A stretch of DNA of 47,996 bases from a virus, in IMG/VR virus record IMGVR_UViG_3300034736_000504, positions 1 to 47,996 of that record. One strand, given 5' to 3'. Every line of letters starts with the position of its first letter. Within the stretch, counting starts at the first letter, position 1. A program made the translations under genes and the position numbers. Below the pieces are notes generated by a model. That model searched no databases. It saw only the letters and a program-made list of their open reading frames with translations, and had not been told where the DNA came from. Below are positions 1-47,996 of this stretch, piece after piece.

Positions 1-385
1 ACCATCTATTCCACCATTTGCTTCCTGGACTTAGATTAGTTGTCATATGTATACTTTGGTACTTGGGTGCTGTATCACTACAGTAATGGTCTATGACCTC
101 CCCAAAGTATTTATAAGCTGTAGGCTCGCCGCCACTAAAACTAAAGTGATAATCAGTAAATCCATTTTCTCTAGCCTGTGCTTTAATATTGTCAATTGCT
201 TGTTTATATACTTCTAATGCTTGATGATCAGGAGTACTACTGCGAGCATAGGGCCAGCAATAGCTACAATTGTAGTTACAAAACCTAGCAAGAATCCAAC
301 TAACTGTAAACAAGTTTGTGTTCAACAGCGTCTTTTGTCCGAAGCTTGTTATATCTTCAAATGGTATGTTTTGAAAGTTACTCAT
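1..385 (-). CDS. Radical SAM enzyme (C-terminus beyond window edge)
   Basis: The first 128 residues are present and the rest runs off the left edge. A canonical radical-SAM motif CX3CX2C (CNYNCSYC) lies at residues 36-43, where it would hold a [4Fe-4S] cluster that cleaves S-adenosylmethionine. The SAM-contact motif SGGEP follows at residues 84-88. The ATG overlaps the TGA stop of the preceding gene (ATGA), so translation is probably coupled. Unlike the four Twitch-type proteins upstream, it has only about 35 residues before the core motif, so any auxiliary cluster would have to be C-terminal and outside the window. It is the thirteenth gene of the operon that begins at 13415. The family is certain; the substrate is unknown. 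Confidence 0.9.
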   Translation of the reverse strand, partial: MSNFQNIPFEDITSFGQKTLLNTNLFTVSWILARFCNYNCSYCWPYARSSTPDHQALEVYKQAIDNIKAQARENGFTDYHFSFSGGEPTAYKYFGEVIDHYCSDTAPKYQSIHMTTNLSPGSKWWNRW

Positions 386-1428
386 TTTCTACTATCGTAT
401 AACGCTTTAGAGCATACTTTAACACAAGTTAGGCATTTATTCTTTCCTTGCCAAAAGTCTGGCATTTTTTTAAATAAATTTTCGTTAGTGTTTAAGACAG
501 CATCGTGGCAGTTAGGCACGCCTACAGTTTTTAATATAGTCTTTGTGTTGTCTACACTTAAATTTCTAAGATAATGAATTGGTAATTTTTCTTCCACTGG
601 TTGTTCAATATATTCACCGCCTATCCAACAGCAAGGAAATATATTACCATAAGGATCTATATAAACACCTTTCTCAGTTACGCACTTAGGCTCAATTATT
701 GCTGATTCAACTGCTGCGTTACGCACCGCTGGGTCTACAAGTGCATTTAAACTATTATTAGGAGTTTTTTTAAACCTTTCTGTTTGTGCAGGAGCAATAG
801 TGTATTCTACATTACCATTGTTATCGTGTACTTCAAACTCTTTCATTTCGTAAAATCGTGTAGTACTTACAAAGTTTACTTCTTGTACACCTAATGATAA
901 TAGATAACTTTCTAATTCATCTACTTCGTGCTCGTTATGTTCAAACACTAAGCTATCAACACGGGCAATGCCTCCTGCATCACAGAATGCTTTTAAGTTT
1001 TCGATCACTTTATCAAATTTTGTATTCTTACGGTATAATTCGTGTTTGCCTTTAAATCCATCAACAGCAAACGCAACATCAATATTATGCTGTGCTAGTT
1101 TTGTCCACCATTCAGGATTGCGCATGCCTCCATTAGTATGTATTCCTAACCGAACTGTAGGATTGCATTCGCGTACATAAGAATATATTTCTAAACAATC
1201 ATTTGCAAAAGCTGGGTCACCATAGTTACCACAACTATAAAAATTATCCAACTGTGCTAAAAACTGTTTAGGAAACCATTCTTTAAATTGTGCAATGCTT
1301 ATATCTCCATTACGAATAAAAGGTCGAGTGGCACCGCCGTGAAAGTTTCTAGCACACATTGGACATTGTGCTTGACATTTATCAGTTAGTTCAATGTGTA
1401 CTGTTTTAATGTCACTTACAAGTTGCAT
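382..1428 (-). CDS. Radical SAM / SPASM domain protein
   Basis: This 348-residue protein has the CX3CX2C motif at residues 18, 22 and 25 (CQAQCPMC). A divergent SAM-contact segment, GNYGDPA, replaces the usual GGEP. The C-terminal part is a classical SPASM domain: Cys249, then a G-x-I-F-P-C-C segment with Cys266/267, Cys317, and the cluster Cys332, Cys335, Cys339. SPASM domains hold auxiliary Fe-S clusters, and family members often modify peptides or proteins, though sugar substrates are also known. I chose the ATG at 1428 because AGGAG lies 7 bases upstream at 1436-1440. The in-frame ATG at 1458 adds ten residues and has no comparable ribosome site. It overlaps the glycosyltransferase upstream by 17 bases and the next radical-SAM gene by 4. 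The substrate is unknown. Confidence 0.9.
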   Translation of the reverse strand: MQLVSDIKTVHIELTDKCQAQCPMCARNFHGGATRPFIRNGDISIAQFKEWFPKQFLAQLDNFYSCGNYGDPAFANDCLEIYSYVRECNPTVRLGIHTNGGMRNPEWWTKLAQHNIDVAFAVDGFKGKHELYRKNTKFDKVIENLKAFCDAGGIARVDSLVFEHNEHEVDELESYLLSLGVQEVNFVSTTRFYEMKEFEVHDNNGNVEYTIAPAQTERFKKTPNNSLNALVDPAVRNAAVESAIIEPKCVTEKGVYIDPYGNIFPCCWIGGEYIEQPVEEKLPIHYLRNLSVDNTKTILKTVGVPNCHDAVLNTNENLFKKMPDFWQGKNKCLTCVKVCSKALYDSRK

Positions 1429-3340
1429 TAAATCTCTCCTGTAACCATTCAAAGTCATTTATTAGCCGAAGATTAGAGCTGCTAGAAATCCCAAACTCCC
1501 TGCCAGCGATAGCACCTTTAATAGCAAACTCGCCGAAGGGCACATTTCTTCCCATTGTTGTCCATATATGTAATCTTTCTTCTGATTCATTATCTACTTG
1601 TCCCCTTATTGCTTTTGATGATAATTTGCAACATTCTCTAAATGCACTTTTCCAAGTTTCAAAAGCGCCAATATTAAATGCTGCAATGTTACTAACTTTA
1701 GGCATTGCATTAAATTTTGAACTAATACTAGTTGTCATATCTGTTGTAGTTACGTCCATATTAATTGTTTCTTTAACTGGAAATAATTTTACTCCGCCGT
1801 ACCCATATTCTAAATCATTAATAGGATTCTTACTTCTCCAAACAAATACTTGATCTCTTTGCCACTTAGGTACCTGGTAATCAAAAGTAAAATTGTCAAG
1901 TACATATGCATCACCATCTACTACCCAAAACATATTTGTGTCACATAGATTAGCAGCTTTTATATGCGCTTGATGTATTCCTTTTACTCCGTGTACCCGC
2001 TTTATACGAGGAAACTTTTTAGCAAGTCTTTCAAAGTTTTCATCTGCGTTAGACTCGTTATAACTAATAAAAACTATATCGTATAGCTTCGGCGCAGACG
2101 CTTCTATGTTAACTTCTTTTTTCTGTGTAAAGAATCTATAATCAAATTCACGTTGTGCAAGCTTTTTATCTTTATGTATCAAAAATATACCATCATGATA
2201 TTTGCCGTTTTTAAATACATGGACATTGTCTTTTTGATGTGACGAAATTTGATAATCAAACTTAAATGTAACATCAACATCTTCTGGTACAACATAGAAG
2301 AAATCAGTCGATGTTGTTTCCTTTGCTTTACAATAATCATTGTAATTGCTTACTACAAAAGCATCGTATGGCTTAGGCCTACTTGCTTGAATGTCATGTT
2401 CTTTTTTATTTGTTATAAATTTATAATCAAACTCTCGCTGGCTAATTTTACTATGCTTGCTACACAATATGATGCCATCATAATATTTGCCATTTTTAAA
2501 TACGTGATTTATCTTCCTATCAAATTCAGCATCGTGACTAAAGTATAAATCAAATTCAAAGCTATCGTTAACATAAACGTGGGATGGCACCAACCAAAAC
2601 ATTTCTGTTTTACAAGTATTAAATATTTTTAGATATTCGTTGTAGCTACTAACATTGTGTGAAATATCATATTGCCTAGGGCCACTTACTACATCATCCC
2701 ATTGTTTTGCATTTACTAAAAATCTATAGTCTATTTGTCTTTTATTAAGAGGCTTATGTTTTGAACAAAGAAACACACCATTATATAAATCTTTGCTATC
2801 TACCCTATGAACAAATGCATGGTTTTCTTTTCTATCATAACTGTTGTGATGACTAAAATAAAAGCTGTCAATATATGACTTAATGTATTTTAAATTATGC
2901 GACACAGCCCAAAACATTTCAGTAGAACTGTTTTCTAAGGCGTGTTCGTAATCATCCCAATTATCAACATAAAAGGTATCAAACGCCTTGGGTGTACTTG
3001 CTATAATGTCTACTTCTTTTTTGTTTAGAAAGAATCGATGTGCAAGTTCACGAGAGCTAATGCTTAACTTTTTTGGAACCAATAGCACACCGTCATAGTA
3101 TTCACTGTTTAAAAACGTATGAACAATATCTTGACTCCATTCATCTGCTACATAGTCAAATTTAAAGTCATCGGATATATCAATGTCAGGCCAGACTACC
3201 CAGAACATTTTAGTAAGCACTTTACGTTGGGCTTGCTCAAATGTATCAGCTTTTTTAGCTCTTGGATATGCATCTTTAAGTTTATTCCACGCTTCGATTG
3301 CATAGCTAGAGTTATTGGTTATAAAGACAATATCAGACAT
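1412..3340 (-). CDS. Glycosyltransferase-like protein with four degenerate module repeats
   Basis: This 642-residue protein is built of about 100-residue units. Each has a MFW-x-V core (residues 45, 142, 247, about 347 and 470), then F-x-FDY, an H-x-F-x-NGKYYDG segment, an REFDYRF segment and an AS-x-PK-x-YD end. Only the last unit has a DxD-type metal/sugar-nucleotide motif (D475-G-D477). From about residue 420 to the end it aligns by eye with the 299-residue protein at 9926-10825, sharing KRVHGV, a YGxGG segment and DFEWL near the C-terminus. I read it as a GT-A-like transferase fused to four degenerate copies of its own core, which may bind substrate or act as spacers. It starts 15 bases after the upstream gene with only a weak ribosome site. 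The donor and acceptor are unknown. Confidence 0.65.
   Translation of the reverse strand: MSDIVFITNNSSYAIEAWNKLKDAYPRAKKADTFEQAQRKVLTKMFWVVWPDIDISDDFKFDYVADEWSQDIVHTFLNSEYYDGVLLVPKKLSISSRELAHRFFLNKKEVDIIASTPKAFDTFYVDNWDDYEHALENSSTEMFWAVSHNLKYIKSYIDSFYFSHHNSYDRKENHAFVHRVDSKDLYNGVFLCSKHKPLNKRQIDYRFLVNAKQWDDVVSGPRQYDISHNVSSYNEYLKIFNTCKTEMFWLVPSHVYVNDSFEFDLYFSHDAEFDRKINHVFKNGKYYDGIILCSKHSKISQREFDYKFITNKKEHDIQASRPKPYDAFVVSNYNDYCKAKETTSTDFFYVVPEDVDVTFKFDYQISSHQKDNVHVFKNGKYHDGIFLIHKDKKLAQREFDYRFFTQKKEVNIEASAPKLYDIVFISYNESNADENFERLAKKFPRIKRVHGVKGIHQAHIKAANLCDTNMFWVVDGDAYVLDNFTFDYQVPKWQRDQVFVWRSKNPINDLEYGYGGVKLFPVKETINMDVTTTDMTTSISSKFNAMPKVSNIAAFNIGAFETWKSAFRECCKLSSKAIRGQVDNESEERLHIWTTMGRNVPFGEFAIKGAIAGREFGISSSSNLRLINDFEWLQERFNATCK
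2096..3340 (-). repeat. Four tandem ~100-residue protein repeats in the glycosyltransferase-like gene
   Basis: Residues 1 to about 415 contain four units with the shared order MFWxV, FDY, NGKYYDG, REFDYRF and xASxPKxYD. The residues aligned with the catalytic DGD of the fifth unit are PDID, SHNL, PSHV and PEDV, so the DxD spacing is lost or shifted. The similarity is clear in protein, and less so in DNA, which suggests an old expansion. Confidence 0.7.
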
Positions 3341-3355
3341 AGTTATAGTTTACAC

Positions 3356-4663
3356 TCATTCCCACCGCATGTCAACAAATAATTCTAAAAATTTTGATTG
3401 CATACGGCGTTCAAAGAATAATTGTTGATTCTTTTTTAAGAAAGGAATACTTTCATTCATTAATTCTGTTAACTTTTCCTTAGGCATATCAGCTAGCCAT
3501 TGCAAATTGTTAACTATTTCATTAGAACGTTTGGCAGAGTTATAAATGCTGTCATAATGTTGGTTAATTAATTCGTTGCAACTAAAGTAACCTTCGCTAT
3601 TTAAATATGTCATAGTATCTACATTGCCTAGTATCATAAAGGGATGTCCTAATGCAATACTTTGCCAAACTTTTAGACCTGGTGATAATGCTGCAATTTC
3701 ATTTCTATAGCTAGTATGTGTATCTACAAAATTTTCGTCACAAATAATTGTTACTACAGTATTTTCTAATAATTCGTTATCATAATATAGTATGTCAGTA
3801 TTATTAGATATAGGTAACTTAGATAGATTTTTAAATATACCACGCTTTTGATCTTTTTCTAGCATACTTGCTCTAGGATTAATATGATTATCGTTAAGAG
3901 TAGTTACTTGATAGTTACCTATATCAAAGTTAAAATTACCAAACTTTAACATATTTTTGTAAATTAATTCTAAGTAAAGTGCTATGTCATGATCTCGAGG
4001 ATGTGTAGAAACTACATTAAATAAAGTATTAGGTTTCCAACTAGAATGATCAATCAATTTGTCATTTGCTTTAAACAAGAAATTAGCGTCTTGTGGTGCA
4101 ACCCAGTCTAGGTTAGACTGTCCGAACCTTACTTTATAAATTATCTGAGAATATATCTGGCACCAATCTATTCCATACACATTTTCTAATTCTAATAGAT
4201 GTTTGTATGTACACCGTATATCACCTAATACAACATAGATACTATCTTTAGATATTCCTGAATCAATAAGTCCATGTATGTGTTTTTTAAGTTGTAGTGC
4301 TTTCCACAAGCTACCCGTAAACGACGGTGCTAGTATTAATAACTTCATACGTTGTTTTTTTATAAGTTGCTTTGCCCTGGGAGAAATAAGATGCACCCAA
4401 TCTCTATTCCATCTGTGAAATAAATCAGTTATTTCTAATGGATAGAATAAATTAGTTGCCCGCTGTTTTCCTGTAAACAAATCTATTACAATTTTATTTG
4501 CTTTCATTACAAAATAAAACGTGTTTATTATATTAATAGGCGACGATATTGTTTTATTTTTATTAAACGGAATCTGTCTAATGTCTTTAGTAAGGCCAAT
4601 ATTAGTCGTTCCGTTTGGCGCAGGAATACCGTCTATAATATTATCGTAATAAAAGTTTATCAT
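3356..4663 (-). CDS. Unknown protein, possibly glycosyltransferase-like
   Basis: This 435-residue protein has no motif I can assign firmly. The C-terminal third contains a segment (LKVWQSIALGHPFMILGN) followed by an acidic/aromatic tail, which recalls the nucleotide-sugar-binding half of GT-B or exostosin-like transferases, but no catalytic residue can be pointed to. The ATG at 4663 is preferred: it gives a 23-base overlap with the upstream gene and has an AAAGAG stretch before it. An in-frame ATG at 4708 would add 15 residues with no ribosome site. Its place between a glycosyltransferase-like gene and a radical-SAM gene in the same operon supports a role in the same modification pathway. That role is inferred from context only. 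Confidence 0.6.
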   Translation of the reverse strand: MINFYYDNIIDGIPAPNGTTNIGLTKDIRQIPFNKNKTISSPINIINTFYFVMKANKIVIDLFTGKQRATNLFYPLEITDLFHRWNRDWVHLISPRAKQLIKKQRMKLLILAPSFTGSLWKALQLKKHIHGLIDSGISKDSIYVVLGDIRCTYKHLLELENVYGIDWCQIYSQIIYKVRFGQSNLDWVAPQDANFLFKANDKLIDHSSWKPNTLFNVVSTHPRDHDIALYLELIYKNMLKFGNFNFDIGNYQVTTLNDNHINPRASMLEKDQKRGIFKNLSKLPISNNTDILYYDNELLENTVVTIICDENFVDTHTSYRNEIAALSPGLKVWQSIALGHPFMILGNVDTMTYLNSEGYFSCNELINQHYDSIYNSAKRSNEIVNNLQWLADMPKEKLTELMNESIPFLKKNQQLFFERRMQSKFLELFVDMRWE

Positions 4664-5819
4664 GCCACTCTTTAAATATTTCTTCGTACTGTTGATTACG
4701 TATGACATCTAACCGTTTGTTTTCATCAAAGAACTTTTCAAACGCTTGTGGATCATCTTCTTGACTTAGAAAATTATTTATTTGATTGTAAAATGGCATG
4801 TCGACAATTTTGTTTAAAATGGCTTGCTTGGCATGTTGAGGTGCGTTTGCTGCACTATAGTAATTTGGATGGTGTACCATATTATGCGAAACATTTACTC
4901 CTCTTGCACGGAAGTATTCCCAGAACTCTTTAATGTAGTAAATGTTCATTATACTAATAGTTTGTAGTATATATGTTTTGTGACCTAGGCTATGTAACCA
5001 TTCAAACGATTTTAGAATTTTATCCCATTTAGCAGGATGACGTAGGTAATTATTCCTATCTTCTAAATCATCAATTGACACCATAAATTCAACTTGCTTA
5101 AATGCATTCCACAAGTCTATATACTTGTCGTTAATAATTGTGCTATTTGTACTATAAACTAATGTAATGTTTTTTGCTAGGTCTTTAGTAATTAAAAATT
5201 CTAAAAATTTCATATGTTTGTCTACAAGTAACGGCTCGCCGCCATTTATATAAACTTTGCGTGTGTTGTTACAATGCTCTGCTAAGTTTGCCCAAAATTG
5301 CTCGTCTAGTGGCCAATTAAACAATGACTGCGGCATATCAAATTTTCTATCATTTAATTTTTCCCAATCACTTATCCACTTAGAACTGCTTTGCGGATTG
5401 CAACTGCGGCATGCTAAATTACAAATGTTACCTAGTCGTAATTCAATAAATTCAAAGTTAACTTCTGTTAATGTGCCATCAGACTGTGTAATACGCTGTG
5501 CATCTTGTAAGCTAAACTCTAATAAGCTAGTATCACGAGTACGCTTGCTTTCATTTCCTAATGCCTCGAGCTTGTAACACTTTGAACACGGCGATGGCAT
5601 TTTGCCATCTAACATGTCTTTACGGACTTGCTTAAACATATCCGAATTCATTATTTTTTCAAAGTCGTATGTGCTGTTATTTAATGTAATAAATTCACGT
5701 GGCAAATTCTGTGCTTCACTTGCACGATTAGTCATGTCGCTTTCACAACATAAAGTGACACTTCCGTGCGGGTGTGTTGCTAAATGTGTCCACGGTAACG
5801 GGCAAAATGTTTTACTCAA
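4641..5819 (-). CDS. Radical SAM protein with N-terminal Twitch domain
   Basis: With a TTG start this protein has 392 residues. The N-terminal part carries SPASM/Twitch-like cysteines (FCPLPW with Cys6, then Cys24/25, then CxxC at 78-81). The radical-SAM motif CX3CX2C is at 133, 137 and 140 (CNLACRSC), with GGEPLL after it. The auxiliary-cluster half therefore precedes the core. I chose TTG because it gives TTGAGTAA, an 8-base overlap identical in form to the ATGAGTAA junction at 12218 in the same operon, and the peptide then begins MSKTFC, as the other begins MSKGFC. A GTG at 5849 is also possible and would add ten residues. The substrate is unknown; such enzymes often modify peptides or sugars. 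Confidence 0.88.
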   Translation of the reverse strand: MSKTFCPLPWTHLATHPHGSVTLCCESDMTNRASEAQNLPREFITLNNSTYDFEKIMNSDMFKQVRKDMLDGKMPSPCSKCYKLEALGNESKRTRDTSLLEFSLQDAQRITQSDGTLTEVNFEFIELRLGNICNLACRSCNPQSSSKWISDWEKLNDRKFDMPQSLFNWPLDEQFWANLAEHCNNTRKVYINGGEPLLVDKHMKFLEFLITKDLAKNITLVYSTNSTIINDKYIDLWNAFKQVEFMVSIDDLEDRNNYLRHPAKWDKILKSFEWLHSLGHKTYILQTISIMNIYYIKEFWEYFRARGVNVSHNMVHHPNYYSAANAPQHAKQAILNKIVDMPFYNQINNFLSQEDDPQAFEKFFDENKRLDVIRNQQYEEIFKEWHDKLLLR

Positions 5820-7122
5820 TTGAATCCCACCATTGTTTTCCTGCAACACTTAAAGTTTCTCTAAATGTAACTTTCTGTTGTCGAATACTTTCTAAATATA
5901 AAATATTCTTTTTACCTCTGCGCCACCCGTCTTTATAATTAGGATATGCTTCTTCAAAAGTTGGACGAGTAAGCATATTCTCAAGGGTTTCTTGATAAAC
6001 TTTAGTTTTAGATGTTACTCTAGGATTAATGTAGTCTAATAATTCATGTATTTGCTCGTCTAGTACTGACCTAGGTAAACACATTGGACTCATTAATACA
6101 CTTGGATCAAATGCAAACGTAATTTTAAAGTAACTCTTTACATTAAGATCAGTGACTACATCAAACATTGCACGTAAATCAAACAAGCCTGGCGTAGTTA
6201 GTGTCACATCGAAAACCATTGCATCATTGCCGTACTTGTTTATTAGAAACATGCCGTCTTTAAAGTTCTGCAACCATTCGTTCCAGTTTAACCCTGTTCG
6301 TATATACTCGCCTACATCGCCTACTCCATCAATACTAGCACAAATGTTTACACGCTTAAAGTTATCTAGCATATTATATAGCTTATAGTCTTTGTAGTGC
6401 GTTCTTGACAAGTTAGTATTATATCGTACTACTACATTTTCGCTTTGTTTGGAGTCAACTAGCTGTTGCATTATACGCCAATGTATATCATACATAAGTG
6501 GTTCACCGCCTACCCAATACAACTCTTCAACTATGCCCTTGTCAACTGCTTCTTGGAGCTCTGTTTCAAGTACTTCTTTCTGGAAAGTGGCAATCTTCTT
6601 ACGAGTGTTAGGCTGCATCCACTTTTCAGTGTCGTAGTTAACTTTATTGTGCTTTATCTTTTCAGTTTCCCAACTCGAACTTAGCTGTTCGCCGCACATT
6701 CGACACTTAAAGTTACATAAGTTACTAATACGATAATCAAAGCTAATAGGCTGCATGGAAGTGTAGCCATCTTCTCGTGTGCTTGCAATTATATCTTCAA
6801 CTTTATGCGAAAATAAGTTTTTAGTAAAATAGTCTTTATAAGTATGCAAGTTTAGAACTTGATTATTACACACATCACACTGACTAATCTTTTCACCTGC
6901 AAGAATACGCTTGCGAATATCTTTCATATACTCACTATTCCAATGCTCGTCTAAGCTTATTGGCGCAAACTCTGTGTTATCACTGTCACCGGCGTCAATA
7001 TATTGCTTTTGAAAGCTTGCATCTTCTCTACTAGCACAACACAATCTACGTTCGCCCTGTGGGCTAACATAAGTGTGGGTCCATGGTGCTGTACAAAAGT
7101 ATGGACCAACTTTATCAGTCAT
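5812..7122 (-). CDS. Radical SAM protein with N-terminal Twitch domain
   Basis: This 436-residue protein has the same layout as its downstream neighbour. Auxiliary-cluster cysteines lie at Cys10 (FCTAPWTH), Cys28/29 and CxxC at 82-85. The core CX3CX2C is at 136, 140 and 143 (CNFKCRMC), followed by GGEPLM. The APWTH-x-PQG-x-CC pattern is that of SPASM/Twitch Fe-S sites, here placed before the core instead of after it. The ATG overlaps the upstream stop by 8 bases without a strong ribosome site, so translation is likely coupled. It is only moderately similar to the two larger Twitch proteins upstream, so the four are not recent copies of one gene. The substrate is unknown. Confidence 0.9.
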   Translation of the reverse strand: MTDKVGPYFCTAPWTHTYVSPQGERRLCCASREDASFQKQYIDAGDSDNTEFAPISLDEHWNSEYMKDIRKRILAGEKISQCDVCNNQVLNLHTYKDYFTKNLFSHKVEDIIASTREDGYTSMQPISFDYRISNLCNFKCRMCGEQLSSSWETEKIKHNKVNYDTEKWMQPNTRKKIATFQKEVLETELQEAVDKGIVEELYWVGGEPLMYDIHWRIMQQLVDSKQSENVVVRYNTNLSRTHYKDYKLYNMLDNFKRVNICASIDGVGDVGEYIRTGLNWNEWLQNFKDGMFLINKYGNDAMVFDVTLTTPGLFDLRAMFDVVTDLNVKSYFKITFAFDPSVLMSPMCLPRSVLDEQIHELLDYINPRVTSKTKVYQETLENMLTRPTFEEAYPNYKDGWRRGKKNILYLESIRQQKVTFRETLSVAGKQWWDSIE

Positions 7123-8563
7123 AGGTTGCCAATGGTTTGTCTATATTTTTGTTATCAGGCGTTAGTATCCAGCCTTCTTTTTCGGCAAGTTCCATAATAC
7201 TTGCGTCTGTATCAGGTATGCTATCTACCCAGTCTGTTAGAATATTAGGAAATACACTTAAACTCTTGTTTCTACGAACATCATATTGTGCATAGAACGT
7301 TTTAAAGTCTCGCCACAGTGTAGCAGGATTACTTGTACGTCTATGCGGAGCATCTACTGTGACAAGATAGTCAATTAACCGCTCAACACTTGCAAGTTCA
7401 AACTCGCTCCAGCCAGGCTTGCCTTTATTAAGCTCGTACCAACTAGACAAGTTTGCATGACAATGGTCTTTAATATGATTTGGTAATGCTAATGGGCTCT
7501 GAAAACTTGGAAAACGTAGTAAGTTTAAACTTACACTAGGTTTTCTGCTTTGAGTAAGTTCTTTTAATTTGTACACTTCATCTAAGAAGTCGGTAATTGT
7601 AAACAAGCACAAACTGTTAATAGTCATCATAATATGTACACCTTTAGTATTACCTTCTAAAAGAAGTCTCTTGGTGTTTTCTAACCACTGGTCGTATACT
7701 AAGCCGTCACGTATGTATTCTGCTTGATCGCCTGTTGCTTCACAACTTGTATATACTTCAAAGTGCTTCATGCCATGTGACTTAGCAATTAACTTGTCTA
7801 TAATATCATCTTTAGCAATAAGATTTGAGTTAATAGCAAACCGCATGTCTGATTCTTGTTCATTGAACCAATCAAACAGCTTCCAGGTGTTGCCGCTCAT
7901 TAAAGGTTCACCGCCTGTAATACGCAACTCTTCTAAACTATCTGCTAAACCGTTATCCCACCATTTCCAAAATGCTTGTATGTAAGGATTATCGTCGTCA
8001 TTCTTATACGGCTGTGTCCAACTGCCGTCTTGTCGAAAGGCGCCTGCGCCGTCACTTACAAGGTTAGTGTATTCGCCATTCTTTTTAATATCTTTAGCCC
8101 AAGTTGTACTAAATGATGCATTACAATAAGAACATGCTAAATTACAAGTTCTATCAAATGCAATTTCAAAAGTTTTTAAGTTGACATTGCTGTTATGGTC
8201 CATATCATATGCTTGCTGCAATTCTTTGTCTGTATAGATAATACTTTTAAAAGTCCTATCACTAACAGCATCCGTTTTCATATCTTCCATCTTCCAGCAA
8301 TACTCGCACTCTGCAGGACGTTCACCAGTTTGCATTTGGCGGCGCATCTCTTTCTTATGTTTAGTATTATGGATAGCAGTAAAATCTGCTTCTACTTCTT
8401 CAAGTGGAATTTTATGTGCTGGCGGGTGATGACAACTAGCAGTTGTTCCACTACCTAACCAAGTAGTAGCATTAAACCATTTTGCTCCGCAGAAACTTTC
8501 AGACTTAGTGTCTAAAACTCGTTCTTTGTACTGCTGTAATGTTTCGTCGGGTAATTTAGCCAT
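7115..8563 (-). CDS. Radical SAM protein with N-terminal Twitch domain (paralogue 2 of a tandem pair)
   Basis: This 482-residue protein has Cys25 (FCGAKW), Cys44 in a SCHHPPAHKIPLEE segment and CEYCW at 86-89. The radical-SAM CX3CX2C is at 140, 144 and 147 (CNLACSYC), with TGGEPLM after it. The spacing of the four N-terminal cysteines is the same as in the upstream neighbour, and the segment around SCHHP and IPLEE is nearly the same, so the two genes arose by duplication. A GAGG ribosome site lies just inside the upstream gene end, and the genes overlap by 8 bases. The family is certain. The conserved His-His-Pro beside the second cysteine is a distinguishing feature of this pair. The substrate is unknown. 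Confidence 0.9.
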   Translation of the reverse strand: MAKLPDETLQQYKERVLDTKSESFCGAKWFNATTWLGSGTTASCHHPPAHKIPLEEVEADFTAIHNTKHKKEMRRQMQTGERPAECEYCWKMEDMKTDAVSDRTFKSIIYTDKELQQAYDMDHNSNVNLKTFEIAFDRTCNLACSYCNASFSTTWAKDIKKNGEYTNLVSDGAGAFRQDGSWTQPYKNDDDNPYIQAFWKWWDNGLADSLEELRITGGEPLMSGNTWKLFDWFNEQESDMRFAINSNLIAKDDIIDKLIAKSHGMKHFEVYTSCEATGDQAEYIRDGLVYDQWLENTKRLLLEGNTKGVHIMMTINSLCLFTITDFLDEVYKLKELTQSRKPSVSLNLLRFPSFQSPLALPNHIKDHCHANLSSWYELNKGKPGWSEFELASVERLIDYLVTVDAPHRRTSNPATLWRDFKTFYAQYDVRRNKSLSVFPNILTDWVDSIPDTDASIMELAEKEGWILTPDNKNIDKPLATYD

Positions 8564-9929
8564 TCCAATCCTCTAACAAATTTGCGTATTGTGGGAATAC
8601 TTCTGTAAAATTTTTATTTCTTCGTTTATCGTATGCATGTATGTATCTTACAAAGTCAGCTCTGTGTTCTGTTGCTGGCTCTGTATTACGCAAGTATTCA
8701 CAAAGTCGTTTTATCTGATCAAACTCTTCTAAATAAATCCTAGCATACTTATCTGGACTATAATATTTTAACCAATTCTTACATGCATTTTCAATTGTAT
8801 CAGCTATTCTAACACGATCAGCTTTATCTAAAAGTGTACATTGTAAATGCGGTGGCCAGTGCATTATGTTAATACTAAGCGGCGTCCTGTTCCATTCAAA
8901 ACTAGTATTATGTATTTTACGTAAGTCCATTACTGTCATAATAAAATCTACAAATGTAGGCAAACTTAGTATGTTTATAGTAGTCATAATAGCAACTGTG
9001 CTTTTTGTTTCTTTAAGAATACGCTCTGTATTTTCAATCCAGTCATAATAGTTAAGTCCGTCGCGAGCATACTCAGCTTGTTTGCCTGTACTTTCTAAAC
9101 TAGTATATACATCAACTTTAACTCCAACTGCCGCAAGTTCATTAATTTTATTAATTAATTTATCAATTAACTTCTTTTCAACACAACCATTAGTGTTAAT
9201 AGCAATATCTAAACCTTGCTGCGGATGTTCAAGTAAATAATCTAAAAGTTTCCAAGTATCTTTACTCATAGTCGGCTCGCCGCCTGTAATACGTAATACT
9301 TTTAAATGCGGAAGTGCACCTGGAAACCATTTCCAAAATGCCTCTACATAAGGATTTACTTCTGATTTTTTATAAGGCATCTTTCCGCTAGACTTTAAGT
9401 AGTCTAGATTATGTGAACCGTGTTTAGTTGGATACTCTCCGTTTTGTCTAATGTCTTCCATCCACTTACTGCTAATCTCTGGACTACAATAAGCACATGC
9501 AAAATTACACGCATTACTAAAACTAACTTCTAAGTAACTAGGATATACATTATCTTGCGGATTGCTTTTAGCAATGTCTTCAAATCTGTCCCAGGCCCAC
9601 GAGTCTGATGTTTTATAATGCCTATCTGAAAAGTAATCTTTATCTAAGTCTTCAATTTTCCAACAGTACCCACATTCACTAGGTCGTTCGCCATTTAACA
9701 TTTTAGCACGTTGTTCTTTTTTAAACTTGCTGTTATGCAGTGCCGCTGGGTCTGCTTCTATTTCTTCTAATGGTATTTTATGTGGCGCTGGATGATGACA
9801 GCTATGGTTATATCCGTTTTGCAACATAAGGGTTGTTTGTAACCATTTAGCTGTACAGAAGCTGCAACTAACATTGTTAATTTTTTCTCGCTTGTCTTCT
9901 AGTACTGCAATTCTGTCTTCGTTACTCAT
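8556..9929 (-). CDS. Radical SAM protein with N-terminal Twitch domain (paralogue 1 of a tandem pair)
   Basis: This 457-residue protein has Cys22 and Cys25 (SCSFCTAKW), Cys44 in SCHHPAPHKIPLEE and CGYCW at 86-89. The core CX3CX2C is at 141, 145 and 148 (CNFACAYC), and TGGEPTM follows. It has one more N-terminal cysteine than its paralogue. The ATG overlaps the TGA of the upstream glycosyltransferase gene (ATGA), with an AGAAGAG ribosome site in that gene's end. It is one of six radical-SAM genes in the operon. By family knowledge, Twitch clusters help bind or oxidise the substrate; which substrate is not visible here. Confidence 0.9.
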   Translation of the reverse strand: MSNEDRIAVLEDKREKINNVSCSFCTAKWLQTTLMLQNGYNHSCHHPAPHKIPLEEIEADPAALHNSKFKKEQRAKMLNGERPSECGYCWKIEDLDKDYFSDRHYKTSDSWAWDRFEDIAKSNPQDNVYPSYLEVSFSNACNFACAYCSPEISSKWMEDIRQNGEYPTKHGSHNLDYLKSSGKMPYKKSEVNPYVEAFWKWFPGALPHLKVLRITGGEPTMSKDTWKLLDYLLEHPQQGLDIAINTNGCVEKKLIDKLINKINELAAVGVKVDVYTSLESTGKQAEYARDGLNYYDWIENTERILKETKSTVAIMTTINILSLPTFVDFIMTVMDLRKIHNTSFEWNRTPLSINIMHWPPHLQCTLLDKADRVRIADTIENACKNWLKYYSPDKYARIYLEEFDQIKRLCEYLRNTEPATEHRADFVRYIHAYDKRRNKNFTEVFPQYANLLEDWNG

Positions 9930-10825
9930 CTAGCTCTTCTTATAATTCTAGGAGAATTGTTATAAACATATTTGAAGAATTTACTCTGTTCGGCATCTAA
10001 TGGCTTTGTAGAAATATCAACTCCGGTTCCTGTTAGTATTTCAAATCCTAATCTATTTGCTTCTTCTTCCGGATCTATATCTTTTACTTCATTTTCCCAG
10101 AAACTGTTTAGCCATTCAAAATCACGAACATTTGCATAATCCCAATCTGTACAGTTTGTCATATAACACCCTTGACGTGCGCCTAGTATACTCCACATGC
10201 CGTTTTCAACATCTGCGCCAATTTGGCTCCAGACCATTAACCTATCATAGTTTTGCCACCACACACTCCGCAAGTCTTGTACTTTTGCACCTTGATCTAA
10301 TGACATCTTTACACCTTCACGGAACCCGGCACGCCAGGACTGCCACGGAGTTGCATTTGTATATGACACACTAAAGCTATCATTAAACTGATAGTACTTG
10401 TCATCAAAACAAAATTCAACTTTACCTCGTTCATCAGACGTATCAGAATTTTCATGTGTTTTCATATTGTGTACAAACTTACGTGTCCACATTTTTAATC
10501 CGCCATTACCGTACATTAATCCGTTAACGTGAACATTGCCGCACCAACTGAATACATGCTCGGGTGTAAGACCTAATGCATCAACATCAACTTCCTGATT
10601 AAGAAATTCTTGATCTATAATATTGTCAGCATCTACTGTGATAAAATATTCTGTTTCACTTAGATCTGCACATGCTTTGTGCGCAGCATCACTTCCATGA
10701 ACTCCATGAACACGCTTTGCCCAAGGCACTTTACTACACAAATCTGCATAGTTTTTTTCTGCATTTGGTTCATCATACGATAAAAATATAATGTCTTGAT
10801 CTACAATTTTAATTATTTCGTTCAT
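9926..10825 (-). CDS. GT-A-like glycosyltransferase (DxD)
   Basis: This 299-residue protein begins with a beta-strand pattern (DIIFLSYDEPNAE) typical of a GT-A nucleotide-sugar fold. A KRVHGVHG segment follows, then a TVDADN motif with D65-x-D67 as the probable metal/sugar-nucleotide site. A later YGNGG-LK segment and a DFEWL near the C-terminus recur in the last unit of the protein at 1412-3340, so the two are homologues. The ATG shares one base with the TAA of the upstream gene (TAATG), and GGAAG lies just before it. The role is inferred as sugar transfer to an unknown acceptor. It sits between an unknown gene and the first radical-SAM gene. Confidence 0.7.
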   Translation of the reverse strand: MNEIIKIVDQDIIFLSYDEPNAEKNYADLCSKVPWAKRVHGVHGSDAAHKACADLSETEYFITVDADNIIDQEFLNQEVDVDALGLTPEHVFSWCGNVHVNGLMYGNGGLKMWTRKFVHNMKTHENSDTSDERGKVEFCFDDKYYQFNDSFSVSYTNATPWQSWRAGFREGVKMSLDQGAKVQDLRSVWWQNYDRLMVWSQIGADVENGMWSILGARQGCYMTNCTDWDYANVRDFEWLNSFWENEVKDIDPEEEANRLGFEILTGTGVDISTKPLDAEQSKFFKYVYNNSPRIIRRAR

Positions 10826-11400
10826 TATTCTTCCACTATATGGCTGTAATTTTCAAAGACCTTACCACAGTATACACTCACATCGGTGCGTTGAGCAACC
10901 GTTTTATTTGTTTGTAGTATAGTACATTCCTCGTTAGATAATGCTTCTGAAAATTTAACAGTTAATGTATCAAGCAAGATATTAGGATCATCTTGTTGTG
11001 TGACAAAAATTATATGATTCTTGTCTTTATAATACGCTGTACTGTTTAATAAGTCTTTTAAATTTGGTGATAGTTTTGCTCTCCAGCAAGCATTTTTTAT
11101 ATCCTGTATAATATAAAAAATTAAACTTTCATTATCTAAGTTTTTAGGCAACTGGTGAATACTTTTATCTACGTCAAAACTTTCTAATGTTTTATGTCTA
11201 AATTTTATCTTAAATTTAGTTTTACCGGTATCATCAGGTACTGCAATATAATCTGACAAGAGTTTACGTTCTTCAGTAAAGTCTAGTAACGTTTCCATAT
11301 CAATTTCCATATACGGAGTTGATGTATCTAGTTCGTTTGTGACTTTCCAAATATCGCCGTTGTCTTCTTGGAAGTTAAGATAAAATTTTTGCTGTGTCAT
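10825..11400 (-). CDS. Conserved-looking protein of unknown function
   Basis: This 191-residue soluble-looking protein has no signal peptide, membrane segment or motif that I recognise. It has a few cysteines (CW, EECTIL, VYCGK) without cluster spacing. It starts in an ATGA overlap with the upstream glycosyltransferase-like gene, with AGAGAAA before it, and its stop shares one base with the next start. Tight coupling to two glycosyltransferase-like genes suggests it acts in the same pathway. It could be an accessory or substrate-binding partner for the enzymes; nothing in the sequence decides this. Confidence 0.7.
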   Translation of the reverse strand: MTQQKFYLNFQEDNGDIWKVTNELDTSTPYMEIDMETLLDFTEERKLLSDYIAVPDDTGKTKFKIKFRHKTLESFDVDKSIHQLPKNLDNESLIFYIIQDIKNACWRAKLSPNLKDLLNSTAYYKDKNHIIFVTQQDDPNILLDTLTVKFSEALSNEECTILQTNKTVAQRTDVSVYCGKVFENYSHIVEE

Positions 11401-12218
11401 TTTAATTTCTCTATGATATCGTCTGTTAGGAATTCATCTTCAACATAGTGCAATATACCAGTTTGTAGGAAATTGCCTAATAATAATACTCCGTCATTTC
11501 GATAGTATCTTCCAAGAACAGATGTCCATTTTTCAGGCACTGCCTTCCATTTCTGTGCAGCGGGTTTCATATGTGTCATTGTAATAAAACTGGTTGGGTC
11601 AGTAATTTCTTTTTCGTTACCTAAAATCTTACTTACAATTGCTGCACATAAATCAATACTACACCATTTCTGATAGTTTTCTTTAGCATACTTACTGTAA
11701 AATAACGCCCAATTATTTACTACAATTTCAAGTAAGGTATAAAACTCTTTTGCAGTATCACCTTTTTTAAAGTAATGCAATGCACTATATAAATTAGGAA
11801 GTTCGTTTGAATCAAAAGTTTTTCGATAGTATCTACTAGTAACTACTTCGTTTCGATATGTGTTTACATTGCTTGTAAAGAATAGTTCATGCTTAGATAA
11901 TTCTTTCCACCAATGTGTAATATCACTTACTATTAGCATGTCGGCTTCTAATACAATTGTTTCTTCATACGGACTAGCGTGATAAACTTTCCAACGATTG
12001 TGTATTTTCCAAGCTTCGCCTTCTGCACTATCAGTCCACGGAATAGGAATTATTTGATCAAATACACTTTGCCATTCCAATGGTATAATGTCATTTGTAA
12101 TTAAGCTAATACTTTGATCTGCATTATATTTGTGCAAGCTTAGTGCAAGCGCATATGCTTGACGCACATAATTAGTAGTATCATTGTTTTGGGCAAGTAA
12201 ACAAAATCCTTTACTCAT
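11397..12218 (-). CDS. GT8-like glycosyltransferase-like protein
   Basis: This 273-residue protein starts with FCLLAQNN, followed by a helix and a SISLITND strand, the pattern of GT-A enzymes of the GT8 type. An EADMLIV motif at residues 91-97 stands where GT8 enzymes have DxD (here E91-x-D93). A later ALHYFKKGD segment resembles the acceptor-side strand of the fold. It is a paralogue of the gene just upstream, with the same start pattern (KGxxLxAQNN). The ATG overlaps the upstream stop by 8 bases (ATGAGTAA), with GAGG about ten bases before it. The altered first acidic residue of the DxD makes activity less certain. Confidence 0.65.
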   Translation of the reverse strand: MSKGFCLLAQNNDTTNYVRQAYALALSLHKYNADQSISLITNDIIPLEWQSVFDQIIPIPWTDSAEGEAWKIHNRWKVYHASPYEETIVLEADMLIVSDITHWWKELSKHELFFTSNVNTYRNEVVTSRYYRKTFDSNELPNLYSALHYFKKGDTAKEFYTLLEIVVNNWALFYSKYAKENYQKWCSIDLCAAIVSKILGNEKEITDPTSFITMTHMKPAAQKWKAVPEKWTSVLGRYYRNDGVLLLGNFLQTGILHYVEDEFLTDDIIEKLK

Positions 12219-13071
12219 CTTTTAGTACCTCACTAATTGCCCTGTCAAGACTAAACTTGTTCATTATGTGGATATTAACATCACTTACATGATTAATGTT
12301 GTAATGTCCTTTCCAGTCTTTCTTGTCTATTAAAAACGTATACGATTCATCTTTTAACTTTACTAGTATATCAGCATCAGTTGTAAACCATAAGTTGCCT
12401 GGCATAGTTTTTGGCCAACTTGATACTTGATGACCATTTAAAATATGAATAGCTATACTAAAACTAAAATCGTTGCGATAAGTTATATCAGGAATTTGAT
12501 AAACTAATCTATAGTACAGCCAGTTTTCTTTAATGTGATTAATTAAATCAAACAAAACTTTGTTCCGAGCAGTTTTCTTAAAATAGAAAACAGTAGCCCA
12601 ATACATATCTACACTTCTATCACTAATCTTATCAAATAATTCTTGTCCTTCACGGTCGTGATTTAGATCAGTAACATGGCGATATAACAAGAAATCATCT
12701 GGTGCATCAAATGCATTTAGAAATATATCGTTGCCAACTATAAAGTCAGTGTCCATAACTAGCGTTTCGTCAAACGGTGTAATATCGTATACTGTTCCTC
12801 TGTCATGATTGCGCCATTCTAAGTCCCTATCACTCATAGTACCGTCACGCATAATACGCTTTTGCTTACATTCTTTCCAATCTAATTCAATTACATAATC
12901 AATATATTTTTCATAATATGGATAATTTTCAGTAAGATAATCAGCATTGTCAGTTGCAATTGCAACAGGCAAATTTAAATGTTTCTTAATTTTTTTTGCA
13001 CAAAAGATTGCTTGCTTTATGTAATCGAGAGAATGATTGTTTTGCGCAAAAAGGACCACACCTTTTGTCAT
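12211..13071 (-). CDS. GT8-like glycosyltransferase-like protein
   Basis: This 286-residue protein begins with KGVVLFAQNN and then VAIATDN, as in GT-A nucleotide-sugar-binding folds. A complete DxD (D107-T-D109, within VMDTDFIVGND) is the probable metal site. A WATVFYFKK segment follows, and an HYNINH segment near the C-terminus could supply the histidine ligand seen in GT8 enzymes. It is paralogous to the next gene, but that copy has ExD. The ATG overlaps the upstream TGA (ATGA), and AAGGAA lies about ten bases before it. Sugar donor and acceptor are unknown. Confidence 0.7.
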   Translation of the reverse strand: MTKGVVLFAQNNHSLDYIKQAIFCAKKIKKHLNLPVAIATDNADYLTENYPYYEKYIDYVIELDWKECKQKRIMRDGTMSDRDLEWRNHDRGTVYDITPFDETLVMDTDFIVGNDIFLNAFDAPDDFLLYRHVTDLNHDREGQELFDKISDRSVDMYWATVFYFKKTARNKVLFDLINHIKENWLYYRLVYQIPDITYRNDFSFSIAIHILNGHQVSSWPKTMPGNLWFTTDADILVKLKDESYTFLIDKKDWKGHYNINHVSDVNIHIMNKFSLDRAISEVLKDE

Positions 13072-13415
13072 AAATCAAGTATTCCTTGAACTGTTCTATT
13101 TGTTTTAAGATCGTTGTATTTGTCTAAGTATTCATTACTAGCAGTAAAGTAGATATCAAGCACATTGTCGCAAAAATCATTTACGTTATCTACTTTAATA
13201 GGAGTATCGTTGTCGTCAATGAGAACAGCACTATCTTGTTCTGTTTGTACTAACATATGACAAAAATTTATAAGTTCTCTAGTTACTGAAAACTTGCCGC
13301 CATTTAAATAGTGAATACAATTTTCTAAATATTGCTCTCTGATAATACGTTTTTGACTATTTAATACAGTCATGTAATTAGAAAATTCTAAAGCTTTTTC
13401 TAGACGTTCGTCCAT
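13068..13415 (-). CDS. Small conserved phage protein of unknown function, first gene of the radical-SAM operon
   Basis: This 115-residue protein is mostly predicted helix at the N-terminus (LEKALEFSNYMTVLNSQKR) and has a VLIDDNDTPI segment in the middle. From memory it resembles short proteins of unknown function found near tail-fibre genes of marine T4-like phages; I cannot verify that here. It has the best ribosome site of the operon: GGAGG at 13424-13428, 8 bases before the ATG. The perfect sigma-70 promoter is directly upstream. Its function is unknown. As the promoter-proximal gene it is likely the most expressed of the set. Confidence 0.8.
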   Translation of the reverse strand: MDERLEKALEFSNYMTVLNSQKRIIREQYLENCIHYLNGGKFSVTRELINFCHMLVQTEQDSAVLIDDNDTPIKVDNVNDFCDNVLDIYFTASNEYLDKYNDLKTNRTVQGILDL

Positions 13416-13441
13416 AAGGTAATCCTCCAGGTATACATATA

Positions 13442-13470
13442 ATTATACACTATTAAAGGATATTTGTCAA
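13442..13470 (-). promoter_or_regulatory. Sigma-70 consensus promoter of the radical-SAM operon
   Basis: On the minus strand TTGACA (13470-13465) is followed after exactly 17 bases by TATAAT (13447-13442), matching the bacterial consensus at all twelve positions. The start point should be near 13435, leaving a leader of about 20 bases that contains GGAGG before the ATG at 13415. It lies in the 64-base gap after the last structural gene. A palindrome TATAATTATA overlaps the -10. Confidence 0.85.
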
Positions 13471-13479
13471 GAGTTGATT

Positions 13480-14517
13480 TTAAGTATTAACTAATTCTGT
13501 AGAAACGCTGCCGGTAGGTGTTGGCACACTAACAAAGCTGCCAGTAGCTCGTCTTAGGTCAATTCCTGCCTGCATTAGTGAACCAGCACCTAATAGTACT
13601 CGTTCGTCAAAGTTAGGATTGCCTTCAGCTGCGTCATAAAACGAAACTCTAAAGCGGACGAGGCTTGCGCCCACTCGCTTTGCTTGCACTTGGACATAGT
13701 TTGCTGCATATACACTAGATCCAAACTTTCTAAATATTGTTTGAAAACTAGTTGTTAGCTGATAATTGCCCAACGCACTATCAATGCCGCCACCATCAAC
13801 ATCTGTTGACCCATCTCGAGCAAGTCCAGATCCAGTGACGGTTGTTTTGAATTTATCAAAAACAACACTTCCTGCGCCAGCAAGCATTGTAGCCCAGTTT
13901 TGATCTTTAGTTGATAAATTAGTAGAAGTAAAACTTAGTCGAACTTGGCCGCCTGCATTAAAAAAATGTCTTCTATGATCGTCTGGGTTAGAATTTATTC
14001 GATTACCGCTACTATTTGTAGTAGCATATCCACCTGGAAAATCTACATCAAGGTCACAATATATTAAATCATCGGGGTCGCCATCGCCGCCCCAGGCTGA
14101 AGTACGCTGACTAACTAAAAAAGATCTTCCACTAGTTAGTGTATATGCTGTTGAGTGTACTAATGCCGCATTTGCTAAAGTTTCGGCTGTGTTAATGTCA
14201 TTTACCATGTCATTAATACCGTTGTTTGAACTAACACCGTCAGAATTGGCACCAATAACTCTACCAGTAGTAGCTGCTGTCGTTTGTGCGTTCGCAGGTT
14301 GTTGATGATTTAAACATTTGTTAACATCTAACGTTAGCGCATTCCAATGATTTGCGCTAATAAGTTCGTCATTTGTGCTAATAGCATAGTCTTCTGCGGA
14401 TGCTACAATTTGTCCATAGCCTTGCTGGCCGCTTCCATTACCTAGTATTGCTAAGACACGATTCTTAGCATTATTAAATTCAGTAGCTGGAATTAACTGT
14501 CCGGTAATTGCTACCAC
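13480..14517 (-). CDS. Virion structural / tail fibre-associated protein (paralogue B)
   Basis: This 345-residue protein is the last gene of the late operon. It shares with its upstream neighbour an N-terminal pattern (an xxFNxxxNxVxxxLGxGSGQxGYGQ type segment) and a central DHRRxFFNAGGQV motif, followed by a WxxML-x-G segment and IGNYQLTxxxQT. These mark a family of structural proteins seen in marine T4-like phages, probably part of the tail fibre or distal tail. The start is GTG, with AGGAG about nine bases upstream inside the preceding gene's last codons, and the two genes are 3 bases apart. Its exact place in the virion is not known. Confidence 0.7.
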   Translation of the reverse strand: MVAITGQLIPATEFNNAKNRVLAILGNGSGQQGYGQIVASAEDYAISTNDELISANHWNALTLDVNKCLNHQQPANAQTTAATTGRVIGANSDGVSSNNGINDMVNDINTAETLANAALVHSTAYTLTSGRSFLVSQRTSAWGGDGDPDDLIYCDLDVDFPGGYATTNSSGNRINSNPDDHRRHFFNAGGQVRLSFTSTNLSTKDQNWATMLAGAGSVVFDKFKTTVTGSGLARDGSTDVDGGGIDSALGNYQLTTSFQTIFRKFGSSVYAANYVQVQAKRVGASLVRFRVSFYDAAEGNPNFDERVLLGAGSLMQAGIDLRRATGSFVSVPTPTGSVSTELVNT

Positions 14518-14520
14518 GTA

Positions 14521-15453
14521 TTAATCTCCTACTTCGAGGCTTGACTGCATAGAATAACTTGGTGCTGGTACATTTACATAGGACCCTGTAGGACGGCGGA
14601 GTTGCACTTTACTAACAAGTATACCCGGAATTGATTCATCTACATTAGGATCGCCTACGTCTTGATCTTGGAATTGTATAACAAACTGAATTGCTTTATT
14701 GCTAACTTCTTTAGCAAATATTAAATATCTGTTTTCTGCATAATTATCGTTACCCAACCGTTCAAACAATGTTTGTAGTCCTGCTGTTAATTGATAATTA
14801 CCAATTGCAGTATTAGGAGCGATTGGAAATAATGTGCCGCCAAATCCTGTTTTTGATGTAGTGTTTGCTTTAAATTGAATAGTTCCCATGTTGTTAAGCA
14901 TAGTTTTCCAATCGTCAGCTTTTGCTTTCCACGGCCCGTCACCTGGGCTTTCAATCTGCGCACTAATATAAACTTGTCCGCCGGCATTAAAAAACGCTCT
15001 TCGGTGATCAGTAGTACTAAATGTTAACGTAAAGCTATGTGCCAATTGACCATTCCACGGTGAGAATCTTGTGTCAGAGTCTAATGTTTCTATAGTTATT
15101 TGTGTTCCGTCAACTACTCCAGCATCACCTTCTAGTCTTTCAACCTCGGTTAAGTATTGATTAAACCCGTCATTATCGCCTACATTAACTTCGTTAGCCT
15201 TTACCGTTGAAGATTGTGTAACGGCTGATAATGCAGTTGCTGATCCAGCTTGGTGTATAGATATTCTATTAATGTCTAATAATAACTGATTCATATCACT
15301 AGCATAAACTATACTTTCAGCAGCAACAGGTGCGCTATTAAGTGTTTGTCCATAACCAGTTTGGCCAGACCCGTCGCCTAATAGTCTCGATACCTTATTT
15401 TGAAGAGTATTGAAGTTCGCTGCGGAAATTCTTGTGTATGCGTTTACTGCCAT
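14521..15453 (-). CDS. Virion structural / tail fibre-associated protein (paralogue A)
   Basis: This 310-residue protein is homologous to the gene that follows: LGDGSGQTGYGQ near the N-terminus, DHRRAFFNAGGQVYIS in the middle, a WKTMLNNMG segment and IGNYQLTAGLQTLFERLG. It has no signal peptide or membrane segment, as expected for a virion protein. It has its own late promoter (TATAAATA at 15479-15486) and a TAGGAAC ribosome site just before the ATG. A role in the fibre or distal tail is inferred from position after the fibre genes. Confidence 0.7.
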   Translation of the reverse strand: MAVNAYTRISAANFNTLQNKVSRLLGDGSGQTGYGQTLNSAPVAAESIVYASDMNQLLLDINRISIHQAGSATALSAVTQSSTVKANEVNVGDNDGFNQYLTEVERLEGDAGVVDGTQITIETLDSDTRFSPWNGQLAHSFTLTFSTTDHRRAFFNAGGQVYISAQIESPGDGPWKAKADDWKTMLNNMGTIQFKANTTSKTGFGGTLFPIAPNTAIGNYQLTAGLQTLFERLGNDNYAENRYLIFAKEVSNKAIQFVIQFQDQDVGDPNVDESIPGILVSKVQLRRPTGSYVNVPAPSYSMQSSLEVGD

Positions 15454-15478
15454 GCTAGTTCCTATTATCTACTAGTTT

Positions 15479-15486
15479 TATTTATA
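15479..15486 (-). promoter_or_regulatory. T4-type late promoter (TATAAATA)
   Basis: Exact match on the minus strand to the T4 late consensus TATAAATA, 26 bases before the ATG at 15453. The TAA at 15484-15482 inside it is the stop codon of the preceding gene. It would be read by RNA polymerase carrying gp55, which is encoded at the right of this window. Confidence 0.8.
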
Positions 15487-17005
15487 CCTTAAGAGTACAC
15501 TCGATTAATTTTTCGTCTACACTGTCATTTGATTCTAGTGCTATGCCAACCATTGCCGTTGTTGCTAGTGTAGAGCATACTCCGTCTTGCCACGCATATA
15601 ACGCTTGTCCTTTTTTAACAGATCCTGTTACTCTTACAGGCAAACGTCCTTTAAGGCCAATGTATTGTCCTTCTGCTCCACTATTCATCATAAGTGCTGG
15701 ATCTGTTGAAACAACACCTATACAATAATGACTTGCACTAGCTGGAATAACTTCTGCATCACTTTCGTCACTGCCTACTGCTACTGCTGTACCAGCTGGC
15801 AATTCTTCTGCTGTAGTATATTTTTCTGCTAAGTCAGCATACCAAGCTTCAGTTGCAATACCTTGGAAACGTCTTGCATATATGTCACCTAGTGCATCTC
15901 TAATAGGAAGAGTGTTTGCTGCTGTAGCTTCACTTGGATATATTGCATCAGTTGTAGTTAATGTGCCGGTGCCTGGATCTGCGTTATAAACTGCATTAGG
16001 ACGTAGCAGTGCTGTTGATAAGTCTGCTACACCCTTAACAGCATCAGCATAAACTGTAGGCCATCTTTCAGCAGTAAGTGCTCCGCCAATAGTAGCAGCA
16101 GCATATGCTCCTGGAATAATTGCATCATATCGTATTGTAATTGGATTTAATATATTGCCTTGTAAGTCTTTCGCCTTAAGATCAATAAATTGTCCATTAT
16201 CATTACTAAACACTGCTCGATTATCGTTAACAACTTTAATACTAATGTCGCCGCTATCGCCAATCTGTAATCCAGCTTCTGGAAAACTTGCTAGGCCAGT
16301 AAAGCTTGCATTATTGGATTGTACATAACTTGTTGCTACAACTCCGCCTAGTTTTTCTGCATTAGATGCAGTGCCTTGTAAGCGATATGCACCTGAAGTA
16401 ATGCCTCCGGAACTATTAATTGTATTTTTAAGGGTTAAACCAGGACGTATTCTATCAAATCCCGGAATAGCACTATCAACATCAGCAGTGTCAATAGTAA
16501 AGTCTTGGGCACTAAATGTCATTACTACTTCGTCATCAACAACTGAAGTAATAATATTTCTACTTGTACCTGTTGTGTCACGTACTGAACGACTTATAAT
16601 TTGAGTTTGGCCTGATCCTGCACTCTGGGGTCCAATAAGTACAAAGTCGCCGCCGTTGTAGGTATAAAGTTGTTCATTACCTGTATCCCACCAAAAGTCG
16701 CCTTGTTTTAATCCTGTTGGAATACTAGCACTACTTTCTGCGCCGCCAGTTGTTCTCCATTTTAAGCCATCGTAAAACTTTAGTTTACTATTGCTACTAT
16801 CAAACCATAGCTGCCCTTGTATTTTTCTAGGAGGTTCAACCTGCCCGGAAAAGTTTTCTAGCAAGAAAATCAAATTTTCATTTTGAATTTCGCCATAACC
16901 TGCGTAATTTTTACCAACTAGTTTTAAGTCAGTTGTTTGATCGATAGTACCATCTTCAATCTTCCAAGATTTACTATTACTATATGTATCTATTGTGTAT
17001 GCCAT
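15482..17005 (-). CDS. Tail fibre-like protein with shared adaptor domain
   Basis: This 507-residue protein begins with the adaptor common to three consecutive genes: an IEDGTI segment, GKNYAGYGE, ENxxxLLENF, GQLWFD and a second QGDFWWD. These WxD-type repeats are typical of N-terminal parts of marine phage fibre proteins. The C-terminal domain (from about residue 385) has ADLAEKY, GVVSTDPA, GLKGRLPVRVTG-x-VKKGQ and an IALE segment. I know this pattern from C-terminal domains of phage fibre and structural proteins, but I do not know a proven function. A late promoter (17029-17036) and AGGGG precede the ATG. The middle is low-similarity beta-rich sequence. Confidence 0.75.
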   Translation of the reverse strand: MAYTIDTYSNSKSWKIEDGTIDQTTDLKLVGKNYAGYGEIQNENLIFLLENFSGQVEPPRKIQGQLWFDSSNSKLKFYDGLKWRTTGGAESSASIPTGLKQGDFWWDTGNEQLYTYNGGDFVLIGPQSAGSGQTQIISRSVRDTTGTSRNIITSVVDDEVVMTFSAQDFTIDTADVDSAIPGFDRIRPGLTLKNTINSSGGITSGAYRLQGTASNAEKLGGVVATSYVQSNNASFTGLASFPEAGLQIGDSGDISIKVVNDNRAVFSNDNGQFIDLKAKDLQGNILNPITIRYDAIIPGAYAAATIGGALTAERWPTVYADAVKGVADLSTALLRPNAVYNADPGTGTLTTTDAIYPSEATAANTLPIRDALGDIYARRFQGIATEAWYADLAEKYTTAEELPAGTAVAVGSDESDAEVIPASASHYCIGVVSTDPALMMNSGAEGQYIGLKGRLPVRVTGSVKKGQALYAWQDGVCSTLATTAMVGIALESNDSVDEKLIECTLKV

Positions 17006-17028
17006 TATATACCCCTATTGCGACTTAG

Positions 17029-17036
17029 TATTTATC
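17029..17036 (-). promoter_or_regulatory. T4-type late promoter (GATAAATA)
   Basis: GATAAATA on the minus strand, 24 bases before the ATG at 17005 and directly after the TAA stop of the upstream fibre gene. It matches the late consensus at seven of eight positions. Confidence 0.7.
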
Positions 17037-18989
17037 TTAAATTGCATTTGTTGATTGCCAAGCCCAAACGCTGCCGGTTACCGTAAATGTCATTAATACC
17101 CTATCTGGTGAAAGATCGGCTGCTGCATTCACTGGTAAAAATTCAATATCTTGTATTACAGATTCTAGTTCCGGTGTAGTACTATCATCTGGGTCTACGT
17201 AGACACTAATATAAGACTTTTTCACGGCACTAATTTGAGCGCCGCCTGGATTATCAGGATCGTTAACTAATTGATCGACATCAATTCCTGATACTGTTGT
17301 ACCTGTATAACTTGTGCAAATAACCTTAGCAGATGTTCCTGCGGGTTTTAATGCTGCACTGTATAATTGTTCTAATATAGCTTGAACACTAGCCGTTGGG
17401 CCTGAGTTTGGTGTACCGCCTGTTATAATTAATGCTACTGGATTAGTTAAACCTGTAATATCTAATGAAGTAATTACTGGTTCTTTTTTGATTTCAGTAT
17501 CTACATAACCCTTTGTAGTAACTGTACTATCTGGATCAGCTTCAACTGGACTAGCAACACCAGCAATTTTTTGATTGTTAACTGTAATAGTGCCTGATGA
17601 AGTAAGATTCATCGGATTAGCTGTAGTTATTGTTGCTCCAGTTATATTTGTTTGTTGAACATCTAATGTTTGAAGTGTTCCAAGTCTTACTAAACCTTCT
17701 GCATATAGTACAGTGTTATGTAGTCTATCATTTGAAAGTGTAGTATTACCGTTGATTTTAATTGCTTTACTTCCAGGTATATCAATATGTTCACTTGAGG
17801 TCCATGAATCTGTTCCAATTGTCCAATTAAAACTTTTATCACCGTCTGTTGACCTTAGTGTAATGCCGCCTTTGTCAGCAACTGCATCTGCACCAGCTGC
17901 TTCTCCATCAACAGTTGATAATTCGATATTTTTATCTGCTACTTGTAATGTGGTCGATTCAACAAATGTTGCCGAACCTTTTACTGTTAAATCACCTACT
18001 ATTTCTGTATTACCGGTAACTCGCATATCAGTATTAACATCAAATCCAACTGTTGGCGCATTTGTATAGATGCCGACTCGTTTTATCGGAGTGTTTACAA
18101 ATAATACATCATCAAATGAGCTGCCGCGTTTTGTTCTTAAAGAAAAGTTTTTGTCTGACTGCTGTACTTCTAAAACAGTTATATAACCATTATTAACCTT
18201 TAACGCTGCATAAACTGTGTCGCTTACGCCAACTGTTAGACCATTCGCGTTTTTAACTGCTAAACTTCCTAGTGTGCTAGTGTTTCTATCAGTCTTCATA
18301 AAGTTAGCTTCTGTAAACGCTTCGCCTGCATCACTAATTAATGACTGTGTACTTTGTGCAGTACCTTGATAGATAAACCCTGTATCAATTGGGTTAAAAC
18401 CTTTACGTATAAGTTGTCTCTTTGGTTCTCTAACATCCGTAGCATCTACTGGATAGCCGGTAATATTAACTCTTGGTCTAAATTGTGTTCTTGAAAAGAT
18501 TCCAGTAAGCAATCCTGCAATATACATATATAATACAGTTTGATCTTGTCCAGTATCATCAAGTATAGTAGCAGCTTCGACAATTGTTTTGCCTTGCCCT
18601 GCGCTATATTGTGGTCCGACTAGTACAATATCTGAACCGTCATAAAAATACAACTTATTGTTAAAACTATCTATCCACAAATCGCCGGAAACTAAATTTG
18701 GTTGTGTTTGACTAACTAATGCGCCGGATGCACTTTTAAAAGTATCACCTGTATAAATTTTAAGACGCTCTTCTGAGGTATCGTACCATAACTGTCCAAC
18801 TAGTGGCGAACTAGGTGAACTAGATTTTGCAAAGTTTTCTACTATTTTAACAAAGTTTTCATTAACCTTTTCGCCAAATCCTTTATAGTTTCGACCAATA
18901 AGAGTTATATCTGTAGATGTTTCGTCAATTTGGCCATCTACTAAATCAATAAGTAGATCTCCGTTGGTTTTATTAATTTTATAACTCAT
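17037..18989 (-). CDS. Tail fibre-like protein with shared adaptor domain
   Basis: This 650-residue protein has the same N-terminal adaptor as its two neighbours: DGQIDE, GRNYKGFGE, NENFVKIVENFA, GQLWYD and SGDLWID, then VGPQYS. The centre has VGIYTNAPTVGFDVN, a pattern that phage fibres use before their shaft, and VKGSATFVESTTLQVADKNIEL, also common in fibre shafts. The C-terminus is unlike those of the neighbours and ends in a short beta-rich segment (VWAWQS). The ATG shares one base with the TAA of the upstream gene, with GGAAGAGAA before it, so it depends on the upstream transcript. It probably contacts the host or joins the fibre; the receptor is unknown. Confidence 0.75.
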   Translation of the reverse strand: MSYKINKTNGDLLIDLVDGQIDETSTDITLIGRNYKGFGEKVNENFVKIVENFAKSSSPSSPLVGQLWYDTSEERLKIYTGDTFKSASGALVSQTQPNLVSGDLWIDSFNNKLYFYDGSDIVLVGPQYSAGQGKTIVEAATILDDTGQDQTVLYMYIAGLLTGIFSRTQFRPRVNITGYPVDATDVREPKRQLIRKGFNPIDTGFIYQGTAQSTQSLISDAGEAFTEANFMKTDRNTSTLGSLAVKNANGLTVGVSDTVYAALKVNNGYITVLEVQQSDKNFSLRTKRGSSFDDVLFVNTPIKRVGIYTNAPTVGFDVNTDMRVTGNTEIVGDLTVKGSATFVESTTLQVADKNIELSTVDGEAAGADAVADKGGITLRSTDGDKSFNWTIGTDSWTSSEHIDIPGSKAIKINGNTTLSNDRLHNTVLYAEGLVRLGTLQTLDVQQTNITGATITTANPMNLTSSGTITVNNQKIAGVASPVEADPDSTVTTKGYVDTEIKKEPVITSLDITGLTNPVALIITGGTPNSGPTASVQAILEQLYSAALKPAGTSAKVICTSYTGTTVSGIDVDQLVNDPDNPGGAQISAVKKSYISVYVDPDDSTTPELESVIQDIEFLPVNAAADLSPDRVLMTFTVTGSVWAWQSTNAI

Positions 18990-21073
18990 TATTCTCTTCC
19001 ACTATATATGATATAATTTATTGTAACTGTTGGCGGCATAATATTAATAGCTTGCCCTAAAGGCTGACTACTTTCTATTCCGCCACTGTTTAGTAATCTT
19101 TGTGCAGAATTAGCTTCGTTTGGACCCGAAACTTGTTCAACATTACTATCAGCAGTAGGATCTTGTCTATCTTGATAAACATAGTACTGGTTTTGATCGC
19201 TATCCTGTAAGTCATGTACGTGGTCCGGTAGTTGATTAACTGAAAGTGTTATTTCTTCACTACCGTCGGACACTCCCATAACATCTGCCGAAGCAGCTAG
19301 TACAACATTAGCTGGTGTGCCTCCCATGTTGTCAGCACCCATTGGCATTCTGCCTCTGAAGTCAGGCAACGCAAATTGTCCTGGTGTCGATGACGAAGAA
19401 GCTTTAAAATTATAAGAAATTGCGCCGAATAGTTCCGACCAATCATTTATAATAAGTTCTCGTCCATCACATAATAGCCAACCTGCTGGCACATTAACGC
19501 CACCAAATGGCAATATAACGCCGGCTGGCATACGAGGTATAGTTTTTAAGAAATCATTTTTAGTTGTATATTTTAAGCCCTGCGCTTGACTATTTCGATC
19601 ATCTACTAATATAAGGTCACTTCCATTAACGTCTGATATTGGGGGCTTTGCGTTAATAAAGTTGTTTGAAATTTCTGTTCGGAATTTTTTTATTAAAGGT
19701 TGCTCGCCTGCTGCAATACCGTCTCCGTTATTAAAGCTTGGATCTTGAAACGATCCGTCAAAGCTAACTGGAACTATAGTTGTAACATCACCTTCCATTA
19801 TAAATGTAGTTCTATCAGTTAATTTGTTTGACTGTGTCGACGATCCTACTAGTTTACCTGTTAATGTACCAAATACATTGCCTGCTGTAATTGTAGTAGC
19901 GTATATTGCTCTATATCTATTTAAATTTGCGCCAATATCTCGTATATTATTGTCATCAGGTACAACAGATTGTGTAGTTAGTAGATTATTTAATGTAGTA
20001 GCTCCGCCAACATTTAAATTTTGCTTAACTGCTGCACCACCGCGTACTATTAATGCACCGTTATTAATAGTTGTACTTTGTGTAGTACCGTTAACTAGTA
20101 AATTTGCACTAGTTTGAATACTTCCGACAACATCGAGTGCTTCTTCAGGAGCTTCTGTATTAACGCCTACTCGTAAATTAGAATCAACACGTATAACAGT
20201 TTTAGTTTGATTGCTATTTCTAACACGAAGGTCAATATTTGAACCACCTACATTATGTTGAATAATTCCTGCTGTGCCTTCAACTCCAACAGTTAATTCA
20301 GCATTAACTCCATAGTTAATGCCTTGGTTATTTTGTACATTTAACGGAAAAGTAGTAGTACTAGTAGTGTTTCCTCTAAGAAAGTCACCAGCAGCAACCA
20401 CTGTATTATTAACAATTAAGCTTTCTGCTTTTTCAGCAGTACCAAAGAATTTGTAGTTACTTAATCCATCTGAATCAGTGTCTCGAGATATAACATTAAA
20501 TCCTGGATTAATTTGTGGGAAGCCTGCAATAGTTGTTTTAGGTACAAAGGATGCATCTGATCCTGATATAATACCCACTGTTGCTCCGGAAACCTCTATT
20601 CGTAGGATAGTATAAGCAAGATTGTCTTGAGCAGTAATTGACTCTGCTTTAACACCTGAAGCTAACCCTTCCGAAAAGCTAGGACCTACTAAAATCCAGC
20701 CGCCACCTGTAAACAAATACAACTGCTGGTTATCTGTATCAACCCATAAGTCGCCTGTTTGGGCATAGGCCGGAGTATCAATAGATTTAGTAATGCCACT
20801 TGACGGAAGCCAATTAGTTCCATTATAAACTTTTAATACATCTTGTCCTGCATTTTTATCCCACCATAATTGTCCTTCTGACGGATTAGTAGGCTCTGAA
20901 GTATTTGCAAAATTTTCTAGTAAGTGAAGAAAGTTTTCTGCAACTACTGCACCGTATGCTGTAGTATTGCGTCCTGGAAAGCCTAACGAAGTTTCTCGGT
21001 TAATTGTACCGTCTTCAACTGTAATAGTGCCTTTTGCGTTTGCAACATCTGTGTAATTAATTGTATATGGCAT
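18989..21073 (-). CDS. Tail fibre protein with phage tail collar domain
   Basis: This 694-residue protein has the shared adaptor (EDGTINRETSLGFPGRN, ENFLHLLENFA, GQLWWD, TGDLWVD, VGPSFS), a fibre shaft with VGVNTEAPEEALDV, and a collar domain at about residues 514-580. The collar is recognised by PAGWLLCDG followed by LFGAISYNF and LPDFRGRMPMG. This domain is known from T4 gp12, where it trimerises the short tail fibre that binds lipopolysaccharide. NQLPDHVH near residue 620 continues the same type of fold. GAGGGAT precedes the ATG. The most likely role is a receptor-binding short or side fibre. Confidence 0.85.
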   Translation of the reverse strand: MPYTINYTDVANAKGTITVEDGTINRETSLGFPGRNTTAYGAVVAENFLHLLENFANTSEPTNPSEGQLWWDKNAGQDVLKVYNGTNWLPSSGITKSIDTPAYAQTGDLWVDTDNQQLYLFTGGGWILVGPSFSEGLASGVKAESITAQDNLAYTILRIEVSGATVGIISGSDASFVPKTTIAGFPQINPGFNVISRDTDSDGLSNYKFFGTAEKAESLIVNNTVVAAGDFLRGNTTSTTTFPLNVQNNQGINYGVNAELTVGVEGTAGIIQHNVGGSNIDLRVRNSNQTKTVIRVDSNLRVGVNTEAPEEALDVVGSIQTSANLLVNGTTQSTTINNGALIVRGGAAVKQNLNVGGATTLNNLLTTQSVVPDDNNIRDIGANLNRYRAIYATTITAGNVFGTLTGKLVGSSTQSNKLTDRTTFIMEGDVTTIVPVSFDGSFQDPSFNNGDGIAAGEQPLIKKFRTEISNNFINAKPPISDVNGSDLILVDDRNSQAQGLKYTTKNDFLKTIPRMPAGVILPFGGVNVPAGWLLCDGRELIINDWSELFGAISYNFKASSSSTPGQFALPDFRGRMPMGADNMGGTPANVVLAASADVMGVSDGSEEITLSVNQLPDHVHDLQDSDQNQYYVYQDRQDPTADSNVEQVSGPNEANSAQRLLNSGGIESSQPLGQAINIMPPTVTINYIIYSGRE

Positions 21074-21076
21074 GTA

Positions 21077-21691
21077 TTATCCCTCGTTAAATCCAGTTAA
21101 ACTTTGTACTCTAACTGTATAATCAATTTGTATAAGTCTATTAAGACTCTTTTGCACTGGATGAAAAATAACATGAGTTAATAGTCGGCCTGCGCCGCTA
21201 GGACTATATGCTTTTAATCCTAATTCGTCAAATACATATAAGTTGCCTGAGTTAGATGCTGTATCAAATGCATCTTGGCCATTTGGCTCACCGTAATCGA
21301 GCAAACAAGTTACTAAAATATCAGTGTAGTTTGTTCCGCTTATATGGCGTATTTCTGTTTTGTTTCTCGACGGATCGATGTTGTTTACACTCCGGTCGTC
21401 GACTACTTTAGTAAACGTTTGATTGTATAAACTAGCATTAACTCCTGTTGAGTTTGGAGTTAAGTATGTAATAACACCAGTAGGATCAACTGACGTTCCG
21501 CCGTTGCCGAAACTCATTTCGTTAATCCAACCTTGTCCTGCATTACTTAAACTTTCAGCTAGTGAAATACTCATATTTTCGTAGTGAATTGCGTTACGCT
21601 TGTCAACAATAATTTCACCAGATTCTGGATCGTGGATCTTTATGTGTCCTTGTAACAGTATTCCCTGTGTGTCTTTAAAATTATCAGCCAT
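21077..21691 (-). CDS. Virion structural protein in the gp8 position
   Basis: This 204-residue protein has GHIKIHDPESGEI-x-DKRNAIHYENM at the N-terminus, a FGNGGTSVDPTG segment and a C-terminal FHPVQKSLNRLIQIDYTV. I remember similar proteins labelled as structural in marine T4-like phages, without a proven role. Its position directly after the gp6 and giant genes corresponds to gp8 of T4, but it is shorter than T4 gp8 and I see no clear sequence similarity. A late promoter (21713-21720) and AGGAA precede the ATG. It may be a baseplate component linking fibres to the wedge. Confidence 0.65.
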   Translation of the reverse strand: MADNFKDTQGILLQGHIKIHDPESGEIIVDKRNAIHYENMSISLAESLSNAGQGWINEMSFGNGGTSVDPTGVITYLTPNSTGVNASLYNQTFTKVVDDRSVNNIDPSRNKTEIRHISGTNYTDILVTCLLDYGEPNGQDAFDTASNSGNLYVFDELGLKAYSPSGAGRLLTHVIFHPVQKSLNRLIQIDYTVRVQSLTGFNEG

Positions 21692-21712
21692 ATTTATTTT
21701 TTCCTGTCAATG

Positions 21713-21720
21713 TATTTATC
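21713..21720 (-). promoter_or_regulatory. T4-type late promoter (GATAAATA)
   Basis: GATAAATA on the minus strand, 22 bases before the ATG at 21691. The TAA inside it (21718-21716) is the stop codon of the giant gene, as in the promoter at 15479-15486. Confidence 0.7.
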
Positions 21721-24700
21721 GCGGTAGATTAATTGTCTTGCCACGTAAGAAATTCGCTACGTCAGTATTTGAATTTCCTAATGGTTTAAATGTTAACGGA
21801 GACGTTGTTTCAATCTCTCTCCAATCAATACCTAATTTTCTAACAATTACTAGCGTGGTTTCTGGTTGTGGGGGCGACGATAATCTTACATATGCGCCTT
21901 CGTTAATGTTAACAGCAAATTCTGCCTGTTTATCTGTATCACCATCTGGGCTAAACTGACCAAGTGAAACATCGTATACTTTAGATGAAGCATTGTTTAG
22001 ACGTTTGCCGTTTGCAAATACTTCAATATTTAGTGCTTGCCTGTATGCGTCAGGTATGCCGCCTTCGTTAAACGGTGCTTGATACCAATCTCCTGTTTCT
22101 GCAGGATTTGTAACTACATCAGTAAATGCTTCTGGTTCAAATGGCAGTAATATTTGAACATATGGTAATAATTTAGTTACCACTAAGCTTGTTTCTACAC
22201 GTATTGTAGGAACTTCTTCTCGTGGATTATAAATTACAACATCATACGCACCAACTGGCATTGATTCAGTATGGAACTGGATTTCTGTTGCTGTACTAGA
22301 TACCTTTTCAAGTGTTCTAGCTGCACCGGTCTCGTCTTGCATAATAACCTGTACACCTGATCTAAATCCAGTACCTGTAATCGTTGCAATTTGCTCATAT
22401 ACATTTGCAACACGCACCGGAAACACAGTATTATTATTAAAATCGTAAGTAATACTAGTTACTGTAATATCTGCATCATTAGTTGGGTATAATACTGTCA
22501 TATCAGTATATTTTCCAGCAACTGCTGTTACTCTTTCTTCTGTGTCTTTATATGGAAGAACACTATCAATACTTTGATTGTAAAATTGCGTCCCTGCAGG
22601 ATATACATCTTTAACTCCAGTACCACTAGTGCCTCGACGTAACTGCTTTAATGTATTGCCATCTCTGCGCAAGTATTCAATACGCTCGCCATTAATGAAT
22701 ATCACACCAGGAGTTTTACTAGTAACATCTGGAGTTGGTAATCTATCATAACCTTCTGTTACTATAATACTTCTATCGTACCAATTTAATGGGCTAGCCA
22801 AATAATGCTCGTCCTGTGAACTCAAACGTAAATATGTTGTTTTATTGAGCATGTCTTTAAACTGCCTCCAGCCAAATCTGTTTGATATTGGGGGATTAGC
22901 AAAATGTAATACATCAATAACATCATAGTCATTAAGTGGAGTAATAAAGTTTACTGTTTTCTTATTTTCTAAAAGTATATAGTCAGCAGTTGGAGTTAAG
23001 AACTTACCGTTTACACTAAGCCATACATAATCAACACTTACTGCTTCTTTTCTTAACTGAAGTATACCATTTTTAAGAGCTCTATAATCATGGTATCCTG
23101 CTGAATCAACTGTCATCTGTGTGCGTTCAACAACATCATATTTTTCACGTTGAATACCTAATCCGTCATGATTACTATACTGGTATACCTTAATCTTATC
23201 ACTTGGTGAAAATACTTCATCAAAGTAAATTCTTGCAGGTAGTGGTACAATTTCAACATTAATAATGGTGTTATTGTCATAATCTGATCCGCCGGTTAAG
23301 ACTGTTACAGAAACAATTCTACCTATATCGTCTACTACTAACTCAAACGTTGCTCCTACGCCAACTTCTGACGAAGCTGCTATGCCAGAATCAGCATTAT
23401 AACCTCTGCCGCCGCTTAATACGTTAATGGAAGTAATAATACCATCTGTAACATTTGCTGTAAGATTTGCAGGAACTCTTGCGCCACTAGTATCTACAAA
23501 GTCGTTTGCACTATCGTAATATCCAAATCTATATTCACCTGAAGTTATTACAAATACTTTAAGTTCATCGCCTGCTGCTGCAACCCCACTATTTAAAATT
23601 ATAGTACTACCTGCTTGTGCATCTGGTGTAATATTTGGATTAAAGCTGCCGGCACCTTCGTAAGTCCATTCTTGCAGGAATTCAAGTTCTCTATCGTTTA
23701 AGAATACTTTAAGTTCTCTACCTTCGCGACTGCCTACAGGAATCTGCCATACCTTCATTTTATATTCTAATACATTAGTTACTACTGTAAACACTTCACT
23801 ATAGCCTGCATTTAATACTCTATCATTATTTACAGTAACAATAGTATAATATGATGTAGGCTGCTGCGTAAATGGTGCTTTAGATAATTCATATGATGTT
23901 GTACTACCGTCTGGTATTAATTCATCAATAGTTACTTGACTAAACGTATCAATTTCGTTATCAAAAATACCAAACTGTATTAATCTGCTAGCACTTGGCG
24001 TTTCTGCAAATTTTATACTAACAAAATTATCATCGTTAACTAATTCAAAGGGTAAATCTTTGCCGTTTACAGTAACGTATGCACGATGTCCTGCTTCGTA
24101 CGGAACTGGAGTAATATAAAGTTGTGTGCTGCCATCAGTAGTTAACTCACCGTAATCAAGTAAGTTAGTTCCGCCTAATCCAAATGCAACTACTGAAATA
24201 TTATCACCAGCAGCTGGAGTATTATATAAAGTAACTTCATTAGTAGTATAATTTATTACATAAGCAGCAGTATCTACTATAGTATAATTTACTTTTACAA
24301 TCACGTTATTATCCGAATAAGGAGTTGTTAATAAATTAAATGTATTTGTTGTGCCGTCACCTAAGTAGTTGTTAACTTGTAAGTCAGTCCAACTACCACT
24401 AGAAGGTCTCTCAAATACTGTTATATCCAAAGTGTCCATTAATTGTCCTGGAACAACTTCTTCTGGACCGCTTGACGTAGTAGCTGTGACAAATCCGTCG
24501 CCGTCGATAACAATTTCTTCTGCTGCAATACCTGTTGCAGTAGTGTATGCTAAGTCACCGCCTGTAACTGCTGTATCATAGTTATCTTCTGCTATTTGTA
24601 AACTACCATCCGATGACGCCTTACGTATTGTTAGTGACTCTAAAGGTGGATTATCTTCGCCGCTTGCCGATAATTGATCAATGACAGCACGATATCCATT

Positions 24701-27700
24701 TTCGTTTTCAATTGTGAAAGTATCTGTTGTTCCGTCACCTGTTATTGGTGCCATAATAGCATAAGCATTATCAATCACTGTTGACGTGCCATCATAACTT
24801 TCATCATCTATTCTAACATTGTTAAGATAAACGTTGTACTTTACTCCATTTTCTAATGGCTTAGCTAAATTAAATACCAACGTTGAGCCGTCAGTAGTAA
24901 ATGTTTCATCTTCATATGTTTCATCAAAGACATCCCATACACCTTCATACCAATTGTCGCTGTCCCATCCTGCGTTTCCGCCAAAGTTAAAACTCTTAAC
25001 TTCAACGCCGCCATAATCAACACCTTCCATTAATTGCGATATGTCATTACCAATTTGTCCGCTTGTTGGATTATAAAATAAGTTAATTCTATCCTGTGCA
25101 TCTAACCATTTGATTGACTTTTTATAATTAACTGTAATAACTGATTCGTTTGCCGGTGGGTCAATAAACTCAATTCGGCCATAAAACTTATCATACCCAT
25201 CTTTTACGTTATTATAATTATCGTATGTATAGTTACTATTAAGAATTAGCTCGCCATCAACTAATACTTCAATAGTGTTTGTGCGCATATCCATAGGCCA
25301 AGCTAAGTCAAACACAAGTTGTGAGCCAGTTGCTGCAAATGTCGACGTTTCGTTTAATTCAGTAATAAAAAACGCTCCACTAATTCTATCAAACTTAACA
25401 ACAGTGTGCATACTTCTTACAGGACTATTTCCAATTACTGCTGCAAGAGTTGCAGGAGTACCATATTCTCTAAGAGTACCGTTAACTGTTATAGTTGGAA
25501 TTGAAAAGTACCCTGATCCAGGTGTAATAACTACAGCATGTGATATTGTTCCGTTTGGACCTAAGGATACTACTACTTTAGCATTTCCTTCAATCTCAAT
25601 TTCCGGCGTAGATACATAACCACTACCCGGGTTACTTATTACTACTTCAGTAATTTCATAAGAAAGATTATTAATCCAATTTTGATCAATTGCGTCTGTT
25701 AGTCCTGTGCCAAATAGCACTCCGTTAACTACTTTAACATCGTTTGTAGTTATCATTCTATTGTCAGTATTGTATCTTGGAGGTGAATCAAAGTCAGTAA
25801 CTATATTTGAAACTGGTTCAATTTGTCCGTAATTAGATACGTATTCTCTAATTGTGGATTTATAAGGTTTAACTTCTTCTATGTAATCTTCATAACTTGA
25901 CAAATTATCATTCTTAAATGTAGTACGTTGAGATAAGGCGCCTACATTATGTTGAGCTCTTATAAAGCTAGTTTTAAATGCCCAGTCAACATACCCTTGT
26001 TCTGTAAATACGTATCTTAAACAAACAAAGAATATATCATTAAATTTTGTTTGTAAATCACCAGTAAATATATCATCTTTAAGAGCAGTTAATATTCTTC
26101 TTATTTCTTCCACTGGCTGTAAGTCAAAGAACTGTGTATCAAATGTTTGATTATCAAAACCTACTGAACTGTTATCGAAACTGTAAAGTATGTCTTTAAA
26201 TTGAATTGTTCCGTTTTGCTTACCAACTGTTTTATAATTTACTGTATAATCAGTTGTTATTTGATTATCAATTTTTTCTAATAATAACCAACCTTCGCCG
26301 CCGATGTTTAAGATCTTTACAATGTCGCCAAAGCGATCGTCAAGTTCTTGTAAGGCATATGAAAAATCAACTACATAATTAACTTCAGTAAATTCATTAT
26401 AATTAGTAGCATACCAATCACAATAGTCCCAGTATGCATTAACGTTGTATGACTGAGTAGCAATCCTTAACCAAGCATTTGACACTCTTTCATATAATGC
26501 CCATTTTCCTGCAATACTTTCATCTGCATTAACTAAAACTGTATACTCTCTAACCTTAATCGAAGTATCACTTCCGTAATTAATACCTGCATTTAATATA
26601 TTAACAGCAGTTACTTGGCCTGTTGCATTTATTACTAATTCAAATACAGCATCTGATCCTTGTCCGTCTATTTTGTAAGTTGGGGCAGTTTTATAGCCTT
26701 TACCTGCATTAATAATATCAACACGTAAAATTTTGCCGTCTTCAATAATTGGTGATAATTTAGCTGTTTCTGTATTAGTAAACCCAACAAACTGTAAGTC
26801 AATTAATGCATCAACAGCAACATCATATTTCTGAGACACTAATGTCGGAGCTTCTTCAAATTTAGTTAATGCATTAAAGTTTCGTTCGTCAGTAATCAAA
26901 TTATCTTTGAATATTAAGTTAACTCTTTCAATCACTTGCTTTAATGCTTCTGATTTATTAACAAACCAACTTTGTCTAGGCTTATTAAGAATACCATATC
27001 TATCTTTTACTGAAAGGTTTGGATCAGGTACTGGTCTAGTTTGCACATCGTACCCAATTAAACTATCAAACATTTTTTGAACAATGTCTGTATAAGGAGT
27101 TGAAAGTCCTTCTGTTAAGATTTGATATCTGTTATGCGTGTTTGAATATTTGTCACTATGTGTCCAATATTGTACGTTTAGTATTGTATTAGTATCTTGG
27201 ATTAACGAATTGCAATTAAATAATGCAAATGACGAGCTATCAAAAATTGCAACAAACTTATAATTTTGACCTGCTGGATCTTCAATAAGTTTAGTAACAG
27301 TTTCAATACTAATACTCCTGCCTGGCATATCCGGAACTGATGTTTTATTTTTAACCCAAAAGTAATAATAATTTGTAAATTTCTGAGATATATTATCGTA
27401 TTCTTTACGCTGAGAAAATACCTCAGCGCCATACTTACTAGTTCCAGTAATTCCAGCTGATTTCCCGTCAGCAGTTTGTGATTTCTTGTCCCAAGCCGAC
27501 GGAGTGTGCTTAGATTCTACCCATTCGTACACATCTATAGACGCACCTGGATACAATTTATTAAAGTTATTTGTTTTATAAATTGTATTACCTTGATAAA
27601 CATTTAAGAATTTAGCATTTGATAAGTCCCACCAAACTTGGCCAATTTGTCGCTGTCCCCAGCTTGCTGATTCGTTTATATTTAATGACGCTATGCCAGT

Positions 27701-30700
27701 AGTGTACATTGCAGGATCTATTATAGATTTATATCTAATTTCTTCATCTGCTGGGCCTGCAATTTTTCCTTGTATCGGATCTATATAATCTAAATGATCT
27801 ATTACAACATTTTTATCTAGATCATACAACATTACCTTTTTAATTTTTTCTAAATTAGCTGGAGCAGAATATTCTCTGTGTGTTTGCCATACTGTTTCAG
27901 CATCTGGCCTTCTATAATCTAGCACTAATCCATCTTTATTATTAGTATTTTGATAATCTGGAATTGAAACATATAAATGATTATTTTTAGCAACAATATT
28001 TCTACCAAAAGTAATTGATTCAGCAATATTATCTCGGTTAGCATAAGTATGGTAATCAATAGTTTGACCAAACACTAAGCTATCATCAATTCTATCATAC
28101 ACATATACTACGCCGTTGTTTATAATTGTATTTACAAACGCTGTAAATTGATTATCGTAAACTGTACTTGCGTTGTCAAAAGTAGTTACATCATCACTTG
28201 ATGCATTGTATGCACTTACATACAATGTTCTGCCATCAAATTCTAAATTTTTGCCAAAGTCTTCGCCCTTAATAGGAGTTGCACTTCTTAAAGTCTGTAC
28301 AAGTTCAAACGTACTATTTACTTGCTTATAAACATAAACTGCTCCAACATCTGTACCAAGTGTCGAATCATCTGCGCCAGGCGCACCTACTGCTATTAAT
28401 GTTCCATCTTGACTTATACTAACCTTTGCTCCAAATTGTATGTTGGTATCATTTACCAACGGAGCATCTAATTCTTGACTCTTTTGGTAATTGTCATTTA
28501 TATTTCTATAAACAATTACTTTAGTAGTACCGTTTGTATAAGTTGCTGTGGTTATTAATACTTCTGCATTATCACTAACGTCAAACGATTCAGCAAATTT
28601 AGTTAAGTTAGTACTATTAAGTTGTAAGCTACTATCGCCGCCTGGAGTAAAGTCAATCAATACCCAATCTTCAGCTGGCACTTCAATAACTCCGTTGTTA
28701 TCTACAAACTGATTGTAAGCAAGAGGAATGTTTCTCTTAGCTTTATAAAAATCACCGTTTGCATACTGTACAATTTCGTCAACAATATAGTTTGATTCCT
28801 TAGTAAAGAATCCTTTGTAGTCATAATCTTCAGGAAGTGTACTAGTATTATTAGGAACATATCCTAAGTAATCTATGCTACGAATAGAATCATTAGTAAC
28901 TAGTTGCCACTCTGTTGCAATAAAAGTAGTACCGTCGCCTGCAATGTTAGTAAGTGCTTTATAGAAATAACCATTATAATAAACATACTCATCTAAGAAG
29001 TAAGGTCTATCTACAGTAAATGTGCCTCTATAACGCTTATCTTTTGCGATTTCCCAATTATATACAACTCCTTCATCGTCAGTGCCTTTATTTACAAAGT
29101 AAATTTTTCCTGGATTAGAAAGTGTGCCATTACCTGCGCAACCAATAAATGCTTTATATAAATTATTACGTTTAGATATTTTAATAGATGAACCTAACCG
29201 CAAGTTTTCTTGCTGTTCTGGAACTATAAATGTATCAACAATATTAAAAGTTGATACTCCGGTCTTTTCGTAAACTGTAAAATACCCGAAGTTACTTAAA
29301 TTGTTAGATATGCCATCTCTGTCAGCTTTAACATTAAATACTTGTTTATAATCAAAGTTAGTACTCGACGGAATATTGGGCTCAGTTGCTGCTCCTAATA
29401 TTTCAAAATCTTTATAGATCAAATACTCTACTGCAACTAATGTACTATTTACAGGCAAAGCTTCGATCTCAGCAGCTAGCTGGAATACACATAGTTTACC
29501 AATACCAATAGTGTCTGATCCAAGTGCATTTGCATTAATGTCACCTAATACTGTATCAGCTCGATAAATTACATTACTTTCTGTAGGGTCTCCTACCATT
29601 TCAAGTAAACGATTGTCGCCTGTTGGTTCCCACGTTCCTATTACATCCGTGACATATATTCTAGCTTTACTATTATTGAATTTCTGATAATGCACAATCT
29701 TAGCAGATGATCCTGTTTGGCTACCAGCAGTGCCGTCATCTTTCTTTAAACGCTCTCTTACAAACTGCCCAAGTCGAGGTTCAAGCGGTGCACCTACATT
29801 TTGAACTTGATCAATTTCATCTAAGTCAAAATCAATGTAGCCGTCCCATAAGCCAAATAATGTATGATTTTTATTTGTATCAGTATATGATAATCCAGTA
29901 GTAGTTAAATCAATAACTGTACTAGTTGCAAAGGATGGTAATCTAAGTATTTCTAATCCGACAATATCGCCTACAACTAATTTATCTGTAAGTGTTTTAG
30001 GAGCTCTAACAACAAACAAATCACTAGGAATAATATCTAAGTTGCCTGCTGGTCCCGGTAAGCCTTGGTATGCCAATGTTCTAATATAACTATTAATTGA
30101 ATTATCACCAATAGTAGTTTCAGTGTTATTATAATCGTATATGTTTCCGCCAGTTGCTTGAATATCAGTTTTTCCTGCAACTGCTACATTATAAACTGCA
30201 AGGGCTCTTCCTTCGTCACTGTTTATATTATTAACTGTTACTGTACTACCAATATCAAAGTACCAATATCCACCAAGTGATGCACTAGTATCAATATTTT
30301 CTACAGGTGCTTGCAATGCATATTCGCCAACAAATTCACCACTTTCTAAAAATAGTGTGCCGGAAGTTTCCCACGTTCCTGACGTTCTATCAATATAAAT
30401 TGTAGCACTGCCTAATTCTGTATCATTGTAAACATATGTAACGTATCCAAATACATCATTACTATCAACTTGATCACCGACTTGAGGAATACTTGATATT
30501 GTACTAACATATAATACAACGTCAACTTTTTTCTGTATCACTAAACCGCTTTCTAATAGACTTTCATCAACTCCCGTTACATCACCGTTAAATGGCTGCC
30601 TTTCTTGTAACAATGGACGCTGCTGTCCTATTGAATCTGTAATAACATTCCAATCAAGACTTTGATTTGCTGTTGTGTTTAAGTACCAATCAAGATATAC

Positions 30701-33700
30701 AGTGTCACCAGGTGCAGTTGCATTATATTGATCGTATCCTGCTCTTACTAGTATATGGTCAGTGTCTACATTTGTAAATGGATAATTGCCCATAAGCAAA
30801 TTAGTAAATGTTTCTTCGCCTGCATAAACAGCATTATCTTGTAGTACTTCGACTATAGAAGTAAAACTACCAAACGCTTGTTCAGAATCAGCACCATTAA
30901 TATCTACAACTACTTCCCACAAACGTTCTGCATATTCTACAACGTCTTTATTTTGATAATCAGTTGCAGGGTTATATGTTCCAAAAAATCTAGACTTAAC
31001 ATCTGACGCTTCTGGTGCGCCAATAAGTAAATACTTGCCGTCTTGACTAAATGCTTGGCTTGCACTAAACTGTTCATTTGGACTAGAAATACCAGTCACC
31101 GGATCTATTGTTTGTACAAATTGATAATTTTGACTGTTACCGCCTCGTGAATAGACTGATGTTTTTCCGTTGCCTTTTCCGGGGCTACCAATTGACATTA
31201 CACTATTACGATTGTCAACTGCAATGCTAGTACCATACAAGTTATCTTGTCCTGCATCATCACTAGGAAGTAATTGCAACAAATTATACACTTGCTTATT
31301 TTTAATTACTTTCCAGTTTTCATTATTGTTTTCAATCCATAATAAAGAATCATCTTTTAACGATGTTTGAGCAATTTTATTAGCTTCCGTTAAATTTGCA
31401 ACTTTTACAGATGCAAATTTAGTAACTAGTCCTAAGCAGGCAGCAATTAGTTCAATTTGTGTTTCTGAATTAATATACACCTTATTAATGTCAACTTTTA
31501 CAACTTCAAAAAACCCTTCTAAGGAAACTTCTGTTTGCCTTGTTGTTACGTACTGAGATGAATCGTCAGGTTCATTAGTTATTGTTACAATATCTTTAAT
31601 ACCAATAATATTACCTACTTTAATATCTGTAGGAGCAGTATTTAATATTAATTCTACTTGGTAAGCAGCAGCATTATCAACTATTTTAACTGGCAATGTT
31701 TCTACTTTAATTAAATTAGTCTCTACATGTTGATACTGCAATACATCCCAGGTTGAGCCCTTGGCTCCGACCCATATATAGTCGTTGTTATTTAAATTTT
31801 GAATATTTAAACTTAAAATAGAGTTATAAGTATCTAAAGTATATTTTATATCATTAGTGTTTACAAAGCCCGGTGAACGAGTATATTGTAAATAATCAGT
31901 TGCACTTGGAAAAGTGTTTTGTGTATAGCCTGCTGGCTTTTTAAAGACTTCAAAGTCTTTAATTCTGTAGATTAAATCTGATGCAGTACTGTCAACATTA
32001 GTAAGATTAAACGGTTGTGGATTTAATTTAAACTTGCTCTCGTCTAATCTAAATTCAATTTCGTCAAATCCTTCCGAGCCGCCGTACTGCCCTTGCTTAA
32101 TAGCCCATTCTTCGTAAAAATCAAGACTCTCTACTTCGTTAGCACTTAATACATCAAATAACTTATCAAGGCTATTACGAGTTCCTTTTTCTTGTATCAT
32201 TCCTTGATAAAACTTATACTGACTAACTTCATCATTAATAATATTTTCAAGGTAATCTCTTTTCTGATACCCTATTAAATGCTGTGCTGTTTTTTGCTGA
32301 TTAATATCAAAGTTATCAGTATCTAAATCATAAAAATCTGAAAATTGATTAACTTTGTATTCAAAGTTTGTTACTAAATTACTTTCTGGAGCAGCATCTA
32401 ATTGTGTCCAGGTGGAATTACTAAAAGTTTCAGCGCCAGCAATATTCGTATTAGCAGAGTAATAAAATTCTTTGTACTTAACAACATCACCAACTGAATA
32501 ATCTTTCCAAGATTCCCAAGACTTAGTAGTTATTTCCGAATATAAGAATCCTGGAATATTCAAACTACCGTCCCATTCAGTAGTCCTGTAACCGAATGTT
32601 TTAATACGTTCCTGTCTATAGCCGGTTGTAGGCTGGTAGATAACATCGCCAAAGATTGACGTATTATCAATTAGTACAACATGCTCTTTTTGTACAACAG
32701 GAATTTTTATTGCATAAATGCCATCTGAAGTGTTTTCATTAGCTGATAATTTAAAGATATTCTTTTCGTATCTACTTATTTTAATATATTCATTATTAAG
32801 AGACCGACCATCTGATTTTATTAATCCGTTAGTATTAATGCCAGCATAAATGTCATCCACTACAGCATACTCTGTCTCAACATATAATTGATCAGCAGCT
32901 GGACTTAATGATATAATTGCGCCTGCAGACCAATTTTGCGCTGTCCAAAACATAAATTCTCTTGATGAATTCTTCCAATCGGAAATAAGTTTATCATTAC
33001 CGTCATAATATTCAAATTTGAGGCCTTGACTAATTAACCAATTTTCGTAGCCTAGTAAAAAGTCAACAACTTCCTGTACTGTTTTTATTATCGATCCGTA
33101 TGGCAATGTAAGCACAGTACTAGAGTTGAATTTTCGCTTAAAGGAAGCGTCTATGCCGCCCGTTACGGGCAAGGATGGCAACTTTGCTAGTGTACTAGCA
33201 TCAAACGTAGTAGTGCTTGTAAACGTTGCTGTAGCCCGGTAATACGACTGATTATGCTGCACTATTGAATCTTTAGCATAAGTTTTGTTTTCGGCCCAAG
33301 TAGCAAACGGCTCTGATATACCGGCAATATTAACATTTGTATCTTTTGCGGAATTAATTGCTTTATGATATTTAAATGCAGGTGATTCTTTGTCATATCC
33401 CCTAATTATAAATCCAGCAGGTTGCAATTCAATAATTACGCCACTATAATTAATAACTCTAATAGGTGAACTAGTATTTAAAATTATTTGATAATTTTCT
33501 TCTGGTACAAATACATTATTGTTATTTAAAGGAGTTCTACTATCAAGGATTAATTTAAATTTACTCTTGTCAGTAAACCCGCCCAATTTAAACGCTAGCA
33601 TATTTTTTATAGATCTTAAATTTGTTTTATACTTAGTGTAGGCACTAGACAGATTTGATGCCATGTAATCTGCAACATAGTTAACTACGCCAGATGTTAA

Positions 33701-36700
33701 TACCTTTGATACATCATTATATGTATTAGGAAATACAAGGTCGGATAGTTTCAAGTGTGTCATAGTTGGCTTGTAAACTATTTGATCTATACTATTCTTA
33801 ATCTGTCTAGAACGGTCATAGCCAGTAGCTAATAACGAAGCTGGAGAATTAATTGCCCAACTTGTTATTAATGCAAAAGGATATTCAGAACTACTTAACC
33901 AAGCACTTTCTACAGGAGCACTATCTCCAAATATAAAACCTTCAGTTAAATTTGAATTTTCGAAGCGTTTAGGAATATTACAATCTGACGGACCTAATAA
34001 ATTACCTGATGCGTCAACAGGAATAAATGTAGTTAGGCCCGGGCGTAAATATCTTTTATCAATTTTAAAGCCCTTGTTAGGTTCTCTTATAATACCTGCT
34101 TCTAAGTCTTCCCACATTACTAAATTATTTCTTGTATACGGAGCTGGGCCGTATTGTGCTTCCCACCACGATGGCTTAATTGTAAAACCAATCATCTCCC
34201 AAGGATGCGTATTTGGACGCTCTGTATCAAAATAGTAATTAAAGATGCCGCGCCACCAACCTGGTAACGTATCACCGTTTTTATCTTTTAATGAAGAATA
34301 ATTAAACGTAAAATTATTGTCTTTTTCATAAAACCTATTTTCAGTATAATCTTCGTCAACTAACGACAGCCATTGAATAAAGTCTGCTGTCATAGGAGTA
34401 AATACTTCTGTTCTAGTAAATGCAGTAGTTCTATTTAATCCAGGTAAGTATGAATGAACACTGTGTATTGATGAATCGTATGCTGTTTTAATATTATTAA
34501 AGATTCTTTTTTCTAATTCTAATATTAAGTTATCTCTATAGTCACCAAATGCCTTTATTAAACTACCGTCATGGCCTTTAATCATACTAACCGGAGTTTT
34601 ATATGAGTCATCTTCATACAATACTGGTTCCCATGCAGGGTACAATCCTAGTTTACTTGGTGTTGCAGGAATATAAGAACCGTTTGTTGTGTCGTACTCA
34701 TTAATTTCTAGTATGTCGCCAAAGCTTTTTGCTATAGTAACTTTTAAGAATCCTTCGCTGTTAAACGTATAATCCTTTCCGTGCGTTAGTTGTATATCAT
34801 TAATATACACTGTTACAGCACTATAACTTAAATCAGTTAATGTAAACGGAGTTGTTAGTGCAAAAAATTGTGAATCAATATCTTCAATTGTTATTTTAGT
34901 AGTAATTGGCGCACTAAATGCTAACATATCACTAAAGTAAAACGGCATAGCATTTGTTTTATCTTTTGTAATTTCTGTTAGGATAGCGTCAACGTGCTGC
35001 TTAACTGAACCCTCAAAGCCAAGCGACTCAGCAGTTTGCATAAACGTTCTTTTAAATTTTCCGTATTCTTTTTTAGCAAATCTTAATGATTTTATTAAAT
35101 TAGATTCTTCGTCAATTAAACTATACATTGCTAAGTTTAATGGTGAACTGTGCTTAATAAACTTTTTACCATACTGACTTGCGTTAGCAATATCTCTTAA
35201 ATTAGAATTTCCTGGAAAAGTTCCTGTAAAATCTGTTAAGTTTTCTGTTATGCTTGATATATGATCTGAAACTTCTCCTAATGTAAATGTTGATACATCA
35301 TCATTAAGTGGATTCTTTTCTAAGTTATTTGCAATTTCGTAATAACCATTATTATTTTTTGCAGTTGCAGATGAACACTTTAGAATAATCGAAGCGTCTT
35401 TTGCTAAAGTAGTTAAAAATCTTACAGTTTTAAACTTATCTGCACTATTAAATAATTCGTAATCTGTGCCTTCATATTGTATAGCATTGTTAATGTACAC
35501 TGATACTTTTAAATCTTGTAAATATGCACTTTGATCGAAGCAATTAATCGGATATGTTGTTCTAGTATTATCATTAATATATTGTATAATAACTTGCTGT
35601 TCACTCTGGCAGAAGGCTTTAACGTATGTGCCCACAACTTCGTATTCATTTAAATTATTATACTGTCTTAAAAAACCGTTGTTAACGTCTATCGGAGTAA
35701 TAACGTCATTTATTTGATATTGAAATTTGTCAGTATTAAAGCTAAAGTCAAAAACAATATCTCCCACATTTGATATACTTCTATAACTTAATGGAAAGCC
35801 TAGAGCAGTATCAGCAGTTCCTGTTCCTACTTTATAGTTAAATAATTTAGTTCCTCTAAAGGACGAAGCATTATAAGTTGTAGTATTTGAATAACTAATA
35901 TCATTAGAATCAAATACATCAAAAATAGGAGCTTGGTTAACACTAGTTTTCTCTTGTGCTAGATTCCACGTGATACCGTCAAAGTACCAAATTTTGCCAC
36001 CATATTGTGTACCCCTTACAACTAATGCATTTTCGCCTGCAACCGGAAGACTGTCAGTAGTTGCTACTAAACTAATTTGGCCGCCTGCGCCGCTGCCAGT
36101 AAATTGTATAAACTTTACTTGGAAAATCCTACCGTTAACTAAAGGGTCAGTATCATTTAAAAAGAGAATACGCATGCCTTCGGTTAACTGCACACTATCA
36201 ACATTATATCCTAAACTGCCTTCAATTGTGCTAAATGCATCAGTAGTAAAATCATCAACTAAGTCAATTACTTGTTTATTTTTAGTTCCAAAATTGTAAA
36301 GTTTTAATCCTTTATCAAATTCGATAATAGGACGATTTGCACGTTGGGTTTGGTCAATTAGAATTTGATTATTATTAATACTAGCTGCTGAGTCAATGAC
36401 ACCTTTATGGAACCAACGATTATATCTTGACCAAAAGTTACCATCTTGGCTTGCTCTATTAATAGTAATATAATCTTTATCTCTAGGATAACCAATTGCT
36501 AAACTAAATGGCAAATTATCAAATCCTGTGTCTTCACTATCAAACGGTATTTCTTGATCGATGCCAACTGGAAAAGATACTTCAACGTCTAAGTCAGATA
36601 TTAATTGAATTTTGTTTCCTACGCCTTCTACATACCATTCAGTATTAGCATAGTTGCTAGGTATTACTTCGCCTTCAAATCTAATTTTAAGACCGTTTGT

Positions 36701-37603
36701 TAAACTCCATCCGTCTTTAGTAGTATAATATTTTTTACCTATAATTTCACTTGCTACATCAATAAATGTTGCTTCTGACTGATTAGCAACTTTTATAATG
36801 CCGCCCATATTAATGTCATTATCGGCTACATAAAAGATTTCATCTGGAGTGTCAGGTCCAAGAATAAGTTCAATTACTCCTGATTCAACTGCTTGCTGAG
36901 ACACTTCGTCTTTTAGTAAAAATTGATTATCTAAACTTCTTACAGTTCTAAACGTTAATGGAGCGCCTGTTGTTGAGATTTCAAAACGGTAAGTTACACC
37001 TCTGTAAAGTTTAATTATTGGATTGTTTGTTAGGCCGTCTGGAGTAAAGATATATGAATAATCGCCTAAAGCTTCTGCTAATTCAACTTGATATGTACTA
37101 GTAATTTCTTTAGCATCACCTGGAACAACTACAGTTTGGGGACCATTAGGTAACCAATAATATTCTCTAAAGTTACTAAACTTGTCCCAATTAATATGTG
37201 GATTCCAAGCATAATACTCTTCTGTTGTGTTTCTTCCGTGATTATTACTAATGCCATTAAAGTTAGAAATTTGATTAATAAAATCTCTATAATCACTATA
37301 ATAATCAACATTTCCAAGGGCGTCTTTAATTACACTAGCTACTTCTAGTTGATAATTTTCTCTATCAGCAGACACTTCTTCTAGATAGTTGTCATCAGCT
37401 AAAAATGACTTTGCTATTTTTTTACCTACATATGAATTAACCTTTTCTGCAACACCTGGCTGCAAAAGTTGATCAAGAGTAGATTGTAAGAATTTTTTAT
37501 TTTTTTCTGTTCGAAAATACTTAGGTAAATGTCTTGCGCTACTTCTTTTTTGATCACTGCCGTCCGGCATAGGGAATTCATTTTGTGTATTGTCGTTAGC
37601 CAT
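21716..37603 (-). CDS. Giant tail/baseplate structural protein, 5295 residues, gp7 position
   Basis: A single uninterrupted frame fills a third of the window. Approximate map by residue: N-terminal helical region (1-130), likely the baseplate anchor; carbohydrate-binding-module-like segments of the W-x-x-Y-x-x-GDxVxY-x-x-x-Y type near 1436, 1696, 2206, 2859 and 2931; integrin-type FG-GAP units near 2124, 2184, 2803, 3057, 3116 and 3200 (for example FGAKVSISQDGTLIAVGAPG); GxGY modules near 3630, 3988 and 4730; DGST-x-x-F-x-L type beta repeats near 4090-4560; an IPT/TIG-like unit near 5073. It begins in a TAATG overlap with gp6, the position of gp7 in T4. Its size far exceeds the 1032 residues of T4 gp7, and I see no clear similarity to it. 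A baseplate-borne, surface-binding role is inferred. Confidence 0.8.
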   Translation of the reverse strand: MANDNTQNEFPMPDGSDQKRSSARHLPKYFRTEKNKKFLQSTLDQLLQPGVAEKVNSYVGKKIAKSFLADDNYLEEVSADRENYQLEVASVIKDALGNVDYYSDYRDFINQISNFNGISNNHGRNTTEEYYAWNPHINWDKFSNFREYYWLPNGPQTVVVPGDAKEITSTYQVELAEALGDYSYIFTPDGLTNNPIIKLYRGVTYRFEISTTGAPLTFRTVRSLDNQFLLKDEVSQQAVESGVIELILGPDTPDEIFYVADNDINMGGIIKVANQSEATFIDVASEIIGKKYYTTKDGWSLTNGLKIRFEGEVIPSNYANTEWYVEGVGNKIQLISDLDVEVSFPVGIDQEIPFDSEDTGFDNLPFSLAIGYPRDKDYITINRASQDGNFWSRYNRWFHKGVIDSAASINNNQILIDQTQRANRPIIEFDKGLKLYNFGTKNKQVIDLVDDFTTDAFSTIEGSLGYNVDSVQLTEGMRILFLNDTDPLVNGRIFQVKFIQFTGSGAGGQISLVATTDSLPVAGENALVVRGTQYGGKIWYFDGITWNLAQEKTSVNQAPIFDVFDSNDISYSNTTTYNASSFRGTKLFNYKVGTGTADTALGFPLSYRSISNVGDIVFDFSFNTDKFQYQINDVITPIDVNNGFLRQYNNLNEYEVVGTYVKAFCQSEQQVIIQYINDNTRTTYPINCFDQSAYLQDLKVSVYINNAIQYEGTDYELFNSADKFKTVRFLTTLAKDASIILKCSSATAKNNNGYYEIANNLEKNPLNDDVSTFTLGEVSDHISSITENLTDFTGTFPGNSNLRDIANASQYGKKFIKHSSPLNLAMYSLIDEESNLIKSLRFAKKEYGKFKRTFMQTAESLGFEGSVKQHVDAILTEITKDKTNAMPFYFSDMLAFSAPITTKITIEDIDSQFFALTTPFTLTDLSYSAVTVYINDIQLTHGKDYTFNSEGFLKVTIAKSFGDILEINEYDTTNGSYIPATPSKLGLYPAWEPVLYEDDSYKTPVSMIKGHDGSLIKAFGDYRDNLILELEKRIFNNIKTAYDSSIHSVHSYLPGLNRTTAFTRTEVFTPMTADFIQWLSLVDEDYTENRFYEKDNNFTFNYSSLKDKNGDTLPGWWRGIFNYYFDTERPNTHPWEMIGFTIKPSWWEAQYGPAPYTRNNLVMWEDLEAGIIREPNKGFKIDKRYLRPGLTTFIPVDASGNLLGPSDCNIPKRFENSNLTEGFIFGDSAPVESAWLSSSEYPFALITSWAINSPASLLATGYDRSRQIKNSIDQIVYKPTMTHLKLSDLVFPNTYNDVSKVLTSGVVNYVADYMASNLSSAYTKYKTNLRSIKNMLAFKLGGFTDKSKFKLILDSRTPLNNNNVFVPEENYQIILNTSSPIRVINYSGVIIELQPAGFIIRGYDKESPAFKYHKAINSAKDTNVNIAGISEPFATWAENKTYAKDSIVQHNQSYYRATATFTSTTTFDASTLAKLPSLPVTGGIDASFKRKFNSSTVLTLPYGSIIKTVQEVVDFLLGYENWLISQGLKFEYYDGNDKLISDWKNSSREFMFWTAQNWSAGAIISLSPAADQLYVETEYAVVDDIYAGINTNGLIKSDGRSLNNEYIKISRYEKNIFKLSANENTSDGIYAIKIPVVQKEHVVLIDNTSIFGDVIYQPTTGYRQERIKTFGYRTTEWDGSLNIPGFLYSEITTKSWESWKDYSVGDVVKYKEFYYSANTNIAGAETFSNSTWTQLDAAPESNLVTNFEYKVNQFSDFYDLDTDNFDINQQKTAQHLIGYQKRDYLENIINDEVSQYKFYQGMIQEKGTRNSLDKLFDVLSANEVESLDFYEEWAIKQGQYGGSEGFDEIEFRLDESKFKLNPQPFNLTNVDSTASDLIYRIKDFEVFKKPAGYTQNTFPSATDYLQYTRSPGFVNTNDIKYTLDTYNSILSLNIQNLNNNDYIWVGAKGSTWDVLQYQHVETNLIKVETLPVKIVDNAAAYQVELILNTAPTDIKVGNIIGIKDIVTITNEPDDSSQYVTTRQTEVSLEGFFEVVKVDINKVYINSETQIELIAACLGLVTKFASVKVANLTEANKIAQTSLKDDSLLWIENNNENWKVIKNKQVYNLLQLLPSDDAGQDNLYGTSIAVDNRNSVMSIGSPGKGNGKTSVYSRGGNSQNYQFVQTIDPVTGISSPNEQFSASQAFSQDGKYLLIGAPEASDVKSRFFGTYNPATDYQNKDVVEYAERLWEVVVDINGADSEQAFGSFTSIVEVLQDNAVYAGEETFTNLLMGNYPFTNVDTDHILVRAGYDQYNATAPGDTVYLDWYLNTTANQSLDWNVITDSIGQQRPLLQERQPFNGDVTGVDESLLESGLVIQKKVDVVLYVSTISSIPQVGDQVDSNDVFGYVTYVYNDTELGSATIYIDRTSGTWETSGTLFLESGEFVGEYALQAPVENIDTSASLGGYWYFDIGSTVTVNNINSDEGRALAVYNVAVAGKTDIQATGGNIYDYNNTETTIGDNSINSYIRTLAYQGLPGPAGNLDIIPSDLFVVRAPKTLTDKLVVGDIVGLEILRLPSFATSTVIDLTTTGLSYTDTNKNHTLFGLWDGYIDFDLDEIDQVQNVGAPLEPRLGQFVRERLKKDDGTAGSQTGSSAKIVHYQKFNNSKARIYVTDVIGTWEPTGDNRLLEMVGDPTESNVIYRADTVLGDINANALGSDTIGIGKLCVFQLAAEIEALPVNSTLVAVEYLIYKDFEILGAATEPNIPSSTNFDYKQVFNVKADRDGISNNLSNFGYFTVYEKTGVSTFNIVDTFIVPEQQENLRLGSSIKISKRNNLYKAFIGCAGNGTLSNPGKIYFVNKGTDDEGVVYNWEIAKDKRYRGTFTVDRPYFLDEYVYYNGYFYKALTNIAGDGTTFIATEWQLVTNDSIRSIDYLGYVPNNTSTLPEDYDYKGFFTKESNYIVDEIVQYANGDFYKAKRNIPLAYNQFVDNNGVIEVPAEDWVLIDFTPGGDSSLQLNSTNLTKFAESFDVSDNAEVLITTATYTNGTTKVIVYRNINDNYQKSQELDAPLVNDTNIQFGAKVSISQDGTLIAVGAPGADDSTLGTDVGAVYVYKQVNSTFELVQTLRSATPIKGEDFGKNLEFDGRTLYVSAYNASSDDVTTFDNASTVYDNQFTAFVNTIINNGVVYVYDRIDDSLVFGQTIDYHTYANRDNIAESITFGRNIVAKNNHLYVSIPDYQNTNNKDGLVLDYRRPDAETVWQTHREYSAPANLEKIKKVMLYDLDKNVVIDHLDYIDPIQGKIAGPADEEIRYKSIIDPAMYTTGIASLNINESASWGQRQIGQVWWDLSNAKFLNVYQGNTIYKTNNFNKLYPGASIDVYEWVESKHTPSAWDKKSQTADGKSAGITGTSKYGAEVFSQRKEYDNISQKFTNYYYFWVKNKTSVPDMPGRSISIETVTKLIEDPAGQNYKFVAIFDSSSFALFNCNSLIQDTNTILNVQYWTHSDKYSNTHNRYQILTEGLSTPYTDIVQKMFDSLIGYDVQTRPVPDPNLSVKDRYGILNKPRQSWFVNKSEALKQVIERVNLIFKDNLITDERNFNALTKFEEAPTLVSQKYDVAVDALIDLQFVGFTNTETAKLSPIIEDGKILRVDIINAGKGYKTAPTYKIDGQGSDAVFELVINATGQVTAVNILNAGINYGSDTSIKVREYTVLVNADESIAGKWALYERVSNAWLRIATQSYNVNAYWDYCDWYATNYNEFTEVNYVVDFSYALQELDDRFGDIVKILNIGGEGWLLLEKIDNQITTDYTVNYKTVGKQNGTIQFKDILYSFDNSSVGFDNQTFDTQFFDLQPVEEIRRILTALKDDIFTGDLQTKFNDIFFVCLRYVFTEQGYVDWAFKTSFIRAQHNVGALSQRTTFKNDNLSSYEDYIEEVKPYKSTIREYVSNYGQIEPVSNIVTDFDSPPRYNTDNRMITTNDVKVVNGVLFGTGLTDAIDQNWINNLSYEITEVVISNPGSGYVSTPEIEIEGNAKVVVSLGPNGTISHAVVITPGSGYFSIPTITVNGTLREYGTPATLAAVIGNSPVRSMHTVVKFDRISGAFFITELNETSTFAATGSQLVFDLAWPMDMRTNTIEVLVDGELILNSNYTYDNYNNVKDGYDKFYGRIEFIDPPANESVITVNYKKSIKWLDAQDRINLFYNPTSGQIGNDISQLMEGVDYGGVEVKSFNFGGNAGWDSDNWYEGVWDVFDETYEDETFTTDGSTLVFNLAKPLENGVKYNVYLNNVRIDDESYDGTSTVIDNAYAIMAPITGDGTTDTFTIENENGYRAVIDQLSASGEDNPPLESLTIRKASSDGSLQIAEDNYDTAVTGGDLAYTTATGIAAEEIVIDGDGFVTATTSSGPEEVVPGQLMDTLDITVFERPSSGSWTDLQVNNYLGDGTTNTFNLLTTPYSDNNVIVKVNYTIVDTAAYVINYTTNEVTLYNTPAAGDNISVVAFGLGGTNLLDYGELTTDGSTQLYITPVPYEAGHRAYVTVNGKDLPFELVNDDNFVSIKFAETPSASRLIQFGIFDNEIDTFSQVTIDELIPDGSTTSYELSKAPFTQQPTSYYTIVTVNNDRVLNAGYSEVFTVVTNVLEYKMKVWQIPVGSREGRELKVFLNDRELEFLQEWTYEGAGSFNPNITPDAQAGSTIILNSGVAAAGDELKVFVITSGEYRFGYYDSANDFVDTSGARVPANLTANVTDGIITSINVLSGGRGYNADSGIAASSEVGVGATFELVVDDIGRIVSVTVLTGGSDYDNNTIINVEIVPLPARIYFDEVFSPSDKIKVYQYSNHDGLGIQREKYDVVERTQMTVDSAGYHDYRALKNGILQLRKEAVSVDYVWLSVNGKFLTPTADYILLENKKTVNFITPLNDYDVIDVLHFANPPISNRFGWRQFKDMLNKTTYLRLSSQDEHYLASPLNWYDRSIIVTEGYDRLPTPDVTSKTPGVIFINGERIEYLRRDGNTLKQLRRGTSGTGVKDVYPAGTQFYNQSIDSVLPYKDTEERVTAVAGKYTDMTVLYPTNDADITVTSITYDFNNNTVFPVRVANVYEQIATITGTGFRSGVQVIMQDETGAARTLEKVSSTATEIQFHTESMPVGAYDVVIYNPREEVPTIRVETSLVVTKLLPYVQILLPFEPEAFTDVVTNPAETGDWYQAPFNEGGIPDAYRQALNIEVFANGKRLNNASSKVYDVSLGQFSPDGDTDKQAEFAVNINEGAYVRLSSPPQPETTLVIVRKLGIDWREIETTSPLTFKPLGNSNTDVANFLRGKTINLPR

Positions 37604-40600
37604 TAGTACGTTGTCCCTTTGGTGTTATTATTAATAATGCTACTTGTGTTAATTAACTTAGTTGCATTATCATCAAAGTTTGCACTTTGTATTCCTGTAT
37701 TTTGTACACTAACTTTAGTTAGTATTTCGCCCGAAGCGTTTAGTCGAGATGCTGTTACTGCGTCGATAATTTCAACATTGTCAACACTTGCTCCACTAAT
37801 AAAAATTTCATCTGATTCTGCTTTAATTTCGTATAAGCTACCAAACGTTTGACTTTGCTGTACTGGTACAATAATAAATGTTGACAAATCTGGTGCAAGC
37901 TGTTGCATAACATAATTTGCCAACTCACTAAAGTAAAAAGTTTCGCCAAAGTCCCAATTTTCTAAAGCAAAAAACTGATTAATAGATGTAACTATTCTAG
38001 ACTTAATGTCATTATCATTTAAAACCTTATCTTTGCTTTTAACAACTTTAAATACAGCTTTCAAATCGTCATGTGCCTTAGCTCCAAACAGTACTTTATA
38101 TTTAACTGGATGGTATATGATTTCATCACTTAGTGATTTAATTTTGTTTAAGTTTGTAGAGAAGCTTACAAATAGTTCGTCACTACTTGGAGGTAAAGGC
38201 TTAGATATTACATTATCAAGTAACCAAGATCGATAGTTGCTATCGTAATTCCTATCTAATATAAACATATCAATGATATTACTTGCACTAGGGTCTATTC
38301 TAGATTCTGCACTTGCTGCATGGATATAGCGGAATTTTAAATCACTTCTTCCTAGTCTTGCTTTGTAATCAGCACTAACTGTAAGTCTAAGAGTTGTTTG
38401 ATTTAACACTTCAAACAAGTTAGTATTAATGTAGTAAAACACTTGACCGTCACTGTATTCACTAAATGGCCGTAACTCTGATTTAGTATTTAAAATAATA
38501 ACTGTAGACATACTATTATCATTATAATTATAATCTTCTACTCCGTCTGCCGAAGTAACTTTCTTAAAAATAATATACTTACTAACAATGTTTGTAGACG
38601 GAACAACAATTTCTTCAAATAAATCTGCATCATCAACTACACCGTCTTCGTCATCATCAAAATAACTAATTTCTAATTTTTTGCTGTCAACATAACCTTC
38701 TGCATCTCTGTACGAATCTACAATTTCCCATTCAAAATCTCTAGTAAATGGTGCCGGGCTATCTGCTTGCGGATTTATGTTTAAAACTGTTATTCTATCT
38801 TTTACAATTTTTCCAGTCTTATTATCATATATTTTTTCGCTAGAATCATAATAAAATTTGATTTCATTATCGCTTTCGAATACAAATCGCATTGCTCTAT
38901 AAGTAATTACAAATTTTTCGCCGTCATTTTGAAAAAGCAATAACCAACTAGCATCTAGTTGCTGATTTGTAGTATTTCCAGTTTTGCCTGTCGAAAATGC
39001 AGTTCCTATAGATAAGTTATTTTCTGTAACTAGGCGCCATTCTCCGGTAGTTTGATCAAACCGTAACCCAAAAGTTTTATATGCAAAAATTTGATCAATT
39101 ATTTGCTGCTTGACACTAGATGATAGATTGTTTGCTAGTAATGGTTTAATTTCTGCAAGTATACTACCTGTAGGTATTTCATCATTTAAATATACTGCTC
39201 CAGTAGTATCGTCCCTAGCTTCAATACCAGTGCCATTAACTGAAATTACTTTAACCCATTTATAATCTAAATCTCCGTATTTTGACGATGCACCAGTAAC
39301 AACTTCTAATCGTTTATTAAAGTGAGATCCTGTTGGTGGTAAAAATTTAATTAATGTTCCCACTGTTACTAACGATAAAATAGACGATGTAAATGTACCT
39401 AATTTAGTCGGTACACTATCTATATTTTTGAGATATCCAGTACTGACATTAGTTTCTTTACTAGTCTGTTGCCAATTAATACCAAGATCCGTAGTTAAGA
39501 TTCTAGGAAATTTATCAAAGTAAAAATTTCTAACTTTTTTATCATTTAGTATAGGAGCAATTATATTCTCTACTGCGCCTTCAACATCTGTTTTAGTTGT
39601 GAAATTAAAGCTTGAAAGTTTTTCAAGATATTCTTTATAAACTACACCATCGTTGCCGTATAATGTAGTTTGGCTGTATTTTCCAGTTGCATCAATAAGA
39701 TCAAAATACCTAGATATTCCACTAGATATTCTATTAACTGATTTAACTTTTACTATTCTTTGGTCAACACCTAACGGTGCTACTTGATAATCTTCTCCTG
39801 TTACCATACGGTTTTGTGTGTAGTATGTACTAGGAGCATTAAATCTAATATTGTCAGTTGATTCAGCAGGTGCTGCATTATTTACAGTATATGTTAAATT
39901 GTAGATTAGTTCTAGTATTTCTGCTTTGCCTGATTTTGATGTATAAGGAATTCTTACAGAAACGTTCCTAAAATCTTTTGGCGAAATTTGAATAGTTTGA
40001 TTATCACTTGAACGATAGTAAACTCTAAATTGTCCCTGAGGAAGATTTCCAAAAACACCGTCACTAAAGAGTAAACTAATTCTATCATCTACTCGTGTTA
40101 CAACACTATAGATATTTCGCTTATCTTTAGAGACACTATTATATATAATATTGTTACCTTCTAAAGAATCTACCTTAGTCCATAATTCTGTTTCGTTACC
40201 TAAACTATCTAAGCTGTATAACCAAACATCTGTATTATTAATATCAGGTGCTTCAACTGCAATTGACTGATTTGAACTAGGATTAGATACTGTAAACTGT
40301 CCTTGAGTTAATTCACCTTGTCGAAAGTGCGAGAAAAATCCTGAATTTTGACTAGATAACCCTTTGCCGTCATCTTTATAAACAAACGCAAATTTGTTTC
40401 CTGGAAACGGTGATTCTTCCGTTACTTCAGTTGGCGATATATCAGTAGACACTATTTCAAATACTGAGCTTTTGCCGTCAATAACTTTATTATATGAGTA
40501 TAACGGAACATCAGTGTTAGTACTATTAAATCTATACTGTTCAGTCGAAACACCAGAAATAATTTCCTTCTTAACAGGCCTACCATATGTTCCATTATTT

Positions 40601-41094
40601 GGAAGTGCAGTGTTTAGTACTTTAATAAATTGTTCGTACCATTCTTCGTTTGTAGAATCATTCCATACAATGGTCTGATCTTGAAGATTAATATTGTTAC
40701 TATCAAACACTTCTTCTGAAGTTCTAACACTAGATATTTTTAGTAATCCATTTGCTGCTTGATTACGTTTAGGATTGTATGATATTAATCTTGCTAAACG
40801 TAGTACACTTTCTCGACGTTCTGCTAATTCTAAGTAATTTTCTCGAGCATTTAAATCAATGCGGAATGCAATATTTTGTCCTAGATATGCAATGAGATCA
40901 ACTAGTGCAAGGTATTCACTAGATTCAACATAATCATTAAATTCTTCTGGATAATTATCTCTGAGATACGATATCATTGTTCGACGTAAGTTATCGAAAT
41001 CATAGCTTTGAAAATCTGCATTACGGAAAGATTGGTATACCCTCTTCCAATCCTGTGTTTGCAATAATCTATTTTGTCTATCTGTTGAGGACAT
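37603..41094 (-). CDS. 6: Baseplate wedge protein gp6 (J-like)
   Basis: This 1163-residue protein has the N-terminal signature of gp6: DFDNLRRTMISYLRDNYPE followed by SSEYLALVDLIAYLGQNIAFR and RENYLELAERRESVLRLA. In T4, gp6 dimers form the inner ring of the baseplate and link wedges. The C-terminal part (INQFFALENWDFGETFYFSE) is also typical. T4 gp6 has 660 residues, so this one carries about 500 extra residues, probably in the middle. The ATG at 41094 has AAGGAAC before it and a late promoter core at 41119-41126. gp25 lies directly upstream, as expected because gp25 binds gp6. Confidence 0.93.
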   Translation of the reverse strand: MSSTDRQNRLLQTQDWKRVYQSFRNADFQSYDFDNLRRTMISYLRDNYPEEFNDYVESSEYLALVDLIAYLGQNIAFRIDLNARENYLELAERRESVLRLARLISYNPKRNQAANGLLKISSVRTSEEVFDSNNINLQDQTIVWNDSTNEEWYEQFIKVLNTALPNNGTYGRPVKKEIISGVSTEQYRFNSTNTDVPLYSYNKVIDGKSSVFEIVSTDISPTEVTEESPFPGNKFAFVYKDDGKGLSSQNSGFFSHFRQGELTQGQFTVSNPSSNQSIAVEAPDINNTDVWLYSLDSLGNETELWTKVDSLEGNNIIYNSVSKDKRNIYSVVTRVDDRISLLFSDGVFGNLPQGQFRVYYRSSDNQTIQISPKDFRNVSVRIPYTSKSGKAEILELIYNLTYTVNNAAPAESTDNIRFNAPSTYYTQNRMVTGEDYQVAPLGVDQRIVKVKSVNRISSGISRYFDLIDATGKYSQTTLYGNDGVVYKEYLEKLSSFNFTTKTDVEGAVENIIAPILNDKKVRNFYFDKFPRILTTDLGINWQQTSKETNVSTGYLKNIDSVPTKLGTFTSSILSLVTVGTLIKFLPPTGSHFNKRLEVVTGASSKYGDLDYKWVKVISVNGTGIEARDDTTGAVYLNDEIPTGSILAEIKPLLANNLSSSVKQQIIDQIFAYKTFGLRFDQTTGEWRLVTENNLSIGTAFSTGKTGNTTNQQLDASWLLLFQNDGEKFVITYRAMRFVFESDNEIKFYYDSSEKIYDNKTGKIVKDRITVLNINPQADSPAPFTRDFEWEIVDSYRDAEGYVDSKKLEISYFDDDEDGVVDDADLFEEIVVPSTNIVSKYIIFKKVTSADGVEDYNYNDNSMSTVIILNTKSELRPFSEYSDGQVFYYINTNLFEVLNQTTLRLTVSADYKARLGRSDLKFRYIHAASAESRIDPSASNIIDMFILDRNYDSNYRSWLLDNVISKPLPPSSDELFVSFSTNLNKIKSLSDEIIYHPVKYKVLFGAKAHDDLKAVFKVVKSKDKVLNDNDIKSRIVTSINQFFALENWDFGETFYFSELANYVMQQLAPDLSTFIIVPVQQSQTFGSLYEIKAESDEIFISGASVDNVEIIDAVTASRLNASGEILTKVSVQNTGIQSANFDDNATKLINTSSIINNNTKGTTY

Positions 41095-41118
41095 TTGTCG
41101 TTCCTTGTTTTATAACAA

Positions 41119-41126
41119 TATTTAGC
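41119..41126 (-). promoter_or_regulatory. Probable late promoter (GCTAAATA)
   Basis: GCTAAATA on the minus strand, 25 bases before the gp6 ATG, the same distance as at the better-matching copies. It differs from TATAAATA at the first two positions. It sits in the 56-base gap between gp25 and gp6. Confidence 0.55.
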
Positions 41127-41150
41127 AGTTTTAATAAACCACGTATATAA

Positions 41151-41603
41151 TTAACTTGTAAAAAATCCTGACTCTTCATCAAATTTAAACTGGAGTTTTT
41201 CTACAATTGAATAAGACAAATATACTAGTTCACACGCTACAACTATGCCGTTTTCATAACTATCAACTGTTACTTGGTTAACATTTACTCTAGGATCATA
41301 ATTAACAATGTCAGAAACATCTTTAATTATTAAGTTTCGTATTTGATCAGTTAACGGTTCAAATAATACGTCCCAAACTACTGTGCCAAATGTAGGATCG
41401 CTTAATTTTTCGCCTTTTCGAATATGAAAATGATTAATAATATCTTGCTTTATTAACGATATGTCATATAATGTACTACTGCTACTAGCAGAATCTACTG
41501 TACTAAAGCCTTTATAAGTAGGCTTTTTTGTAGGTAAAGATTCTCTAGTATACCCAGTCTTTACTGTAATTTGCTTATATAATTTTTTTTCTAATGAGCT
41601 CAT
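41151..41603 (-). CDS. 25: Baseplate wedge protein gp25
   Basis: This 150-residue protein has the gp25/W signature: HIRKGEKLSDPTFGTVVWD followed by LFEPLTD. In contractile tails this sheath-initiating protein sits on the gp6 ring. It is slightly longer than T4 gp25 (132 residues), with an extra N-terminal segment. AGGATAA lies before the ATG, 6 bases after the spike gene. It is the most confidently assigned structural gene together with gp6. Confidence 0.95.
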   Translation of the reverse strand: MSSLEKKLYKQITVKTGYTRESLPTKKPTYKGFSTVDSASSSSTLYDISLIKQDIINHFHIRKGEKLSDPTFGTVVWDVLFEPLTDQIRNLIIKDVSDIVNYDPRVNVNQVTVDSYENGIVVACELVYLSYSIVEKLQFKFDEESGFFTS

Positions 41604-41609
41604 AATATA

Positions 41610-43310
41610 TTATCCTGACTTTTTAAATGTATCGTTAATTGGCGGAAACGGCGGAGCTTCTACGTTTTCAGCAGGTTCTTTATTATCTGCTATTGTTAAA
41701 TCTGGAGTAAGATCAACTGGCTTAATATGCTCATGATCTGCCCACGGTTCGTGTTCTGGAGTACGTTTGACATAAAATGCAAAATCTTCATCTTCAAATT
41801 CAACAGCTTCGTCAGCTTCTGTTGAACTAAGTGGCGCAGTACCTCCCCAACTAAACGAGTGGTTGCCTAGTATTTGGTTGTCTCCAGGTGCAAGATCAGC
41901 CCACGATGATCCTGCATCTGTTCCATTTACACTTTGTGTAGTAAGATTTTTTACATCCAACGTGCCGTTAATTTGTACCTTGTTATCAATCCAAACTTGA
42001 TTAGACCCAAGTGTATGATCATCTGCTGCCTTTTCTGATATAGAATTGGCTTCTAGTATAGATTTTAAATCTACTTTTGTTTCCATGTTTGATCTAACAG
42101 TTGTTAGTTTATTACCTTCTACAAATAAATGCTGGGCACCGTTTACATACACAAACGAATCTTTTTCAATTCTAATATTAGACTCTTCTTCTACATGCAT
42201 TTTATAATTTTTTGCTTGCTGTGTTGTAGTTTCAACTGAATGTAATTTTATATTCTTTTCAGCAACCATATTAATATTTTCTAGTGCAGTAAAGTTAATA
42301 TCTCTATCTGCTGTGAAATTTATATCTGTTTCTGATCGTACACTAATACTATCTTTAGAATAAATGTCAATTTTTCCATTAGCAGTCATTTCGATCCAGC
42401 TATCGCCGCTTCCGTGTGCAATATAAATTAAATCTTCAGTATTGTGCATTACAATCTGATGTCCGGTTCTAGTTTGTATCCTTATTAATTCATTAGCAGG
42501 CAAAGTTGGGTCTCCTGAAACATCTCCAGTTTCAGTGTTTGCATAGTCTGGCGGTCCTTCTTTTGCAGACAGTCTACGATGCATACTTGTGTCGCCATCA
42601 TCCATTACAAAACTTGATCCACCTAATCTATTATAAGGAGCATTAATTTGTGCATCTTGTGGGCCGTATCGGTGCTTTGGACCTGCTACATCGTGTGGGC
42701 CCGGAGTACTTATTCCAAAGACCATACTAGGCAATTCTCGTCTTGCACTAGATGTGTTAGTGCCGCGCACCCAGTCTTTATCTAATCCTGCTTTTATTAA
42801 TCTTTCTTGGGCTAATGTGTTGACAGGTTTAGTAACCTTTGTCGGGTCTTTTCCTGCAGGATCTTCTTTTAGTTTATTATACTCGCCTACAGGTAATGCA
42901 GCACTAGGATCAAGATCATTAAGTGTAGTGCCAGCATTTCCTGGCATTGCAAAATTCATAGCAGTATCTTGAACACACGCTACCCAATATGCTTGGGAAT
43001 AATCTCCTTCAGGCATTAATACAATTACCTGTGTTCCTATATCAGGAGGAACTGCCCAAAAGCCATAACTTTTTTGAGTAGAAGCATAATCTGATCCGCG
43101 TCCTAATCCTGTATACGGTGTTTGACCAGCAAAGGGGCTTGCATACTTGCATGCAATTTTTGTTGCAACGTTGCCGCCGTTAGTTTTTTTTAATATTTCA
43201 ACTTCGACTCCACCCATATATGTAGTATCTAGATGATTTACAATCTTACCTAAATATACACCAGTAGTATTAGAACTACTAAGGCCTGCGGTTCTTTTGT
43301 AAGTTGACAT
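41610..43310 (-). CDS. 5: Baseplate spike protein gp5 without lysozyme domain
   Basis: This 566-residue protein starts with an OB-fold like that of gp5/VgrG spikes (YLGKIVNHLDTTYMGGVEVEI and a YGFWAVPPDIGTQVIVLMPEG strand pair). The C-terminal half (about 275-420) is a series of short beta strands of the needle type, such as GKIDIYSKDSISVRSETDIN, as in the triple-stranded helix of T4 gp5. Between them T4 gp5 has a lysozyme domain with Glu, Asp and Thr catalytic residues. Here that region is a proline- and charge-rich linker of about 120 residues with no recognisable lysozyme. The product is therefore a spike that pierces without cutting peptidoglycan. AAGGAA precedes the ATG. Confidence 0.85.
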   Translation of the reverse strand: MSTYKRTAGLSSSNTTGVYLGKIVNHLDTTYMGGVEVEILKKTNGGNVATKIACKYASPFAGQTPYTGLGRGSDYASTQKSYGFWAVPPDIGTQVIVLMPEGDYSQAYWVACVQDTAMNFAMPGNAGTTLNDLDPSAALPVGEYNKLKEDPAGKDPTKVTKPVNTLAQERLIKAGLDKDWVRGTNTSSARRELPSMVFGISTPGPHDVAGPKHRYGPQDAQINAPYNRLGGSSFVMDDGDTSMHRRLSAKEGPPDYANTETGDVSGDPTLPANELIRIQTRTGHQIVMHNTEDLIYIAHGSGDSWIEMTANGKIDIYSKDSISVRSETDINFTADRDINFTALENINMVAEKNIKLHSVETTTQQAKNYKMHVEEESNIRIEKDSFVYVNGAQHLFVEGNKLTTVRSNMETKVDLKSILEANSISEKAADDHTLGSNQVWIDNKVQINGTLDVKNLTTQSVNGTDAGSSWADLAPGDNQILGNHSFSWGGTAPLSSTEADEAVEFEDEDFAFYVKRTPEHEPWADHEHIKPVDLTPDLTIADNKEPAENVEAPPFPPINDTFKKSG

Positions 43311-43320
43311 ACATTATTCC

Positions 43321-45690
43321 TTATATTTCGTCGCTGTTTGGCGCACTTGTAATTAGTTTGTTTCTAAGAGTGCCCATTGCCACGGCTGCTGTGCCGCCGC
43401 CTTTAATAAAGCTTATTACAGCACTTGCAACATTTTCAAGACTAAGATCTGCATTTCTTTTACGTGCTAGTTTTAAAGTTTGTTCAAACTTTCCTTTACT
43501 AAAATCATTTTCTACCATAATAACTTGATATATTCCACTAAACATACTAACAGGTAAAAACCCACCTAATGGATATTCTACATATCCATCATCTTGATTG
43601 TAATCTATAGGAGTTCTAAAGTTTAGCATAATATAAACTTCTCCATCCATAGGATTCATAGAACCATCTAGCGTCACAGGCAACAATGGAGAACTTGGTA
43701 GTCCTAAATAATTACCAATACCAACATCACATATAAAAAAGGGATCGCCGTGAATTTTTAAATCTACGCCAATCATATCATTTGATCCGTTTATTATCAT
43801 ATCGTTTAAAGACCTTGCAGTGCCTGTTGTAGGAGTATCTCCAGCAGCGCCGCCGCCGTTTGCTCCTTTACTAGCATCTGCTGTTTCGGAATTTTGGTCT
43901 TGTATTGGGTTGCTTCCTGGTCCCGGCGATCCTTGTGTCACTGGAACTTCTTCTGGGTCTTTTTTTGCAAATCCTAATGCGCCGCTTAGTATACTTGCCA
44001 TTTGTGCTTGCGACCTAGAAGCTTGTACTCCGGTGTAAAACATCATATTAAATTTTAAGTCAAAATCAATAATATCTTTATTAACACCAGTGTATATGTA
44101 ATTATACGCCTTTGGAGTCATTAATTGTTTTATTACATTTTTACTAAAGCTTGTTAGACTTGCACCTGGCGATGCTGAAAGATTTGACTCATCAACTTTA
44201 TATGTTCTAACTCGATAAACATATACTTTAGGAGTGTCGCCTCGACCAAATGATCCAAATAATGTTCCAGTATTATAAGTTTGGGTTTCTATTCTAAACC
44301 AAGTTTTTCGTCCGGCTGCATCACCTTTTGATTTTGCCAAGTCTGTGCCAAATTCACTCGTAATTAATACTTGTTCTATTATGTCAGTAATTTTTGATTC
44401 AGCTGCAAAATTATAAGTCGGTGTAGTTACTGTAACAGTTTTGCCTCTATCGTATATGCTTCCACCGGCTGCGCCTGTTAGGTTTTCAGCGTTGCTAGGT
44501 AACTGGAATGGACTACCGCCGGCATATTTCCCGTCTCTGTTGATCTTTGAGATTCCAATTTGGTTAATATCAGTTTCTGCTTCTAGTTTAAGTTTATTAC
44601 CAATCATTGAGCCTATATCAAATATACTAGTATTTGCAAATAGTGCTTCTGCTGCTTTAGTACCATTTGATCCTTGACCTGTACCGACTAGAGTATCGTA
44701 TAATGAAGTTAGGCCACCGCCAATTGAGCTAATAGCAGCTCCGGCGCCGCCTGAGAGACTAGAAACAGCATCAACAACTCCTCCTAATGCACCTGCCATG
44801 CTAGAATTTGGGAACATAATTACATACTTGTTACCTTTAGAAGTCTGGCTTGCTCCTTCTTGGTTAGCTGTTAATTTATTCAGCTGTGAAGTAAGACTCT
44901 GCGCTCCTGTTTGCAATATAGTAGCAACATCGTCGCCAATAATCTGTACATCTGTTGGTATTTTAGCAATTTGATCTATATTTGGGCGCTCTGATGTAGG
45001 TACTGCTGTTACATTATACGTTGCTCCTGCGCCAGAAACATCCATATCTACTTGTACAAGCTGTATTGGAAAATGTCGTTGACTAAAGAAAGGAGATTTT
45101 ACATTGCCATCGCCGTCGTACCCAATAAAGGCAATACTTAATAAAAACGGAGCTTCTAAATAATTTGGATGACCTGTTACTAACGATGCACTTCTTAAAT
45201 TATGAAAAAACTGTCCCATCGAATATGGCTCAATAACTTTAAAAGTTATGCTTGTTGCATTAGAATGTCTAGAGTTAGTATTAGGTGCTACTGTGTTTTG
45301 AATCTTCACATCTTCAATAAAGAATTCTCGTTTTCCATCTAAGTCGTATAACGAAGGTATAGTTGGACCACCACCACCGCCACTTTTAATAATTTTTACT
45401 GCTGGCCCCATAGTTCTATAAGTTAACGGAAAATTTAATTCTATATTAGTTAAACACCCTAATGTAAATATAGGTGCGTAGCTTGCAAATTGATCTAGTT
45501 CGTTTCTAAAAGGAAATATATCTTTGCCAGCGTTTGCTGCAAGTCCTGCTAAACTTGGAGCCTGCAGAAATTGCAATGTTTGAGAAACTTTGCTGCTAGA
45601 ATCGTTTACTGTGGCACGAGGCGTGTTACCTACTGCGCTAACGCCAGCATCACCTACTAAAATATTCTGAGAATCTTGTACGAATGGCAT
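43321..45690 (-). CDS. Large virion structural protein, probable baseplate hub component
   Basis: This 789-residue protein lies between gp53 and the spike, where the hub is expected. An early segment (FFIEDVKIQN, then TSITFKVIEPYSMGQFFHNL) and a late one (LKIHGDPFFICDVGIGNYLG, then FSGIYQVIMVENDFSKGKFEQTLKL) resemble the strand patterns of tail hub proteins that hold the spike. A Gly/Ala-rich stretch near 300-345 and a Pro/Gly/Asn-rich one near 575-620 look like flexible linkers. The ATG has AGGAG 5 bases upstream. T4 gp27 (391 residues) is the functional analogue I would propose, but similarity is not strong enough to use the symbol. Confidence 0.65.
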   Translation of the reverse strand: MPFVQDSQNILVGDAGVSAVGNTPRATVNDSSSKVSQTLQFLQAPSLAGLAANAGKDIFPFRNELDQFASYAPIFTLGCLTNIELNFPLTYRTMGPAVKIIKSGGGGGPTIPSLYDLDGKREFFIEDVKIQNTVAPNTNSRHSNATSITFKVIEPYSMGQFFHNLRSASLVTGHPNYLEAPFLLSIAFIGYDGDGNVKSPFFSQRHFPIQLVQVDMDVSGAGATYNVTAVPTSERPNIDQIAKIPTDVQIIGDDVATILQTGAQSLTSQLNKLTANQEGASQTSKGNKYVIMFPNSSMAGALGGVVDAVSSLSGGAGAAISSIGGGLTSLYDTLVGTGQGSNGTKAAEALFANTSIFDIGSMIGNKLKLEAETDINQIGISKINRDGKYAGGSPFQLPSNAENLTGAAGGSIYDRGKTVTVTTPTYNFAAESKITDIIEQVLITSEFGTDLAKSKGDAAGRKTWFRIETQTYNTGTLFGSFGRGDTPKVYVYRVRTYKVDESNLSASPGASLTSFSKNVIKQLMTPKAYNYIYTGVNKDIIDFDLKFNMMFYTGVQASRSQAQMASILSGALGFAKKDPEEVPVTQGSPGPGSNPIQDQNSETADASKGANGGGAAGDTPTTGTARSLNDMIINGSNDMIGVDLKIHGDPFFICDVGIGNYLGLPSSPLLPVTLDGSMNPMDGEVYIMLNFRTPIDYNQDDGYVEYPLGGFLPVSMFSGIYQVIMVENDFSKGKFEQTLKLARKRNADLSLENVASAVISFIKGGGTAAVAMGTLRNKLITSAPNSDEI

Positions 45691-45993
45691 TTATACTCCT
45701 AATTGCCTAGCTAAGGCATCACCTTTTGGCAAATATATTTGTAATCCCGGAACAAGGTCGTTAACAGGATCTTTTAAAATTTCCATATTACGTTGTGCAA
45801 AAACCCACCATAGATTTTTAGTACCATACAAGTCATATGCTAGTAAATCTGGTCTATAAGCATATTGTGGTTGTACTACATACAAAATATCATCATCATC
45901 AGACGGTACTGAACGAATAGATAAGATATCTAAGTACGAGTCGCCTATAACCCTAGTATCAAACCAAGGACTATTACTTTCATATCTAATCAT
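45691..45993 (-). CDS. 53: Baseplate wedge protein gp53-like (LysM-type)
   Basis: This 100-residue protein has YAYRPDLLAYDLYGTKNLWW followed by VFAQRN, which matches the YRP-x-x-LA-x-x-IYG-x-x-x-x-YW pattern of gp53, and ends in DLVPGLQIYLPK, a LysM-like strand. In T4, gp53 joins neighbouring wedges around the hub. It is about half the length of T4 gp53 (196 residues), lacking the C-terminal extension. The ATG shares one base with the upstream TAA. Position beside hub and spike genes agrees. Confidence 0.8.
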   Translation of the reverse strand: MIRYESNSPWFDTRVIGDSYLDILSIRSVPSDDDDILYVVQPQYAYRPDLLAYDLYGTKNLWWVFAQRNMEILKDPVNDLVPGLQIYLPKGDALARQLGV

Positions 45994-46769
45994 TATATAA
46001 ATCCTTTGCCGCTAGCAATATAGCCGCCGCTAATAAATGTATCTAAGCTAAATTTAGTGATATTCTTTCTGCTGTACGTAGGCTGTACCTGTATATTAAT
46101 ATTACTTTTAACAGGAACCCAAGTTCCATTAGGTCCAACATCAGTTTGTATATAATCTACGTCACTAGGAAGATCAACAGTAAAATAAGTCACTGTAACC
46201 GGCACATCATTAAAAACATAGTCGCCGTATCCATTTAATTTCACAATTGGAGGCGGTGAACCTTGATTTGATGTTGCTCCATACGCCATTTTTGTAACAC
46301 TACGCAAATAGTGAGTAGCTGCAATCCAATATTTTGCATCTTCGGCAGTTTCTACAAAAAATTCACCGACAATTGTTAATGCATTCACTTGACTGTTTTG
46401 ATATGCAGGAAAGGGATAATTACTATGTGTAGGATGAAGAGCGTTATAGTTAGCTGTGTGTTCCATTGTTATTTGCGGAGTAAAAGGAAACATAAACCCG
46501 TCTGTTTCGAGCAAAGGTGCCATTACTTCACTGTTTTGGAAGTTTGCAGGTAACGATAAACGTACTCTCCAATCTAAATCTGTTTGAGACCCCCAATCAG
46601 CATTAACGAAATTTAAATCGTTTGCTGGTATTGCGCCAAGTGGCAATGTTCCTCGACGTGTTGCAGAAGGATCATAATTATTTGTTTTTGGGGAAGTGTT
46701 AGTTGAACTTCCGAATGGAATTTCGCTGCCGCCTAAGTTTTCATTACCGAATTTTGGATTTTCTGCCAT
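45993..46769 (-). CDS. Tail-tube cap or initiator-like baseplate protein (gp48/gp54-like)
   Basis: This 258-residue protein is the first gene of the late operon in the window. The core has FMFPFTPQITMEHTANYN, ALTIVGEFFVETAEDAKYW and a VTVTYFTVDLPSDVDYIQT strand. The pattern of a strand followed by a short helix with an aromatic (EDAKYWIAATHYLRSV) recalls the part of T4 gp54 that ends in a helix before the tube junction. The N-terminus is Asn/Ser/Gly-rich. A late promoter core and AGGAG precede the ATG. I cannot decide between cap and initiator from sequence alone, so no symbol is given. Confidence 0.55.
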   Translation of the reverse strand: MAENPKFGNENLGGSEIPFGSSTNTSPKTNNYDPSATRRGTLPLGAIPANDLNFVNADWGSQTDLDWRVRLSLPANFQNSEVMAPLLETDGFMFPFTPQITMEHTANYNALHPTHSNYPFPAYQNSQVNALTIVGEFFVETAEDAKYWIAATHYLRSVTKMAYGATSNQGSPPPIVKLNGYGDYVFNDVPVTVTYFTVDLPSDVDYIQTDVGPNGTWVPVKSNINIQVQPTYSRKNITKFSLDTFISGGYIASGKGFI

Positions 46770-46786
46770 TATTGTCTCCTATACAT

Positions 46787-46794
46787 TATTTAGT
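46787..46794 (-). promoter_or_regulatory. Probable late promoter of the structural operon (ACTAAATA)
   Basis: ACTAAATA on the minus strand, 18 bases before the ATG at 46769. It differs from TATAAATA at the first two positions, as does the copy before gp6. Its first base is also the first base of the -35 of the gp55 promoter on the other strand. Confidence 0.5.
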
Positions 46795-46822
46795 TGACTT
46801 TATTAACAGAGTATATTATAAT
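46794..46822 (+). promoter_or_regulatory. Sigma-70-type promoter of gp55
   Basis: TTGACT (46794-46799), 17 bases, TATAAT (46817-46822): eleven of twelve consensus positions. It reads toward the gp55 ATG at 46853, with a leader of about 25 bases containing GGGAGA. Confidence 0.8.
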
Positions 46823-46852
46823 ATATGTAAACCCGGGAGAAATAAAAACATT

Positions 46853-47698
46853 ATGAGAAAAATAAACTATTTAAACAATAAAGACTTGCTAAAAGAAATT
46901 CACAAGTCTAAAGCAAAGTTTTCAAGCTTCGTAGACGATACGTATAATCAATTCGATATTATTCTACTAGATATTGATAAAGTAAACAGGTTAACTGTTA
47001 CTGAAGCAAAACGAAATAAAGCAAAACGGCTAGGTGATGCTGATTATCATGCTAGAAAACTTGCAGGACAAAAAGTTAAACAAGCAGAGTGCGAAGTTGA
47101 TTATAGGTCTATTACTAAAGAAGAGCTAATCTTCCGTGTAATGACATTTGATCACATTCCAGAAGAGCCTGGTCGCAAGAAAACACCTAAAACAATTGCA
47201 GACACTAAAGTAAAATTAAACTTTCCACCGTTTAAGCATTATAAGTTTGACGAAAATGACGAACTTATATGTGTAGGCAAGTCACACTGGCAGGGTGGAC
47301 TAGAAAACGGTAACTTTAGCCTAAAACATGCTCGAGCAACTAACGAGTTAGCAAAAATGTGGTTAAAGCTTGTTGATCGTTATGCAACTCGAGGTAATGT
47401 ACGTGGATACACGTATAATGACGAAATGAAAGGTCAAGCAATATTGCAACTTTCACAAATTGGCTTGCAGTTTGACGAATCTAAGTCAAATAACCCGTTT
47501 GCTTACTACACCGCAGCAGTTACTAACTCGTTTGTACGTGTTATTAACCTAGAAAAGCGTAATCAAAACATTAGAGACGATATTCTTGAAATGAACGATA
47601 TGAATCCGTCACATACTAGACAACATGCTAGTGAATGGGAAGCAGCTCTTAAGCGAGAAGACAAATCATACGTTAAAAATCCTACTTCTAAAAAATAG
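46853..47698 (+). CDS. 55: Late sigma factor gp55
   Basis: The 281-residue product matches T4 gp55 at three places: NYLNNKDLLKEI at the start, GYTYNDEMKGQAI, and FDESKSNNPFAYYTAAVTNS followed by FVRVINLEKRNQ. In T4 this small sigma directs host RNA polymerase to TATAAATA promoters, several of which are seen in this window. The ATG at 46853 is chosen because the T4-like N-terminus begins there; the frame is open further upstream but only through the promoter. About 100 residues are inserted between the first two matching blocks compared with T4 (185 residues). The C-terminus (YVKNPTSKK) lacks the hydrophobic sliding-clamp-binding tail of T4 gp55. Confidence 0.92.
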   Translation: MRKINYLNNKDLLKEIHKSKAKFSSFVDDTYNQFDIILLDIDKVNRLTVTEAKRNKAKRLGDADYHARKLAGQKVKQAECEVDYRSITKEELIFRVMTFDHIPEEPGRKKTPKTIADTKVKLNFPPFKHYKFDENDELICVGKSHWQGGLENGNFSLKHARATNELAKMWLKLVDRYATRGNVRGYTYNDEMKGQAILQLSQIGLQFDESKSNNPFAYYTAAVTNSFVRVINLEKRNQNIRDDILEMNDMNPSHTRQHASEWEAALKREDKSYVKNPTSKK

Positions 47699-47702
47699 TC
47701 GG

Positions 47703-47731
47703 TTGACTATACATCATAATTATTGTATACT
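47703..47731 (+). promoter_or_regulatory. Sigma-70-type promoter of gp47
   Basis: TTGACT (47703-47708), 17 bases, TATACT (47726-47731), in the 59-base gap after gp55. It leaves a leader of about 20 bases with GGAGA before the gp47 start. Confidence 0.75.
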
Positions 47732-47757
47732 ATTAACACTAGTATGGAGAACACAAC

Positions 47758-47996
47758 TTGTTTAAAAAAGCAGCAGTCTTTACAGACATACACTTTGGAT
47801 TAAAAGGCAATAGTAAAGTTCACAACCAAGATTGTGAAAACTTTATTGATTGGTATATCGATCAAGCAAAAGCTGCCGGTTGCGAAACTGGTATATTTTG
47901 CGGTGACTGGCATCATAACAGAAATAGTTTAAATTTAACTACTATGGATGCTACTATTCGGAGTATGGAGAAGTTAGGTGCTGCATTTGAACAGTT
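47758..47996 (+). CDS. 47: Recombination endonuclease subunit gp47 (SbcD/Mre11-like), 3' part missing
   Basis: The first 79 residues are in the window. DIHFG near residue 10 and GDWHHNRN near residue 49 are the first two metal-binding motifs of SbcD/Mre11-type phosphoesterases, the family of T4 gp47. With gp46, gp47 processes DNA ends for recombination-dependent replication. The start is a TTG, with GGAGA 7 bases before it; the nearby ATG at 47744 is out of frame. It has its own promoter and lies 59 bases after gp55. Confidence 0.88.
   Translation, partial: MFKKAAVFTDIHFGLKGNSKVHNQDCENFIDWYIDQAKAAGCETGIFCGDWHHNRNSLNLTTMDATIRSMEKLGAAFEQ

Follow-up and report, generated by a model that had tools for sequence, protein, structure and literature searches.

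The DNA analysed here, hereafter the window, is the 47,996-base IMG/VR virus record of a large, water-borne T4-like myovirus of the jumbo type. Positions 1-13415 hold, on the minus strand, an island encoding six radical-SAM (rSAM) proteins and five likely glycosyltransferases (Table 1). From the fibre genes onward, the gene order on this strand is X115, GTb, GTa, X191, GT1, R6, R5, R4, R3, X450, GTrep, R2 and R1. From R1 to X115, neighbouring genes overlap or abut with a single gap of 15 bp, giving a run of 13.4 kb next to fibre genes, a giant structural gene and the gp6 baseplate gene. The gp6-like baseplate wedge shares ~35% identity with its counterparts in Salicola phage SCTP-2, Atu_ph07, PA5oct and related jumbo phages, and the order of gp6 and giant structural-type protein is the same in cultured jumbo phages; in the window, fibre genes come next. 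The giant protein was set aside as a candidate substrate, since a giant protein behind gp6 is ordinary in jumbo phages. X115 has no family assignment.

Table 1 Positions of the annotated features in the window and the basis of each assignment
Feature	Coordinates	Strand	Assignment	Evidence
R1	2..385	-	rSAM protein, truncated by contig end	PF04055 3.9e-11; motif CNYNCSYC
R2	382..1458	-	rSAM protein, extra C-terminal Cys	PF04055 2e-9; phrog_21308 1.4e-22; motif CQAQCPMC
GTrep	1412..3340	-	Repeated N-terminal modules and C-terminal GT-A-like domain homologous to GT1	HMM/BLAST homology to GT1
X450	3356..4708	-	Probable GT-B-fold glycosyltransferase	AF2 pLDDT 86; Foldseek PDB matches
R3	4641..5849	-	N-terminal twitch rSAM	NF033640 352 bits; motif CNLACRSC
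R4	5812..7122	-	N-terminal twitch rSAM	NF033640 315 bits; motif CNFKCRMC
R5	7115..8563	-	N-terminal twitch rSAM	NF033640 300 bits; motif CNLACSYC
R6	8556..9929	-	N-terminal twitch rSAM	NF033640 326 bits; motif CNFACAYC
GT1	9926..10825	-	GT-A-like glycosyltransferase	AF2 pLDDT 91; Foldseek GT-A matches, best 2p6w 3.6e-5
X191	10825..11400	-	No family assignment; nearly always between GTa and GT1	Position in relatives; sub-threshold Pfam match only
GTa	11397..12218	-	Putative GT8-like glycosyltransferase	Profile matches glycogenins, E 1.7e-5
GTb	12211..13071	-	Putative GT8-like glycosyltransferase	hhalign to GTa 99.8%; DTD motif
X115	13068..13415	-	Small protein between last fibre gene and GT block	Synteny; also in the G186 chromosomal island
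F345 and F310	13480..15453	-	Fibre-type proteins, candidate acceptors	Paralogues adjoining X115; fibre assignment from position
F507, F650 and F694	15482..21073	-	Tail-fibre/tail proteins	PHROGs tail and tail-fibre families
Giant structural-type protein (5295 aa) and gp6 baseplate wedge	21716..41094	-	Phage backbone	phrog_10646 1.7e-301 for gp6

The CX3CX2C motif is present in all six separate rSAM ORFs; shuffling each protein at constant composition produces it with a chance of 0.2-1.4%. Five of the six proteins score above the curated cut-off of Pfam Radical_SAM (PF04055), with R5 just below (24.3 vs 29.5 bits). R5 nevertheless lies far above the cut-off of NCBIfam NF033640 for N-terminal-twitch rSAM proteins (170 bits), a model that R3-R6 match at 300-353 bits over nearly their full length. 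R1 (35 bits, a partial protein) and R2 (36.5 bits) fall below this cut-off and are classed as generic rSAM proteins only; in relatives R1 is ~327-340 aa long, and it is complete in the closest relative, L008. In 20 R5 sequences, both the cluster cysteines and the auxiliary cysteines are invariant, and relatives carrying R5 usually have it next to R6. A search of the PDB with the R5 profile returned nothing useful.

Sequence profiles and structural models were more informative for the glycosyltransferases than family searches. The GT1 model has 32 PDB matches below 1e-3, including polypeptide GalNAc-transferases and S-glycosyltransferases, and the top match is the capsid glycosyltransferase of PBCV-1 (2p6w), a distant similarity with a probability of 1.00 and a TM-score of ~0.3. 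Because the TM-scores are low, these matches support a GT-A fold and no specific substrate. D65 and D67 of GT1, which form a DxD motif, are invariant, and the DxD of GTrep lies in VVDGDAY. GT1, according to its predicted structure, and GTrep, by homology, are therefore assigned to the GT-A fold with a DxD motif. The top Foldseek matches of X450 are all GT-B proteins, namely WaaA, trehalose-phosphate synthase and VldE, and are likewise distant (E ~3e-4, TM 0.22-0.36). Pfam (island glycosyltransferases other than GTa and GTb), NCBIfam and PHROGs gave no informative match, with zero NCBIfam matches for GTa and none in Pfam or NCBIfam for GTrep. Among the sequence profiles of GT1, GTa, GTb and X450 compared with the PDB, that of GTa alone gave a useful match, and tblastn with GT1, GTb, X115 and the GTrep C-terminus matched zero cultured phages. 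An earlier note on this DNA had described six CX3CX2C cores and at least four GT-A-type genes in one overlapping operon beside tail fibres. The cores, the overlapping or abutting run and the linkage to fibre genes are all borne out, and four GT-A-like proteins are supported in addition to the GT-B-like X450, which the note had not counted.

Organisation of the island in viral relatives

Searches of IMG/VR yielded 595 encoded relatives of R6 and 253 of GT1, of which 80 each were kept. In 50 non-redundant relatives, a block of fibre genes-X115-GTb-GTa-X191 (or an equivalent small gene)-GT1 recurs, followed by a variable cassette (the R6-R5 pair, often R4-R3, and X450) and then by a GTrep-R2-R1 block. 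The interval between GT1 and GTrep holds 0-5 rSAM genes across 84 distinct arrangements and is free of them in ~36 of these. In some relatives (L051, L064-L074) the R6-R5 pair is placed after GTrep with no rSAM gene between GT1 and GTrep, and in another group (L136-L164) GTrep is followed by opposite-strand genes without any rSAM gene. The synteny of fibre and glycosyltransferase genes is kept with or without rSAM genes in the 50 non-redundant loci, and some viral contigs carry R6-R5-R4-R3 without the glycosyltransferase/fibre block. The glycosyltransferase block and the rSAM cassette thus appear to be separable layers, the former going with the fibres and the latter being gained, lost and common to bacterial chromosomes.

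Across the 50 non-redundant loci carrying them, F310, X115, GTb and GTa show strongly correlated distances (r 0.83-0.90), and F310-GTb and F310-GTa retain a partial r of 0.66 with F507 held fixed; physical linkage alone could give rise to this correlation. Records of long relatives contain between 5 and 16 rSAM genes each; one of 186 kb has 16. In the relative G001, the island extends ~27 kb beyond the R1 homologue with more rSAM genes, Asp/Asn-hydroxylase-like and 2OG-Fe(II) oxygenases, a TauD enzyme and a B12-binding rSAM protein, among others. Sugar-nucleotide enzymes are also present in the islands of relatives, including an NDP-sugar epimerase and UDP-glucose/GDP-mannose dehydrogenases. 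Directly after R1 in L008 lies a gene of cluster c75, a probable dehydrogenase of the UDP-glucose/GDP-mannose type as read from the sequence; the cluster confirmed by Pfam is another one, c24. The alternative that the genes are scattered and unlinked in relatives, which the earlier note had named as decisive against its claim, failed because they are linked. The multi-step pathway proposed there would fit the enzyme set, the nucleotide-sugar enzymes of relatives and the rSAM-glycosyltransferase fusion described below.

Homologues in Bdellovibrionota chromosomes

Relatives of R5 in the genome collection come almost all from the predatory Bdellovibrionota. At E 1e-40, R5 was found in 45 of 192 Bdellovibrionota genomes (38 of 185 without seven previously matching genomes included in the sample), vs 1 of 200 genomes from the phylum to which a Beijerinckia genome belongs, the single control match being the genome that seeded the control. 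In an R5/R6 tree built by a quick method, phage and Bdellovibrionota rows are interleaved, with at least 10 forced changes. The bacterial neighbours of R5 (obgE, fur and other genes) do not reveal a substrate. Homologues of GT1 are present in 11 of 192 Bdellovibrionota genomes, often near homologues of R1, R2, R3 or GTrep. These chromosomal clusters of GT1, GTrep and rSAM homologues include GT2 genes in some cases, and fibre genes are absent from the stretches read, with one exception (G186). One chromosome (G020) encodes a continuous 635-aa ORF that fuses R2 (8-377) to GTrep (396-630) with both motifs intact, and G186 encodes a GT1-GTrep fusion. Both fusions would connect radical chemistry with glycosyltransferase chemistry.

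G186 is the only one of 369 Bdellovibrionota genomes with GTb. Its island comprises R3, GTrep, R1, F310 (E 9e-42), X115, GTb, GTa, an X191-like ORF, GT1 and more rSAM genes; the other fibre families of the window are absent from the stretch read. The contig carries the housekeeping gene pheS, together with pheT, rplS, trmD and rnhB as read by sequence, and it ends within the island, so that a larger integrated element is possible. The genes seem to fall into two layers, a phage-borne block tied to the fibres (F310/F345, X115, GTb, GTa and X191) and a set common to bacterial chromosomes (GT1, GTrep, R1, R2, R3 and R6/R5). This distribution suggests that jumbo-type phages and Bdellovibrionota are linked by gene sharing.

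Comparison with described phage systems

The statement in the earlier note that no described phage system has such a gene set is too strong, as analogous clusters exist in Campylobacter phages CP220/CPt10 (PMC2853527), pelagimyophages (PMC7029224), Vibrio phage K566 and Atu_ph07. Timms et al. described CP220/CPt10 as having 11-12 rSAM proteins and a five-rSAM module that is interchangeable, and suggested a metabolic benefit for the module rather than glycan chemistry (PMC2853527). Like the window phage, these members of Firehammervirus are T4-like, and their module groups five rSAM genes. In CP220, gp088 and gp089 of the module are annotated with nucleotide-diphospho-sugar transferase domains, gp083, gp080 and gp084 match the R2 profile (E 6e-28 to 2e-22), and the tail fibre gp103, ~10 kb downstream of the module, is homologous to F507 (E 1.8e-25). 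However, CP220/CPt10 encode an amidinotransferase, which was not recognised among the window genes scanned, and have no clear match to the profiles of R3-R6-type N-terminal-twitch proteins, GT1, GTa or GTb.

Pelagimyophages are marine T4-like phages with a hypervariable island at the tail fibres, in which rSAM cassettes and GT8 genes occupy the host-recognition cluster and the cassettes differ among near relatives (PMC7029224). The window island is also hypervariable, lies beside tail fibres and contains glycosyltransferase genes in a T4-like phage, but pelagimyophages are another phage group, compared here through their published description. In Vibrio phages K566/K567, rSAM genes matching the R3 profile (E down to 5e-43) are interleaved with two GT8 genes and a GT4-like gene; the differences are 26% identity, zero matches to the GT1, GTa and GTb profiles, and no annotated fibre gene in the 41-kb region read. 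In the jumbo phages Atu_ph07 and Phosso, homologous b204 and an F507-type fibre are directly followed by an rSAM cluster at the same syntenic place, but the rSAM proteins belong to other families, GT1, GTa and GTb have no match, and Atu_ph07 has a JmjC/cupin gene. Genes for rSAM proteins, 2OG-oxygenase and cupin are also found in FLC6 (PMC8066314). The Bdellovibrionota clusters share homologues of GT1, GTrep, R1, R2, R3 and R6 as well as the R2-GTrep fusion, but lack GTa, GTb, X115 and fibres except in G186. In view of these precedents, this kind of cluster is already known, and the lineage of the window is a distinct and richer variant.

Possible function of the island

Our leading reading, which we hold tentatively, is that the operon supplies the glycan functions of a host-recognition island, with rSAM proteins editing a sugar or glycoconjugate and the virion fibre as acceptor. 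The glycosyltransferases would build a short glycan, and the twitch-type rSAM proteins with an auxiliary Fe-S cluster would perform radical chemistry on the sugar or glycoconjugate, with oxidation, epimerisation, and C-C or C-methyl chemistry as candidate reactions. R2 would work directly with GTrep. Glycan chemistry is the best reading because of the R2-GTrep fusion and the sugar-nucleotide enzymes. The acceptor, with less certainty, may be a fibre of the virion itself, with F310/F345 the likeliest candidates, and the glycan would change adsorption or shield the fibre; phage-encoded glycosylation of virion proteins has a precedent in mycobacteriophages (PMC12363180). The fibre is the likeliest acceptor because of linkage, including the chromosomal island with F310. 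The rSAM part, however, does not require the fibre, since chromosomal clusters occur without fibre genes in the stretches read and viral R6-R5-R4-R3 occurs without the glycosyltransferase/fibre block.

The chief competing acceptor, nearly as plausible, is the host envelope. The enzymes may instead modify the infected cell's LPS, capsule or glycolipid and block superinfection, the fibre linkage reflecting no more than the phage's host-recognition region, and we regard this as a realistic possibility. Modification of LPS was proposed for pelagimyophages, whose islands have GT8 genes and rSAM cassettes (PMC7029224), the rSAM, GT8 and GT4-like cluster of K566 lies near a PagP lipid A acyltransferase, and the chromosomal clusters of Bdellovibrionota, some with GT2 genes, are homologous. 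Against it, GTb is nearly confined to phages and in its single bacterial genome is accompanied by F310 and X115, and the glycosyltransferase block stays at the fibres even in loci without rSAM genes. A RiPP-like peptide or small-molecule natural product made by the phage seems improbable. Many SPASM/twitch rSAM enzymes are peptide maturases, and the oxygenases, TauD-type enzyme and B12-binding rSAM of the extended islands, together with the AMP-binding enzyme of one bacterial cluster, would suit such a pathway. However, R1-R6 fall far under the cut-offs of RiPP maturase models, with zero maturase equivalogs above cut-off in NCBIfam, and the window genes include none recognised as encoding an exporter or peptidase; the precursor reading was dropped because the genes from R1 to X115 overlap or abut and leave no space for a precursor peptide gene. 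That the radical and glycosyl chemistry serves to hypermodify the phage's DNA is very improbable, even though phage glycosyltransferases and rSAM enzymes modify DNA bases elsewhere: the island sits with fibres and not with DNA genes, there is none of the glycosyltransferase-free variation that a base-modification set should show, and the thymidylate synthase/hydroxymethylase family (a PF00303 relative) is in none of 10 long relatives, a weak point as all are fragments.

If the fibre-glycan reading is true, phages would use radical chemistry to edit glycans on the very structure that determines which hosts they can infect. Clusters of rSAM genes in phages have been on record since 2010; here glycan chemistry is indicated by the synteny, the chromosomal copies and the rSAM-glycosyltransferase fusion, which also single out particular pairs, namely R2 with GTrep, and GTb/GTa/GT1 with F310. 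A bolder form, which we consider rather unlikely, is that twitch-type rSAM proteins act directly on glycosyltransferase products to give a radical-edited glycan on fibre-like adhesins, in a pathway common to predatory bacteria and their phages. It would make this a new class of glycan hypermodification, acting on virions or adhesins, and would imply that the phage lineage infects Bdellovibrionota.

Phage gene order in bacterial bins and a chromosomal island

The phage order of fibre, glycosyltransferase (GT) and radical-SAM (rSAM) genes is present on four contigs (L191-L194) that are assigned to MAGs of Verrucomicrobia, Pelagibacter, Rickettsiales and Betaproteobacteria. These four look like phage contigs that were binned together with bacteria. 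A chromosomal island at L237 lies immediately behind pheS-pheT and carries genes for an F310-type fibre protein, the small protein X115, GTb, GTa, GT1 and GTrep as well as rSAM genes, with the contig end falling within it.

Radical-SAM genes in other settings

At L045-L048 and L053-L056, R6-R5-R4-R3 occur without the fibre/GT block in a different viral context, beside genes whose sequences suggest a fatty-acid desaturase, two 2OG-type oxygenases and a GNAT protein. G001 has 15 rSAM genes in 123 kb, and its extended island includes a B12-binding-type rSAM and several 2OG-Fe(II) oxygenases.

GTrep variants and additional neighbours

GTrep consists of several ~100-aa repeated modules followed by a GT domain; its relatives differ in repeat number, with sizes of 220 to 741 aa. 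In a Bdellovibrionota genome, P0001 is a natural fusion of an R2-type rSAM to a GTrep-type GT domain. Near R5 in Bdellovibrionota, one recurring protein shows a nucleotidyltransferase-like SDxDxT/S pattern and has no match in Pfam. In Vibrio phage K566, a PagP-type lipid A acyltransferase gene is located near the rSAM/GT8 cluster.

Coordinates of features in the window and related loci
Feature	Locus	Positions	Strand
B12-binding-type rSAM	L169	17349-19265	
Chromosomal island	L237	9060-20000	
P0001	L241	16386-18293	-
GTrep	window	1412-3340	
SDxDxT/S protein	L187	11356-12273	
SDxDxT/S protein	L188	19679-20641	
SDxDxT/S protein	L189	3724-4662	
SDxDxT/S protein	L195	9840-10715	
PagP-type gene	L227	29978-30427
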